43,475 bases of DNA from Bacteroidota bacterium. GTDB taxonomy: Bacteria > Bacteroidota > Ignavibacteria > Ignavibacteriales > Ignavibacteriaceae. The stretch covers positions 1 to 43,475 of the forward strand of contig JAKAKL010000079.1 of the NCBI GenBank assembly GCA_021824565.1. Direction: 5' to 3'. Below are positions 1 through 43,475 of this stretch, one piece after another. Every line of letters starts with the position of its first letter. Position 1 is the first letter of the stretch. A program made the translations under genes and the position numbers. Under the pieces are notes generated by a model that had not been told where the DNA came from, did not search any database, and saw nothing but the letters and a program-made list of their open reading frames with translations.

Positions 1-89
1 CTTGTTAGTGTCTTAATATTTGAAAAAACGCCAATTATTTCAATGTTTTCTGATTCAAATTACAATATTGAAAATACCTATAACTCTAA

Positions 90-719
90 TCAGTTATCTT
101 TATTCAATTTATAGTTGGACAGTAGTGTATTTCTTTTAAGATTTTCCTTTGAATATTCTTTATAGCCTTTATATAAATTTAAATGTGCAACTCTTCGAAA
201 AGGTTCCTCATTAAAATAGAATATACCACCTGGCGTCAGTATCCTATATATTTCTTTTAAAATGGGGAGTGGATTCGGGAAGTGATGTAGTGTTTCGTAG
301 CAAAAAACAAAAGGCACAGAATTACTTGCAAAAGGAAGAGCATTAGCATCTCCACAAATTCTTGCTGGTATTTTTCTCAAATTGAATTTATTTGCGTAAA
401 AATCACAACTTTTTAACATATCAAATGAGATATCAAATGCAATACCTTCCATTTCCAAATCATTTTCTAACACTAATGATCTTTGACAACGTTCTGCACC
501 AATCTCCAAATATGTAGAAATATTATATTGTTCTTTTAGGCTCTCAATTTCTTTTTTAGTTTTAGCCATTCTATCTTGAAGAATAGTCTCTATTTCTTTT
601 GGATCAAACTCTTCACTGTAAAATTCCCTTCCTTCAGTTTGCTGTCTAGCTAAATTTCTCCTAAATTCAATTTCGCCAAGTTGATTCTTTAATGTTTGAA
701 TCTTCATATTTTCTTTCAT
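90..719 (-). CDS. class I SAM-dependent methyltransferase (Methyltransf_11 type), possibly 3'-truncated
   Basis: The 209-residue protein has an N-terminal helical stretch (about 1-65). A Rossmann methyltransferase core follows, with a variant SAM-binding motif YLEIGAERCQRS near residue 90 in place of the usual E-x-G-x-G-x-G. An acidic residue pair after strand 2 (AFDIS), the post-motif GDANALPF and the motif FCYETLHHFPNP are typical of Methyltransf_11 enzymes in O-antigen and glycan clusters. The substrate is unknown. The gene is transcribed away from the glycan cluster on the plus strand. The family usually continues past the point where this ORF stops. After the stop the same frame has two more stops within 30 bases and then stays open to the window edge (about positions 59-3, FESENIEIIGVFSN), so the 3' end may be degenerate. 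Confidence 0.7.
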   Translation of the reverse strand: MKENMKIQTLKNQLGEIEFRRNLARQQTEGREFYSEEFDPKEIETILQDRMAKTKKEIESLKEQYNISTYLEIGAERCQRSLVLENDLEMEGIAFDISFDMLKSCDFYANKFNLRKIPARICGDANALPFASNSVPFVFCYETLHHFPNPLPILKEIYRILTPGGIFYFNEEPFRRVAHLNLYKGYKEYSKENLKRNTLLSNYKLNKDN

Positions 720-851
720 TTCATGATAATCATATAATTAAGAAGATTTAAAAAATAGTTACTTTCCATGTCATAAATACTGTATGCATCAGTTAGTACT
801 AATGCTTGGAAATACCAATTCCACTTGATAATTATTGATAAAACTAATTTT

Positions 852-874
852 TATTTTTCTCCTTAAGAAAAATA
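852..874. other. perfect 9-bp AT-rich hairpin between divergent methyltransferase genes
   Basis: TATTTTTCT (852-860), a 5-base loop, then AGAAAAATA (866-874). It lies in the 247-base gap between two divergently transcribed genes, so a terminator role is unlikely. It could be an operator or a chance AT-rich palindrome. I see nothing else definite in the gap. Confidence 0.3.
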
Positions 875-966
875 GTTATATTTATTAACAATGAGAAATT
901 ATTAGTTTAAAAAGTAGTTTTAGTATATTAATGGTGGTTTTTTTTCATAACGTGCATGATTTTATA

Positions 967-1719
967 ATGGATAATAGGATTCAAAGAGAAAAAGAATTTC
1001 ATAATGATAGATTTGAAAAAGATACAAGAAAACATCTTGACAAGTACTATTCAATTACGCAAAACAGCAGGGCTTTATATCTGGAACTAATAAAATCGAG
1101 CTCAGAAGGGAAAAGTATTCTCGAGTACGGTTGCGGCGAAGGCAGCTTCTCATTCGATATGGCGGAGCTAGGTGCAAAAGTTTACGGAATTGATATTTCA
1201 GAAATCGCAATAGAGAAAGCAAAATCTAAAGCAGAACAGAAACACTTATCAGACCTCATGCATTTTCAAGTAATGAATGCAGAAGAATTGAATTTTCCGA
1301 AAGAATATTTTGACAGGATTTGCGGTGTAGCGATATTACACCATCTCGATCTTTCAAAGGCAGTTTCAGAATTATCAAAGGTAATGAAGGAAAATGGATC
1401 GGCAATCTTTTTAGAACCATTAGGTCATAACCCAATTATAAACCTTTATAGATCGCTTACAAAAAATTTAAGAACAGAAGATGAACATCCATTATTGTTG
1501 GACGATCTGAAAATCTTCGAGAAATATTTTGGATCTGTTAAGATTCATTACTTTCACTTAACTACTCTTGCTTTGGTGCCTTTGAGAAATCTGAAAAATT
1601 ACAATAAAATAGTAAATTTGTTTGACAGCATCGATGCAACATTATTTAAAATTCCATTGTTTAGAAAGAATGCATGGCAGGTTGTAATTGAGTTATCTAA
1701 GCCTAATAAGTTAGTTTAG
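967..1719 (+). CDS. class I SAM-dependent methyltransferase
   Basis: From the ATG at 967 the protein is 250 residues and begins MDNRIQREKEFHNDRFE, a common start for this group. An in-frame ATG at 931 would add 12 residues rich in Phe and His; I prefer 967, though neither has a clear ribosome binding site. Motif I ILEYGCGEGSFS, the acidic strand-2 end GIDIS, and motif VAILHHLD mark a Methyltransf_11/25 type Rossmann enzyme. The C-terminal 90 residues (after FLEPLGHNP) are hydrophobic and helical, as in methyltransferases acting on lipid-linked or small glycan substrates. It opens the plus-strand glycan cluster and lies 130-150 bases before a glycosyltransferase. The actual substrate cannot be read from sequence. 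Confidence 0.8.
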   Translation: MDNRIQREKEFHNDRFEKDTRKHLDKYYSITQNSRALYLELIKSSSEGKSILEYGCGEGSFSFDMAELGAKVYGIDISEIAIEKAKSKAEQKHLSDLMHFQVMNAEELNFPKEYFDRICGVAILHHLDLSKAVSELSKVMKENGSAIFLEPLGHNPIINLYRSLTKNLRTEDEHPLLLDDLKIFEKYFGSVKIHYFHLTTLALVPLRNLKNYNKIVNLFDSIDATLFKIPLFRKNAWQVVIELSKPNKLV

Positions 1720-1846
1720 CATATTTATTATAGTCTTCAATTAGGGAGAAGAATTAGATTCAGCTTATTAATTGTAAGATAAAAATCGCTCTTAAAATCT
1801 GACCATAATTTGACAAAATTCCTCTATAAAATTTTTTTCGTTAATT

Positions 1847-3067
1847 GTGATTTTAGAAAATTATAAATTGAAAATACTACAGTTATCACCACAGATTCCT
1901 CTTCCTTTAGACAGCGGAGGAAGGATTGGTATACATGGAATTCTTAAACATGTAGCAGAAAGAGGAAATCAAGTTTACTTTGCTGCATACCAGAAAGACT
2001 TTGACCTTAAAACAGCACAGGCACAACTTGGTAAGTTCTGCAACCCTTCTTTTATTAAATCATCTACTGAAAACAAAATTCTTCCGGCATTCGCAAATTT
2101 ATTTTCCAGCGTACCCTACAATATCTCAAAATACAAAACAAAAGAGATGGAAAAGTTCTTAATGACTTTTCTTAATAAATATAAGGTAGATATTATCCAT
2201 GTTGATCATCTTCATCTGGGATGGACTGTAGACTTAATTAAGAATTTATCCGATATCCCTGTTGTTTTGAGAGAACATAATTTAGAATTAAAAATTATGC
2301 AGAGATTTTCGGAGCAGCAAAAGAATTTCTTCTTAAAAAAGTATTCTGATATTCAACTAAAAAAATTTATTAAATATGAGCCGGCTTTAGCGGAAAAATT
2401 TGACAAATGTATTATGGTTTCTGAGGAAGATGAAAAAGAACTTATTAAAATGAATCCTAAAGTAAAGACTGCTACTATTTCAGTTGGTGTCGAAAAAGAT
2501 TTATTAAGAATAAATAAGAAAAATGTTATCCCATTTTCTATGTTTCATGTCGGCTCGATGTCATGGCTTCCAAATTTAGACGGCTTAAATTGGTACCTAA
2601 ACGAAGTATTCCCGGGAATTGTTGACCATTTCCCAAATGTAAAGCTATATCTTTACGGCACCGGTACAGAAAAGATAAAAACTCCATCTTCAATAGAAAC
2701 CAATATTATCAAGATTGGTTATGTAAAAGATATATGGAAAGAAATTAACGATAAACAGTTAGCCGTTGTTCCGCTGCGTGTTGGCAGCGGTATCAGGGTA
2801 AAAATAATTGAAATGCTGGCTACCGGTCAAAATATAATAACAACTACAGTAGGTAAAGAAGGTATTTCTGTTATAGATGGGAAGGAAGTAATTATTGCGG
2901 ATTCGGCAGACGATTTTGTTAATAAAACCTTGGATTATTTTAGTAACAAATATGATAATGCAGCCATGTCATTGAACGCAAAATCAATTATAGAAGAAAA
3001 TTATACATGGGAAAAGATAGCAGAGAAATTTGAAAATGAATATAAAAAATTGTTAATACTTAAATAA
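1847..3067 (+). CDS. glycosyltransferase, GT4/GT1 (GT-B fold) type
   Basis: The 406-residue protein has an N-terminal GT-B half starting KILQLSPQIPLPLDSGGRI, where the glycine-rich loop binds the acceptor. A linker contains CIMVSEEDE, and the C-terminal nucleotide-sugar half has FHVGSMSWLPNLDGLNW, the KLYLYGTG strand and the donor-site motif VPLRVGSGIRVKIIEMLATG. This layout matches the family related to the EpsH1/PEP-CTERM-associated sugar transferases. The start is GTG at 1847 or, seven codons later, TTG at 1868; the second gives the usual family N-terminus and resembles the TTG starts of the next genes. It lies 45 bases upstream of a second GT of the same family. Role: transfer of a sugar to a lipid-linked glycan at the cytoplasmic face. 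Confidence 0.82.
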   Translation: MILENYKLKILQLSPQIPLPLDSGGRIGIHGILKHVAERGNQVYFAAYQKDFDLKTAQAQLGKFCNPSFIKSSTENKILPAFANLFSSVPYNISKYKTKEMEKFLMTFLNKYKVDIIHVDHLHLGWTVDLIKNLSDIPVVLREHNLELKIMQRFSEQQKNFFLKKYSDIQLKKFIKYEPALAEKFDKCIMVSEEDEKELIKMNPKVKTATISVGVEKDLLRINKKNVIPFSMFHVGSMSWLPNLDGLNWYLNEVFPGIVDHFPNVKLYLYGTGTEKIKTPSSIETNIIKIGYVKDIWKEINDKQLAVVPLRVGSGIRVKIIEMLATGQNIITTTVGKEGISVIDGKEVIIADSADDFVNKTLDYFSNKYDNAAMSLNAKSIIEENYTWEKIAEKFENEYKKLLILK

Positions 3068-3112
3068 TAATGTTTTATTTTTGATAAATAAATTTTTTAA
3101 AAAATATATAAA

Positions 3113-4315
3113 TTGAATATCCTAATTATTACTCCGCGCATTCCTTATCCGCCCTTCCGAGGCGATAAGTTAAAAATTTATAATATTGCAAAACTGCTGT
3201 CATTAAATAATTCGGTAACTATTCTCACTTTCTTGAGAAATAACAACCAAAAAAAAGATTTAGTAAACATTCAAAAGCACGGGATCAAAGTAGAAACAGT
3301 AAAGCTTTCATTGCTTGGATCTATTTTGAACGCAATATTTGATGTCTTTGGCAGGCTGCCTTTTCAAGCGGCTTTTTATAAATCAAGCAGGATGAAAATA
3401 AAAGTCCGGGAAATTATTAAGAGAGAAAATTCTGATGTTGTATACTACCATTTAATAAGAAGCGCACAGTATCTTTATACAAACGACTCAGAAAGCAAGC
3501 CGCTAAATGTAATTGATTTTACCGATGCGGTTTCTTTGTATTTAAAAAGATTTGCGGACGTTGAAAAAAATCCACTTAAAAAATATTTTATAAACGTTGA
3601 GCAGAAACGAATAGAAAGCTACGAAAAAATAGCTGAAAAATTTCATTCTCTTTTTATATGCTCCGAAGTTGACAAGGATTTTCTTAAGGACAGGGGAATA
3701 AATGCGAACGTAAATATTTTACCCAATGGCATAGATACAGAATATTTTAATTCGGATGGCCTGCCTTTTGAGAAAGATAGAATTATCTTTACAGGCAATA
3801 TGCCTTATTATGCAAATTATGACGCCGCTGTTTATTTTGCCAAAGAGATTTTTCCATTAGTATTAAAGACTATACCTGGAGCGAAATTTTATATTGTAGG
3901 GCAAAAGCCTCCTAAAAAAATAAAACAATTAAAATCCCATAATATATTTGTAACCGGGTTCGTAAAAGATATAAAGGCAGAATATTTAATGAGCGCCGTT
4001 AATGTAGCACCAATGAGATTCGGAGCCGGAACTCTTAATAAGGTTTTAGAGTCTATAGCTCTTGGAGTGCCGGTGGTTGCGACTTCAATGGCTGTCGGGG
4101 GCTTACCTAAAGAACTAAATAAGTATATCTTTGTTTCGGACGATCCGGAAAATTTTGCAAGTAAGATTATTGAGATAATTCAAAATCCTGATCTGCGAGC
4201 CAAATTAATGGAAGAAGGCAAACAGGTAATTAAGGATATGCTAAGCTGGAAAAAAGTAGTTGCTGATTTTGAGCAGTATCTTTCAGAAGAAATATCTAAA
4301 CTAAAATCAAATTAA
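3113..4315 (+). CDS. glycosyltransferase of the EpsH1/PEP-CTERM-associated (TIGR03087-like) group
   Basis: The 400-residue GT-B enzyme begins from a TTG codon with MNILIITPRIPYPPFRGDK, the signature N-terminus of this sugar transferase group. The linker SLFICSEVDKDFL precedes NILPNGIDTEYFN, the classic GT4 hinge. The C-terminal half has FTGNMPYYANYDA, KFYIVGQKPP and the donor motif MRFGAGTLNKVLESIALGVPVVATS with its conserved glutamate. It sits between another GT and a polyprenyl glycosylphosphotransferase, spaced by 45 and 5 bases, so co-transcription is likely. It probably adds a sugar to the undecaprenyl-linked primer made by the downstream enzyme. Donor and acceptor are unknown. Confidence 0.85.
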   Translation: MNILIITPRIPYPPFRGDKLKIYNIAKLLSLNNSVTILTFLRNNNQKKDLVNIQKHGIKVETVKLSLLGSILNAIFDVFGRLPFQAAFYKSSRMKIKVREIIKRENSDVVYYHLIRSAQYLYTNDSESKPLNVIDFTDAVSLYLKRFADVEKNPLKKYFINVEQKRIESYEKIAEKFHSLFICSEVDKDFLKDRGINANVNILPNGIDTEYFNSDGLPFEKDRIIFTGNMPYYANYDAAVYFAKEIFPLVLKTIPGAKFYIVGQKPPKKIKQLKSHNIFVTGFVKDIKAEYLMSAVNVAPMRFGAGTLNKVLESIALGVPVVATSMAVGGLPKELNKYIFVSDDPENFASKIIEIIQNPDLRAKLMEEGKQVIKDMLSWKKVVADFEQYLSEEISKLKSN

Positions 4316-4320
4316 AGAAC

Positions 4321-5721
4321 TTGGATAAAAGATTAGAAAAAATATTAATTCTTGCAATTGATTTTATTACCATAAACCTGGCGTGGTACGTTTATTATCA
4401 GATACGGGTTCAAACAAGGTGGTTCATAATTTTTACGATGCCGGAATTCTACGTCCCGATGGTTGTAGTTTATTTTTACTGGCTTATAATTTTTCTGTTT
4501 GTCGGAATGTACCGCACATGGTTCGCTTCGTCGAGATTAGATGAAATATCCCTTCTCTTCAAAGCAACCTTCGTGGGAATATTCATACTTTTTTTCATAG
4601 TATTTATTGACGATTATATTCATGGGGTTGGTTCATCTATGCGCATATTAATCTTTATTTACTGGGGATTGCTCCTTTTCCTCGTCGGTGCGGGAAGGCT
4701 TTTTGTACGAAGCTTCCAAAGGAGATTATTAATTAAGGGATTCGGCAGAAGAAACACGCTTATCGTAGGGCTTAATCCTAAGGCACGCGAAGTTCATGAT
4801 CAAGTAGTTCACGCCAGAGCGCTCGGTTTAGATATAGTTGGTTATGTATCTCTAAACGGAATAGAGCATGAATTTTTTAATAACACGAAAGTTGTCGGTT
4901 CTATTAAGAATTTAGAAAGCATTATTGACGAACATGATATTAAAGAAGTAATCATTGCTCTCGATAAAGAAGATAGGGATTTTCTTGTTGAGATAATTGC
5001 AAAATGCGAACCTAAAAATGTCGGGTTAAAAATTGTTCCCGATCTTTATGAGGTTTTAAGCGGGCAGGCAAGGACTTCGCAAATATACGGGATGCCGATA
5101 GTTGATATTCTCCCTGAACTTATGCCGGAGTGGGAGAAAAAACTAAAAAGGATTTTTGATATTCTGGTTTCTTTGCTTATACTTCTAATCACTTCGCCGG
5201 TTTTGCTTGCAACGGCAATAGCAATTAAAATTGATTCGCCCGGAGAGGTTTTTTTCAAGCAGGAAAGATGCGGTATCAACGGGAAAATATTTAATATATT
5301 TAAATTTCGTTCGATGAAGAAAGATGCTGAGAAGCATACCGGTCCTGTTTGGTCGCAGAAAGATGATCCGAGAATAACTAAAGTCGGAAAATTCATTCGC
5401 AAAGTACGCATAGATGAGATACCGCAGATGATAAATGTATTGAGAGGCGAAATGAGCGTTATAGGTCCGAGACCGGAGCGACCATACTTTGTGGAAAAAT
5501 TATCGGAGGAAATTCCTTATTATAAAAGAAGATTAAAAGTTCGTCCGGGCGTTACCGGCTGGGCGCAGGTAAAGCACAAGTACGACGAAACAATTGAAGA
5601 TGTAAAGGTGAAGCTGCGGTACGATTTGTTCTATATTGAAAACATGTCGTTGAGAATGGACTTCAAGATATTGTTTAGAACAGTGTTTATTGTTTTACTT
5701 GGCAAGGGACACTATGAATAG
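4321..5721 (+). CDS. exopolysaccharide polyprenyl glycosylphosphotransferase (WbaP/WcaJ type)
   Basis: The 466-residue integral membrane enzyme transfers a sugar-1-phosphate from a nucleotide sugar to undecaprenyl phosphate, the priming step of polysaccharide synthesis. About four membrane helices fill residues 8-130. A CoA-binding-like Rossmann domain (RNTLIVGLN, 144-152) spans 140-265. The bacterial sugar transferase core starts at KRIFDI (277) with a re-entrant helix and an SP pair (292-293). It continues through KQERCGINGKIFNIFKFRSM, the catalytic Asp-Glu pair in RIDEIPQM (D365, E366), GEMSVIGPRPERP and RPGVTGWAQV. All key motifs are present, so the enzyme should be active. The start is TTG, 5 bases after the previous stop. 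Its TAG stop coincides with the left arm of an inverted repeat. Confidence 0.92.
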   Translation: MDKRLEKILILAIDFITINLAWYVYYQIRVQTRWFIIFTMPEFYVPMVVVYFYWLIIFLFVGMYRTWFASSRLDEISLLFKATFVGIFILFFIVFIDDYIHGVGSSMRILIFIYWGLLLFLVGAGRLFVRSFQRRLLIKGFGRRNTLIVGLNPKAREVHDQVVHARALGLDIVGYVSLNGIEHEFFNNTKVVGSIKNLESIIDEHDIKEVIIALDKEDRDFLVEIIAKCEPKNVGLKIVPDLYEVLSGQARTSQIYGMPIVDILPELMPEWEKKLKRIFDILVSLLILLITSPVLLATAIAIKIDSPGEVFFKQERCGINGKIFNIFKFRSMKKDAEKHTGPVWSQKDDPRITKVGKFIRKVRIDEIPQMINVLRGEMSVIGPRPERPYFVEKLSEEIPYYKRRLKVRPGVTGWAQVKHKYDETIEDVKVKLRYDLFYIENMSLRMDFKILFRTVFIVLLGKGHYE

Positions 5722-6240
5722 CGCATAGCTCAAAGAGCATAGTGCTAAGCGCAAAAAGTAATATGTTTGATAAAATGTTGAGTAAATAATTTAAAATGCT
5801 TTGCTCTATGTTCATTGTTTTGTAAAAAAATTAAAATATACCGGAAATAATAATTTTAACTGCAGATGGAAAGTTGAAGTTTAGGTTTCAAGATTTACAG
5901 ATATGGCAGTTCGCGATTGAGATTTGCGATAATCTTCTTGATATTGCTGATTTTTTAGAGACCAAAAGATTATATAGATTTGCTGAGCAGTTAAGAGCGG
6001 CTGCAATGAGTATAAGTAATAATATTGCAGAAGGATCCGGTTCTAAGTCCAATAAAGTTTTGGCAATTATTTAAATTTCGCTAGAAGTTATACATTTGAG
6101 AATACAAACATTTTAATGATTCTTAATAGAAAAAAACTTATAACAGAAGATGTATTGAATAAGCCGGATAAAGAATGCATGATGATAACGAATTTCAAGA
6201 AAACATTATAGCCGCTTAGCTCTTTGCGCTATGCGTTATT
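5717..6240. mobile_element. IVS-like cassette 1: inverted repeats flanking a four-helix-bundle gene
   Basis: The left arm (5717-5753, containing gcgcatagctcaaagagc) and the right arm (6211-6240, containing gctctttgcgctatgcgt) are inverted copies. About 18 consecutive positions match with two differences, then taagcg matches after a 7-base interruption. Between them lies a broken S23/IVS-protein gene. The left arm starts within the stop codon of the upstream sugar transferase. Intervening sequences of 23S rRNA have the same plan (stem arms enclosing an S23 ORF), but no rRNA is present here. Besides the pseudogene, the interior holds only AT-rich sequence. The mobile nature is inferred from structure. 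Confidence 0.5.
5866..6211 (+). pseudogene. four-helix-bundle protein (S23/23S rRNA intervening-sequence protein family), frameshifted
   Basis: Residues such as FRFQDLQIWQFAIEICD and SISNNIAEGSGS are the hallmarks of this family. The intact reading stops at 6074 after about 66 residues. In the next frame the normal C-terminal half follows (FARSYTFENTNILMIL, then MITNFKKTL and a TAG at 6209-6211). Adding one T to the run at about 6055-6058 restores continuity. Adding one A to the run at 5869-5872 also joins the frame to an upstream ATG at 5866; otherwise the start would be the TTG at 5874. Two single-base losses in homopolymers mean either genuine decay or sequencing error. Function in this family is not established. 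An intact relative occurs at 40148-40519. Confidence 0.75.
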
Positions 6241-6270
6241 ACTAAAAGTAGAAATAAATAGATAAAATAG

Positions 6271-6993
6271 ATGGCTGGAAAATCTTTAATAATTATTCCG
6301 ACTTATAACGAGCTTGAAAATATTCAACTGATTATTTCCAATATTCTCGAAGCGTATAAAAACAATCTTGACATATTAATAGTCGACGACAACTCGCCGG
6401 ACGGGACAGGAAATATTGTTGAGGAGCTTAGTAAAACAAACGGAAGAGTATTCCTGATTAGAAGAGAAAAGAAAATGGGACTCGGGACAGCTTACGTGAC
6501 GGGATTTAGATTCGCGTTGAAAAATAATTACGATTTTATTTTTGAAATGGACGCCGACTTTTCGCACGATCCTAAAGAAATAAAAAATTTTTTGAAAGCA
6601 ATAAAAGATCATGACCTTGTACTTGGCAGCCGCTATAAGACTGGAGTCAACGTTATTAATTGGCCTATTAAAAGACTATTGCTTAGTTACTTTGCTAACG
6701 GCTATACAAGGTTTGTTACCGGTATGCCAGTATGCGATGCAACCGGCGGATTTAAATGTTTTAGAAAAGAAGTTCTTCAAGCAATTAATCTTGATAGAAT
6801 TTCGTCCAACGGATACGCTTTCCAAATTGAGATGACTTTCAAAGCCTGGAAGAAAGGATTTAAGATAGTAGAAATCCCGATTGTATTTAATGACCGCATT
6901 AAAGGAACTTCTAAAATGTCGAAGAAGATAGTGCGCGAAGCTTTTTTTATGGTGTGGAAATTAAGATTCAAAAGCATTTTAGGATTTCAATAA
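6271..6993 (+). CDS. polyprenol monophosphomannose synthase (Dpm1-like GT2)
   Basis: The 240-residue protein is a compact GT-A family 2 enzyme. It shows SLIIIPTYNELENI at the N-terminus, LIVDDNSPDGTG (first donor-site aspartates), RREKKMGLGTAYVTGF, the metal-binding EMDADFSHDP, and LGSRYKTG. The pattern is specific for dolichyl/polyprenyl-phosphate mannose synthases, which make lipid-P-mannose from GDP-mannose at the cytoplasmic face. There is no C-terminal GtrA or membrane domain, so it is the soluble short form. It lies downstream of the inverted-repeat cassette and 107 bases before a GT2 fusion gene. The sugar could be glucose or mannose; the fold alone does not decide. Confidence 0.88.
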   Translation: MAGKSLIIIPTYNELENIQLIISNILEAYKNNLDILIVDDNSPDGTGNIVEELSKTNGRVFLIRREKKMGLGTAYVTGFRFALKNNYDFIFEMDADFSHDPKEIKNFLKAIKDHDLVLGSRYKTGVNVINWPIKRLLLSYFANGYTRFVTGMPVCDATGGFKCFRKEVLQAINLDRISSNGYAFQIEMTFKAWKKGFKIVEIPIVFNDRIKGTSKMSKKIVREAFFMVWKLRFKSILGFQ

Positions 6994-7100
6994 TTGCTTC
7001 AAAATATTTTTGTAACTCAATGAAAAGATTTTTTTACTCTAATATTTTCCCTTTTAATTTTTTTATCCCGTCTTTAGTTTTGTGTATATAGGAGATTTTT

Positions 7101-9083
7101 TTGGATTTATCCATTATCATTGTTAATTATAACGTAAAAGAATTTCTCCAGAATTTACTTCACTCGATTGCCAAGGCATCGCAGAGCATTTCTACAGAGG
7201 TAATTGTTGTCGATAATGCATCGAACGATGGCAGCGCCGAATTTATAAAAGAAAAATTTCCGCATGTCAAATTAATTGTTAATGAAAAGAACCTCGGCTT
7301 CAGCAAGGCAAATAATATAGGCATCAAATCAGCTTCCGGAAATTATATCCTGCTGATCAACCCGGATACAATTGTCAGCGAAGATTCTTTCAAGAAGATG
7401 ATTAAGTTTTATGAAGAACATTCCGAAGCCGGGATGGCTGGATGCAAAATATTAAATCCGGACGGAACACTTCAGTTAGCATGCCGCAGAAGTTTTCCCG
7501 GTCCGTGGACGTCTTTCTGCAAGGTAACTGGACTTAGCACTCTATTTCCAAACAGCAGAATATTTGCGCGCTACAATCTTACATATCTTAACGAAGACCA
7601 GACTTATGAAGTTGACGCGATCTCGGGTTCCTTCATGATGATTAGGAGAGAAGCGCTTGAGAAAGTAGGCGGTTTGGATGAACAATTTTTTATGTACGGC
7701 GAGGACCTTGATATTTGTTACCGGATCCAGAAATCCGGCTACAAGGTTTTCTACGTTCATTCAGCTCAAATAATTCATTACAAAGGCGAAAGTACAAAGC
7801 GAAGCAGCATCGACGAGACAAAAATCTTTTATGATGCGATGAAGCTTTTTGTTAAAAAGCATTTGTCAAGCTCGTTCCTTGTTGAGATAATTCTAACGGC
7901 GGCGATAACTTTAAGAAAATTTTTCGCATTCCTCGGAAAGAGAAGGCTTATAATTGCGTCGATAATTCTCGATTTTATTTTCTTCGATCTTTCATTGTTT
8001 GCCGCAGATAAAATTTATGCAAGGTTAGGACACTGGAGAGGATTCCCGTCTTTCAGCGTTGGAGTAGTTTATACTATTCCCGCATTGCTTCATATTTTGG
8101 TAGCAAGTATTTCCGGCTCTTATAAAAAAGATTCGCTTTCGGTCCTTAAAAATTATTCTGCAACAATAATAAGTTTCTTCCTGCTATCGTCTCTAACTTT
8201 TTTTGTAAAACAGTATGCCTACAGCAGAGCGGCGGTTATTATTACTTACGCTATACTTCTTTTTAGTCTCCCACTGTGGAGAGCAATACTAAAAATATTT
8301 TTTAAGATAGGCATAACAAACGACGGCTACGCAAGCAGAAAAACCCTTATCGTCGGAATGAATGAACATGCGATACAAATTGCAAAGAAGCTGCGGGCGC
8401 GGCAGTCCGATTATCATTCAATTACCGGGCTGATCGGATTTGCCTTTAAAGATATTGGAAAGAAGATAGATGATTTTGAAATAGTCGGCACTGTTGAGAA
8501 CATCATTAAGATAATTCGTGAGAATAAAGTCAATGAAATAATATTTTCAACCGAAGAACTTTCTTACAATCAAATGATGTCGATAGTTTCAACTTGCAGA
8601 AACGAGGCGGTTGAATTCAAGCTTATCGGGAACAACCTGGATTTTCTTGTAGGCAAAACTTCGGTTTCAATTTTAGACGACATGCCGTTATTTGAAATTA
8701 AATATAATATATCAAACCCGCTGTTTAGATTTTTCAAAGCAGTTTTCGATTATAGCCTCGCCGGGGCAGCTTTGTTTTTTATTTATCCTTTCATATATTT
8801 GGCTGTAAAGGCGGGCAGTAAAGAAAGTGAATTCAAAAAATTTGTATTAAGTGTTCCGGTTATATTCAGCGGTAAGGTAAGCCTAGTTGGACCCAAGCAA
8901 GTAAATAAAGAAAAATCAATTTATCTCGGAAAGAAAGGATTAACCGGTTTGTGGTATATTGAAGGCGCTGAAGAATCTGAAAGCGACAAGCTTGATATTT
9001 TGTATGCTAAAAACCAGAACATCTGGCTTGATTTGGAGATTTTAAGTAAAACATTAAATAGAATGTGGGGAAGACGGAATTAA
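7101..9083 (+). CDS. GT2 glycosyltransferase fused to a degenerate polyprenyl glycosylphosphotransferase domain
   Basis: The protein has 660 residues with a TTG start 8 bases after GGAG. Residues 1-245 are a rhamnosyltransferase-like GT2: [21 protein letters not shown] with D38, [17 protein letters not shown] (86-90), [19 protein letters not shown] and [12 protein letters not shown]. Residues 283-400 contain about four membrane helices. Residues 412-530 are a CoA-binding-like domain ([12 protein letters not shown]) resembling the one in the sugar transferase at 4321-5721. Residues 540-660 resemble that enzyme's C-terminus, keeping [10 protein letters not shown] and [12 protein letters not shown], but the entire KFRSM and Asp-Glu-Pro-Gln catalytic block is absent. 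The C-terminal part is therefore probably a non-catalytic membrane or lipid-binding module delivering the GT2 to its lipid-linked acceptor. Confidence 0.85.
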
Positions 9084-9085
9084 AT

Positions 9086-10036
9086 ATGGCAAAGACAATT
9101 TTAGATTTTGAGAAGCCTATCGTTGAACTTGAGGCGAAACTTGAGGAGATGAAAAGGCTTTCCGATAAAATGAATATCGAAGATGAAATTATTAAGATCG
9201 AAGAAAAAGTGAATCAATTAAAAGAAAGTGTTTATAAGGATTTAACGCGATGGCAGCGCGTACAGCTTGCCCGGCATCCCGACCGACCTTATACGCTTGA
9301 TTATATTTATGCGATGACCAATAATTTTGTCGAACTTCACGGCGATAGAGGATTTAAAGATGATAAAGCTATTGTCGGCGGCTTAGCGGCAATTGATGAA
9401 TACAAGGTAATGATCATCGGACATCAAAAAGGGCGGGACACAAAAACAAACGTATATAGGAATTTCGGCATGCCTAACCCGGAAGGCTACAGAAAAGCTC
9501 TTCGCATGATGAAGCTCGCTGAAAAGTTTAATAAGCCCGTAATAACAATGATCGATACACCCGGCGCTTTCCCAGGACTCGAGGCGGAAGAGAGAGGGCA
9601 GGCAGAAGCAATCGCAAAAAATCTTTTTGAAATGAGCAGGCTGCGTGTGCCGATTATAGTTGTAATAATCGGTGAAGGTGCAAGCGGCGGCGCTCTTGGC
9701 ATTGGCGTTGGCGATAGAATCCTAATGCTTGAGAACTGCTGGTATTCGGTTATTAGTCCGGAATCTTGTTCAAGCATTTTGTGGCGAAGCTGGGATTACA
9801 AAGAACAGGCTGCTGAAGCTTTGAAGCTTACAGCTCCGGATTTATTGGAACAAAAACTTATAGATCGGATTGTCCCGGAGCCGCTCGGCGGGGCGCATAA
9901 AGACCATTTGCAGGCTGCAAATATTCTCAAGGCGGCATTAAAGGAAGAGCTGGAACAACTTGTTAAAATAAAACCTGAAAAATTGATCGAGAACAGACTT
10001 GAGAAATTCGGCAGGATGGGCGAATATGTCGAATAG
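9086..10036 (+). CDS. accA: acetyl-CoA carboxylase carboxyltransferase subunit alpha
   Basis: From the ATG at 9086, 2 bases after the previous stop, the protein is 316 residues, close to the usual 319; a GTG at 9065 would overlap the upstream gene and is unlikely. AccA partners with AccD to transfer CO2 from biotin-carboxyl carrier to acetyl-CoA in fatty acid synthesis. Recognisable features are the N-terminal coiled coil (1-45), [57 protein letters not shown], the oxyanion region [12 protein letters not shown] and [12 protein letters not shown]. accD is not in the window, so the two subunits are encoded apart. Confidence 0.97.
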
Positions 10037-10126
10037 AGTTTTTAATCTTCTGACTTAATTCTTCACTTTAAATTTATTGTTTTCAAAAGCATAATGATAA
10101 AATAAGAACAGAGGATAATTAATATA

Positions 10127-10285
10127 TTTAATAACCCGTTGTTCGAAATAAATAAAAAACCGTTCCGTCTAAAAGCCGGACAGGTGAAACGGTTCCAATA
10201 AGCGTTGTTATATTATTAGTTTCATAATTCAACTGTTTCAATAGTTTACCATTTTCCACTTTCATTTCGAACAACAGGTTTAATA
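10127..10285. mobile_element. MITE-like element: 145 bp with inverted termini and 7-bp direct flanking repeats
   Basis: CCCGTTGTTCGAAAT at 10135-10149 and ATTTCGAACAACAGG at 10264-10278 are inverted copies with one mismatch in 15; the extended arms match 17 of 19. Each end is flanked directly by TTTAATA (10127-10133 and 10279-10285), which looks like a target-site duplication. The interior has no coding capacity. It contains a strong hairpin: AACCGTT (10158-10164) pairs with AACGGTT (10188-10194), stacked on CCGTC/GACAGG with one bulged A. The element occupies part of the 486-base gap after accA. No transposase is nearby. A structured RNA is an alternative reading. Confidence 0.6.
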
Positions 10286-10470
10286 CTTCTACTGTTTAGA
10301 AAAATTGCAACCCTTAGAGTCCCGCTCAAAATAATTGTAACAAATTTCAACGGCTTATTGTTTAATTCTCCAACAATATTTTTACATCAAAACTTAATTA
10401 TTCGCTAAACTTCATTTCTAAGATCATAAATAAAAACAACTTAGTGCAGTAGAAAATTTATTTCTATTTA

Positions 10471-10485
10471 TGGTATGTTAATTGA
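10471..10485 (+). promoter_or_regulatory. candidate sigma-54 (-24/-12) promoter for the lipoyl/ferredoxin/NrfD operon
   Basis: TGGTATGTTAATTGA resembles the consensus TGGCACG-N4-TTGC, with correct GG to G spacing. It lacks the final C of the -12 GC and has two changes in the -24 box. It lies 37 bases upstream of the first gene, which has a good AAGGAG at 10511-10516. Support comes from the sigma-54-dependent activator encoded at the end of the same cluster. In AT-rich DNA such a partial match can occur by chance. Confidence 0.4.
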
Positions 10486-10522
10486 ATCTTAAAATACCGA
10501 ATTAGAATATAAGGAGTTTATC

Positions 10523-10744
10523 ATGTTAACATTTTTATTAGCACTCGTTTTAATTTTTGCGGCGGTTGATTTATTGGTTATGCTGGTAATTGAGCCGCTT
10601 GCCTTAAAAGAAAAATCAAAAAAAGCCGCAAAGCTGTCCTATCGAAAAAGTATTATTCCCACAATCGACTTAGTCGGAGCTACTATGTACGACGGCGGCA
10701 TTAAGAAAGAGGAAAAACAAAAAGATGCCGGCGAGAAAAAATAG
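10523..10744 (+). CDS. small single-pass membrane protein with a TMYDGG tag
   Basis: The 73-residue protein has a strong ribosome binding site (AAGGAG, 6 bases before ATG). Residues 2-24 form a membrane helix, and the following stretch EPLALKEKSKKAAKLSYRK is strongly basic, so the C-terminus should be cytoplasmic by the positive-inside rule. Residues 54-59 are TMYDGG, preceded by DLVGA. The same tag is present in the two H-protein-like proteins of this operon (192-197 of the next gene; TMLDGG in the fifth gene). I recognise no named family. As first gene of the operon it may anchor or assemble the redox complex through this shared motif. Confidence 0.75.
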   Translation: MLTFLLALVLIFAAVDLLVMLVIEPLALKEKSKKAAKLSYRKSIIPTIDLVGATMYDGGIKKEEKQKDAGEKK

Positions 10745-10785
10745 TCTCTTCGGCTCAGCATAAATTAATTGAAAAAGGCAAATAT

Positions 10786-11454
10786 ATGGTTGGAATATTT
10801 ATTCTTGCAGCATTTCTGTTTTGTATAGTTATAGATATTGTCGTGCTCAAAACGGAAAATAAATCTCACCCTGCTTTTGAAAAAGGAATTCTAGATGATC
10901 GATTGTTATTTAGTAATTTCCATTTAGAAGTACCTGCCGGGTTTTTCTTTTCAAAAGCTCATTCATGGATTCAGGATAATGAGAATGGAACGGTAAAAAT
11001 CGGCTTCGATGATTTTCTATTTAAAACACTGGAGAAACCTGTCTTCTTAAACTTTGCTGAAGTAAATAAAGAAATAAAAAAAGGCGAGCCTATTTTTGAA
11101 ATTGCAAGCGGGAAGAATGCGGTTACGATTCCCTCTCCAATTAGTGGCACTATAAAAGAAGTTAACAAAGACATTTTGAATGAGAAGGTTAGTAACCCGT
11201 ATTTAGATTGGGGCGTTCAACTCGAACCTCAAAAACACAGTGAGGAAATGAAAAATCTGATTCATCCAAAAAATTCCGTCTTCTGGATGAAGAATGAATT
11301 TGATAAACTGAAAAGTTTTCTTAAAAGTAATTTACAAAAAGAAAATATAGCCGGTGTAACTATGTACGATGGCGGTACGGTAATTAACGGAGTTATCTCT
11401 TTTCTTCCCGAAAAAGAGTTTCAAGCATTTAAAAAAGAATTTCTAACATTGTAG
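10786..11454 (+). CDS. membrane-anchored lipoyl/GcvH-like protein with a TMYDGG tag
   Basis: The 222-residue protein has an N-terminal membrane helix (3-21) followed by Lys, suggesting a cytoplasmic C-terminal part. Residues 58-150 align with glycine cleavage H protein: AHSWIQDNENGTVKIGFDDF, then VNKEIKKGEPIFEIASGK, then SPISGTIKEVN and SNPYLDWGVQLEP. Lys110 falls exactly at the lipoylated lysine position, eight residues before the second Pro of PSP. TMYDGG is at 192-197 near the C-terminus. No gcvT or gcvP is present and GcvH is neither anchored nor this long, so glycine cleavage is unlikely. It probably carries a lipoyl arm serving the adjacent ferredoxin and NrfD-like subunit. Lipoylation is inferred from the conserved Lys and not demonstrated. 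Confidence 0.8.
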   Translation: MVGIFILAAFLFCIVIDIVVLKTENKSHPAFEKGILDDRLLFSNFHLEVPAGFFFSKAHSWIQDNENGTVKIGFDDFLFKTLEKPVFLNFAEVNKEIKKGEPIFEIASGKNAVTIPSPISGTIKEVNKDILNEKVSNPYLDWGVQLEPQKHSEEMKNLIHPKNSVFWMKNEFDKLKSFLKSNLQKENIAGVTMYDGGTVINGVISFLPEKEFQAFKKEFLTL

Positions 11455-11465
11455 GTTAAAGAAAA

Positions 11466-12224
11466 ATGTCTAAGAAAAAAGGATTATTATTTGATGTTAC
11501 ACTTTGCATCGGCTGCGGCTCTTGTTATGATGCATGCAAACAAAAAAATAAATTGCCCAGAACGAACAGCAATTTTTTAAGCGATCATTTATCTGCAAAT
11601 ACATTTACTGTAGTTGAACAATACAACGATAAATATGCAAGAAAGATGTGCATGCACTGCGATGAGCCGTCATGCGTTTCAGTATGTCCGGTCGGAGCTT
11701 TTTCAAAAAGCGAGACGGGAGCCGTGTTATACGACGGCGATAAATGCATCGGCTGCAGGTATTGCATGCAGGCATGCCCGCATAAGGTTCCGAGATACGA
11801 ATGGGGAAGAACCCAGCCGCGGGTGAAAAAATGTACTATGTGCGATGATAGAATTAAAGCGGGCAAAATCCCTGCTTGTGCAGAAGCCTGCCCGACAGAA
11901 GCAACTCTCTTCGGCGACTTTGATAAAATTTTTGAGGTGGCTAAAAAGAGAATTAGCGAAAACAAAAGAAATTATTACCCGCATATCTATGGCTTGGACG
12001 AAGCAGGCGGCAGCCATGTTTTAATATTATCTCCAGTGCCTTTTGAACAACTTGGCTATACGCCAAAGCTTCCGAAAGAGCCGATGCCGATGCTAACAAT
12101 GCGTGCTATGGAAAAAATTCCTCCTGTTGTTGGATTAGGCGGAGTTTTTCTCGGCGGAATGTATTGGCTGACTAAAAGAAAAAATCAAATTGCTAAAGAA
12201 GAAAAAGAATTAAAGGAATTATAA
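11466..12224 (+). CDS. HybA/NrfC-like ferredoxin with four [4Fe-4S] sites and a C-terminal membrane anchor
   Basis: The 252-residue protein has sixteen Cys in four sets: 14/17/20/24, 62/65/70/74, 94/97/100/104 and 123/126/138/142. This is the full complement of the HybA/DmsB/NrfC electron-transfer family. A hydrophobic segment at about 218-236 followed by KRKNQ is a C-terminal anchor as in HybA. Unlike HybA there is no twin-arginine signal; the N-terminus MSKKKGLLFD runs straight into the first cluster, so the protein is probably on the cytoplasmic side. It lies 11 bases after the lipoyl-like gene and 4 bases before the NrfD-like gene. It should pass electrons to or from the NrfD-like quinone subunit. 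No catalytic molybdopterin or NiFe subunit is nearby. Confidence 0.88.
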   Translation: MSKKKGLLFDVTLCIGCGSCYDACKQKNKLPRTNSNFLSDHLSANTFTVVEQYNDKYARKMCMHCDEPSCVSVCPVGAFSKSETGAVLYDGDKCIGCRYCMQACPHKVPRYEWGRTQPRVKKCTMCDDRIKAGKIPACAEACPTEATLFGDFDKIFEVAKKRISENKRNYYPHIYGLDEAGGSHVLILSPVPFEQLGYTPKLPKEPMPMLTMRAMEKIPPVVGLGGVFLGGMYWLTKRKNQIAKEEKELKEL

Positions 12225-12228
12225 AATC

Positions 12229-13401
12229 ATGAATGCTGAGAAGTTGTTTAAATTTTCCTTCTGGAAGGTTGTTGCAGTCTTAATAATAATCGCGGGTTTA
12301 ATTTCAACTTATTACAGATTTACCAAAGGCTTAGGAGCTACAACTAACTTAAGCGACGAAGTGCCATGGGGATTATGGATCGGCTTTGATTTCTTAGGCG
12401 TGGGGTTAGCCGCCGCCGGATTTACCATAGCCGCCGCGGTGCATATATTTAATATTCATAAATTTGAACCTATAGTTAGACCCGCTATTTTAACCGCATT
12501 TATTGGATACTCTCTTGTTGTGGGATTATTAATAGTGGACCTTGGACGCCCGGAAAACTTCTGGCATCCATTAGTAATGTGGAATATTCATTCCGTAATG
12601 TTTGAAATTACGTGGTGCATAATTTGTTATTCGACCGTGCTTGTACTTGAATTTGCGCCGGTAGTGCTGGAAAAATTCAAACTTCATGCGCCGATAAAGT
12701 TATTAAGAAAAATTTCAATACCAATTGTAATTGCGGGAGTATTATTTTCAACGCTTCACCAATCATCTTTCGGCTCTTTATATTTAATTGTTCCAGGCAG
12801 ACTTCACCCGCTGTGGTATTCCTCAATATTACCGGTTCATTTTTATATATCATGTATTGCCGCAGGTTTATCTATGATAATCTTTGAATCCTATCTTAAT
12901 ACAAGAGCATTTAATACCGGGCTGTCGATAAATATTTTATCAAAAGCTTCCGCTGCGGTTGTGATAGTTTTGTTAATAGAATTAGTTCTAAAATTTACGG
13001 ATATGGTCTTTTCAAATAAGCTGTACCTGCTCGGCGTACCATCGATGGAGACTTCGCTTTTCTATCTTGAGATAATTATAGGAACGATCATTCCGGTAAT
13101 AATTTTAAGCAGTAAGAAAAATCGAGAAAATAAAATGCTTCTTTTTCTTGCTTCAATCTCAGTTATCTCAGGATTTATTTTAAATCGAATGAACGTTTGC
13201 ATTACTGGAATGGTTGCTTCATCGGGAATAAATTATTTCCCGTCGATTGATGAGATAAACATAACATTTATGCTTGTAGTTCTGGCGATGCTGGGATTTA
13301 AATATGTTGTTCAAACATTCCCGGTCTTTGTTGAAGAAGAAGATAAGACGGTTCAATTGATCGAACTGCCCGAAGCAGAAAACATAATTGCGAGTGAGTG
13401 A
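12229..13401 (+). CDS. NrfD/HybB-type integral membrane quinone-interacting subunit
   Basis: The 390-residue protein has about nine to ten membrane helices. Typical family features are LSDEVPWGLWIGFDFLGVG in the first loop and helix, GRPENFWHPLVMWNIHSVMFE, FSTLHQSSFGSLYLIVPGR, and LNRMNVCITGM near the C-terminus. HybB and NrfD proteins exchange electrons between a ferredoxin partner and membrane quinone. The last 35 residues are acidic and extramembrane. The gene starts 4 bases after the ferredoxin and ends one base before the next ATG, so the pair is translationally close and surely forms one complex. Which partner gives electrons cannot be read from the sequence. Confidence 0.9.
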   Translation: MNAEKLFKFSFWKVVAVLIIIAGLISTYYRFTKGLGATTNLSDEVPWGLWIGFDFLGVGLAAAGFTIAAAVHIFNIHKFEPIVRPAILTAFIGYSLVVGLLIVDLGRPENFWHPLVMWNIHSVMFEITWCIICYSTVLVLEFAPVVLEKFKLHAPIKLLRKISIPIVIAGVLFSTLHQSSFGSLYLIVPGRLHPLWYSSILPVHFYISCIAAGLSMIIFESYLNTRAFNTGLSINILSKASAAVVIVLLIELVLKFTDMVFSNKLYLLGVPSMETSLFYLEIIIGTIIPVIILSSKKNRENKMLLFLASISVISGFILNRMNVCITGMVASSGINYFPSIDEINITFMLVVLAMLGFKYVVQTFPVFVEEEDKTVQLIELPEAENIIASE

Positions 13402-13402
13402 G

Positions 13403-14113
13403 ATGGAAAATAAGTTTAATATTTATCACGACCTTAAATGCATCTGGATGGCTTCTAACATTGTAGATTATAAATTATGCGATAAGGATTTTGACTGTGA
13501 GAATTGTTCCTTCGATAAAGTAATTAGAAATTCTTCTTTTGAAAATGACTCTGATGGTAAGGTGAAAGGAAATATCTTAGATGATGTGCTGGAAAAACTT
13601 CAGGATGTAAATTATGACGAAAAGGTTATATATCTGAAAAATTGTTTAATCATGAAAAGAATTTTTGCGAACACTTTTTACTTAGGTCTTAATCCGATGT
13701 TAAAACCATTCCTCGATAATATATCTTCATTAAAAGAATGCGATCTGGGAAAATATATTTTAAAAGGACAGCCTGTTTTTCAATTCACAGGCGAGTGGGG
13801 AACAGTAACTTTGACATCGCCAATGAATTTCCTAATGTATGATAGAATGACTTCGCCTCACGAAGATATAAGCAAGTCAAAATGGATGGCGATCATAGGC
13901 GCCATTCAACCGGAAATTGATGCGAGCGTGATTGGAAAATCGAGATGGAATGAAATGTTATATAAAACATTTGAAATAATTGATGACATGAAATTAAATG
14001 TCCCCGCAGTAGGCAGTACAATGTTAGACGGCGGAACTAAAATAAAATATCTTTACCAGTTCGCCGGCAAAGATAAATACCAGAGCATTCTTGAATCAAT
14101 GTTAAATCAATAG
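13403..14113 (+). CDS. H-protein-like protein lacking the lipoyl lysine, with a Cys cluster and TMLDGG tag
   Basis: The 236-residue soluble protein starts at the ATG 1 base after the NrfD-like stop; a TTG at 13388 would overlap. The N-terminus has C13 and a C26-x5-C32-x2-C35 set in YKLCDKDFDCENCSFD, a plausible metal or Fe-S site. Residues 93-190 align with the lipoyl-like protein of this operon: KGQPVFQFTGEWGTVTLTSP corresponds to KGEPIFEIASGKNAVTIPSP, so Trp132 replaces the lipoyl lysine. SKWMAIIGAIQPE matches its WGVQLEP strand. TMLDGG is at 206-211. The fold is probably an H-protein domain turned into a docking or sensor subunit. It may bind the partner lipoyl domain or link the complex to control. 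Function unknown. Confidence 0.78.
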   Translation: MENKFNIYHDLKCIWMASNIVDYKLCDKDFDCENCSFDKVIRNSSFENDSDGKVKGNILDDVLEKLQDVNYDEKVIYLKNCLIMKRIFANTFYLGLNPMLKPFLDNISSLKECDLGKYILKGQPVFQFTGEWGTVTLTSPMNFLMYDRMTSPHEDISKSKWMAIIGAIQPEIDASVIGKSRWNEMLYKTFEIIDDMKLNVPAVGSTMLDGGTKIKYLYQFAGKDKYQSILESMLNQ

Positions 14114-14236
14114 ATTGCAGCTCATAAATTCTCTTCTCAGAAAACAAAAGCCGAAAAATTTGCGAAAAAAAATTTCAACATTTCTTGAAAGTAGTCAAAG
14201 TAATACCTAAATTTAGACTAACTGGGAAAAGGTAAA

Positions 14237-15829
14237 ATGAAAACGAAAGTGATAAATAGGTTAAGTGTAAGACTGATAATTTCAATATCATTGATTTTAC
14301 TCAGTATTTTATCGGTATACACTTATATAATTATAAAGAACCTCGACAAATATTTAACAGAGGCGCGGTTCCAGAGTGCATATAATATGAGCGACTTGAT
14401 TAAGAAATCAACTCGCTACAGCATGTTATTAAACAGGCGCGAAGACGTTCATGCGATAATTAAAACGCTTGGAACCGAGATCGGTGTTAACGATATAAGA
14501 ATTTATAACAAACAGGGTGTTATAATTTTCTCAACAGACTCATCGCAGATATTTAAGAAAGTAAATCTTAATGCCGAAGCCTGCATAGTTTGCCACAACA
14601 GTTCGGTTCCTCTAAAAAAGCTGTCCAATCAAAATAAAATTAGAATATATAAGAATATTGAGAATAAAAGAGTTCTTGGATTAATTAATCCCATTCAGAA
14701 TGAACCGGATTGTTATAATGCAGCTTGCCATGCTCATTCTCCTAAGGTTCAAATCCTTGGCGTTCTAGATGTTGTAGTTTCTCTTGACGAGCTTGATAAA
14801 ATTATTTCTCATAACACCAGAAATACAATTTTGAATGCGGTGTTAATAATAATTTTTATTTCTCTTTTCTCGTGGCTGTTTATCATTACACTTGTAAATA
14901 AGCCGTTAAAGAAAATGGCAAAAGGCATTGAGGAAATCGGGAATGGAAACTTGAATTATAAAATTGAGCTTCGCACGAAAAATGAATTCGGGCAAATGGC
15001 AAAGCGTTTCAATGAAATGTCCATAAAATTAAATGACGCTTACAGGGAAATAAAAAATTGGTCTGAAACTCTTAACGATAAAGTAAATGAAAAGACTGAA
15101 GAATTAAAAAATATTTATATCCAAGTAAACCAGATTGAAAGATTGGCATCGCTCGGAAAGCTTTCTGCAACCGTTGCGCACGAGCTAAATAATCCTCTCG
15201 AGGGAATCCTTACATACAGCAAACTGATAATAAAAAAACTTACTGCTCTTCAAAAGGACTCTGAATACTCTAAAGTAATTGAATTTCTTGAACTGATCTC
15301 AAGCGAGTCCTCACGCTGCGGCAAGATTGTGAAGGACCTTCTTCTTTTTTCGCATGAAGAAAAAGATATTTTCTCTAAAGAAGATGTTGCGCAGATAATT
15401 GATAAAAGCATTACGCTGATTAAGCATCATCTTGAAATAAATAACATTTCGCTTATAAAAGAATTCCCTGTTGAAACAATCGAAATTAATTGCAACGCGC
15501 AGAAAATTCAGCAAGCCATGATGTCGTTGTTTATAAATTCAATTGAAGCAATGCCGAATGGAGGAAAAATTATTGTAAAACTTAGCCGGGAAAAGGAGCA
15601 GGCTGTTATCAGAATAATTGATGAAGGCACCGGCATTTCTGAAAAAGATTTGCCTCATATTTTTGAGCCGTTTTATTCCACAAAGGAAACAACCAAAGGA
15701 ACAGGGCTTGGGCTTGCTGTAGTCTATGGAATTATTACTAATCATAACGGGCATATCGGAGTTGAAAATACTTCACTGAAGGGGACAACATTTAAAATTA
15801 TTTTGCCGAAAAACGAACACATTAATTAA
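14237..15829 (+). CDS. membrane histidine kinase with a periplasmic haem-type CXXCH/CX4CH sensor domain
   Basis: The 530-residue kinase has membrane helices at about 12-33 and 197-219. The enclosed periplasmic domain contains C116-IVC-H120 (CXXCH) and C159-YNAAC-H165 (CX4CH) followed by AHSP, as in c-type haem-binding sensor domains of related kinases. HAMP (about 220-272) and a coiled coil follow. HisKA has phospho-acceptor H315 in TVAHELNNPLEG. The ATPase domain shows an N-box (NSIEAMPNGG, N434), IDEGTGIS (D462) and GTGLGL. It probably reads periplasmic redox state and phosphorylates the regulator encoded 10 bases downstream. The gene lies 123 bases after the redox operon and probably controls it. 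Confidence 0.9.
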   Translation: MKTKVINRLSVRLIISISLILLSILSVYTYIIIKNLDKYLTEARFQSAYNMSDLIKKSTRYSMLLNRREDVHAIIKTLGTEIGVNDIRIYNKQGVIIFSTDSSQIFKKVNLNAEACIVCHNSSVPLKKLSNQNKIRIYKNIENKRVLGLINPIQNEPDCYNAACHAHSPKVQILGVLDVVVSLDELDKIISHNTRNTILNAVLIIIFISLFSWLFIITLVNKPLKKMAKGIEEIGNGNLNYKIELRTKNEFGQMAKRFNEMSIKLNDAYREIKNWSETLNDKVNEKTEELKNIYIQVNQIERLASLGKLSATVAHELNNPLEGILTYSKLIIKKLTALQKDSEYSKVIEFLELISSESSRCGKIVKDLLLFSHEEKDIFSKEDVAQIIDKSITLIKHHLEINNISLIKEFPVETIEINCNAQKIQQAMMSLFINSIEAMPNGGKIIVKLSREKEQAVIRIIDEGTGISEKDLPHIFEPFYSTKETTKGTGLGLAVVYGIITNHNGHIGVENTSLKGTTFKIILPKNEHIN

Positions 15830-15839
15830 GAGAAAAAAA

Positions 15840-17195
15840 ATGAACACACGAGAGAAAATCTTAATTGTTGACGATGAAAAAATCGTTAGGGAATCACTTT
15901 ATCATTGGTTTGAAGAAGAAGGCTATGAAGTTGATATCGCTGAGGACGGAGAAGCTGCTTTGAAAAAATATGAGAAGCTAAAATTTGATCTTCTTCTTGT
16001 CGATATGAAAATGCCGGGTATGAGCGGGCTTGAATTATTAAGCCGTATAAAAGCCATTGATTGCGAAGCAATTGTAATTTTAATTACGGCTTTTGCATCT
16101 GTGCCGACAGCAATCTCCGCACTTAAGAATGGCGCCTTTGATTATGTTACCAAACCCGTAGACCCCGACGAACTTGCACATCTTGTTCAGAAAGCACTGG
16201 AGCAAAGAGCGCTCCGCCTTGAAAATAAACAGCTAAAAGAAAATATTGATGAAATAATTAAGCCTGATAATTTAATCGGCGAGAGTTATCAGATGAAAAA
16301 GATTTATGAACTTATTCACACAGTTGCTACGACCGATACAACTGTTATGATTCGCGGGGAAAGCGGTACTGGCAAAGAATTAGTGGCGAAAGCGATTCAC
16401 ATAAACAGTAAGCGAAAATATTTTCCAATTATTCCTGTTAACTGCGGCGCATTGGCTGAAACACTTTTAGAAAGCGAATTATTCGGTCATGAAAAAGGCG
16501 CTTTTACCGGCGCTCAATTTAAACGAAAAGGAAAGTTTGAAATGGCTGACGGCGGTACAATCTTTTTAGATGAGATTGGTTCGATCTCTTTAAAAATGCA
16601 GATTGAACTGCTGCGGGTGATAGAAACAAAACAATTCAATCGCGTAGGCGGAAATGAATTAATTAAAAGCGACTTCAGAGTTATAATCGCGACTAATGAA
16701 CCGCTTGAGGATCTTGTAAAAGCCGGCAAGTTCCGGGAAGATCTTTATTACAGGCTGAATGTGTTTTCGATAATCATTCCTCCGCTTAGGGAGAGAAGAG
16801 ACGATATTCAGCTTCTTGCAAATTTCTTTCTTAATAAATTTTCTACCGCGATGAACAAGACTTTGAAAAAAATTTCTAAAGAAGCGATGGAATTTTTAAT
16901 TAACTACGACTGGCATGGAAATGTAAGAGAACTTGAGAATGCTATTGAGCGGGCTGTGGTTGTAGGCAAGTCAAACGAAATTATTGTAGATGATCTTCCT
17001 TTTCATGTTTCGTCAAACAATTTCCCAGTGGATGACAAAAACAAAAGTCTTTCGGCGATGGAAAGAAAATATATCTTAAAAATTCTGAATGAGAACAATT
17101 GGAATATCTCCCGAAGCGCGCAAGTATTGGAAATAGACAGAGTCACGCTATATAATAAAATAAATAAATATAATCTTCGTAAAACAGCATACTGA
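15840..17195 (+). CDS. NtrC-family sigma-54-dependent response regulator
   Basis: The 451-residue regulator has a receiver domain (1-120) with D11, D12, phospho-acceptor D55 and K105. The AAA+ domain has Walker A GESGTGKE (173-180), the sigma-54 contact loop GAFTGA (220-225) and Walker B GGTIFLDE (238-245). A C-terminal Fis-type HTH spans about 412-447 (WNISRSAQVLEIDRVTLYNK). All parts needed to activate sigma-54 RNA polymerase are present. It follows its kinase by 10 bases. The likely target is the candidate -24/-12 site at 10471-10485 before the lipoyl/ferredoxin/NrfD operon; the binding site for the HTH was not identified. Its stop overlaps the next start by one base. Confidence 0.95.
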   Translation: MNTREKILIVDDEKIVRESLYHWFEEEGYEVDIAEDGEAALKKYEKLKFDLLLVDMKMPGMSGLELLSRIKAIDCEAIVILITAFASVPTAISALKNGAFDYVTKPVDPDELAHLVQKALEQRALRLENKQLKENIDEIIKPDNLIGESYQMKKIYELIHTVATTDTTVMIRGESGTGKELVAKAIHINSKRKYFPIIPVNCGALAETLLESELFGHEKGAFTGAQFKRKGKFEMADGGTIFLDEIGSISLKMQIELLRVIETKQFNRVGGNELIKSDFRVIIATNEPLEDLVKAGKFREDLYYRLNVFSIIIPPLRERRDDIQLLANFFLNKFSTAMNKTLKKISKEAMEFLINYDWHGNVRELENAIERAVVVGKSNEIIVDDLPFHVSSNNFPVDDKNKSLSAMERKYILKILNENNWNISRSAQVLEIDRVTLYNKINKYNLRKTAY

Positions 17196-17734
17196 TGGAT
17201 ATCTTTGTGGCGCCTGTAAAATTTTCAAATGCTTTAATGCTGGGCGATCTGATAGCGGAATTATCGAGACGATTTTATTCAAAAATTAATTTGATCGAGC
17301 TTCCTGTAAATATAGAAAATCATATGTCAAAAGAAAGGAAGCAGTATTTTTCAACTTCGATAATTGCAGAGGCAATTAATTTTACTTCGGCATACGACGG
17401 CAAAGTTATCCTTCTTACCGATCTTGATATTTTTGTACCCGTCTTAACTTTTATTTTTGGCGAAGCGCAGTTGAACGGAAAGCATTCGATAGTTTCCGCC
17501 TGCCGTCTTCATGAAGAATTCTATTCAGGCAAATCAGACGATAAAATTTTATTTGAAAGATTGATGAAAGAAATTCTTCACGAGCTTGGGCACAATTTCG
17601 GCTTACGTCATTGCCTTGATTGGGACTGTGTAATGCATTCCTCTCCCGGCATTGAAGAAGTAGATATTAAAGGAAATGCATATTGTAATAAATGCCTTCC
17701 AAAAGTGGAAGGCTGTAAGCAGTATTTTCACTGA
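17195..17734 (+). CDS. amzA: archaemetzincin family zinc metalloprotease
   Basis: The 179-residue protein carries the archaemetzincin signature. HELGHNFGLRH (129-139) gives three zinc-binding His, followed by C140, C145, the Met-turn M147 and the second metal-site Cys C164/C167 (CNKC). A bound structural zinc is typical of the family. Substrates are unknown in bacteria. Its ATG overlaps the TGA of the response regulator (TGATG), so it is translationally coupled to the signalling pair. This unusual placement suggests a role in the redox regulon, though drift into the operon is possible. It ends 16 bases from the convergent kbl. Confidence 0.9.
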   Translation: MDIFVAPVKFSNALMLGDLIAELSRRFYSKINLIELPVNIENHMSKERKQYFSTSIIAEAINFTSAYDGKVILLTDLDIFVPVLTFIFGEAQLNGKHSIVSACRLHEEFYSGKSDDKILFERLMKEILHELGHNFGLRHCLDWDCVMHSSPGIEEVDIKGNAYCNKCLPKVEGCKQYFH

Positions 17735-17750
17735 CAAGCTTTATTAGAAT

Positions 17751-18935
17751 TTAAATGCCGAATTCTTCTTTGACTTCTTTAAATTTTTCAATCGCAAATT
17801 TTAAATCATCTTTCGAGTGAGCTGCAGAAATCTGAGTCCTAATTCTTGCAGTGCCTTTGGGAACGACAGGATAGAAAAAACCGATTACATAAACTCCTTT
17901 TTCAAGCAAGCGTGCCGCCATCTTTTGCGCAAGTACAGCATCGCCAAGCATGATCGGTACGATTGGGTGAATTCCGTTTTTTATATTCAAGCCGGCATTA
18001 GAAATTTCTTCTCTAAAGAATTTCGTATTCTCTTCTAATTTATCACGGAGCCGTGTAGATGATTTCAGAATCTCGATAACTTTTATTGAAGCAGAAATGA
18101 TGCTTGGCGCAACAGTATTTGAAAATAAATATGGTCTTGAACGCTGCCGGAGCAGGTCAATAATTTCTTTCCTGCCGCTTGTATAACCGCCGCTTGCGCC
18201 TCCCAAAGCTTTGCCGAGCGTTCCGGTAATTACATCAACTCTTCCCATTACATCATTATGTTCATGAGTTCCTCTTCCATGTTTTCCCATGAAGCCGACA
18301 GCATGAGAATCATCAATCATAACAAGCGCGCCGTATCTGTCGGCGAGATCGCAAATTGATTTTAAATTTGCGATGCTGCCGTCCATAGAAAATACGCCGT
18401 CGGTTGCTATTAATTTAATTTTATTTTGCGATGCTTCTTTCAGTTTTTCTTCAAGATCGCTCATGTCGTTATTTTTATATCTGAAGCGGTTTGCTTTGCA
18501 AAGACGAATACCGTCTATGATGCTTGCATGATTTAATTCATCGCTGATTATGGCGTCGTTTTCCGAGAGAAGAGTTTCAAATAAGCCGCCGTTGGCGTCA
18601 AAGCATGATGAATAAAGAATAGTATCTTCGGTGCCGAGAAATTCCGAAATTTTTCTCTCAAGTTCTTTATGGATTTCTTGAGTGCCGCAAATAAATCTGA
18701 CCGATGAAAGTCCGTATCCCCATTTATCATAGCTCTCTTTTGCCGCTTTAATTACTTCCGGATTATCTGCGAGCCCGAGATAATTATTAGCGCATAAATT
18801 TAAAACCCTTTGTCCGCCTTTAACCTGTATAAACGAGCTTTGCGGGCTTGAGATTATTCTTTCGTTTTTATATAATCCTTCATTTTCAATTTGCTGAAGA
18901 ATGTCGCTGTAATGATTTCTTATAGATTCGTTCAT
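17751..18935 (-). CDS. kbl: 2-amino-3-ketobutyrate CoA ligase (glycine C-acetyltransferase)
   Basis: The 394-residue PLP enzyme of the alpha-oxoamine synthase family cleaves 2-amino-3-ketobutyrate with CoA to glycine and acetyl-CoA. Visible motifs are [20 protein letters not shown], the PLP aspartate and histidine in [12 protein letters not shown] (208-214), and the Schiff-base lysine K242 in [13 protein letters not shown]. Length matches E. coli Kbl (398). It lies 48 bases downstream of tdh on the same strand, so the two form a threonine catabolic operon. Other family members (KAS-like or serine palmitoyltransferase) are less likely given the tdh partner. Confidence 0.95.
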
Positions 18936-18983
18936 TTTTATCCTCTTTCAAAATTTTGTTTTGATTAGAAAATTAATTGGAAT

Positions 18984-20024
18984 TTATTCTTTAATCCAAT
19001 CTAAAATTACTTTACCGGTGTTTCCGGATTTCATTAACTCAAATCCTTCCAGATAAGATTCATAAGGAAAGCGGTGAGTGATAACAGGTGAAATATTTAA
19101 TCCGCTTTGAATCATTGTCTGCATCTTGTACCACGTTTCAAACATTTCTCTTCCATAAATTCCTTTGAGAGTAAGTCCGTTGAATACAACCGTGTTCCAA
19201 TCTATCGCCGCGCTTTCAGGTAAAATTCCGAGCAGGGCAATCTTTCCGCCGTGACACATAGCAGAGAGCATGCTTTTTAATGCCGCCTGATTTCCCGACA
19301 TTTCTAAGCCGACATCAAAACCTTCTTTCATTTCAAGCTCCGCCATAACGCTATTTAAATTTTCTTTTGCAACATTAACGGCGCGCGTTACTCCCATTTT
19401 TTTTGCAAGCTCTAAACGATAAGGATTAACATCGGTAATTACAACATATCTTGCGCCTGCATGTTTCACTATCGCAGCAGCCATAATTCCGATTGGTCCT
19501 GCGCCTGTTATTAAGACATCTTCGCCGAGCACATCAAACGATAAAGCTGTATGCGTGGCATTTCCAAATGGATCAAAAACGGATAAAATATCTTTCGGAA
19601 TTTTGGGATTGCATTGCCAGACATTAGAAACAGGGATACACAGATATTCTGCAAAGGCACCTGTGCGATTTACTCCAACGCCCATTGTGTTTTTGCAAAG
19701 ATGTCTTCTTCCGGCGCGGCAATTTCTGCAATGTCCGCAAACTATATGTCCTTCACCGCTGACAAGTTCGCCAATCTTAAGATCATGAACGTTGCTTCCA
19801 ATCGCTTCAACTGTACCGACATATTCATGTCCGGTTACCATTGGAACAGGTATGGTCTTTTGCGCCCATTCATCCCAGTTATAGATATGAATATCGGTTC
19901 CGCAAATCGATGTCTTATGAATTTTAATCAATACATCATTTATTCCGACTTCGGGAACGGGAACTTCGTCAAGCCACAGTCCCGGCTTGGAATATTTTTT
20001 AACAAGAGCTTTCATTGTTTTCAT
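18984..20024 (-). CDS. tdh: L-threonine 3-dehydrogenase
   Basis: From the ATG at 20024 the protein is 346 residues ([17 protein letters not shown]); the longer ORF up to 20099 adds 25 residues without family similarity. It is a zinc-dependent medium-chain dehydrogenase. It has the catalytic zinc ligands C41 ([12 protein letters not shown]) and H66-E67 (GHEYVG), a structural zinc set C96/C99/C102/C110, and a Rossmann NAD site ([16 protein letters not shown]). It oxidises threonine to 2-amino-3-ketobutyrate, the substrate of the downstream kbl product. Confidence 0.95.
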
Positions 20025-20162
20025 TATTAAATTCCTTTTTGAGAATTGCTTAATTTGTTGTGTTTCAAAATTATGGATTAAGCCGTTAAACAACAACAAA
20101 AGATTTGTTTATAACGCCGGAAACTATAACCCTTGTTTTGGGGCATAAACAGTTGAAGACTT

Positions 20163-20567
20163 TTAGATTATGGAAAGAAGCGAGAACTCAGTGTTTGACG
20201 ATTCCTTGAACTTATTAATTTTTTCCTTAAATTTTTCTTCGTTGATACCGTTTAAGACTGCAGTGGTTTTAAGCCAAGTTAATTCTTTTTCATGATTTGT
20301 ATAATCTGAAAAAGCCAGCATCAGACCGTCAGATATAAATGATTCGGCAATCTTGGCGTCGGAAAATTTGATCGGGTCTTCAGCTATATATTTATTAATC
20401 ATTAATCCCTTTAACGTTTCTTCGTAAAATTCTTTAGCAAACCCCAGCTTTACTGCAATGCTTCTTATTATTTTCTTTTCAGGTTCGGTAAGCTGGTTAT
20501 CTTTTTTTGCAACAACCAGAAGCCCTTTTAAATAGTTACTTTTATCAAGAAGGGTAAATTCCATCAT
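20163..20567 (-). CDS. small TerB-like helical protein of unknown function
   Basis: The 134-residue, all-helical soluble protein starts MMEFTLLDKSNY. The region KKDNQLTEPEKKIIRSIAVKLGF has the acidic loop and helix pattern seen in TerB-like (tellurite resistance/DjlA N-terminal) domains, and a second half (DYTNHEKELTWLKTTAVLNGI) may repeat it. No catalytic residues are evident. It stands alone between tdh and a cytidylate-kinase-like gene. The TerB assignment is tentative; an unrelated helical bundle is possible. Confidence 0.6.
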   Translation of the reverse strand: MMEFTLLDKSNYLKGLLVVAKKDNQLTEPEKKIIRSIAVKLGFAKEFYEETLKGLMINKYIAEDPIKFSDAKIAESFISDGLMLAFSDYTNHEKELTWLKTTAVLNGINEEKFKEKINKFKESSNTEFSLLSII

Positions 20568-20662
20568 AAACTCCGCAATAGTTTAAAACAAAGCTACAAA
20601 AAAAATTAAATCGCACAAATGCACAAATATTTTCGTTAAAATTATCTTACCTAAACTTCAAC

Positions 20663-21403
20663 TCAGCAAAACTCAACTTCATCATAAACTTTAAATAGTT
20701 CATGGAATTTACTCAGCACAGAATTGCCTATTATTTTTGCAGCTTCTTCATAGCCAAGCAATCCGGTATTCAAAATAAGGTGATACAATTCCGGATCATC
20801 AACGCGCTTGCCGAAATATTTTGCAAAATAGTTTTTCCGCGCAATGTCTTCCTGCTTGATAAAATCCGAGGCTTCTTTCCTATTGTAGTTATACAACTGC
20901 ATAATGTGCCTTGTTCTCGCCTCTAAAGTAGATACTAATCTTATGTGAAATACGTTTGGCAGATTAGCCGTAATTACGTTTCCTGCTCGACCTACAATTA
21001 TAACGTTGCCTAAGTGAGCGAGCTGAAGAATTGTTTTGGTCGTATTCTTCACCATCATCCATGCAGGCGGATGAATTCCAAGCAAATCGTTTAAATCAGA
21101 TTTGATGTCCGATATTTTATCTTCAACCATGTACTGGCTAAGTTTATGAGGAAGATGGTGGTCTTCTAAAACTTTTTCGATAAGGTTTTTATCGAAGATC
21201 GTCCACGGCTGCGGATTTAATGTTTTATAAGATTTAAAGAATTCGACAAGCAGCTCGCTGACAACATCAGCGCCGGCGCCGGTCTCGCGGGAAATAGTAA
21301 TGCACGGTCCTGGTTTTATTTTATAATGCTCTGAATCTTTTGAGAGGTCGGAATGAGATTCGATATATACTCTTGCTTTTTCAAATGCTCCTTTGACTAT
21401 CAT
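20663..21403 (-). CDS. cytidylate kinase-like family protein (copy A)
   Basis: Start chosen at the ATG at 21403, which follows AAAGGAG; the ORF extended to 21421 would translate the ribosome binding site. The 246-residue protein matches the cytidylate kinase-like P-loop family: ITISRETGAGAD at the phosphate-loop position, then IFDKNLIEKVL, NVIIVGRAGNVIT and FHIRLVSTLEARTRHI, ending with LNTGLLGYEEAAKII. The loop lacks the canonical Gly-Lys-Ser/Thr, which is common in this family, so nucleotide kinase activity is uncertain. The next gene upstream (21517-22230) is a clear paralogue, and the two appear to be a tandem duplication. Confidence 0.85.
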   Translation of the reverse strand: MIVKGAFEKARVYIESHSDLSKDSEHYKIKPGPCITISRETGAGADVVSELLVEFFKSYKTLNPQPWTIFDKNLIEKVLEDHHLPHKLSQYMVEDKISDIKSDLNDLLGIHPPAWMMVKNTTKTILQLAHLGNVIIVGRAGNVITANLPNVFHIRLVSTLEARTRHIMQLYNYNRKEASDFIKQEDIARKNYFAKYFGKRVDDPELYHLILNTGLLGYEEAAKIIGNSVLSKFHELFKVYDEVEFC

Positions 21404-21516
21404 ATAAATTTCTCCTTTCAATTTTATTGTTGATAGAAAAAATCAGGAGGAAGCAATCAATACGGTTGTAATATAATTTATTTTATATCAACAAGAAACT
21501 GAAAAAAAATAGAAGT

Positions 21517-22230
21517 TTAATTTATTGATAAAGAAGCTCCTAATTTTTTTATTACGGCATTTTCGATTATTTCGGCGCATTCTTCGTCTGAAAGATTTCC
21601 GGTATTGATGATAAGGTTGTATATCAGCGGATCAGTTATATCTTTATGAAAATAATTCATTAAATATTCTTTTCTATCGGCGTCTTCGCGTTTAATAAAC
21701 TCCACAGCCTCGGCTTTGTCAAAGTTATAAAGCGTCTGAACATGCGGAATCCTATCTTCAATGGGAGCTACCAGCCTAACGTGAAACGTGTTTGGCAATT
21801 TTGCCGTAATAACATTTGCGCCGCGGTCAAGTATAATTACATTTCCAATTGACGCAAGCTGAAGAATCGTTTCAGTTGTTTTATGCGCCAATGACCAAAC
21901 GCTCGGTTGTCCAACAAGAAATTCGTTCATAATTGATTTCATCGCCGGATATTTTTTCTCTTCCATTAATTTTCTAAGTGTGTTAGGAAGATTGTGATCC
22001 TGTAGAACTTTTTCAATTATGTTCTTGTCAAAAACAGCCCACTGTGAAGTATCATTTATCTTCTGGAAGTAATTTATTAACAGATCTGAAATTTTATCTG
22101 CCCTTGCTCCGGCTTCTCTTGATATTGTAATGCACGGTCCTGCTGAGCTTTTTTCTATATCCTCATCATCGTCGCTGGAATGAGCCATAATATAATGCCT
22201 GGCTTTTTCTACCGGTCCTATCCTATACAT
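21517..22230 (-). CDS. cytidylate kinase-like family protein (copy B)
   Basis: The 237-residue paralogue of the neighbouring copy has the same architecture: ITISREAGARAD, VFDKNIIEKVLQDHNLPNTL, VIILDRGANVITAKLPN, FHVRLVAPIEDR, and a closing INTGNLSDEECAEII. The N-terminus (KARHYIMAHSSDDDED) is an acidic extension that copy A shares in part (KARVYIESHSD). The phosphate-loop region differs between copies (GARAD against GAGAD), so they may have diverged in ligand. The genes are 113 bases apart and may be co-transcribed. Confidence 0.85.
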   Translation of the reverse strand: MYRIGPVEKARHYIMAHSSDDDEDIEKSSAGPCITISREAGARADKISDLLINYFQKINDTSQWAVFDKNIIEKVLQDHNLPNTLRKLMEEKKYPAMKSIMNEFLVGQPSVWSLAHKTTETILQLASIGNVIILDRGANVITAKLPNTFHVRLVAPIEDRIPHVQTLYNFDKAEAVEFIKREDADRKEYLMNYFHKDITDPLIYNLIINTGNLSDEECAEIIENAVIKKLGASLSIN

Positions 22231-22509
22231 CTTTTTTTAGTCCTGCAAAATTTAGAATCAATATTTTTTAGAAATCAACATTTAAAAGTATATAGCAGAA
22301 AATAAAATTGTATTGTAGAAATCACAGTTGAATTAAAATGGAAGAATTATAGAGTTTTTGACTGCAAAATGTTATAGGAAAAATTTTTTCATTTTCCATC
22401 ATTCTCTAAAAAAAATATTGTAATTTTATTATGGTAAATAAAATGAATTAAGCTAACACTACGGCTGGCTTAATTCTTAACTAAGAAATTTTAATGGAGA
22501 AAAAATTTT

Positions 22510-23901
22510 ATGGAATACAGAACTGAAACAGACAGCATGGGCGAAATAAAAGTTCCGGTAAATAAATATTACGGCGCGCAGACAGCCAGATCACTGATGA
22601 ATTTTAAAATCGGAGGCGAAAGATTTCCGCGCGAACTTATCAGAGCGCTTGGCGTATTAAAAAAAGCCGCTGCGCTTTCTAACAAAGAGCTTGGAATTCT
22701 TTCTCAAGAAAAAGCCGGCTTGATTGTGGAAGCCGCTGATGAAGTTATCGACGGCAAGCTTGACGAGCATTTCCCGCTCGTAGTCTGGCAGACGGGCAGC
22801 GGCACTCAGACAAATATGAATGCGAATGAAGTTATTTCCAACCGAGCAATTGAGCTTTCCGGCGGAGTAATGGGAAGCAAAAAACCTATTCATCCTAATG
22901 ATGATGTTAATAAAGCTCAATCATCAAACGACACGTTTCCAACTGCGATGCACATTGCTGCTGTCGAGGAAATACATAGGAGATTAATTCCTATGGTAAC
23001 AAAACTCCGCGATGCGCTTTTGCAGAAATCAGAAGAGTTTGAAAAAATCATTAAGATCGGAAGAACACATTTAATGGACGCAACTCCATTAACGCTTGGT
23101 CAAGAATTCTCCGGCTATGCACAGCAATTGACAAGCGGACTTGAAAGAATTAACGGATGTCTTCCGCATCTATATGAATTGGCGCTTGGAGGTACAGCTG
23201 TCGGAACAGGATTAAATACTCACCCGGAATTTGCGGTTAAAGCCGCTTCAAAAATTGCCGAGCTTACCGGCAAACCTTTTGTCTCTGCCAGAAATAAATT
23301 TGAAGCGCTTGCGACACATGACTCTTTGGTCGAAGCAAGCGGCGTATTAAAAACACTTGCTGCATCCTTAATGAAAATTGCGAATGACATAAGATGGTTA
23401 GGTTCGGGACCGCGCTGCGGAATAGGCGAATTATCTCTCCCGGAAAACGAGCCTGGCAGTTCAATAATGCCCGGCAAAGTTAATCCGACTCAATCAGAAG
23501 CCATGACAATGGTTTGCGTTCAGGTTTTTGGCAATGATGCAACCGTAACGTTTGCCGGAGCAAGCGGCAATTTTGAACTTAATGTATTCAAGCCGGTAAT
23601 TATTTTTAATGTGCTTCAATCGATCCGGCTTCTTGCCGACGCTTGTGAAAGCTTCACAGACAATTGCGTCGTCGGAATCAAAGCGAACGAAATAAATATA
23701 GGCAAGCACCTTCAGAATTCTCTAATGCTTGTTACTGCGCTTAACCCTCATATCGGCTATGATAATGCCGCCAAAGTTGCGAAGAAAGCTCATAAAGAAA
23801 ATAAAACTTTACGCGAAGCTGCCGTTGAACTTGGCTTATTAACAGGAGAAAAATTTGACGAAGTAGTTCGACCAGAAAAAATGATTGGACCAAAAGCTTA
23901 A
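22510..23901 (+). CDS. fumC: class II fumarate hydratase
   Basis: The 463-residue protein interconverts fumarate and malate in the TCA cycle. Start ATG follows ATGGAGAAA at about 22494. The family motifs are YYGAQTARS near the N-terminus, [44 protein letters not shown] with the catalytic histidine region, and the fumarase/aspartase signature [13 protein letters not shown] (from residue 316). Length agrees with FumC (467). Aspartase is the main alternative, but the N-terminus and the GLNTHPEFA segment favour fumarase. A strong hairpin follows. Confidence 0.96.
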
Positions 23902-23907
23902 TAATTA

Positions 23908-23943
23908 AATGGGATGACACTTACAGTAAGCTGTCATCCCATT
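23908..23943. terminator. bidirectional intrinsic terminator between fumC and a convergent gene
   Basis: AATGGGATGACA (23908-23919) and TGTCATCCCATT (23932-23943) form a perfect 12-bp stem with a 12-base loop, flanked by A-rich and T-rich runs. It lies between convergent genes, 7 bases after the fumC stop and 5 bases before the end of the lipoprotein gene on the other strand. Confidence 0.85.
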
Positions 23944-23948
23944 AAATT

Positions 23949-24608
23949 TTAATCCTTCTTTTTCCTTACAAGGAAGATAATAACAATCAGCAATACTAAA
24001 CCTGATAAGGCATAAATCCACGGCGGTGTTTCTTTTAGCTTGAATGGTCTAAAAGTAACGGAAATAGTTTTGCCGCTGCCGATTTGCGCAAGAGTATAAT
24101 TCCAAATCAAAGTTCTTCCGTCTTTGTCAGTAGCATTGTGTGTTATAATATCGCCGGCGAATGTATACTTGTAGGTTATGTGAAATGCATTTCCATTAAT
24201 TCCAAAGCCGGTTGCGATAGGGGGAATAAATTGTGAAAAGATCTTTTGTCCCGATGCGCCGTCCTTTAATGAAAATTGCGAAGCAGAAAATGCTTTTACC
24301 TTATTTAAGGAATCAATGCTGGTGAATGATAAATCGATTAAGGCGTGAGTTGTACTGTCGGTAGTATCGCTGTAAACTTTAATGCTGTTGATCGAAGTGA
24401 AGCGGGAAGAGAATTCGTTTCTAATTGAGTCGGCATTAAAGATTCCGATTTTGTCTAGAACCTTTGCGCTTTCATTATCCGGCATCTTTGTCCAAAATGT
24501 TATCTTCATTTTCCCTGTGCCGTCGGGATAAAGATAAACGTCCTGGATATAATTAAGACATCCTGAAAGCAGAAAAGCTGTTAATAAAAAAAGTAAATTT
24601 TTTTTCAC
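23949..24608 (-). CDS. lipoprotein of unknown function with a C-terminal membrane helix
   Basis: The 219-residue protein begins with a lipoprotein signal, MKKNLLFLLTAFLLSGC, where Cys17 is the likely lipidated residue. The mature part is beta-rich (VYLYPDGTGKMKITFWTKM, and TISVTFRPFKL near the end). A membrane helix at about 196-213 (IYALSGLVLLIVIIFLV) is followed by RKKKD. This combination of lipid anchor and C-terminal helix is found in conserved Bacteroidota/Ignavibacteria hypotheticals. I do not recognise a named family. It converges on fumC across the shared terminator. Confidence 0.75.
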   Translation of the reverse strand: MKKNLLFLLTAFLLSGCLNYIQDVYLYPDGTGKMKITFWTKMPDNESAKVLDKIGIFNADSIRNEFSSRFTSINSIKVYSDTTDSTTHALIDLSFTSIDSLNKVKAFSASQFSLKDGASGQKIFSQFIPPIATGFGINGNAFHITYKYTFAGDIITHNATDKDGRTLIWNYTLAQIGSGKTISVTFRPFKLKETPPWIYALSGLVLLIVIIFLVRKKKD

Positions 24609-24749
24609 GGTTAGTATTGTGGTATTGTTTTATAAAAAATAGAAATAGTAAAACTATCTATATGTATTGTGCGTATCATGAGGCGCTAATTTATAGAAAA
24701 ATTTAGAATTTTTCATTAAGTTTACCATTAAAATTTTTTAAGGTTAGTT

Positions 24750-24977
24750 ATGCCGACGTATGATTATAAATGCAACGAATGTGGTTATTCCTTTGAAGTA
24801 TTTCAGAAGATGAGCGCTGAACCCTTAAAACTATGCCCAAAATGCGGCGGAGAAGTAAAAAGATTAATCGGGGCAGGAGCTGGTCCAATCTTCAAAGGAT
24901 CGGGGTTTTACCAGACGGATTATAAGAACACTCCCAAAAGCCCTTCAAAGAAAACAGATACTAAAACATCTAAATAG
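24750..24977 (+). CDS. FmdB family zinc ribbon protein
   Basis: The 75-residue protein has MPTYDYKCNECGYSFEVFQ and LCPKCGGEVKRLI, a CXXC-x25-CXXC zinc ribbon (C8, C11, C29, C32) of the FmdB/CxxC_CxxC_SSSS family, followed by GPIFKGSGFYQTDY. The Ser/Thr/Lys-rich tail is typical. Members are putative regulators whose targets are poorly known. It stands alone, with the minisatellite downstream. Confidence 0.9.
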   Translation: MPTYDYKCNECGYSFEVFQKMSAEPLKLCPKCGGEVKRLIGAGAGPIFKGSGFYQTDYKNTPKSPSKKTDTKTSK

Positions 24978-25125
24978 AATTTAATTGGGTACATAACCTC
25001 CTGCATTTGTTTGTATTGATATGTGATTATTGTCTTCCGCCTCGATTGTTCTACGGATGGGCAGACGTTTTTTTAAGAAGAATATCCATTTACAGTTAAA
25101 AACCTCTAAAATTGTACATAAACGC

Positions 25126-25512
25126 TGCTTTTATACTGCGTAAGGCTATACTTTTTTTAAAAACCATATCCTTCCGCAGTGTGTAATGCTTACTTTTTAT
25201 ATAAACCATACCCTTCCGCAGTGTGTAATGCTTACTTTTTATAAAAACCATATCCTTCCGCATGCGTAAGGCTATCCTTTTTTTAAAAACCATGCCCTGT
25301 CGCATACGTAAGCCTATACTTTTTTTGTAAACCATATCCTTCCGCATACGTAAGGCTATCCTTTTTATATAAACCATGCCCTGTCGCATACGTAAGCCTA
25401 TACTTTTTTTGTAAACCATATCCTTCCGCATACGTAAGGCTATCCTTTTTTTAAAAACCATGCCCTTTCACATACGTAAGGCTATCCTTTTTTTAAAAAC
25501 TATACCCTTACA
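25126..25512. repeat. 42-bp minisatellite, about nine units
   Basis: Units run without indels at 25168, 25210, 25252, 25294, 25336, 25378, 25420 and 25462, each 42 bases, with a degenerate unit before and a partial one after. Each unit has the form (atccttccgcatacgtaagg)-like head, ctatcc/ctatac, a T run, then aaaccat. Types alternate: A (atccttccgcat..aaggc) at 25252, 25336, 25420 and B (gccctgtcgcat..aagcc) at 25294, 25378. Two units at 25168 and 25210 carry a cagtgtgtaatgctta variant. Because 42 is a multiple of three, a 121-codon reading frame exists on the minus strand (25461-25096), but there is no ribosome binding site, so I do not call a gene. The rest of the 786-base gap 24978-25763 shows no gene. 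Confidence 0.9.
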
Positions 25513-25763
25513 CAATTAAAAGACGTACTATTTTTTAAGAACTACTCTGTGAAGCAATTGCATGGCAATCATAAGAATTAACAAGCGGCGCATGGCGGTA
25601 ATATTTATAATGTTAATTTAGCGGGAGCTATGTTGAGAAAAAGATTTGCTTGTATCAATAGATGATTCCCCTGTGAATTTAAGTATTTCAATTTGCACTG
25701 GTGTTAGCCCGTGAGGGTTATCCATTTTAACTTTAGCTTCTTTTTCTTTCAGATTATTTCGAA

Positions 25764-28700
25764 TTAGAAATCCGTACCCAGCGAGATATAATATTTCGGC
25801 TGTGAAAAAGTATTAAAGTTATAAGCCCACGCTACATCAAATCTAACTAAGAAATATAGGAAGAAAATTCTTGCGCCAAAGCCGGTGCCCGTTAAAAGGT
25901 CCTGGGATTCAAAACCATGTACCGGGTCTCTTTGAAAAAGTTTTAACGCTTTATTTTGATCCCATGCAGCTCCGGCATCTACAAAGGCGACTCCCATTAT
26001 ATTGCTGAATAAAATCGGCAGGGGACCTGGAACTAAATATCTAATTAGCGGAAATCTTAGTTCCATGTTTAGCAATCCGTATTTAGTTCCGATTTCCTGT
26101 GCATAGTCATACCCGCGCAGAGGAAGCGCTGCCGTTAGAAATGCAAAGTCCGAAGGCGAGTTCAGCGGAATATTTATCGTGGCAAAGTTTCTGTTTATCC
26201 AGTTATCAACTCCGCCAATAAAAAATTTCTGCGGATCATTACCATCAGAATAGCCGCCGGATAATCTGAACGCGAACGAATAGTTTGTCCAGAATCTGAG
26301 GTATGTTCTGTAATCTCCGAGGAGAGAATAGAAGCTTAAGTTTCTTCCGGTCAAGCCGGGATTGACAAGAAAATCAAATCTGTATCTTGTACCGTCGATA
26401 GGCGCTGTGTAACCCCAGAGCGAGTTATCATGGATAAAGCTTATTGTCGGGAATATAAATGCAGCGGTTTGCATCTGCTCAAACGGATTGTCAAGATTTT
26501 CCATAGTAACATTCAGCCAGCTTAGTCCGCCTTCGATTCGATAGAACATATCAAGAGGATAGCTTAACGAAAGTACGCCGCCGTAATTTCTAAATCTGAA
26601 TAAATTATCACCGCCGGGTCTTGCTAAATATGCGAACCGCGCAGTATGGAAACCTTCAATCCCGTAGTTCAGCCTTGACCGCAGATAATAATATGCTAAG
26701 CCATAGTCGCTGTTCTTCAAATCGATCTGCAGGCTTGTTTGTCCTACAATTCTATAATTGCCAAGCACATCGCTGAACGATAAAACAGTGGTGCCGAGTA
26801 AGCCGTACAAAGTACTGTAACCTGCATTTGCATAAACTATATCCGGAGAAAAAGTAATTTTATATCTGTTAACAAGGTAGTTGCCGTTCTTATCAAGATT
26901 ATCGGTTGGATTGAACTTAGTATTTTTTGAACCCGCCGTATCCGAACTGAATTTATTCTTGTCGCCAAAAACATAATTATTTAAATCGACCTGAACAGAA
27001 TCGCCGTAGACGTTTGTAGAATCAGCTTCGTTCTTTACAACTAAAAGAGGTAAATTGCTTTTGGAAGAATCCGCACTTACAACTTTAGGCGCATCTAATT
27101 TTTCTTCTTTTCTCTCAGTCTCTTGTTCGGCAACAAAAACAGTCGGCGCAAGTTTATTCGTATCAAGTTTTATATCAAAAGGGTTATTCATCAAGAAAAG
27201 ATTGTATGAAGACTTAAACAAAGTAGAGAAGACAAGCTTCTTACCATCTTTAGAAAGAGATAGCTGGAACAGCCCGTTTAATGAGTTTGTAATCGGCACA
27301 GCCGGGATTTGAGTTATGCTATTTACTGAATCGCCTTTCTCAAGCACAATTCCTTTTTTATAAATATTGTTTATTCCATTTAAGTCTGATATAAATAAAA
27401 TCTCTTTGTCGTCAGGACTGCAGACCGGGGAGAACTCGTTGCTGTAAGGCATGTCGGTAATGCGTTCAATTTTTTTGGTATCTATATTGATCGAATAGAT
27501 ATCCGCTTGAGAATTATTGTAGTCATATATTTTAAAAGTATCCGGAACTGCTGCCGAAGATAAATAATTGCCGCGATCGGAAGAGAAGAAAATATGTTTA
27601 CTATCCGGCGACCATGATGGATCGTTATCCGTAAAAATATCATTTGTAAGATTTATCAGCTTTTTATTTTCAAAATCATAAATGTATACATCGGATTGAT
27701 AAGGCGTGTGCCCGATAAAAGCCAAATATTTTCCGTCCGGCGACCAGTTTAAACTTTTTATACCCTCCAGCTTAATCGGAAGAGTCTCTTTGTCCTCCGA
27801 GTTTACGTCAATTATATAAACTATATCATTGCCGTCCGCTTTTGCAGAAAGGGCAATTTTGCTTTCGTCCGGCGACCAGCTTAATCCGGGCGTTACAACA
27901 TTGAGCTGCTCAAAGTCAGCCGAGCGATTACCTTTAACAAGCCGCTTAATAATTGTCCCGTCGATTGCATTCATTATATAAACATCGAAAAAATAATTAC
28001 GGTTTGAGATGAACGCTATTTTATCTCCTTGAGGAGAAATTGCAGGACTTGTATTATAAAAGCCTCCGCCTTTTTCAGGATCGGTCAGGCGCTTTGCAAA
28101 ATCATCGGGATCTTTTCTTGTGGCGATATCCGGCCAGTATATTTTTTTCAGATGCTTCTTCCAGCGATCGTTAAAATCTTTAAGAGAAATTCCTATCGCT
28201 TCTTTAAATCCTTCTTCAAGACTGCCGCTTGCTTTTATTTTATTTACCAGTTCGCCGATTTTTTCTTTGCCGTATTTTTCCGCGATGTAATAGAAGATTG
28301 ATTCGCCGGCGCGGTAAGCAACATATCCTTCAAGCTGATTGATGTCCGGCAACAGCTCGTTCACAATTGCGTCGCGGATATACATATCGGAATTAATATC
28401 CCAATACAAGGATTGATACTCAGCCATGCCTTCGTTGAACCATTGCGGCAGGTTAAGAGAAATGTTGTTCGTAATTATGTTTTGAAATGTTCCACCGTAA
28501 AACATATCGTTCATAACAGCGTGGGTTAGTTCATGATGAATTAAATGTTTAAACTCAGGATACGAGCCCATGAATTGTACGACAACGCGGTTCTTAAACA
28601 TCTCGGTAAAGCCTTCTATACCTTCGCCCAAATATTCGTCTGTAACGTTAGTTTCCTGGAAGTCGTTAGTGGAATTGTAAATTATGATCGTTATACGGTT

Positions 28701-28934
28701 ATTAATTTTGTAGTTAAAGCTGGCTTCAATGTCTTTTAAAGATTCTTCCGCCGCCTTTGAAGCAAACTCGGCTAGCTTAGTGCCCTGCGTTGAAAAATAA
28801 ATATCAAAATGATCGGTCTGAATGTAGTACCATGTAAAATCTTTATACTGAACTTTATTTTCACCAAATTGTGCAAGAAGAACAGTTTGAAGAATGAAAA
28901 TAAAAAATCCGAAATAAGTAAGGAACTTTTTCAT
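25764..28934 (-). CDS. secreted protein: metalloprotease-like domain, TolB-like propeller and Omp85-type C-terminal barrel
   Basis: The 1056-residue protein has a signal peptide (1-21, ending LLAQ). Residues 30-270 resemble a gluzincin peptidase domain, with HELTH (134-138) and WFNEGMAEY (165-173) supplying HExxH plus a downstream Glu. Residues about 285-590 hold WD40/TolB-type blades (PEGKIAF-like strands, LSWSPDESKIALS, LNWSPDGKYLAF, PSWSPDSKHIFFSSDRG). After a Ser/Asn-rich linker (about 610-690), residues 695-1056 look like a surface-antigen (Omp85 C-terminal) barrel, including FAFRLSGGYSDGNDPQKFFIGG and LRGYDYAQEIGTKY, ending in Phe. It probably sits in the outer membrane with its propeller in the periplasm. 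Substrate unknown. Confidence 0.85.
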   Translation of the reverse strand: MKKFLTYFGFFIFILQTVLLAQFGENKVQYKDFTWYYIQTDHFDIYFSTQGTKLAEFASKAAEESLKDIEASFNYKINNRITIIIYNSTNDFQETNVTDEYLGEGIEGFTEMFKNRVVVQFMGSYPEFKHLIHHELTHAVMNDMFYGGTFQNIITNNISLNLPQWFNEGMAEYQSLYWDINSDMYIRDAIVNELLPDINQLEGYVAYRAGESIFYYIAEKYGKEKIGELVNKIKASGSLEEGFKEAIGISLKDFNDRWKKHLKKIYWPDIATRKDPDDFAKRLTDPEKGGGFYNTSPAISPQGDKIAFISNRNYFFDVYIMNAIDGTIIKRLVKGNRSADFEQLNVVTPGLSWSPDESKIALSAKADGNDIVYIIDVNSEDKETLPIKLEGIKSLNWSPDGKYLAFIGHTPYQSDVYIYDFENKKLINLTNDIFTDNDPSWSPDSKHIFFSSDRGNYLSSAAVPDTFKIYDYNNSQADIYSINIDTKKIERITDMPYSNEFSPVCSPDDKEILFISDLNGINNIYKKGIVLEKGDSVNSITQIPAVPITNSLNGLFQLSLSKDGKKLVFSTLFKSSYNLFLMNNPFDIKLDTNKLAPTVFVAEQETERKEEKLDAPKVVSADSSKSNLPLLVVKNEADSTNVYGDSVQVDLNNYVFGDKNKFSSDTAGSKNTKFNPTDNLDKNGNYLVNRYKITFSPDIVYANAGYSTLYGLLGTTVLSFSDVLGNYRIVGQTSLQIDLKNSDYGLAYYYLRSRLNYGIEGFHTARFAYLARPGGDNLFRFRNYGGVLSLSYPLDMFYRIEGGLSWLNVTMENLDNPFEQMQTAAFIFPTISFIHDNSLWGYTAPIDGTRYRFDFLVNPGLTGRNLSFYSLLGDYRTYLRFWTNYSFAFRLSGGYSDGNDPQKFFIGGVDNWINRNFATINIPLNSPSDFAFLTAALPLRGYDYAQEIGTKYGLLNMELRFPLIRYLVPGPLPILFSNIMGVAFVDAGAAWDQNKALKLFQRDPVHGFESQDLLTGTGFGARIFFLYFLVRFDVAWAYNFNTFSQPKYYISLGTDF

Positions 28935-28949
28935 TTAGCTTCCCTGGGA

Positions 28950-31046
28950 TTATTCTAAAATAATAAAATCTAATTCAGATTTTTCCATATCAACACGAAC
29001 CAATTTAACTTTTACCTTATCGCCGAGCCGGAATTGTTTTTTAGTTGCACGTCCAATTAAGGCATATTTTTTTTCATCATAAACGTAAAAATCTCCCTCT
29101 ATGTCGCGCAGCCTTACCAGACCTTCGGCAAGTATATCAAATATTTTTACGAAAATTCCGAAATGAGTAATGCCTGAAATCAGAGCGTCAAATTCTTCGC
29201 CGAGATGATTCCGAAGATATTCAATCTGCTTTGCCTTGACAGAAAATCTTTCGGCGTCGACTGCATTTCTTTCACAGACTGAAATATGATCGCTTATCTC
29301 TTCAAGCTGCGGCAGAGTATAATTAACGGAAACGCCGTCATCAATATATTTAAACAAAAGCCGGTGAACGATTAGATCGGAATATCTTCTAATTGGAGAT
29401 GTGAAGTGCGTGTAATATTTAAACCCGAGACCATAATGACCGATATTATTAGCAGAATATATTGCCTTTGCCATCGACCTGATTGCGAGTTCATTTACAA
29501 GAACTTCTTCCGGAGTTCCTCTTACTTCTTCAATTAATTTTTGGAACTGGTTTGATCTTGAGTTTAAGGCAGAATCGAATGAATATCCAAGAGACTTTAC
29601 AAACTTCGCAAACTCGTTTATTTTTTCTCCATCCGGCAAGTCATGAACGCGGTAAATAAAAGGCTTCACGTTTCCTTTTTTCGGTGCTGCGATGTGCTTT
29701 GCTGTTATTTGATTTGCAAGCAGCATAAATTCTTCGACAAGCATATTACTTTGCTTAATTTCCTTCTTATAAACACGTGTAGGAACTCCGTTACCATCAA
29801 GCTCAAACTTCACCTCAGGAGTTTCAAATTCGATGCTTCCTTCTTTTAATCTTTTTTTCCTCAAAGTTTGAGCGAGTTTATTAAGCTTAAATATTTCACT
29901 AAAGAAATCGCCTTCACCGCTGTCAATAATTTTCTGGACTTCATCGTAAGTATAACGGCGCTTGCTGCATATGACACTTTTCTTAATTATATAATCTACA
30001 AGTCTGCCGCGGGGAGAAAGCTCTGCTATTACAGAATATGTCAGTCTATCTTTGTTTGGAACCAGCGAGCAGATGTTATTCGATAATTTTTCAGGCAGCA
30101 TCGGGATTACTCTGCCGACGAGATAAACGCTGTTGCCGCGGTTCGCTGCGGTTTGGTCAATTGCGGAATTTACCTTAACGTAATTGCTTACATCTGCAAT
30201 ATGAATTCCAACTGAAAAATTACCATTCTCTAATTCTTCGATAGAAAGTGCGTCGTCAAAATCTTTTGCATCTTCCGGATCAATGGTGAATACTATTTTG
30301 CCGCGGTAATCTAACCTGTACCTAATTTCTTCGTCTGCTATTGTTTCGCTTACGGCTTCCGCTTCTTGAATAACTTCACGGGAAAATTTATAAGGCAGCT
30401 CGAATTCTTTTGCGATTGAAATTACATCTGCATCAAGCGAGCCGGATTTTCCAATTACTTCAATAATTTTCCCTTCGGGGTTTAGCATTGAAGAATCCCA
30501 ATTAATTTTTCCTGCTATAACTTTATCGCCAACAGTAGCGCCGCACAGATCATCCTTGTCAATATAAATATCGCGGTAAAACAGATTATCATCGGGCTTG
30601 ACAAAATAAAACGATTTTGATTTACGGAGAATTCCTACAATTTCTTCTTTGCTTCGCTTTATTACATTGATGATCTGTCCTTCGATATTTTTTCCTTTTT
30701 TGTTTGCGAACAAAGATACTTCAACAGTGTCACCGTGGAATGCAGTTCCCAAATTTCTTGATGAAACAAAAATGTCTCCAAGCCGAGAATCCTTAACAGC
30801 GACGAATCCGAAACCGCCGTTTACAATTTGTAGAACTCCGGTAACGCTGTTTGAAGCAGGCAGCCTGTTTATGCTGTACTGCTTACCGTTTTTGCTGAGA
30901 AAACCTTCTTCAGCCAAATCAAAAAGAACTGATTTCAGAGACTGGTATTCGTGGTCGGAAGTGACATTAATTTTTTTCGCAATTTCTTTGTTTTTAAAAT
31001 TCCGCCCCGGATTTTTTTTAAAGAACGAAATAATTTTCTTTTTCAT
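28950..31046 (-). CDS. rnr: ribonuclease R
   Basis: The 698-residue 3'-to-5' exoribonuclease of the RNase II family degrades structured RNA. An N-terminal winged helix (1-60) and cold-shock domains (about 65-200) are followed by the RNB catalytic domain from about 245, with DPEDAKDFDDA (256-266) supplying the metal-binding aspartates. HFTSPIRRYSDLIVHR and a C-terminal S1 domain (about 615-695, GVRVDMEKSELDF-like end) complete it. The Lys-rich tail of longer RNase R proteins is missing. The start ATG overlaps the stop of tamB (TAATG), so the two are coupled. Confidence 0.96.
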   Translation of the reverse strand: MKKKIISFFKKNPGRNFKNKEIAKKINVTSDHEYQSLKSVLFDLAEEGFLSKNGKQYSINRLPASNSVTGVLQIVNGGFGFVAVKDSRLGDIFVSSRNLGTAFHGDTVEVSLFANKKGKNIEGQIINVIKRSKEEIVGILRKSKSFYFVKPDDNLFYRDIYIDKDDLCGATVGDKVIAGKINWDSSMLNPEGKIIEVIGKSGSLDADVISIAKEFELPYKFSREVIQEAEAVSETIADEEIRYRLDYRGKIVFTIDPEDAKDFDDALSIEELENGNFSVGIHIADVSNYVKVNSAIDQTAANRGNSVYLVGRVIPMLPEKLSNNICSLVPNKDRLTYSVIAELSPRGRLVDYIIKKSVICSKRRYTYDEVQKIIDSGEGDFFSEIFKLNKLAQTLRKKRLKEGSIEFETPEVKFELDGNGVPTRVYKKEIKQSNMLVEEFMLLANQITAKHIAAPKKGNVKPFIYRVHDLPDGEKINEFAKFVKSLGYSFDSALNSRSNQFQKLIEEVRGTPEEVLVNELAIRSMAKAIYSANNIGHYGLGFKYYTHFTSPIRRYSDLIVHRLLFKYIDDGVSVNYTLPQLEEISDHISVCERNAVDAERFSVKAKQIEYLRNHLGEEFDALISGITHFGIFVKIFDILAEGLVRLRDIEGDFYVYDEKKYALIGRATKKQFRLGDKVKVKLVRVDMEKSELDFIILE

Positions 31047-34000
31047 TAAAACTCGAATTTATATTGAAGTCCTAGTTCATTAACCATTTCATTTGAGATA
31101 GTGGTTTGAGTAATAGCCTGCTTTCGTTCCAATCTTAATAAAAGACTTTTATAGATCGGGTATTCAATTTTGATATTTGCCTGACTCAAATCCTGGAACA
31201 CGTCGGTCGATCCGCCGATGGTGTATTTAAAATCTTTGACTTTACCAACCAAATTAAATTTAGTAGTTGAGCCAACGCTTCTTAAATCAAGACCTTTAAC
31301 ATAATCGCCAAAGTAACGATTTAATAAACCTCCAAGCATCGAACCGGCAAGTGAGGTTGCAGCGCCGGTGACTAATCCGGCTTGTTTAATTGCAGAGGAT
31401 TGCTGCTGCGCTGTTAGATCAGATGCAAACTGTCCTTGGAGAATAAACATCAAAGCATCATTTTCATCTTTCGTCCGATCAGGCGCGTCGTTGTTGATGT
31501 TGTCGGTACCAACATAAACCGAAATGTTATTTTGATCCTGCAAGAAACTTTTTGAAAGATCTTTAAGCGGACCTTTCAATCTAATTTTTACGGCTACCTG
31601 CTCTTCTTTTGCATCGCTTGTTGGCGGCGTGTAATAGTTTTTATATGTGGCTACGACATTTAGATACGGATTGCTCAATTCACTTTCAAAGCGAATCGTG
31701 CCTGCAGCGTCAAATGTTTTTAAGAATTCAAGAGTTGAGCCTTCAAGTAAAGTTAGTTCTCCTTGCGCATTTGATCTTCCGCCAATCATCTGATACTGAA
31801 AGTTTCCTTTAAGCAGCGCAGTTAAATTCTGATCAAGTTCTTTCGATATAACAAATCGTAAAGTAGCTTCTTTCTGTACGCTTACATCAATCGAATAGTC
31901 GAACGTACTTTTTTTAGATGCCAACGTTTTCTTTATCTGGCTTCTCTGCTTTGAAAGCCTGACAAGATTTTCTATTTCAAGCTGACTTTTCTTTTCGGTT
32001 GCTGTATCGCTCGCAAATTTGTATATAAAATTGCTGGAAGAGTTTTGATAAGCCGATTGAACAGGCGGAAAAGTAAGATCGGCATTTTTAATAATTATCG
32101 GAGCCTGCAAATATTCTCCTTTAGAATCAGCAGTAAATTGAATATCGCCGTTAGTGGCAATTACTAGCTCGCCGTAAACTGCAGGGCTGACGTATTTACT
32201 TTCCTCGCTCAAAACTTTTAGATCGCCGTTAATTCTGAATTCAGAAGAAGCGATATTTAAATTATTTAAAGTCGCTTTCCCGCTTCCTCTAATTGTTCCG
32301 CCGTTAAGAGTTTGAGGACTGTTTGCTATAAAAAGGCTGTCGAGCAGCAGTGAATGATTGTTGACGCTTATTTTTAAGCCTGCGTTATATTCAAGATTAT
32401 TTGCATCGGCAAAAAAGTCAGCGTCATTGATTTCAAGCTGTCCTAAAAATATCGGTTCACCAGGTGTTCCTGAGACTTTTAGATCGGCATTTAGAATTCC
32501 TTTTAACTTGCTGATAGACGGAATACTGTTGCCGAGACTTGACAGATTAAATTTTTGTGCAAGAAGCTTTATGTTCATCGGCTCAGATTTAATTAATCTT
32601 TCCTCAGCTCCGGTAAACGCAAGATCAACAGGAAGATTTCCGGTTAAGAGAAGTTCGGGATTAGATTTTTCTAAAGTTGAATCTAAAAACTTAACATCAA
32701 CGTTCAAGTTTTTGTCAGCATAATAAAAATTACTTATTAACGATCCGAAAACCTGATCTTTAAACGAAACGGTGTCGGCATCAAAGTTTAATTTAATTAC
32801 CGGCTCGGAAAAATTTCCGGTTATATCTGCTGACAGATTAAGATTCGCGTCAATATCGTTTTCAGGATTTAAACCGAATAAATTTGTTCCGACATCAAAG
32901 CCGCCCATATTTGAAATGTTTATCGTCAAATTCTGATTGCCTGCGCGCGCTAAGAAGCCTTCAATATCAATTTTAGAACCGTCTTTAACCAGTTCAAAAT
33001 TTTTCACATCGATTCTATCCTGCGAATAAAGTATAGTCATCCTTTTATCATTTCGCAGAGTAAACTGGTTGTAAGCCATCAGCAGGCTGTCAAAGTCAGC
33101 GTGCAGAATATTTCCCATAAAGTCTATCTTGCCGGCAAGATGAAAATTTATATTGTCCTTCACTTTAGCAGAAAAATTTAAGCTGGCAGCATCATCCAAT
33201 AATTTTAGTTTCAGCGAAAGATCATGAATATCGCTTCCGGCATATATCCTATCAGCTTTTATAGAAAAGTCGGAGTTTACATTACGAAGAGATTGTGCAT
33301 TAAAATTATTTGATACATCGGTATTAATATTTAGTCCGGTTGTAAAATAAACATCCTGGTCGTTCCAGTATTTTATATAATCAAACGAGGAATTTAACGA
33401 AACAAAAATGCTGTCGGAATTATTTTCGATCTTACCGCTAAGACTTCCTTTTATACTGACGTGATTGTTTTTAAGAAACGCGGAGATGAAGTCGAAATTT
33501 TTAAATTCTATTTGATAGCTTAACTTTGAACTGGTATAAGAGGCACTTTGTTGATTGCTTACCGGAACAGAAACTCCGGTTTGAACTTGTTTATCAAAAT
33601 TATTTTGAGGCTGGAATATTTCGTTAAACTTATATTTGAATTCCTTAGCAAGCAAGCCTGATTCGCTGCTGAGCATATTTATGGTTTGCTTTACAGAAAA
33701 ATTTCCCTCGACGGTAACGTCGGCTAAATCGGAAACAATATTAATAATTCTTTCTCCTTTGTCATTGCTTCTTATATCGGCGATTGCTCTTACTTTGTCG
33801 AGGCTGTTTCCACGGAAGTTGGAATTATTTAATTCAAGAGAAAGGTATAGATCGGTTTTATCGAGATCAAAATTATCGCCGCTTGCGTCAACGCTGAAGT
33901 TAAGGTTGCTCTGCATTGTTGAATCTTGAATAAAGTCCGCAAGATTAAGATTTTTCACATTACCGCTGAGATCATAAGCAGGCTTTTCTTTATGCGTGAA

Positions 34001-35548
34001 ATCGAACGAGCCGGTAAAATCAGCTTTGGAAGTGTCATACTCAACTTTGATGTTGTAACTTATTTTCTTATTTGCTGCATCGGCAAAAATTCGTAGTGTA
34101 TCTAATATATTTCCTTGAACAACCGAACCGCCGCCGTACATTCTAATTGTTGAGTTCATGTTTTCGGGGTCAAGTCCGCTTCCTTTAATTATTCCTCTCG
34201 CGTTTAAACTGACAGGGAAGCCGATGAAAGGCGATAAATCAAAATCTTGAGCTGCATAAGAGACATCATAGCTCATATCTTTTTTTCTTAAATCAAGCGA
34301 AGCTTTTAAATCGACAGTTCCTTTTCCATTTCTCGCGAACAAAACAGTTGTAAAATTTTCTGGATTACCATGATAATTAAGCGTATCAATGTTTATAACA
34401 TTAGAACTTAATGAAGGAATTTTTATTGAAGGCAGCAGTTTGGCTATGTCTGGCGCATTCACTGCTGATTTGGAAAAAGATGCATCAATATATATGTCAT
34501 CCGGTTCCAGCACCTCGCGGATTTTTCCTTTCGCTTCCAGATGAGTATTGAGGTAATTAACTTCAAGTCTCTCAAGATTAAGCTCTTTTAAATTTCCCGA
34601 TGCTCTCACCTCAGCATCGACCGTACCTTTTAAAATATTTGTTGAACTTACAAATGTTGAAAGATCATCAAAATTAAATTTGTCCGCGTCAAGATTTACA
34701 CTCAGCTTTGCCTTTTCCAATTTTTCGACAGAAACCGTGTCGAAAATATTCATGCCTTCCGCTTTGACGGAAAGATTAATATTTGAATTTGCGGTGATCA
34801 GCTTAAGTCCGTCTACATCGATTCCTTTTTCATTTACAAAAAACTTCCCGGAAAGTTCTTTTAAATCAAAGTTCACAAGGTTAGGTGAGAAGGATAATTT
34901 TTTTATGTTTGCTTCAAAGTTGTTATTGGCAATGTCTGCTTGACCGCTTAAAGAAAGGTTTAAGTTTTTTACTCTAAGATCATTTAGGTTTAGGTTATTG
35001 TAATTCTCTTCGCTTCCTATTTTATCAAAGCGCTGCATGGTAAAGTCGACATTTTCTAATTCAACATCGGCGGCTACAATTTTAAAAGGAAACTTGGAAT
35101 GAGTTGAATCCGGCGGCGTGGAAGGAAATAATTTTGAAATATTTAAAACGCCAGCGCTGTCGGATGTGAAATCTATTTTAGCATTTCTAATCTCTATATT
35201 GCGGACATAAATTCTCTTGCCTAAAATTTGCAGCGGGCTAACTTTTACCGCAATTGTTTCTGCATTAAGCAAAGTATCGGAAGCCATATTTACAACTGAG
35301 TTTCTTATGTATAAAGAAGTAAATATAGTTCCGTCAATTTTGCCAATGCTAACATGACCATGAAGATTTTTATTCGCAAGATTAACAACAGTAGAACGCA
35401 GATATTCGCGGAATGTTGATGTCTGGCTAAAGCCGAGTGCAATCAACAAAATAACAAGAAGCACAATGCCGCAGTACAGAAAGAAATTAATTATCTTCCT
35501 AAAGAGCGAGCGCTTTTTCTTTATTATTTTCTTTTCTTCATCTGCCAA
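31046..35548 (-). CDS. tamB: TamB/YtfN-like translocation and assembly module protein
   Basis: The 1500-residue protein has a basic N-terminus and one membrane helix (about 16-46). It continues as a very long beta-rich periplasmic region typical of the AsmA/TamB bridge that moves phospholipid or outer-membrane protein between membranes. The C-terminal DUF490 part is clear: LRFVISKELDQNLTALLKGN, GELTLLEGSTLEFLKTFDAAG, VAVKIRLKGPLKDLS, MFILQGQF and ending LGLQYKFEF. Repeated GNL/SGNLKELN-type strands match the family. It starts the three-gene-deep envelope block and overlaps rnr by one base. The partner TamA is not in the window. Confidence 0.92.
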   Translation of the reverse strand: MADEEKKIIKKKRSLFRKIINFFLYCGIVLLVILLIALGFSQTSTFREYLRSTVVNLANKNLHGHVSIGKIDGTIFTSLYIRNSVVNMASDTLLNAETIAVKVSPLQILGKRIYVRNIEIRNAKIDFTSDSAGVLNISKLFPSTPPDSTHSKFPFKIVAADVELENVDFTMQRFDKIGSEENYNNLNLNDLRVKNLNLSLSGQADIANNNFEANIKKLSFSPNLVNFDLKELSGKFFVNEKGIDVDGLKLITANSNINLSVKAEGMNIFDTVSVEKLEKAKLSVNLDADKFNFDDLSTFVSSTNILKGTVDAEVRASGNLKELNLERLEVNYLNTHLEAKGKIREVLEPDDIYIDASFSKSAVNAPDIAKLLPSIKIPSLSSNVINIDTLNYHGNPENFTTVLFARNGKGTVDLKASLDLRKKDMSYDVSYAAQDFDLSPFIGFPVSLNARGIIKGSGLDPENMNSTIRMYGGGSVVQGNILDTLRIFADAANKKISYNIKVEYDTSKADFTGSFDFTHKEKPAYDLSGNVKNLNLADFIQDSTMQSNLNFSVDASGDNFDLDKTDLYLSLELNNSNFRGNSLDKVRAIADIRSNDKGERIINIVSDLADVTVEGNFSVKQTINMLSSESGLLAKEFKYKFNEIFQPQNNFDKQVQTGVSVPVSNQQSASYTSSKLSYQIEFKNFDFISAFLKNNHVSIKGSLSGKIENNSDSIFVSLNSSFDYIKYWNDQDVYFTTGLNINTDVSNNFNAQSLRNVNSDFSIKADRIYAGSDIHDLSLKLKLLDDAASLNFSAKVKDNINFHLAGKIDFMGNILHADFDSLLMAYNQFTLRNDKRMTILYSQDRIDVKNFELVKDGSKIDIEGFLARAGNQNLTINISNMGGFDVGTNLFGLNPENDIDANLNLSADITGNFSEPVIKLNFDADTVSFKDQVFGSLISNFYYADKNLNVDVKFLDSTLEKSNPELLLTGNLPVDLAFTGAEERLIKSEPMNIKLLAQKFNLSSLGNSIPSISKLKGILNADLKVSGTPGEPIFLGQLEINDADFFADANNLEYNAGLKISVNNHSLLLDSLFIANSPQTLNGGTIRGSGKATLNNLNIASSEFRINGDLKVLSEESKYVSPAVYGELVIATNGDIQFTADSKGEYLQAPIIIKNADLTFPPVQSAYQNSSSNFIYKFASDTATEKKSQLEIENLVRLSKQRSQIKKTLASKKSTFDYSIDVSVQKEATLRFVISKELDQNLTALLKGNFQYQMIGGRSNAQGELTLLEGSTLEFLKTFDAAGTIRFESELSNPYLNVVATYKNYYTPPTSDAKEEQVAVKIRLKGPLKDLSKSFLQDQNNISVYVGTDNINNDAPDRTKDENDALMFILQGQFASDLTAQQQSSAIKQAGLVTGAATSLAGSMLGGLLNRYFGDYVKGLDLRSVGSTTKFNLVGKVKDFKYTIGGSTDVFQDLSQANIKIEYPIYKSLLLRLERKQAITQTTISNEMVNELGLQYKFEF

Positions 35549-35613
35549 GATAAGACACTTGAATTATTGAGAGATGTTTTAATTAATAAAAAATTCTAAC
35601 GAAAAAAAATGTA

Positions 35614-36093
35614 TTAAGCTTGATACTTTTCTACAATCTTCTGGATGATTTTAGATGTTGAAGAATCATTCACGAACTTGATTGCCTTAACTACTCCGCC
35701 GTTAGCTTCTACAACTTCGCGACCGACTATTTTATCCAAAGACCAATCAGCGCCTTTGACTAAAACATCGGGAACAATATTTTCAATTAAGTTTGCCGGA
35801 GTATCTTCTTCAAATATCGTTACAAAATCTACCGGTTTCAAATTTGAAATTACAAAAGCCCTTTCGCCTTCAGGCAGAATGGGTCTTTTGTCCCCCTTAA
35901 TTCTCCGGACAGAAGAGTCGCTGTTCATGCCGACGAATAGAACATCGCCAAGAGACTTAGCCTTTATTAAATAATCAACATGACCCGCATGTATCAGATC
36001 AAATACGCCGTTGGTGAAAACAACTTTTTTATTTTCGTCCTTAAATCTTAGGCGAATCGCTTTTAATTCTGCTAAAGATTTTACAAGGCTCAT
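35614..36093 (-). CDS. rfaE2: D-glycero-beta-D-manno-heptose-1-phosphate adenylyltransferase
   Basis: The 159-residue protein equals the C-terminal domain of E. coli HldE. It has the nucleotidyltransferase motifs VVFTNGVFDLIHAGHVDYL (HxGH), GMNSDSSVRRIKGDKRPIL, LKPVDFVTIFEEDTP and DVLVKGADWSLDKIVG. It attaches AMP to heptose-1-phosphate, giving ADP-heptose for lipopolysaccharide core. Its start overlaps the rfaE1 stop by four bases (ATGA), so the two halves of HldE are separate but coupled. This split form is usual outside Proteobacteria. Confidence 0.95.
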   Translation of the reverse strand: MSLVKSLAELKAIRLRFKDENKKVVFTNGVFDLIHAGHVDYLIKAKSLGDVLFVGMNSDSSVRRIKGDKRPILPEGERAFVISNLKPVDFVTIFEEDTPANLIENIVPDVLVKGADWSLDKIVGREVVEANGGVVKAIKFVNDSSTSKIIQKIVEKYQA

Positions 36094-37085
36094 TGTTTTT
36101 CCCTCAAGACAGCATCGAACAGTTTATCAACTTCTATAGGAACAATCCCTACTTCTTCGCAGACAAGACCGCCGGCATAGTTAGCAAGATACGAAGCCTC
36201 AAGAATATTTGCGCCTGCCGCGAGAGCCGCCGTTAAAGTTGAAATTACCGTATCTCCCGCGCCTGAAACATCCGCAGCTTTGCGCGCCTTTGTAGGCATA
36301 CGCTTTTCAGGTTTTCCTTTTTCAAATACAGCTATGCCGCCTTCGCCTAAAGTAAGAAGCACATTTTTAGCATTTAATTTATCAAGTAATTTTTTACCGG
36401 CTTCCGTAATATCTTCATCCGTTTTTATTTTCATACCAAGAACGTCTTCCGCTTCCTTCCTATTTGGCTTAAAGACGGAAACATTTTTATAATTAAAAAA
36501 GTTATTGAACTTCGGATCTACTGTAATAAGAATTTTCTTTTTGTTGGCAAGAGAAATCACTTTTTCAATCAGCGTAGGAGTTAGAACTCCTTTATTATAA
36601 TCTTGAAGAATAATTCCGTCAAAATCATCTGACTTCTCTTCGATAAAATTATATAATTTAGCTTGAACTTCTTTTAAAAGATATTCTTTGCTTTCTTTAT
36701 CAATGCGAACCACATGCTGATTATCAGCAATGACACGCGTCTTTGCAGTTGTTGGTCTCGATTCGTCAACGAACAAGCCGCTGTTCGAAATTCCGGTTTC
36801 TTCTATAAGCGAAGAGAAAATTGAGCCGTAATTATCTCTCCCGATAACACCGATTGGGACCGGCACGCATCCTAACTTTAGAATATTCAACGCCACATTT
36901 GCTGCTCCGCCGAAACGATAAAATTCATTTCCAACTTCAACAACCGGAACGGGCGCTTCAGGCGAAATTCGTTTAACGTCACCCCAAAAATAACAATCAA
37001 GCATCATGTCCCCGATTACGGCAATTTTTAATCCCGCAAACTTCTTTTTTAATTCATTAAGCCTTTTTACCGGAATATCTATCAT
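36090..37085 (-). CDS. rfaE1: D-glycero-beta-D-manno-heptose-7-phosphate kinase
   Basis: The 331-residue PfkB/ribokinase family enzyme equals the N-terminal domain of HldE and phosphorylates heptose-7-phosphate at C1. Motifs are IAVIGDMMLDCYFWGDVKRISPEAPVP at the start, RFGGAANVALNILKLGC, VDPKF, FKPNRKEAEDVLG, and the PfkB signature DVSGAGDTVISTLTAAL with the catalytic Asp. It is followed by rfaE2 with a 4-base overlap. Other heptose genes (gmhA, gmhB, hldD) are not in the window. Confidence 0.95.
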   Translation of the reverse strand: MIDIPVKRLNELKKKFAGLKIAVIGDMMLDCYFWGDVKRISPEAPVPVVEVGNEFYRFGGAANVALNILKLGCVPVPIGVIGRDNYGSIFSSLIEETGISNSGLFVDESRPTTAKTRVIADNQHVVRIDKESKEYLLKEVQAKLYNFIEEKSDDFDGIILQDYNKGVLTPTLIEKVISLANKKKILITVDPKFNNFFNYKNVSVFKPNRKEAEDVLGMKIKTDEDITEAGKKLLDKLNAKNVLLTLGEGGIAVFEKGKPEKRMPTKARKAADVSGAGDTVISTLTAALAAGANILEASYLANYAGGLVCEEVGIVPIEVDKLFDAVLREKQ

Positions 37086-37291
37086 TATTTACTCTTATTA
37101 TGAAATTTAAGAGTAAAGATAAGTATAAAATAATTTTATAGAAAGCAAGGAAGATTACATATCACCGAGATACGAAACAAAATGTTGTTAGGAGAAAATT
37201 TGATTGAACTAATTTCTACTTTATTTTTTGATTTCACCTTACATTCATATTTTTATCTTTAAATAATTTTATTTTATGCAAAGGAACTTTA

Positions 37292-37930
37292 ATGATCGAA
37301 CTGACTTTTGAAGAGACTCGAATTATTGGATCGTTAATAGAAAAAGAATTAACAACGCCGGAATATTATCCTTTAACGGTAAATTCATTGATGAAAGCGT
37401 GCAATCAGAAATCAAATAGGGAACCGGTAGTTTCATTCGATGAAAAAATTATTGAGACGGGATTGGAAAGCTTAAGAGGAAAGGCGTTAGCAAGGCGCGT
37501 AACAGGCAGCGATATTAGAGTTGCAAAATACCGCCAGTCGTTTACAGATGAGCTTAAGTTGACTCCTCAGGAAACCGCAGTAATGTGCGTGTTAATGCTG
37601 CGCGGTCCGCAGACGCCGGGAGAAATAAAAGGACGCACAGGAAGAATGTTCAGCTTTGAAAATCTTTCGCAGGTTGACGCGGTGCTTCAAAATTTAATTC
37701 AAAAAGAAGAGCCGCTTGTCGCAAAGCTACCGCGGCAGGCTGGAACTAAAGAATCACGATACTCCCACTTGCTTTCCGGCGCTCCTTCAAATATTGAAAC
37801 CGCGCAGAAAGAAAATGATCAGCCGGATCAGGCAGAAAGGATTACAAAGCTGGAAGGCGATATTGAAAATCTGCGTGCGGAACTAAACGAATTAAAAGAT
37901 CAATTTGAAAAGTTCAAAAATCAATTTTAA
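37292..37930 (+). CDS. yceH: YceH family protein (UPF0502/DUF480)
   Basis: The 212-residue protein has paired winged-helix domains of the DUF480 family: LTFEETRIIGSLIEKELTTPEYYPLTVNSL and ACNQKSNREPV, followed by the second unit LTPQETAVMCVLMLRGPQTPGEIKGRT. A C-terminal coiled coil (about 180-210, ITKLEGDIENLRAELNELK) is typical. Its molecular role is unknown, and the winged helices suggest nucleic-acid or protein binding. It is transcribed divergently from the heptose genes. The start is an ATG 7 bases after aaggaa. Confidence 0.93.
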   Translation: MIELTFEETRIIGSLIEKELTTPEYYPLTVNSLMKACNQKSNREPVVSFDEKIIETGLESLRGKALARRVTGSDIRVAKYRQSFTDELKLTPQETAVMCVLMLRGPQTPGEIKGRTGRMFSFENLSQVDAVLQNLIQKEEPLVAKLPRQAGTKESRYSHLLSGAPSNIETAQKENDQPDQAERITKLEGDIENLRAELNELKDQFEKFKNQF

Positions 37931-37935
37931 TAATT

Positions 37936-37955
37936 TCTTACTTCAGCTAGTAAGA
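37936..37955. terminator. short hairpin between convergent yceH and the WG-repeat gene
   Basis: TCTTACT (37936-37942) and AGTAAGA (37949-37955) form a perfect 7-bp stem around a 6-base loop, with AT-rich flanks. It sits in the 26-base gap between two convergent stops, so it may act as a weak two-way terminator. Confidence 0.45.
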
Positions 37956-37956
37956 T

Positions 37957-38697
37957 TTAATCTTCAAAATATTCAACGCCGGATTTATCAATATATCCCC
38001 ATTTCCCTGCGGTCTTAGCAATCATAAGAGTTTCACCGTTGTCGATAATCTCGTCATATTTAATAGGAGTTATTCCTCTGCCTTTGTTATCGATTAATCC
38101 CCACCAGCCGTTTAGTTCAACCATAGAAACGCCTTCATGGAACTCTCCGACCGAAGAATAATTATTATTGATCAACTGCTTTCCTTCCTTATTTATAAAA
38201 CCCCATTTGCTGTCCAGCCTAACTGCAATCAAACCTTCGCTGAATTTTCCGATTTTCTCATATTTAGGCGGAGTCATTTGCTTGCCGGCAGTATCAATGA
38301 AGCCCCATCTATCGTTGAGCATAACGGGGAATAAGCCGTTAAAATATTCTCCGATATTGTTGTACTGGGGCGGTATTATTTCCTTGCCGCTTGAGCTTAT
38401 AACTCCCCATTTCCCGCTGAAGGTTTCGCTGCCCGCTTTCTTTTTTATACCGAAATTTATTTTAGCGTAACCATTATTGAAGTCTTCTGCTTCATCATAT
38501 TTTATTTCTGTTACTTCTTTTCCGGCTTCGTTAATAAATCCCCATTTATTGTTTAATTGAACTTTAACGAGACCCTCGTGAAAATCGCCCACAAAATCAT
38601 ATTGAACTTGAATAATAATTTTTTTTGCCCGGTCGCAGAATCCCCATTTATCTTTTTTACGATATGGAATTAGTTTGAAAGATTGTTCCTTCGTCAT
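37957..38697 (-). CDS. WG-repeat protein
   Basis: The 246-residue cytoplasmic protein (no signal peptide) is built of about seven WG beta-propeller-like repeats. Cores are KWGFCDRAKK, KWGFINEAGKEV, KWGVISSSGKEI, RWGFIDTAGKQM, KWGFINKEGKQL, WWGLIDNKGRGI and KWGYIDKSG, separated by about 30 residues with Y-x-x-x-G/E-F-x-x-G-L joints. The repeat count and regular spacing are clear. WG-repeat proteins often bind partners, but no role can be assigned here. It stands alone between convergent yceH and a U32 peptidase. Confidence 0.9.
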   Translation of the reverse strand: MTKEQSFKLIPYRKKDKWGFCDRAKKIIIQVQYDFVGDFHEGLVKVQLNNKWGFINEAGKEVTEIKYDEAEDFNNGYAKINFGIKKKAGSETFSGKWGVISSSGKEIIPPQYNNIGEYFNGLFPVMLNDRWGFIDTAGKQMTPPKYEKIGKFSEGLIAVRLDSKWGFINKEGKQLINNNYSSVGEFHEGVSMVELNGWWGLIDNKGRGITPIKYDEIIDNGETLMIAKTAGKWGYIDKSGVEYFED

Positions 38698-38888
38698 AAT
38701 TACTCCTTACGGATAAAAAATGAATATTGAATTATATCTTCTCTGTTTCTCTCTTTTTACGGCAAAGAACTATCGGAAGATATATTTTCTGAGGAGAGTT
38801 TCAATGATATAAGTCAGCTCGACTCGATACGGTTTATCGGATAGAGAACTGATTAGTAAAAATTATAAAGAGGTATAATGGCGCAGCG

Positions 38889-40151
38889 TTACTTATTTTT
38901 ATCTTTTGCTTTATCGAGCGAAGCAGCCACTAAATAAACTAAATCATGCGGGCGGACAATTTCACCGCATGGAAAGGTAATCTTTTCTCCTTTTACAGCT
39001 TCTGAAATATTTGCATCATCCTTCAAAATATTTTTTAACTTTAGCGAAACTACGCCGGTGGTCTGCCCGATGATAAGCAGTTCGTCTTCCAATTTTATTT
39101 TGCCTGATTCAAGCGAGACGAAAACCGCTTGTGCCTTCTTATAATAATTAATTACCTTGCCGACATATTCTTTGCGAGTGGTTGCTTTGCTGCCGTAAAT
39201 ATCTGCATACTCCGAAGCGCTTGGCTTATCAAAATAAAAGCCGGATGAAAATCCGCGGTTGTAAACCTTTTCTAGTTCAATTAGAAAATCTTTTTTAATT
39301 TCATCCGTCAATTTATTTTCAAAATATAAATCAATTGCACGGCGATAAACGGAAACCACTTTCGCCACGTATTCAGGGCTTCTTTTTCTTCCTTCAATTT
39401 TGAATGAATCAATCCCGGCTTCGATCAATGTATCGATGAACTCGATAGTACAAAGGTCTTTCGGCGATAAAACGTAATCTTCGCCGATGATCATTGATTT
39501 GTGAATCGAGTTATCAACTATCTCATATTCTCTGCGGCACGGCTGGATGCATTCGCCTCTATTTGCGCTTTTACCGAATAAATGATGGCTCATAAAACAT
39601 CTGCCGCTTACTGCAATACACATCGCGCCGTGAATGAACGCCTCAATCTCAAGATCAGTTGACGCGCGTATTTTTTTTATCTGTTCAAGCGAACATTCAC
39701 GCGCAAGGACAATCCTTGAAGCGCCGAGACTTTTATAAAAATTTGCACTTAGTGAGTTTGAAATGGAAGCTTGAGTGGAAATACAAAAAGGGATTTCATG
39801 CTTACGGCATAATTCTGTAATCGCCAGATCCCAGCAAATTATTTTATCGATGCCTGCATTTTTTGCTTCGAGAATAATCTCTTCAGCTTCGGAGATTTCA
39901 TTCTCATAAAGAATAGTGTTTAGGGTAAGATAAGTCTTAACATTTTTCTCTTTGCAGAAAGAAACGATTTTAGGAAGCTCATCTGTAGAAAAGTTAGCTG
40001 CTTTCGCACGCATATTTAATTTTTCCACGCCGAAATAGACAGCATTAGCGCCCGCATTAACTGCGGCTGTAAGCATAGTCCAATCTCCCGCGGGAGCCAT
40101 TAGCTCGGGAGAAGTTTGTAGTTTGTGGTTTGTAGTTTGTTGGTTAGTCAT
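38889..40151 (-). CDS. U32 family peptidase / tRNA-rRNA hydroxylation-type protein with a repeat-derived N-terminus
   Basis: The 420-residue protein has the U32 core starting PELMAPAGDWTMLTAAVNAGANAVYFG. The family signature is EAFIHGAMCIAVSGRCFMS, with C178, C185, C201 and C205 arranged like the Fe-S or metal ligands of the family. Some members are collagenase-like peptidases, others (TrhP/RlhA) hydroxylate RNA; the four Cys favour the RNA hydroxylation side but do not prove it. Residues 1-14 (MTNQQTTNHKLQTS) are encoded by the left arm of an inserted repeat and are unlike family members. The start ATG overlaps the stop of the four-helix gene (ATGA). Confidence 0.88.
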   Translation of the reverse strand: MTNQQTTNHKLQTSPELMAPAGDWTMLTAAVNAGANAVYFGVEKLNMRAKAANFSTDELPKIVSFCKEKNVKTYLTLNTILYENEISEAEEIILEAKNAGIDKIICWDLAITELCRKHEIPFCISTQASISNSLSANFYKSLGASRIVLARECSLEQIKKIRASTDLEIEAFIHGAMCIAVSGRCFMSHHLFGKSANRGECIQPCRREYEIVDNSIHKSMIIGEDYVLSPKDLCTIEFIDTLIEAGIDSFKIEGRKRSPEYVAKVVSVYRRAIDLYFENKLTDEIKKDFLIELEKVYNRGFSSGFYFDKPSASEYADIYGSKATTRKEYVGKVINYYKKAQAVFVSLESGKIKLEDELLIIGQTTGVVSLKLKNILKDDANISEAVKGEKITFPCGEIVRPHDLVYLVAASLDKAKDKNK

Positions 40152-40588
40152 TTTATCTGCGATTTCGTATCCATGTATTTTATAAAAGCGCTTAATCTCG
40201 GAATTAATTCGTCAATCATTTTAGTAATTGTTTCTTTATCTGCATCATTTAATAATTTGCGTTTAAAAGCCTTATTGACCCAGTGCTTTGTTTCAAAGAG
40301 CGATCCTCTTGAAATTTTAAGATATCGTTTATAATCAATATAACTGCCTTTGCCGGAACCTTCAGAAATATTTGCGCTAACACTGTCTGCAGCCTTTATT
40401 AACTGCCTGCCAACAACATCTTTCTCAAAACTATTCCACTTAACGACTATATCCCAGATTATATCTGATAATTTTTCAGAAAGTTTATAAACTTCTAAGT
40501 CTTCATATTTTGTACTCATACATTTTCCCGTTTCAGTAATATCTTTTTATTTCTTTTACAACAAACCACAAACCACAAACAATAAACT
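40113..40588. mobile_element. IVS-like cassette 2: inverted repeats flanking a four-helix-bundle gene
   Basis: The left arm agtttgtagtttgtggtt.. (about 40113-40142) and the right arm caacaaaccacaaacc.. (40559-40588) are inverted copies, about 27 of 30 positions matching. The intact S23-type gene lies between them. The right arm ends two bases from the pepT stop codon, and the left arm supplies the start of the U32 gene. The repeat is low-complexity. Cassette 1 at 5717-6240 has the same plan with an unrelated stem sequence. The mobile character is inferred. Confidence 0.55.
40148..40519 (-). CDS. four-helix-bundle protein (S23/23S rRNA intervening-sequence protein family)
   Basis: The 123-residue protein is complete. 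YEDLEVYKLSEKLSDIIWDIVVKW is the family start, QLIKAADSVSANISEGSGKG the hallmark central helix and SFLETK-like (SLFETKHWVN) a typical third helix, and PRLSAFIKYMD ends the bundle. Relatives are encoded within 23S rRNA intervening sequences and near diversity-generating retroelements (Avd-like), but no reverse transcriptase or rRNA is nearby. Function unknown. It overlaps the U32 start by 4 bases and lies inside inverted repeats. Confidence 0.88.
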   Translation of the reverse strand: MSTKYEDLEVYKLSEKLSDIIWDIVVKWNSFEKDVVGRQLIKAADSVSANISEGSGKGSYIDYKRYLKISRGSLFETKHWVNKAFKRKLLNDADKETITKMIDELIPRLSAFIKYMDTKSQIK

Positions 40589-40590
40589 AA

Positions 40591-41841
40591 TCACCCCTTC
40601 TCTTCCCAAACTCTGCTGATTTCTATAATAACTTTAACTGCCATTTCCATATCCTGGATTGCGACCCACTCTAACTTGGAATGATAAGAATGTTCGCCGG
40701 CAAAAATATTCGGAGTTGGAAGTCCCATAAAAGAAAGCCTCGAGCCGTCTGTGCCGCCGCGGATTGGATTCTGAATTGTCTTCAATCCTAACCTGATCAT
40801 CGCTTCAAGTGCATTTGTAGATACTTCCGGATGCTTATCAAGTACTTCCCTCATGTTGCGGTACTGCTCGATGACTTCAAATTCATACCGCGCACCAGGG
40901 AATTTGCTTATCGCTTTCTCGACTAACTCTTTCAGAAGATTTTCATATTCCTTCAGCTTTGGGGTTTCAAAGTCGCGAATGATAAATTTTAATACTGCAA
41001 GCTCTTCATTCCCGTTGAAATTTGTGCAGTGTACGTAGCCTTCTCTTCCTTCCGTAGTTTCGGGAGATAATCTTTCTTTCGGCAGGCTTTCGATTATTGC
41101 CGTACCGACTTTAACCGCGTTTATCATTTTCCCTTTAGCATATCCGGGATGAATGTTCTTTCCGTGAATTTTTATAACCACGGCATCCGCGCTGAAAGAT
41201 TCAATCTCAACTTCGCCTCTTGTTTGTCCGTCCACGGTGTAAGCGCAGAAAGCGCCGTATTTCTTTACGTCAAAATGCTCGGTTCCTCTTCCAACTTCCT
41301 CGTCCGGCGTGAAGCATATTTTAATCTCGCCGTGCTTTAGTTCGGGATGAGATAGAAAATAGTTAACCGCATCCATAACTTCTGCAACGCCGGCTTTATT
41401 ATCTGCGCCGAGCAATGTCGTGCCGTCGGTGGTAATTATATCGTAGCCGAACATATCCGCAAGGTCGGGATTATCAGCCGCTTTGATCACCTGGTTAGGA
41501 TCATTTATTAATTTTATATCGCCGCCTTTATAGTTCTTAAATATTTGGGGATTAACATTAGCGCCGGTAACCGCGGGCGAAGTATCAACGTGAGCGATAA
41601 ATCCAATTACCGGGATTTTCTTATTTGTATTGGAAGGAAGAGTCGCCATAACATAGCCCCACTCGTCCATGTGCGCGTCTTTTAATCCCATTCCTTTTAA
41701 TTCTTCCGCAAGATCGGCGAGAAGAATTTTCTGTTTACCGGTTGAAGGAAAACTTGTAGAATCTTCGTCGGATTGAGTATCGTATTTTACATATCTTAGG
41801 AAACGATCAACACACGTGAATTTATAGTTCGGATCAAACAT
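40591..41841 (-). CDS. pepT: peptidase T (tripeptide aminopeptidase)
   Basis: The 416-residue M20B zinc exopeptidase removes the N-terminal residue of tripeptides. Zinc and catalytic residues are visible: H84 and D86 in FIAHVDTSPA, D147 in LLGADNKAGVAEVM, E181-E182 in FTPDEEVGRGTEHFD, D204 in YTVDGQTRGEVEIE, and the C-terminal His in GEHSYHSKLEW. Length is near the E. coli enzyme (408). The cytosolic location fits the lack of a signal peptide. The stop lies next to the cassette 2 arm. Upstream is a 251-base gap to the divergent phosphoesterase, with nothing recognisable in it. Confidence 0.96.
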   Translation of the reverse strand: MFDPNYKFTCVDRFLRYVKYDTQSDEDSTSFPSTGKQKILLADLAEELKGMGLKDAHMDEWGYVMATLPSNTNKKIPVIGFIAHVDTSPAVTGANVNPQIFKNYKGGDIKLINDPNQVIKAADNPDLADMFGYDIITTDGTTLLGADNKAGVAEVMDAVNYFLSHPELKHGEIKICFTPDEEVGRGTEHFDVKKYGAFCAYTVDGQTRGEVEIESFSADAVVIKIHGKNIHPGYAKGKMINAVKVGTAIIESLPKERLSPETTEGREGYVHCTNFNGNEELAVLKFIIRDFETPKLKEYENLLKELVEKAISKFPGARYEFEVIEQYRNMREVLDKHPEVSTNALEAMIRLGLKTIQNPIRGGTDGSRLSFMGLPTPNIFAGEHSYHSKLEWVAIQDMEMAVKVIIEISRVWEEKG

Positions 41842-42092
41842 ATTAACCTCGCTTTGTAGATTATTAAATTTGCAGAAATATTTTCCTTGTAGAATTATTT
41901 CAGCAGCAATTTTTTTGTGAACTTAATTTAACTCTATTTGATTTTTTACCCAAACCATTTTTATAGGAATTATTTTTTGCCCGGCTTGTTAACGCCATTA
42001 TTAAATAATCTTTAATTGTGGTTTAAAGTATAGCGTTTATGATTTTAAATTTCTTTTTTAGCAGTGAACATTTTTATTTACTGGACAAAAAT

Positions 42093-42962
42093 ATGACAAA
42101 CAATAAGCTCTTCAAATTCATCCCAATAATAATTTTCATTGCTGCCGCGTCAATGTTTGCGCAGGTGCCGAGACCAAAGCACGTAGTAGTTATTATCCTG
42201 GAGAACCACGCGTTCAACCAGATAATCGGATCGAAAAATGCGCCTTATATTAATTCATTAGTAAGCGGCAGTTCATGCGCGACTTTCACTCAGTCTTACG
42301 CGGTTACACATCCAAGCCAGCCGAACTATTTAGCGCTTTTTTCAGGCTCGGTAAACGGAATACCGGATGATGAGCTGCCGAAATTGTTCCCATTTAAAAC
42401 GCCGAACCTCGGCGCCGAATTATTGAAACACGGTTATACTTTTGCAGGCTACTGTGAAGATTTGCCGGAGACAGGTTATAACGGAAAATTTGCCGGACCT
42501 TATGCAAGAAAGCATAATCCATGGGTAAACTGGCAGGACGCTAAGAAGAACGGCATCCCTAAAAAATTTAATCTTCCTTTTACGTCTTTTCCAAAGAATT
42601 ATAATAAGCTGCCGGATGTTTCTTTTGTTATACCGAACCAGCTTAACGATATGCACGACGGCAAAGAACCTGAAAGAATTACAACTGCCGATACATGGAT
42701 TAAAAATAATTTAGACAAATATATCAGGTGGGCAAAAAAACATAACAGTCTTTTCATTTTAACCTTTGACGAAGACAATAACACATCAACAAACCTGATC
42801 CCGACTTTATTTGTAGGACAAATGGTAAAGGGAGGGAAGTATAATGAATGGATAAATCATTATTCCGTTTTAAGAACATTAGAAGATATGTACAAACTGC
42901 CTTACGCAGGCGAAAGCGCGTCGGCAAAAACTATTAAAGACTGCTGGATCAGCAAGCGTTAG
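42093..42962 (+). CDS. secreted phosphoesterase (acid phosphatase/phospholipase C superfamily)
   Basis: From the ATG at 42093 the protein is 289 residues with a clear signal peptide (LFKFIPIIIFIAAASMFAQ); the ORF from 42039 adds an implausible 18 residues. Family features are PRPKHVVVIILENHAFNQIIG, where Glu and Asn sit at metal and nucleophile positions, the substrate loop AVTHPSQPNYLALFSGS, VIPNQLNDMHDG and LTFDEDN. These match the bacterial phosphoesterase family (PF04185), which hydrolyses phosphate esters or phospholipids outside the cytoplasm. It lies alone, divergent from pepT. The substrate is unknown. Confidence 0.88.
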   Translation: MTNNKLFKFIPIIIFIAAASMFAQVPRPKHVVVIILENHAFNQIIGSKNAPYINSLVSGSSCATFTQSYAVTHPSQPNYLALFSGSVNGIPDDELPKLFPFKTPNLGAELLKHGYTFAGYCEDLPETGYNGKFAGPYARKHNPWVNWQDAKKNGIPKKFNLPFTSFPKNYNKLPDVSFVIPNQLNDMHDGKEPERITTADTWIKNNLDKYIRWAKKHNSLFILTFDEDNNTSTNLIPTLFVGQMVKGGKYNEWINHYSVLRTLEDMYKLPYAGESASAKTIKDCWISKR

Positions 42963-43144
42963 CTGTTTATTCCGGTCGTATTAATAAATTTCTCGCTCCT
43001 TTCGAAACATTTGATGACCTTGCGTGCAGGGAAATACGAAGTGCTGTCGCTGAGCAGATTAAAGTCTCATAAGCATCAGCTTAATAAGTGTATTTTATGA
43101 AGGAAATTAATACAATTATTTTGATTAAAAGAGAAAATAAGGTT

Positions 43145-43475
43145 TTAATATGTCATCCCTAAAGGGATTCAATTTATTTTTCTTATACATTTTTCTATAA
43201 ATATGCCATCCCTCCGGGATTTTTGAAAATTCCAATCCCGATAGGGATGAAATATTTATAGCAAAGATCAAGACCACAAAAATCAGAATCCCTTTAGGGA
43301 TGATATATTTCTAGCAAATACCCAGGCCATGAAATTCCAATCCCGTTAGGGATGAAATATTTATAGCAAAGATCAAGATCACAAAAATCAGAATCCCTTT
43401 AGGGATGATATATTTCTAGCAAATACCCAGACCATGAAATTCCAATCCCGATAGGGATGAAGAATTAATATAAAA
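43145..43475. repeat. opposing arrays of a 52/53-bp palindromic repeat (105-bp tandem composite)
   Basis: Forward copies of AATCCC-NNTA-GGGATGA..ATATTTNTAGCAAA begin at 43234, 43287, 43339, 43392 and 43444. They alternate between GATA/GTTA and TTTA centres and repeat as a 105-bp composite (43234, 43339, 43444) with near-identical intervening sequence. Two reverse copies lie at 43147-43169 and 43191-43221, with the same 52-base spacing. The array runs past the window end. Intervening sequences repeat, so this is not CRISPR. The rest of the gene-free stretch 42963-43144 shows nothing. Confidence 0.85.

Follow-up and report, generated by a model that had tools for sequence, protein, structure and literature searches.

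The 43,475-nucleotide stretch of DNA analysed here (the window) raises the question of what is built by five closely spaced genes, A to E, and why three of their products share a six-residue motif. The five genes and the gaps of 41, 11, 4, and 1 bases given in the preliminary description are correct. However, a histidine kinase, a response regulator, and an archaemetzincin gene directly 3' of A-E, together with a sigma-54-type site 5' of A, were absent from it, and A-E is the front part of a unit that comprises eight genes and is preceded by a sigma-54-type promoter:

Sigma-54-type (-24/-12) promoter, TGGTATGTTAATTGA: 10471-10485, + strand, starting 52 bases 5' of the first ATG, 9/10 consensus positions matched
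A: 10523-10744, + strand, 73-aa protein with one transmembrane (TM) segment, TMYDGG, and a charged tail; no match above the cut-offs of Pfam or NCBIfam
B: 10786-11454, + strand, 222-aa protein with an N-terminal TM segment, H-protein fold, and TMYDGG; GCV_H E=1.5e-18
C: 11466-12224, + strand, 252-aa Fe-S subunit, a multi-cluster, HmcB/HybA-like ferredoxin with a C-terminal hydrophobic segment
D: 12229-13401, + strand, 390-aa NrfD-like membrane subunit, HmcC/HybB-like; PF03916 E=1.4e-24
E: 13403-14113, + strand, 236-aa protein with a Cys4 motif, degenerate H-protein fold, and TMLDGG; no Pfam or NCBIfam cut-off reached
Histidine kinase (HK): 14237-15829, + strand, sensor region with CxxCH at residue 116 and CxxxxCH at residue 159
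Sigma-54-dependent response regulator (RR): 15840-17195, + strand, with Response_reg, Sigma54_activat, and HTH_8 domains
Archaemetzincin (Peptidase_M54): 17195-17734, + strand; PF07998 E=9e-25, 88.2 bits, cut-off 24.4

A-E are thus part of a more extensive gene set, conserved in bacteria, in which a predicted membrane electron-transfer pair is combined with a dedicated heme-type sensor and a protease of the archaemetzincin family. Among 77 loci found through E (16 of them shorter than 10 kb), B is present in 61, C-type and D-type genes in 63 each, HK in 66, RR in 64, and M54 in 52, with B, C-type, D-type, and E genes together in 56. Loci L035-L064, which partly overlap L069-L145, are excluded from this tally and from the tag and M54 locus counts below unless named. 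In Desulfobacterales loci such as L138, L139, L140, L141, L144, and L145, HK, RR, M54, and a Cys4-H protein are kept but no ferredoxin/NrfD pair lies within the locus, so the redox pair does not belong to the invariant core; some HK-RR-M54 sets also have no adjoining H-like protein. Of the module proposed earlier, the co-travelling genes, the conserved tag, and the lack of an adjoining NiFe or molybdopterin subunit in the window stand; its lipoyl carrier is not supported, and its ferredoxin/NrfD docking tag is not favoured. We saw no description of this operon in the titles and abstract openings among the literature matches listed.

The most likely reading, to which we give a probability of roughly 0.55, is an Hmc-type redox complex linked to quinone, which contains H-fold adaptors that are not lipoylated and is controlled by its own sensor. 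C and D would form an Hmc/HybAB-type pair predicted to exchange electrons with quinone, and B and E would serve as adaptor subunits. HmcB and HmcC, the Fe-S and NrfD-type subunits of the Hmc complex of sulfate reducers, are the best NCBIfam matches of C (266.6 bits) and D (299.8 bits), although neither score reaches its equivalog cut-off (420 and 550, respectively); HybA and HybB of [NiFe]-hydrogenase 2 come second (201.6 and 278 bits). D belongs to the NrfD/PsrC family by its PF03916 score (87.7 bits, cut-off 25.8), with 10 hydrophobic segments in the family. The operon differs from Hmc in adding the H-fold subunits, a sensor kinase with heme-type motifs, a regulator, and an archaemetzincin. 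A Tat export signal is a feature of Hmc and Hyb Fe-S subunits, but the window's C has no twin-Arg motif, which is found in 3/51 C-type proteins versus 19/20 of the C2 type encoded by a second Fe-S gene. An inverted NrfD subunit is expected for SoeC (PMC8076601). Inversion is not supported as the reason for the Tat-less ferredoxin here, since the D charge pattern equals that of the Hmc-type paralogue D2, with K+R in alternate loops at 17.1 versus 5.4 in 45 D proteins and 18.2 versus 4.2 in nine D2 proteins. An export-signal-less C beside a D with the paralogue's charge pattern counts against an Hmc-type complex, as do the unreached cut-offs and the Desulfobacterales loci, and the function of the operon is a prediction from sequence comparison and models.

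Since no dedicated catalytic subunit was found, C and D probably have either a soluble carrier or a cytochrome of the c type as their redox partner. In agreement with the preliminary description, there is no NiFe or molybdopterin family among the reported Pfam matches of 28 window proteins, a set that leaves out a 1500-aa ORF (31046-35548) and some smaller ORFs. The operon also differs from HybA/HybB in that no hydrogenase large subunit was found beside C and D, and a HybOC-type hydrogenase is not favoured as the missing partner in the source genome's family: the genome itself gives just a weak match to the [NiFe]-hydrogenase 2 large-subunit profile (PF00374, E=1.4e-4), and there is none in six same-family genomes (G152, G013, G018, G026, G032, and G168), despite their relatives of E or B. 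This applies to that family only, since many E-bearing genomes of other families of the class also carry NiFe hydrogenases, a point against the Hmc-type reading. In the window, no cytochrome gene lies beside C and D, and no multiheme HmcA gene between or beside A and M54. In 16 loci a 13- to 18-heme cytochrome adjoins a ferredoxin/NrfD pair, and in six the kinase gene is separated from E by a tetraheme gene, which argues for the Hmc-type complex, and a second, Hmc-like cluster in the same genome has a 13-CxxCH cytochrome adjoining another Fe-S/NrfD pair (contig C47; L065 3173-6494).

B and E, for which an adaptor role is suggested, have the H-protein fold. The model of B finds an H-protein as its best Foldseek match (1onl_A, E=5.6e-10, TM-score 0.86 by target length), so that Pfam GCV_H and Foldseek both give it the fold of a lipoyl carrier, and the best match of E is likewise an H-protein (1htp, E=6.5e-7). 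Four cysteines are invariant in the 57 aligned E sequences and form a putative metal site. Also in favour of this reading, the same genome encodes a fusion of an H-like domain with a receiver domain (L065 9279-10427).

That sensor is the kinase encoded next to E, which, with its two putative heme-c-type motifs (CxxCH and CxxxxCH both present in 53/55 orthologues), would phosphorylate the adjacent sigma-54 activator; the phosphorylated activator would then switch on A-E, so that production of the complex would await the appropriate redox signal at the sensor. The site at 10471-10485, which we take to be of the sigma-54 type from its -24/-12 consensus, is missed by a scan requiring GC at -12 and found by a relaxed scan, the scores of the two scans being different. 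Sites of the quality of the window's precede the operon in 26/52 loci (window included), where random stretches drawn from these loci give an expectation of 1.3, and in 1/20 cases precede the second Fe-S gene. If this reading is right, a redox-regulated complex that employs the H fold of glycine cleavage, but has no conserved lipoyl site, recurs in several phyla and is defined by this unit.

As to the shared motif, TMYDGG, TMYDGG, and TMLDGG are indeed present in A, B, and E, and the T-M-x-D-G-G codon pattern occurs three times in the 4.6-Mb genome, each time in one of these genes, versus no occurrence of the reversed control pattern. Only two of the three proteins are otherwise related, as had been noted: B and E are paralogues whose profile match spans 178 columns, the tag among them (E=2.2e-30), so these two can share it by descent, and A matches the profile of B around the tag only (34 columns, E=3.9e-8). 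The T, M, D, G, and G are invariant in 17/17 aligned A orthologues, and DGG is kept in 50/50 B and 55/57 E sequences, although the B and E alignments were made with score and length limits and describe the closer relatives; strict TMxDGG is found in 28/50 B, 33/57 E, and 17/17 A. The E alignment omits E of 21 loci, comprising seven Planctomycete loci without DGG (L127, L128, L130, L131, L134, L136, and L142), the L113 fragment, and a further 13 that have DGG, and the B alignment omits B of 13 loci, of which six are full-length without DGG (L087, L089, L095, L127, L134, and L136). Planctomycetota were searched for more tag losses; 14/148 genomes match at E<=1e-15, three of these above 80 bits. 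In both modelled proteins the tag falls in a low-confidence linker (AF2 model of B: mean pLDDT 83.9, residues 186-198 below 50), and it may act as a flexible linear motif that a single shared partner recognizes.

One candidate for this partner is the archaemetzincin itself, and we tentatively suggest that TMxDGG is an M54 recognition or cleavage site, with M54 clipping or binding the linkers of A, B, and E in a maturation or switch-off step. A tag scored as DGG within the last 75 residues, which is looser than TMxDGG and also used for the E tree and the H-like protein count, is accompanied by M54 in the genome for 64/68 tagged versus 0/9 untagged loci (M54 status of the 77 loci coming from genome-wide search for 50, from the locus itself for 25, and from G006 and G011 for L069 and L070). 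Among H-like proteins of loci L069-L166 with at least 190 aa, at least 60 bits, and a complete C-terminus, DGG is present in all 106 whose genes lie no more than 9 kb from an M54 gene, and all 17 without DGG are from genomes where no M54 was found. M54 occurs in 56/57 genomes with an E of at least 110 bits (46/56 within 6 kb on one contig) versus 27/140 others; the 110-bit cut is our own choice, made because at E<=0.001 the E profile finds matches in 194/197 genomes, probably via ordinary GcvH.

The protease retains an intact HEXXHXXGXXHCX4CXM...CXXC active site, the full motif of MEROPS family M54 as given in PMC3427221 and found in 46/50 family members; the window's enzyme differs in a last spacer of 16 rather than 17 residues and in having HK and RR as gene neighbours. 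According to PMC3427221, the biological importance of archaemetzincins is barely understood, and no activity was seen for two members from archaea on the substrates assayed, for which a 'very stringent substrate specificity' was suggested (PMC3427221), in keeping with a motif-reading protease. Nonetheless, PMC4681839 describes the archaeal AMZ-tk as active on casein in assay and other archaemetzincins as acting on casein or synthetic peptides, so the family is not always in need of a special motif. The tag follows archaemetzincin better than it does ferredoxin/NrfD genes, but independent events are too few for significance: the best E tree (built without the L113 fragment) has five tag changes, at least two on firm branches, and the sign test is not significant. 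Also against an M54 site are two tagless E paralogues that adjoin M54 (L051 and L053), four tagged loci in genomes without detected M54 (L093, from a MAG 81% complete, L095, L098, and L132, which has a masked stretch beside RR), and the HK-RR-M54 sets lacking an adjoining H-like protein. The fuller proposal, that TMxDGG (core DGG) is the recognition or cleavage motif through which the co-encoded archaemetzincin trims or binds flexible linkers at the C-termini of the single-TM protein and the two non-lipoylated H-fold subunits of a redox-regulated membrane complex, is doubtful. If true, it would supply archaemetzincins, a protease family still little understood, with a native substrate, and would mean that a protease gates assembly or signalling in a complex of the Hmc type. 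The conserved six-residue motif, shared by three products of one operon, is a concrete candidate for archaemetzincin specificity.

An unlikely alternative to the Hmc-type complex under its own sensor is that the complex itself is the sensor, with ferredoxin/NrfD reporting the redox state of quinone or cytochrome via the H-fold adaptors to the kinase, and energy conservation secondary. The H-like domain fused to a receiver, the Desulfobacterales sets without the redox pair, and the heme-type motifs of the kinases can each be taken this way, but a kinase with its own heme-type sensor requires no second input, and the sigma-54 site makes A-E resemble the regulator's output.

That TMxDGG instead serves as a docking tag, as first proposed, and attaches A, B, and E to the ferredoxin/NrfD pair is improbable. 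The tag is common to three proteins of one operon, and window-type C/D genes are weakly commoner in tagged loci (54/68 versus 4/9, p=0.036), but any ferredoxin or NrfD gene fails to separate tagged from untagged loci (57/68 versus 8/9, p=1). The tag is kept in the Desulfobacterales loci and in L097 and L157 without ferredoxin/NrfD genes in the locus, and the seven Planctomycete loci named above have such genes and no tag.

It is very improbable that a lipoyl arm on Lys110 of B shuttles electrons between the ferredoxin/NrfD pair and another partner, since, for all that B has an H-protein fold and the window's own B a lysine at the lipoyl position, K is found there in 6/50 B orthologues and at the adjacent column (111) in 31/50, with none at the aligned hairpin position in 57 E sequences; we reject the lipoyl electron arm on this lysine conservation. 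B and E thus share the fold of GcvH but differ from it in lacking a conserved lipoyl lysine, in the extra TM segment (B) or Cys4 N-terminus (E), and in the tagged C-terminus. H-fold proteins of this kind, with no conserved lipoyl site, invite annotation as glycine cleavage proteins, and we note that a separate, ordinary-looking GcvH is encoded in the same genome (L004).

The five genes A to E, the gaps between them and the three TM(Y/L)DGG motifs that prompted this analysis are all present, and the largest gap in the run from A through a downstream archaemetzincin gene is 123 bases. The features considered here are as follows.

10471-10485, sigma-54-like site upstream of A
10523-10744 (+), A, 73-aa one-TM protein
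10786-11454 (+), B, 222-aa protein with an H-protein fold
11466-12224 (+), C, 252-aa Fe-S subunit
12229-13401 (+), D, 390-aa NrfD-like subunit
13403-14113 (+), E, 236-aa Cys4 and H-fold protein
14237-15829, histidine kinase whose sensor region bears CxxCH and CxxxxCH, 3' of E
15840-17195, sigma-54 response regulator, after the kinase
17195-17734, archaemetzincin (PF07998, E=9e-25), after the response regulator
L065 3173-6494, Hmc-like cluster of the same genome, on a contig other than the window

Pfam assigns B to GCV_H. The closest families are HmcB and HybA for C, a multi-cluster ferredoxin, and HmcC and HybB for D, an NrfD protein, but both score below the NCBIfam equivalog thresholds. Neither A nor E passes a Pfam or NCBIfam threshold. 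The T-M-x-D-G-G codon pattern has three matches in the 4.6-Mb genome, every one within the A, B or E genes, and the reversed control pattern has none.

A scan with the E alignment retrieved 77 loci, which their record titles place in Ignavibacteria, other Bacteroidetes, Zixibacteria, KSB1, Myxococcales, Acidobacteria, Planctomycetes and Desulfobacterales. With E present by construction, the two types of C counted together and likewise those of D, and 16 loci shorter than 10 kb, the partners are B (61 loci), C-type (63), D-type (63), kinase (66), response regulator (64) and archaemetzincin (52). The expectation that the five genes travel together holds for B, C, D and E, found jointly in 56/77 loci (39/77 with kinase, regulator and archaemetzincin as well), whereas A lies outside this wider core because only 16/77 loci have it. 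E occurs in 29 of 59 genomes, this one counted, and at 110 bits or more in 57 of the 197 genomes of the class; archaemetzincin exceeds its cut-off in 56 of those 57 and in 27 of the remaining 140. The two genes are at most 6 kb apart in 46 of the 56 genomes and on separate contigs in the other 10. The L146, L151, L158 and L161 loci contain kinase, regulator and archaemetzincin but lack any H-like protein; protease and two-component genes can thus stand alone. The window's genes form a real and conserved putative redox unit, apparently under sigma-54 control.

We scanned the 200 bases preceding the first gene in the 52 loci with sufficient upstream sequence (the window and loci among L069-L126). 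A sigma-54-like site matching 9 or more of the 10 consensus positions was present in 26, whereas random stretches taken from these loci give an expectation of 1.3. Such sites precede 1/20 genes for C2, the second, Hmc-type Fe-S protein, and 1/48 kinases, the latter under a stricter score; the adjacent activator therefore probably acts directly on A to E. Of 55 kinases, 53 carry both heme-type motifs. The response regulator contains EMADGG, and related regulators have similar ADGG stretches, which we take to be part of the sigma-54 AAA+ core and excluded from tag counts.

The earlier description of no catalytic subunit nearby agrees with the Pfam search: none of the 28 window proteins searched has a reported match to NiFe or molybdopterin families. 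A NiFe catalytic subunit is unlikely in this taxonomic family, since the best match in this genome is just E=1.4e-4 and six family genomes with E or B relatives (G152, G013, G018, G026, G032 and G168) have no match; outside this taxonomic family, many genomes of the class carry NiFe hydrogenases (91/197 class genomes match the protein family, some weakly). Among relatives, 16 loci have a 13- to 18-heme cytochrome beside a ferredoxin/NrfD pair, and in six a tetraheme gene separates E from the kinase. The predicted function of C and D is like that of an Hmc/Hyb-type quinone-linked pair, although the unit falls outside Hmc on the features tested. A twin-Arg motif is absent from 48/51 C and present in 19/20 C2. 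D nonetheless has the charge pattern of D2, the Hmc-type NrfD protein, although C of the window pair (11466-13401) lacks a Tat signal; C either binds NrfD from the cytoplasm or is exported without a signal of its own.

The second cluster of this genome (L065 3173-10427, contig C47) encodes a Tat-type Fe-S protein, NrfD, a 13-CxxCH cytochrome, a kinase that combines a CxxCH-bearing sensor with a weak zinc-ribbon-like insert, and two putative receiver and H-like fusions, one by Pfam and the other by its match to B. Several relatives, L038 and L071 among them, have a similar cluster divergently adjacent to the A-E operon.

The predicted models of B and E (mean pLDDT 83.9 and 83.5) best match glycine cleavage H proteins, and the two are paralogues whose similarity runs across the tag. 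The proposed lipoyl arm was not borne out: among aligned rows, the lipoyl position is Lys in 6/50 B (31/50 have Lys in the next column) and in 0/57 E, where 37/57 have Trp. All 57 rows of E retain its four Cys. The protein encoded at L065 9279-10427 joins an H-like domain to a receiver domain (Pfam), and a TM segment, as read from the sequence, precedes the receiver. That receiver must be cytoplasmic, and by analogy the H domain of B is probably cytoplasmic too. L138 7947-8876 encodes a protein of 309 aa that combines an H domain and AADGG with two Cys4-like motifs, one after the other; here and in other Desulfobacterales loci, a double-Cys4-like H protein adjoins kinase, regulator and archaemetzincin, and the locus has no ferredoxin/NrfD pair.

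The tag lies in a low-confidence linker of both models. In alignments that omit distant proteins (among them, all lacking DGG, seven E from Planctomycetes and six B of full length), DGG is retained in 50/50 B and 55/57 E, and strict TMxDGG occurs in 17/17 A, 28/50 B and 33/57 E. Taking the tag as DGG in the last 75 residues, archaemetzincin is present in the genomes of 64/68 tagged and 0/9 untagged loci (Fisher 4e-9, relatedness ignored). Tagged and untagged loci are not separated by any ferredoxin or NrfD gene (57/68 versus 8/9), nor by kinase and regulator; genes scoring best against the window types of C and D separate them weakly (54/68 versus 4/9, p=0.036). Among L069-L166, with length, score and completeness limits applied, DGG occurs in 106/106 H-like proteins within 9 kb of an archaemetzincin gene and in 29/46 from loci without one; the 17 lacking it all come from genomes where no archaemetzincin was found. 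The boldest reading remaining, that the tag is a recognition or cleavage site of archaemetzincin, is doubtful, and we give it a probability of about 0.28. The link is suggestive, not proven, because the 82-row E tree shows just five changes of the tag, at least two of them on firm branches, against 10 changes for archaemetzincin, and an independent-pair sign test is not significant; because tagless E paralogues adjoin archaemetzincin in L051 and L053; because four tagged loci are in genomes without a detected archaemetzincin (L093, from an 81% complete MAG; L095; L098; and L132, where the regulator adjoins a masked stretch); and because archaemetzincin also accompanies the two-component genes where the locus has no H-like protein.

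Elsewhere in the window, a tandem array at 25139-25509 (42-base unit, 8.8 copies) yields a repetitive ORF. At 17751-20099 (- strand) are two genes, one of the class I/II aminotransferase family and one of the zinc alcohol dehydrogenase family, that resemble kbl/tdh, and genes similar to this pair are found downstream in L038.
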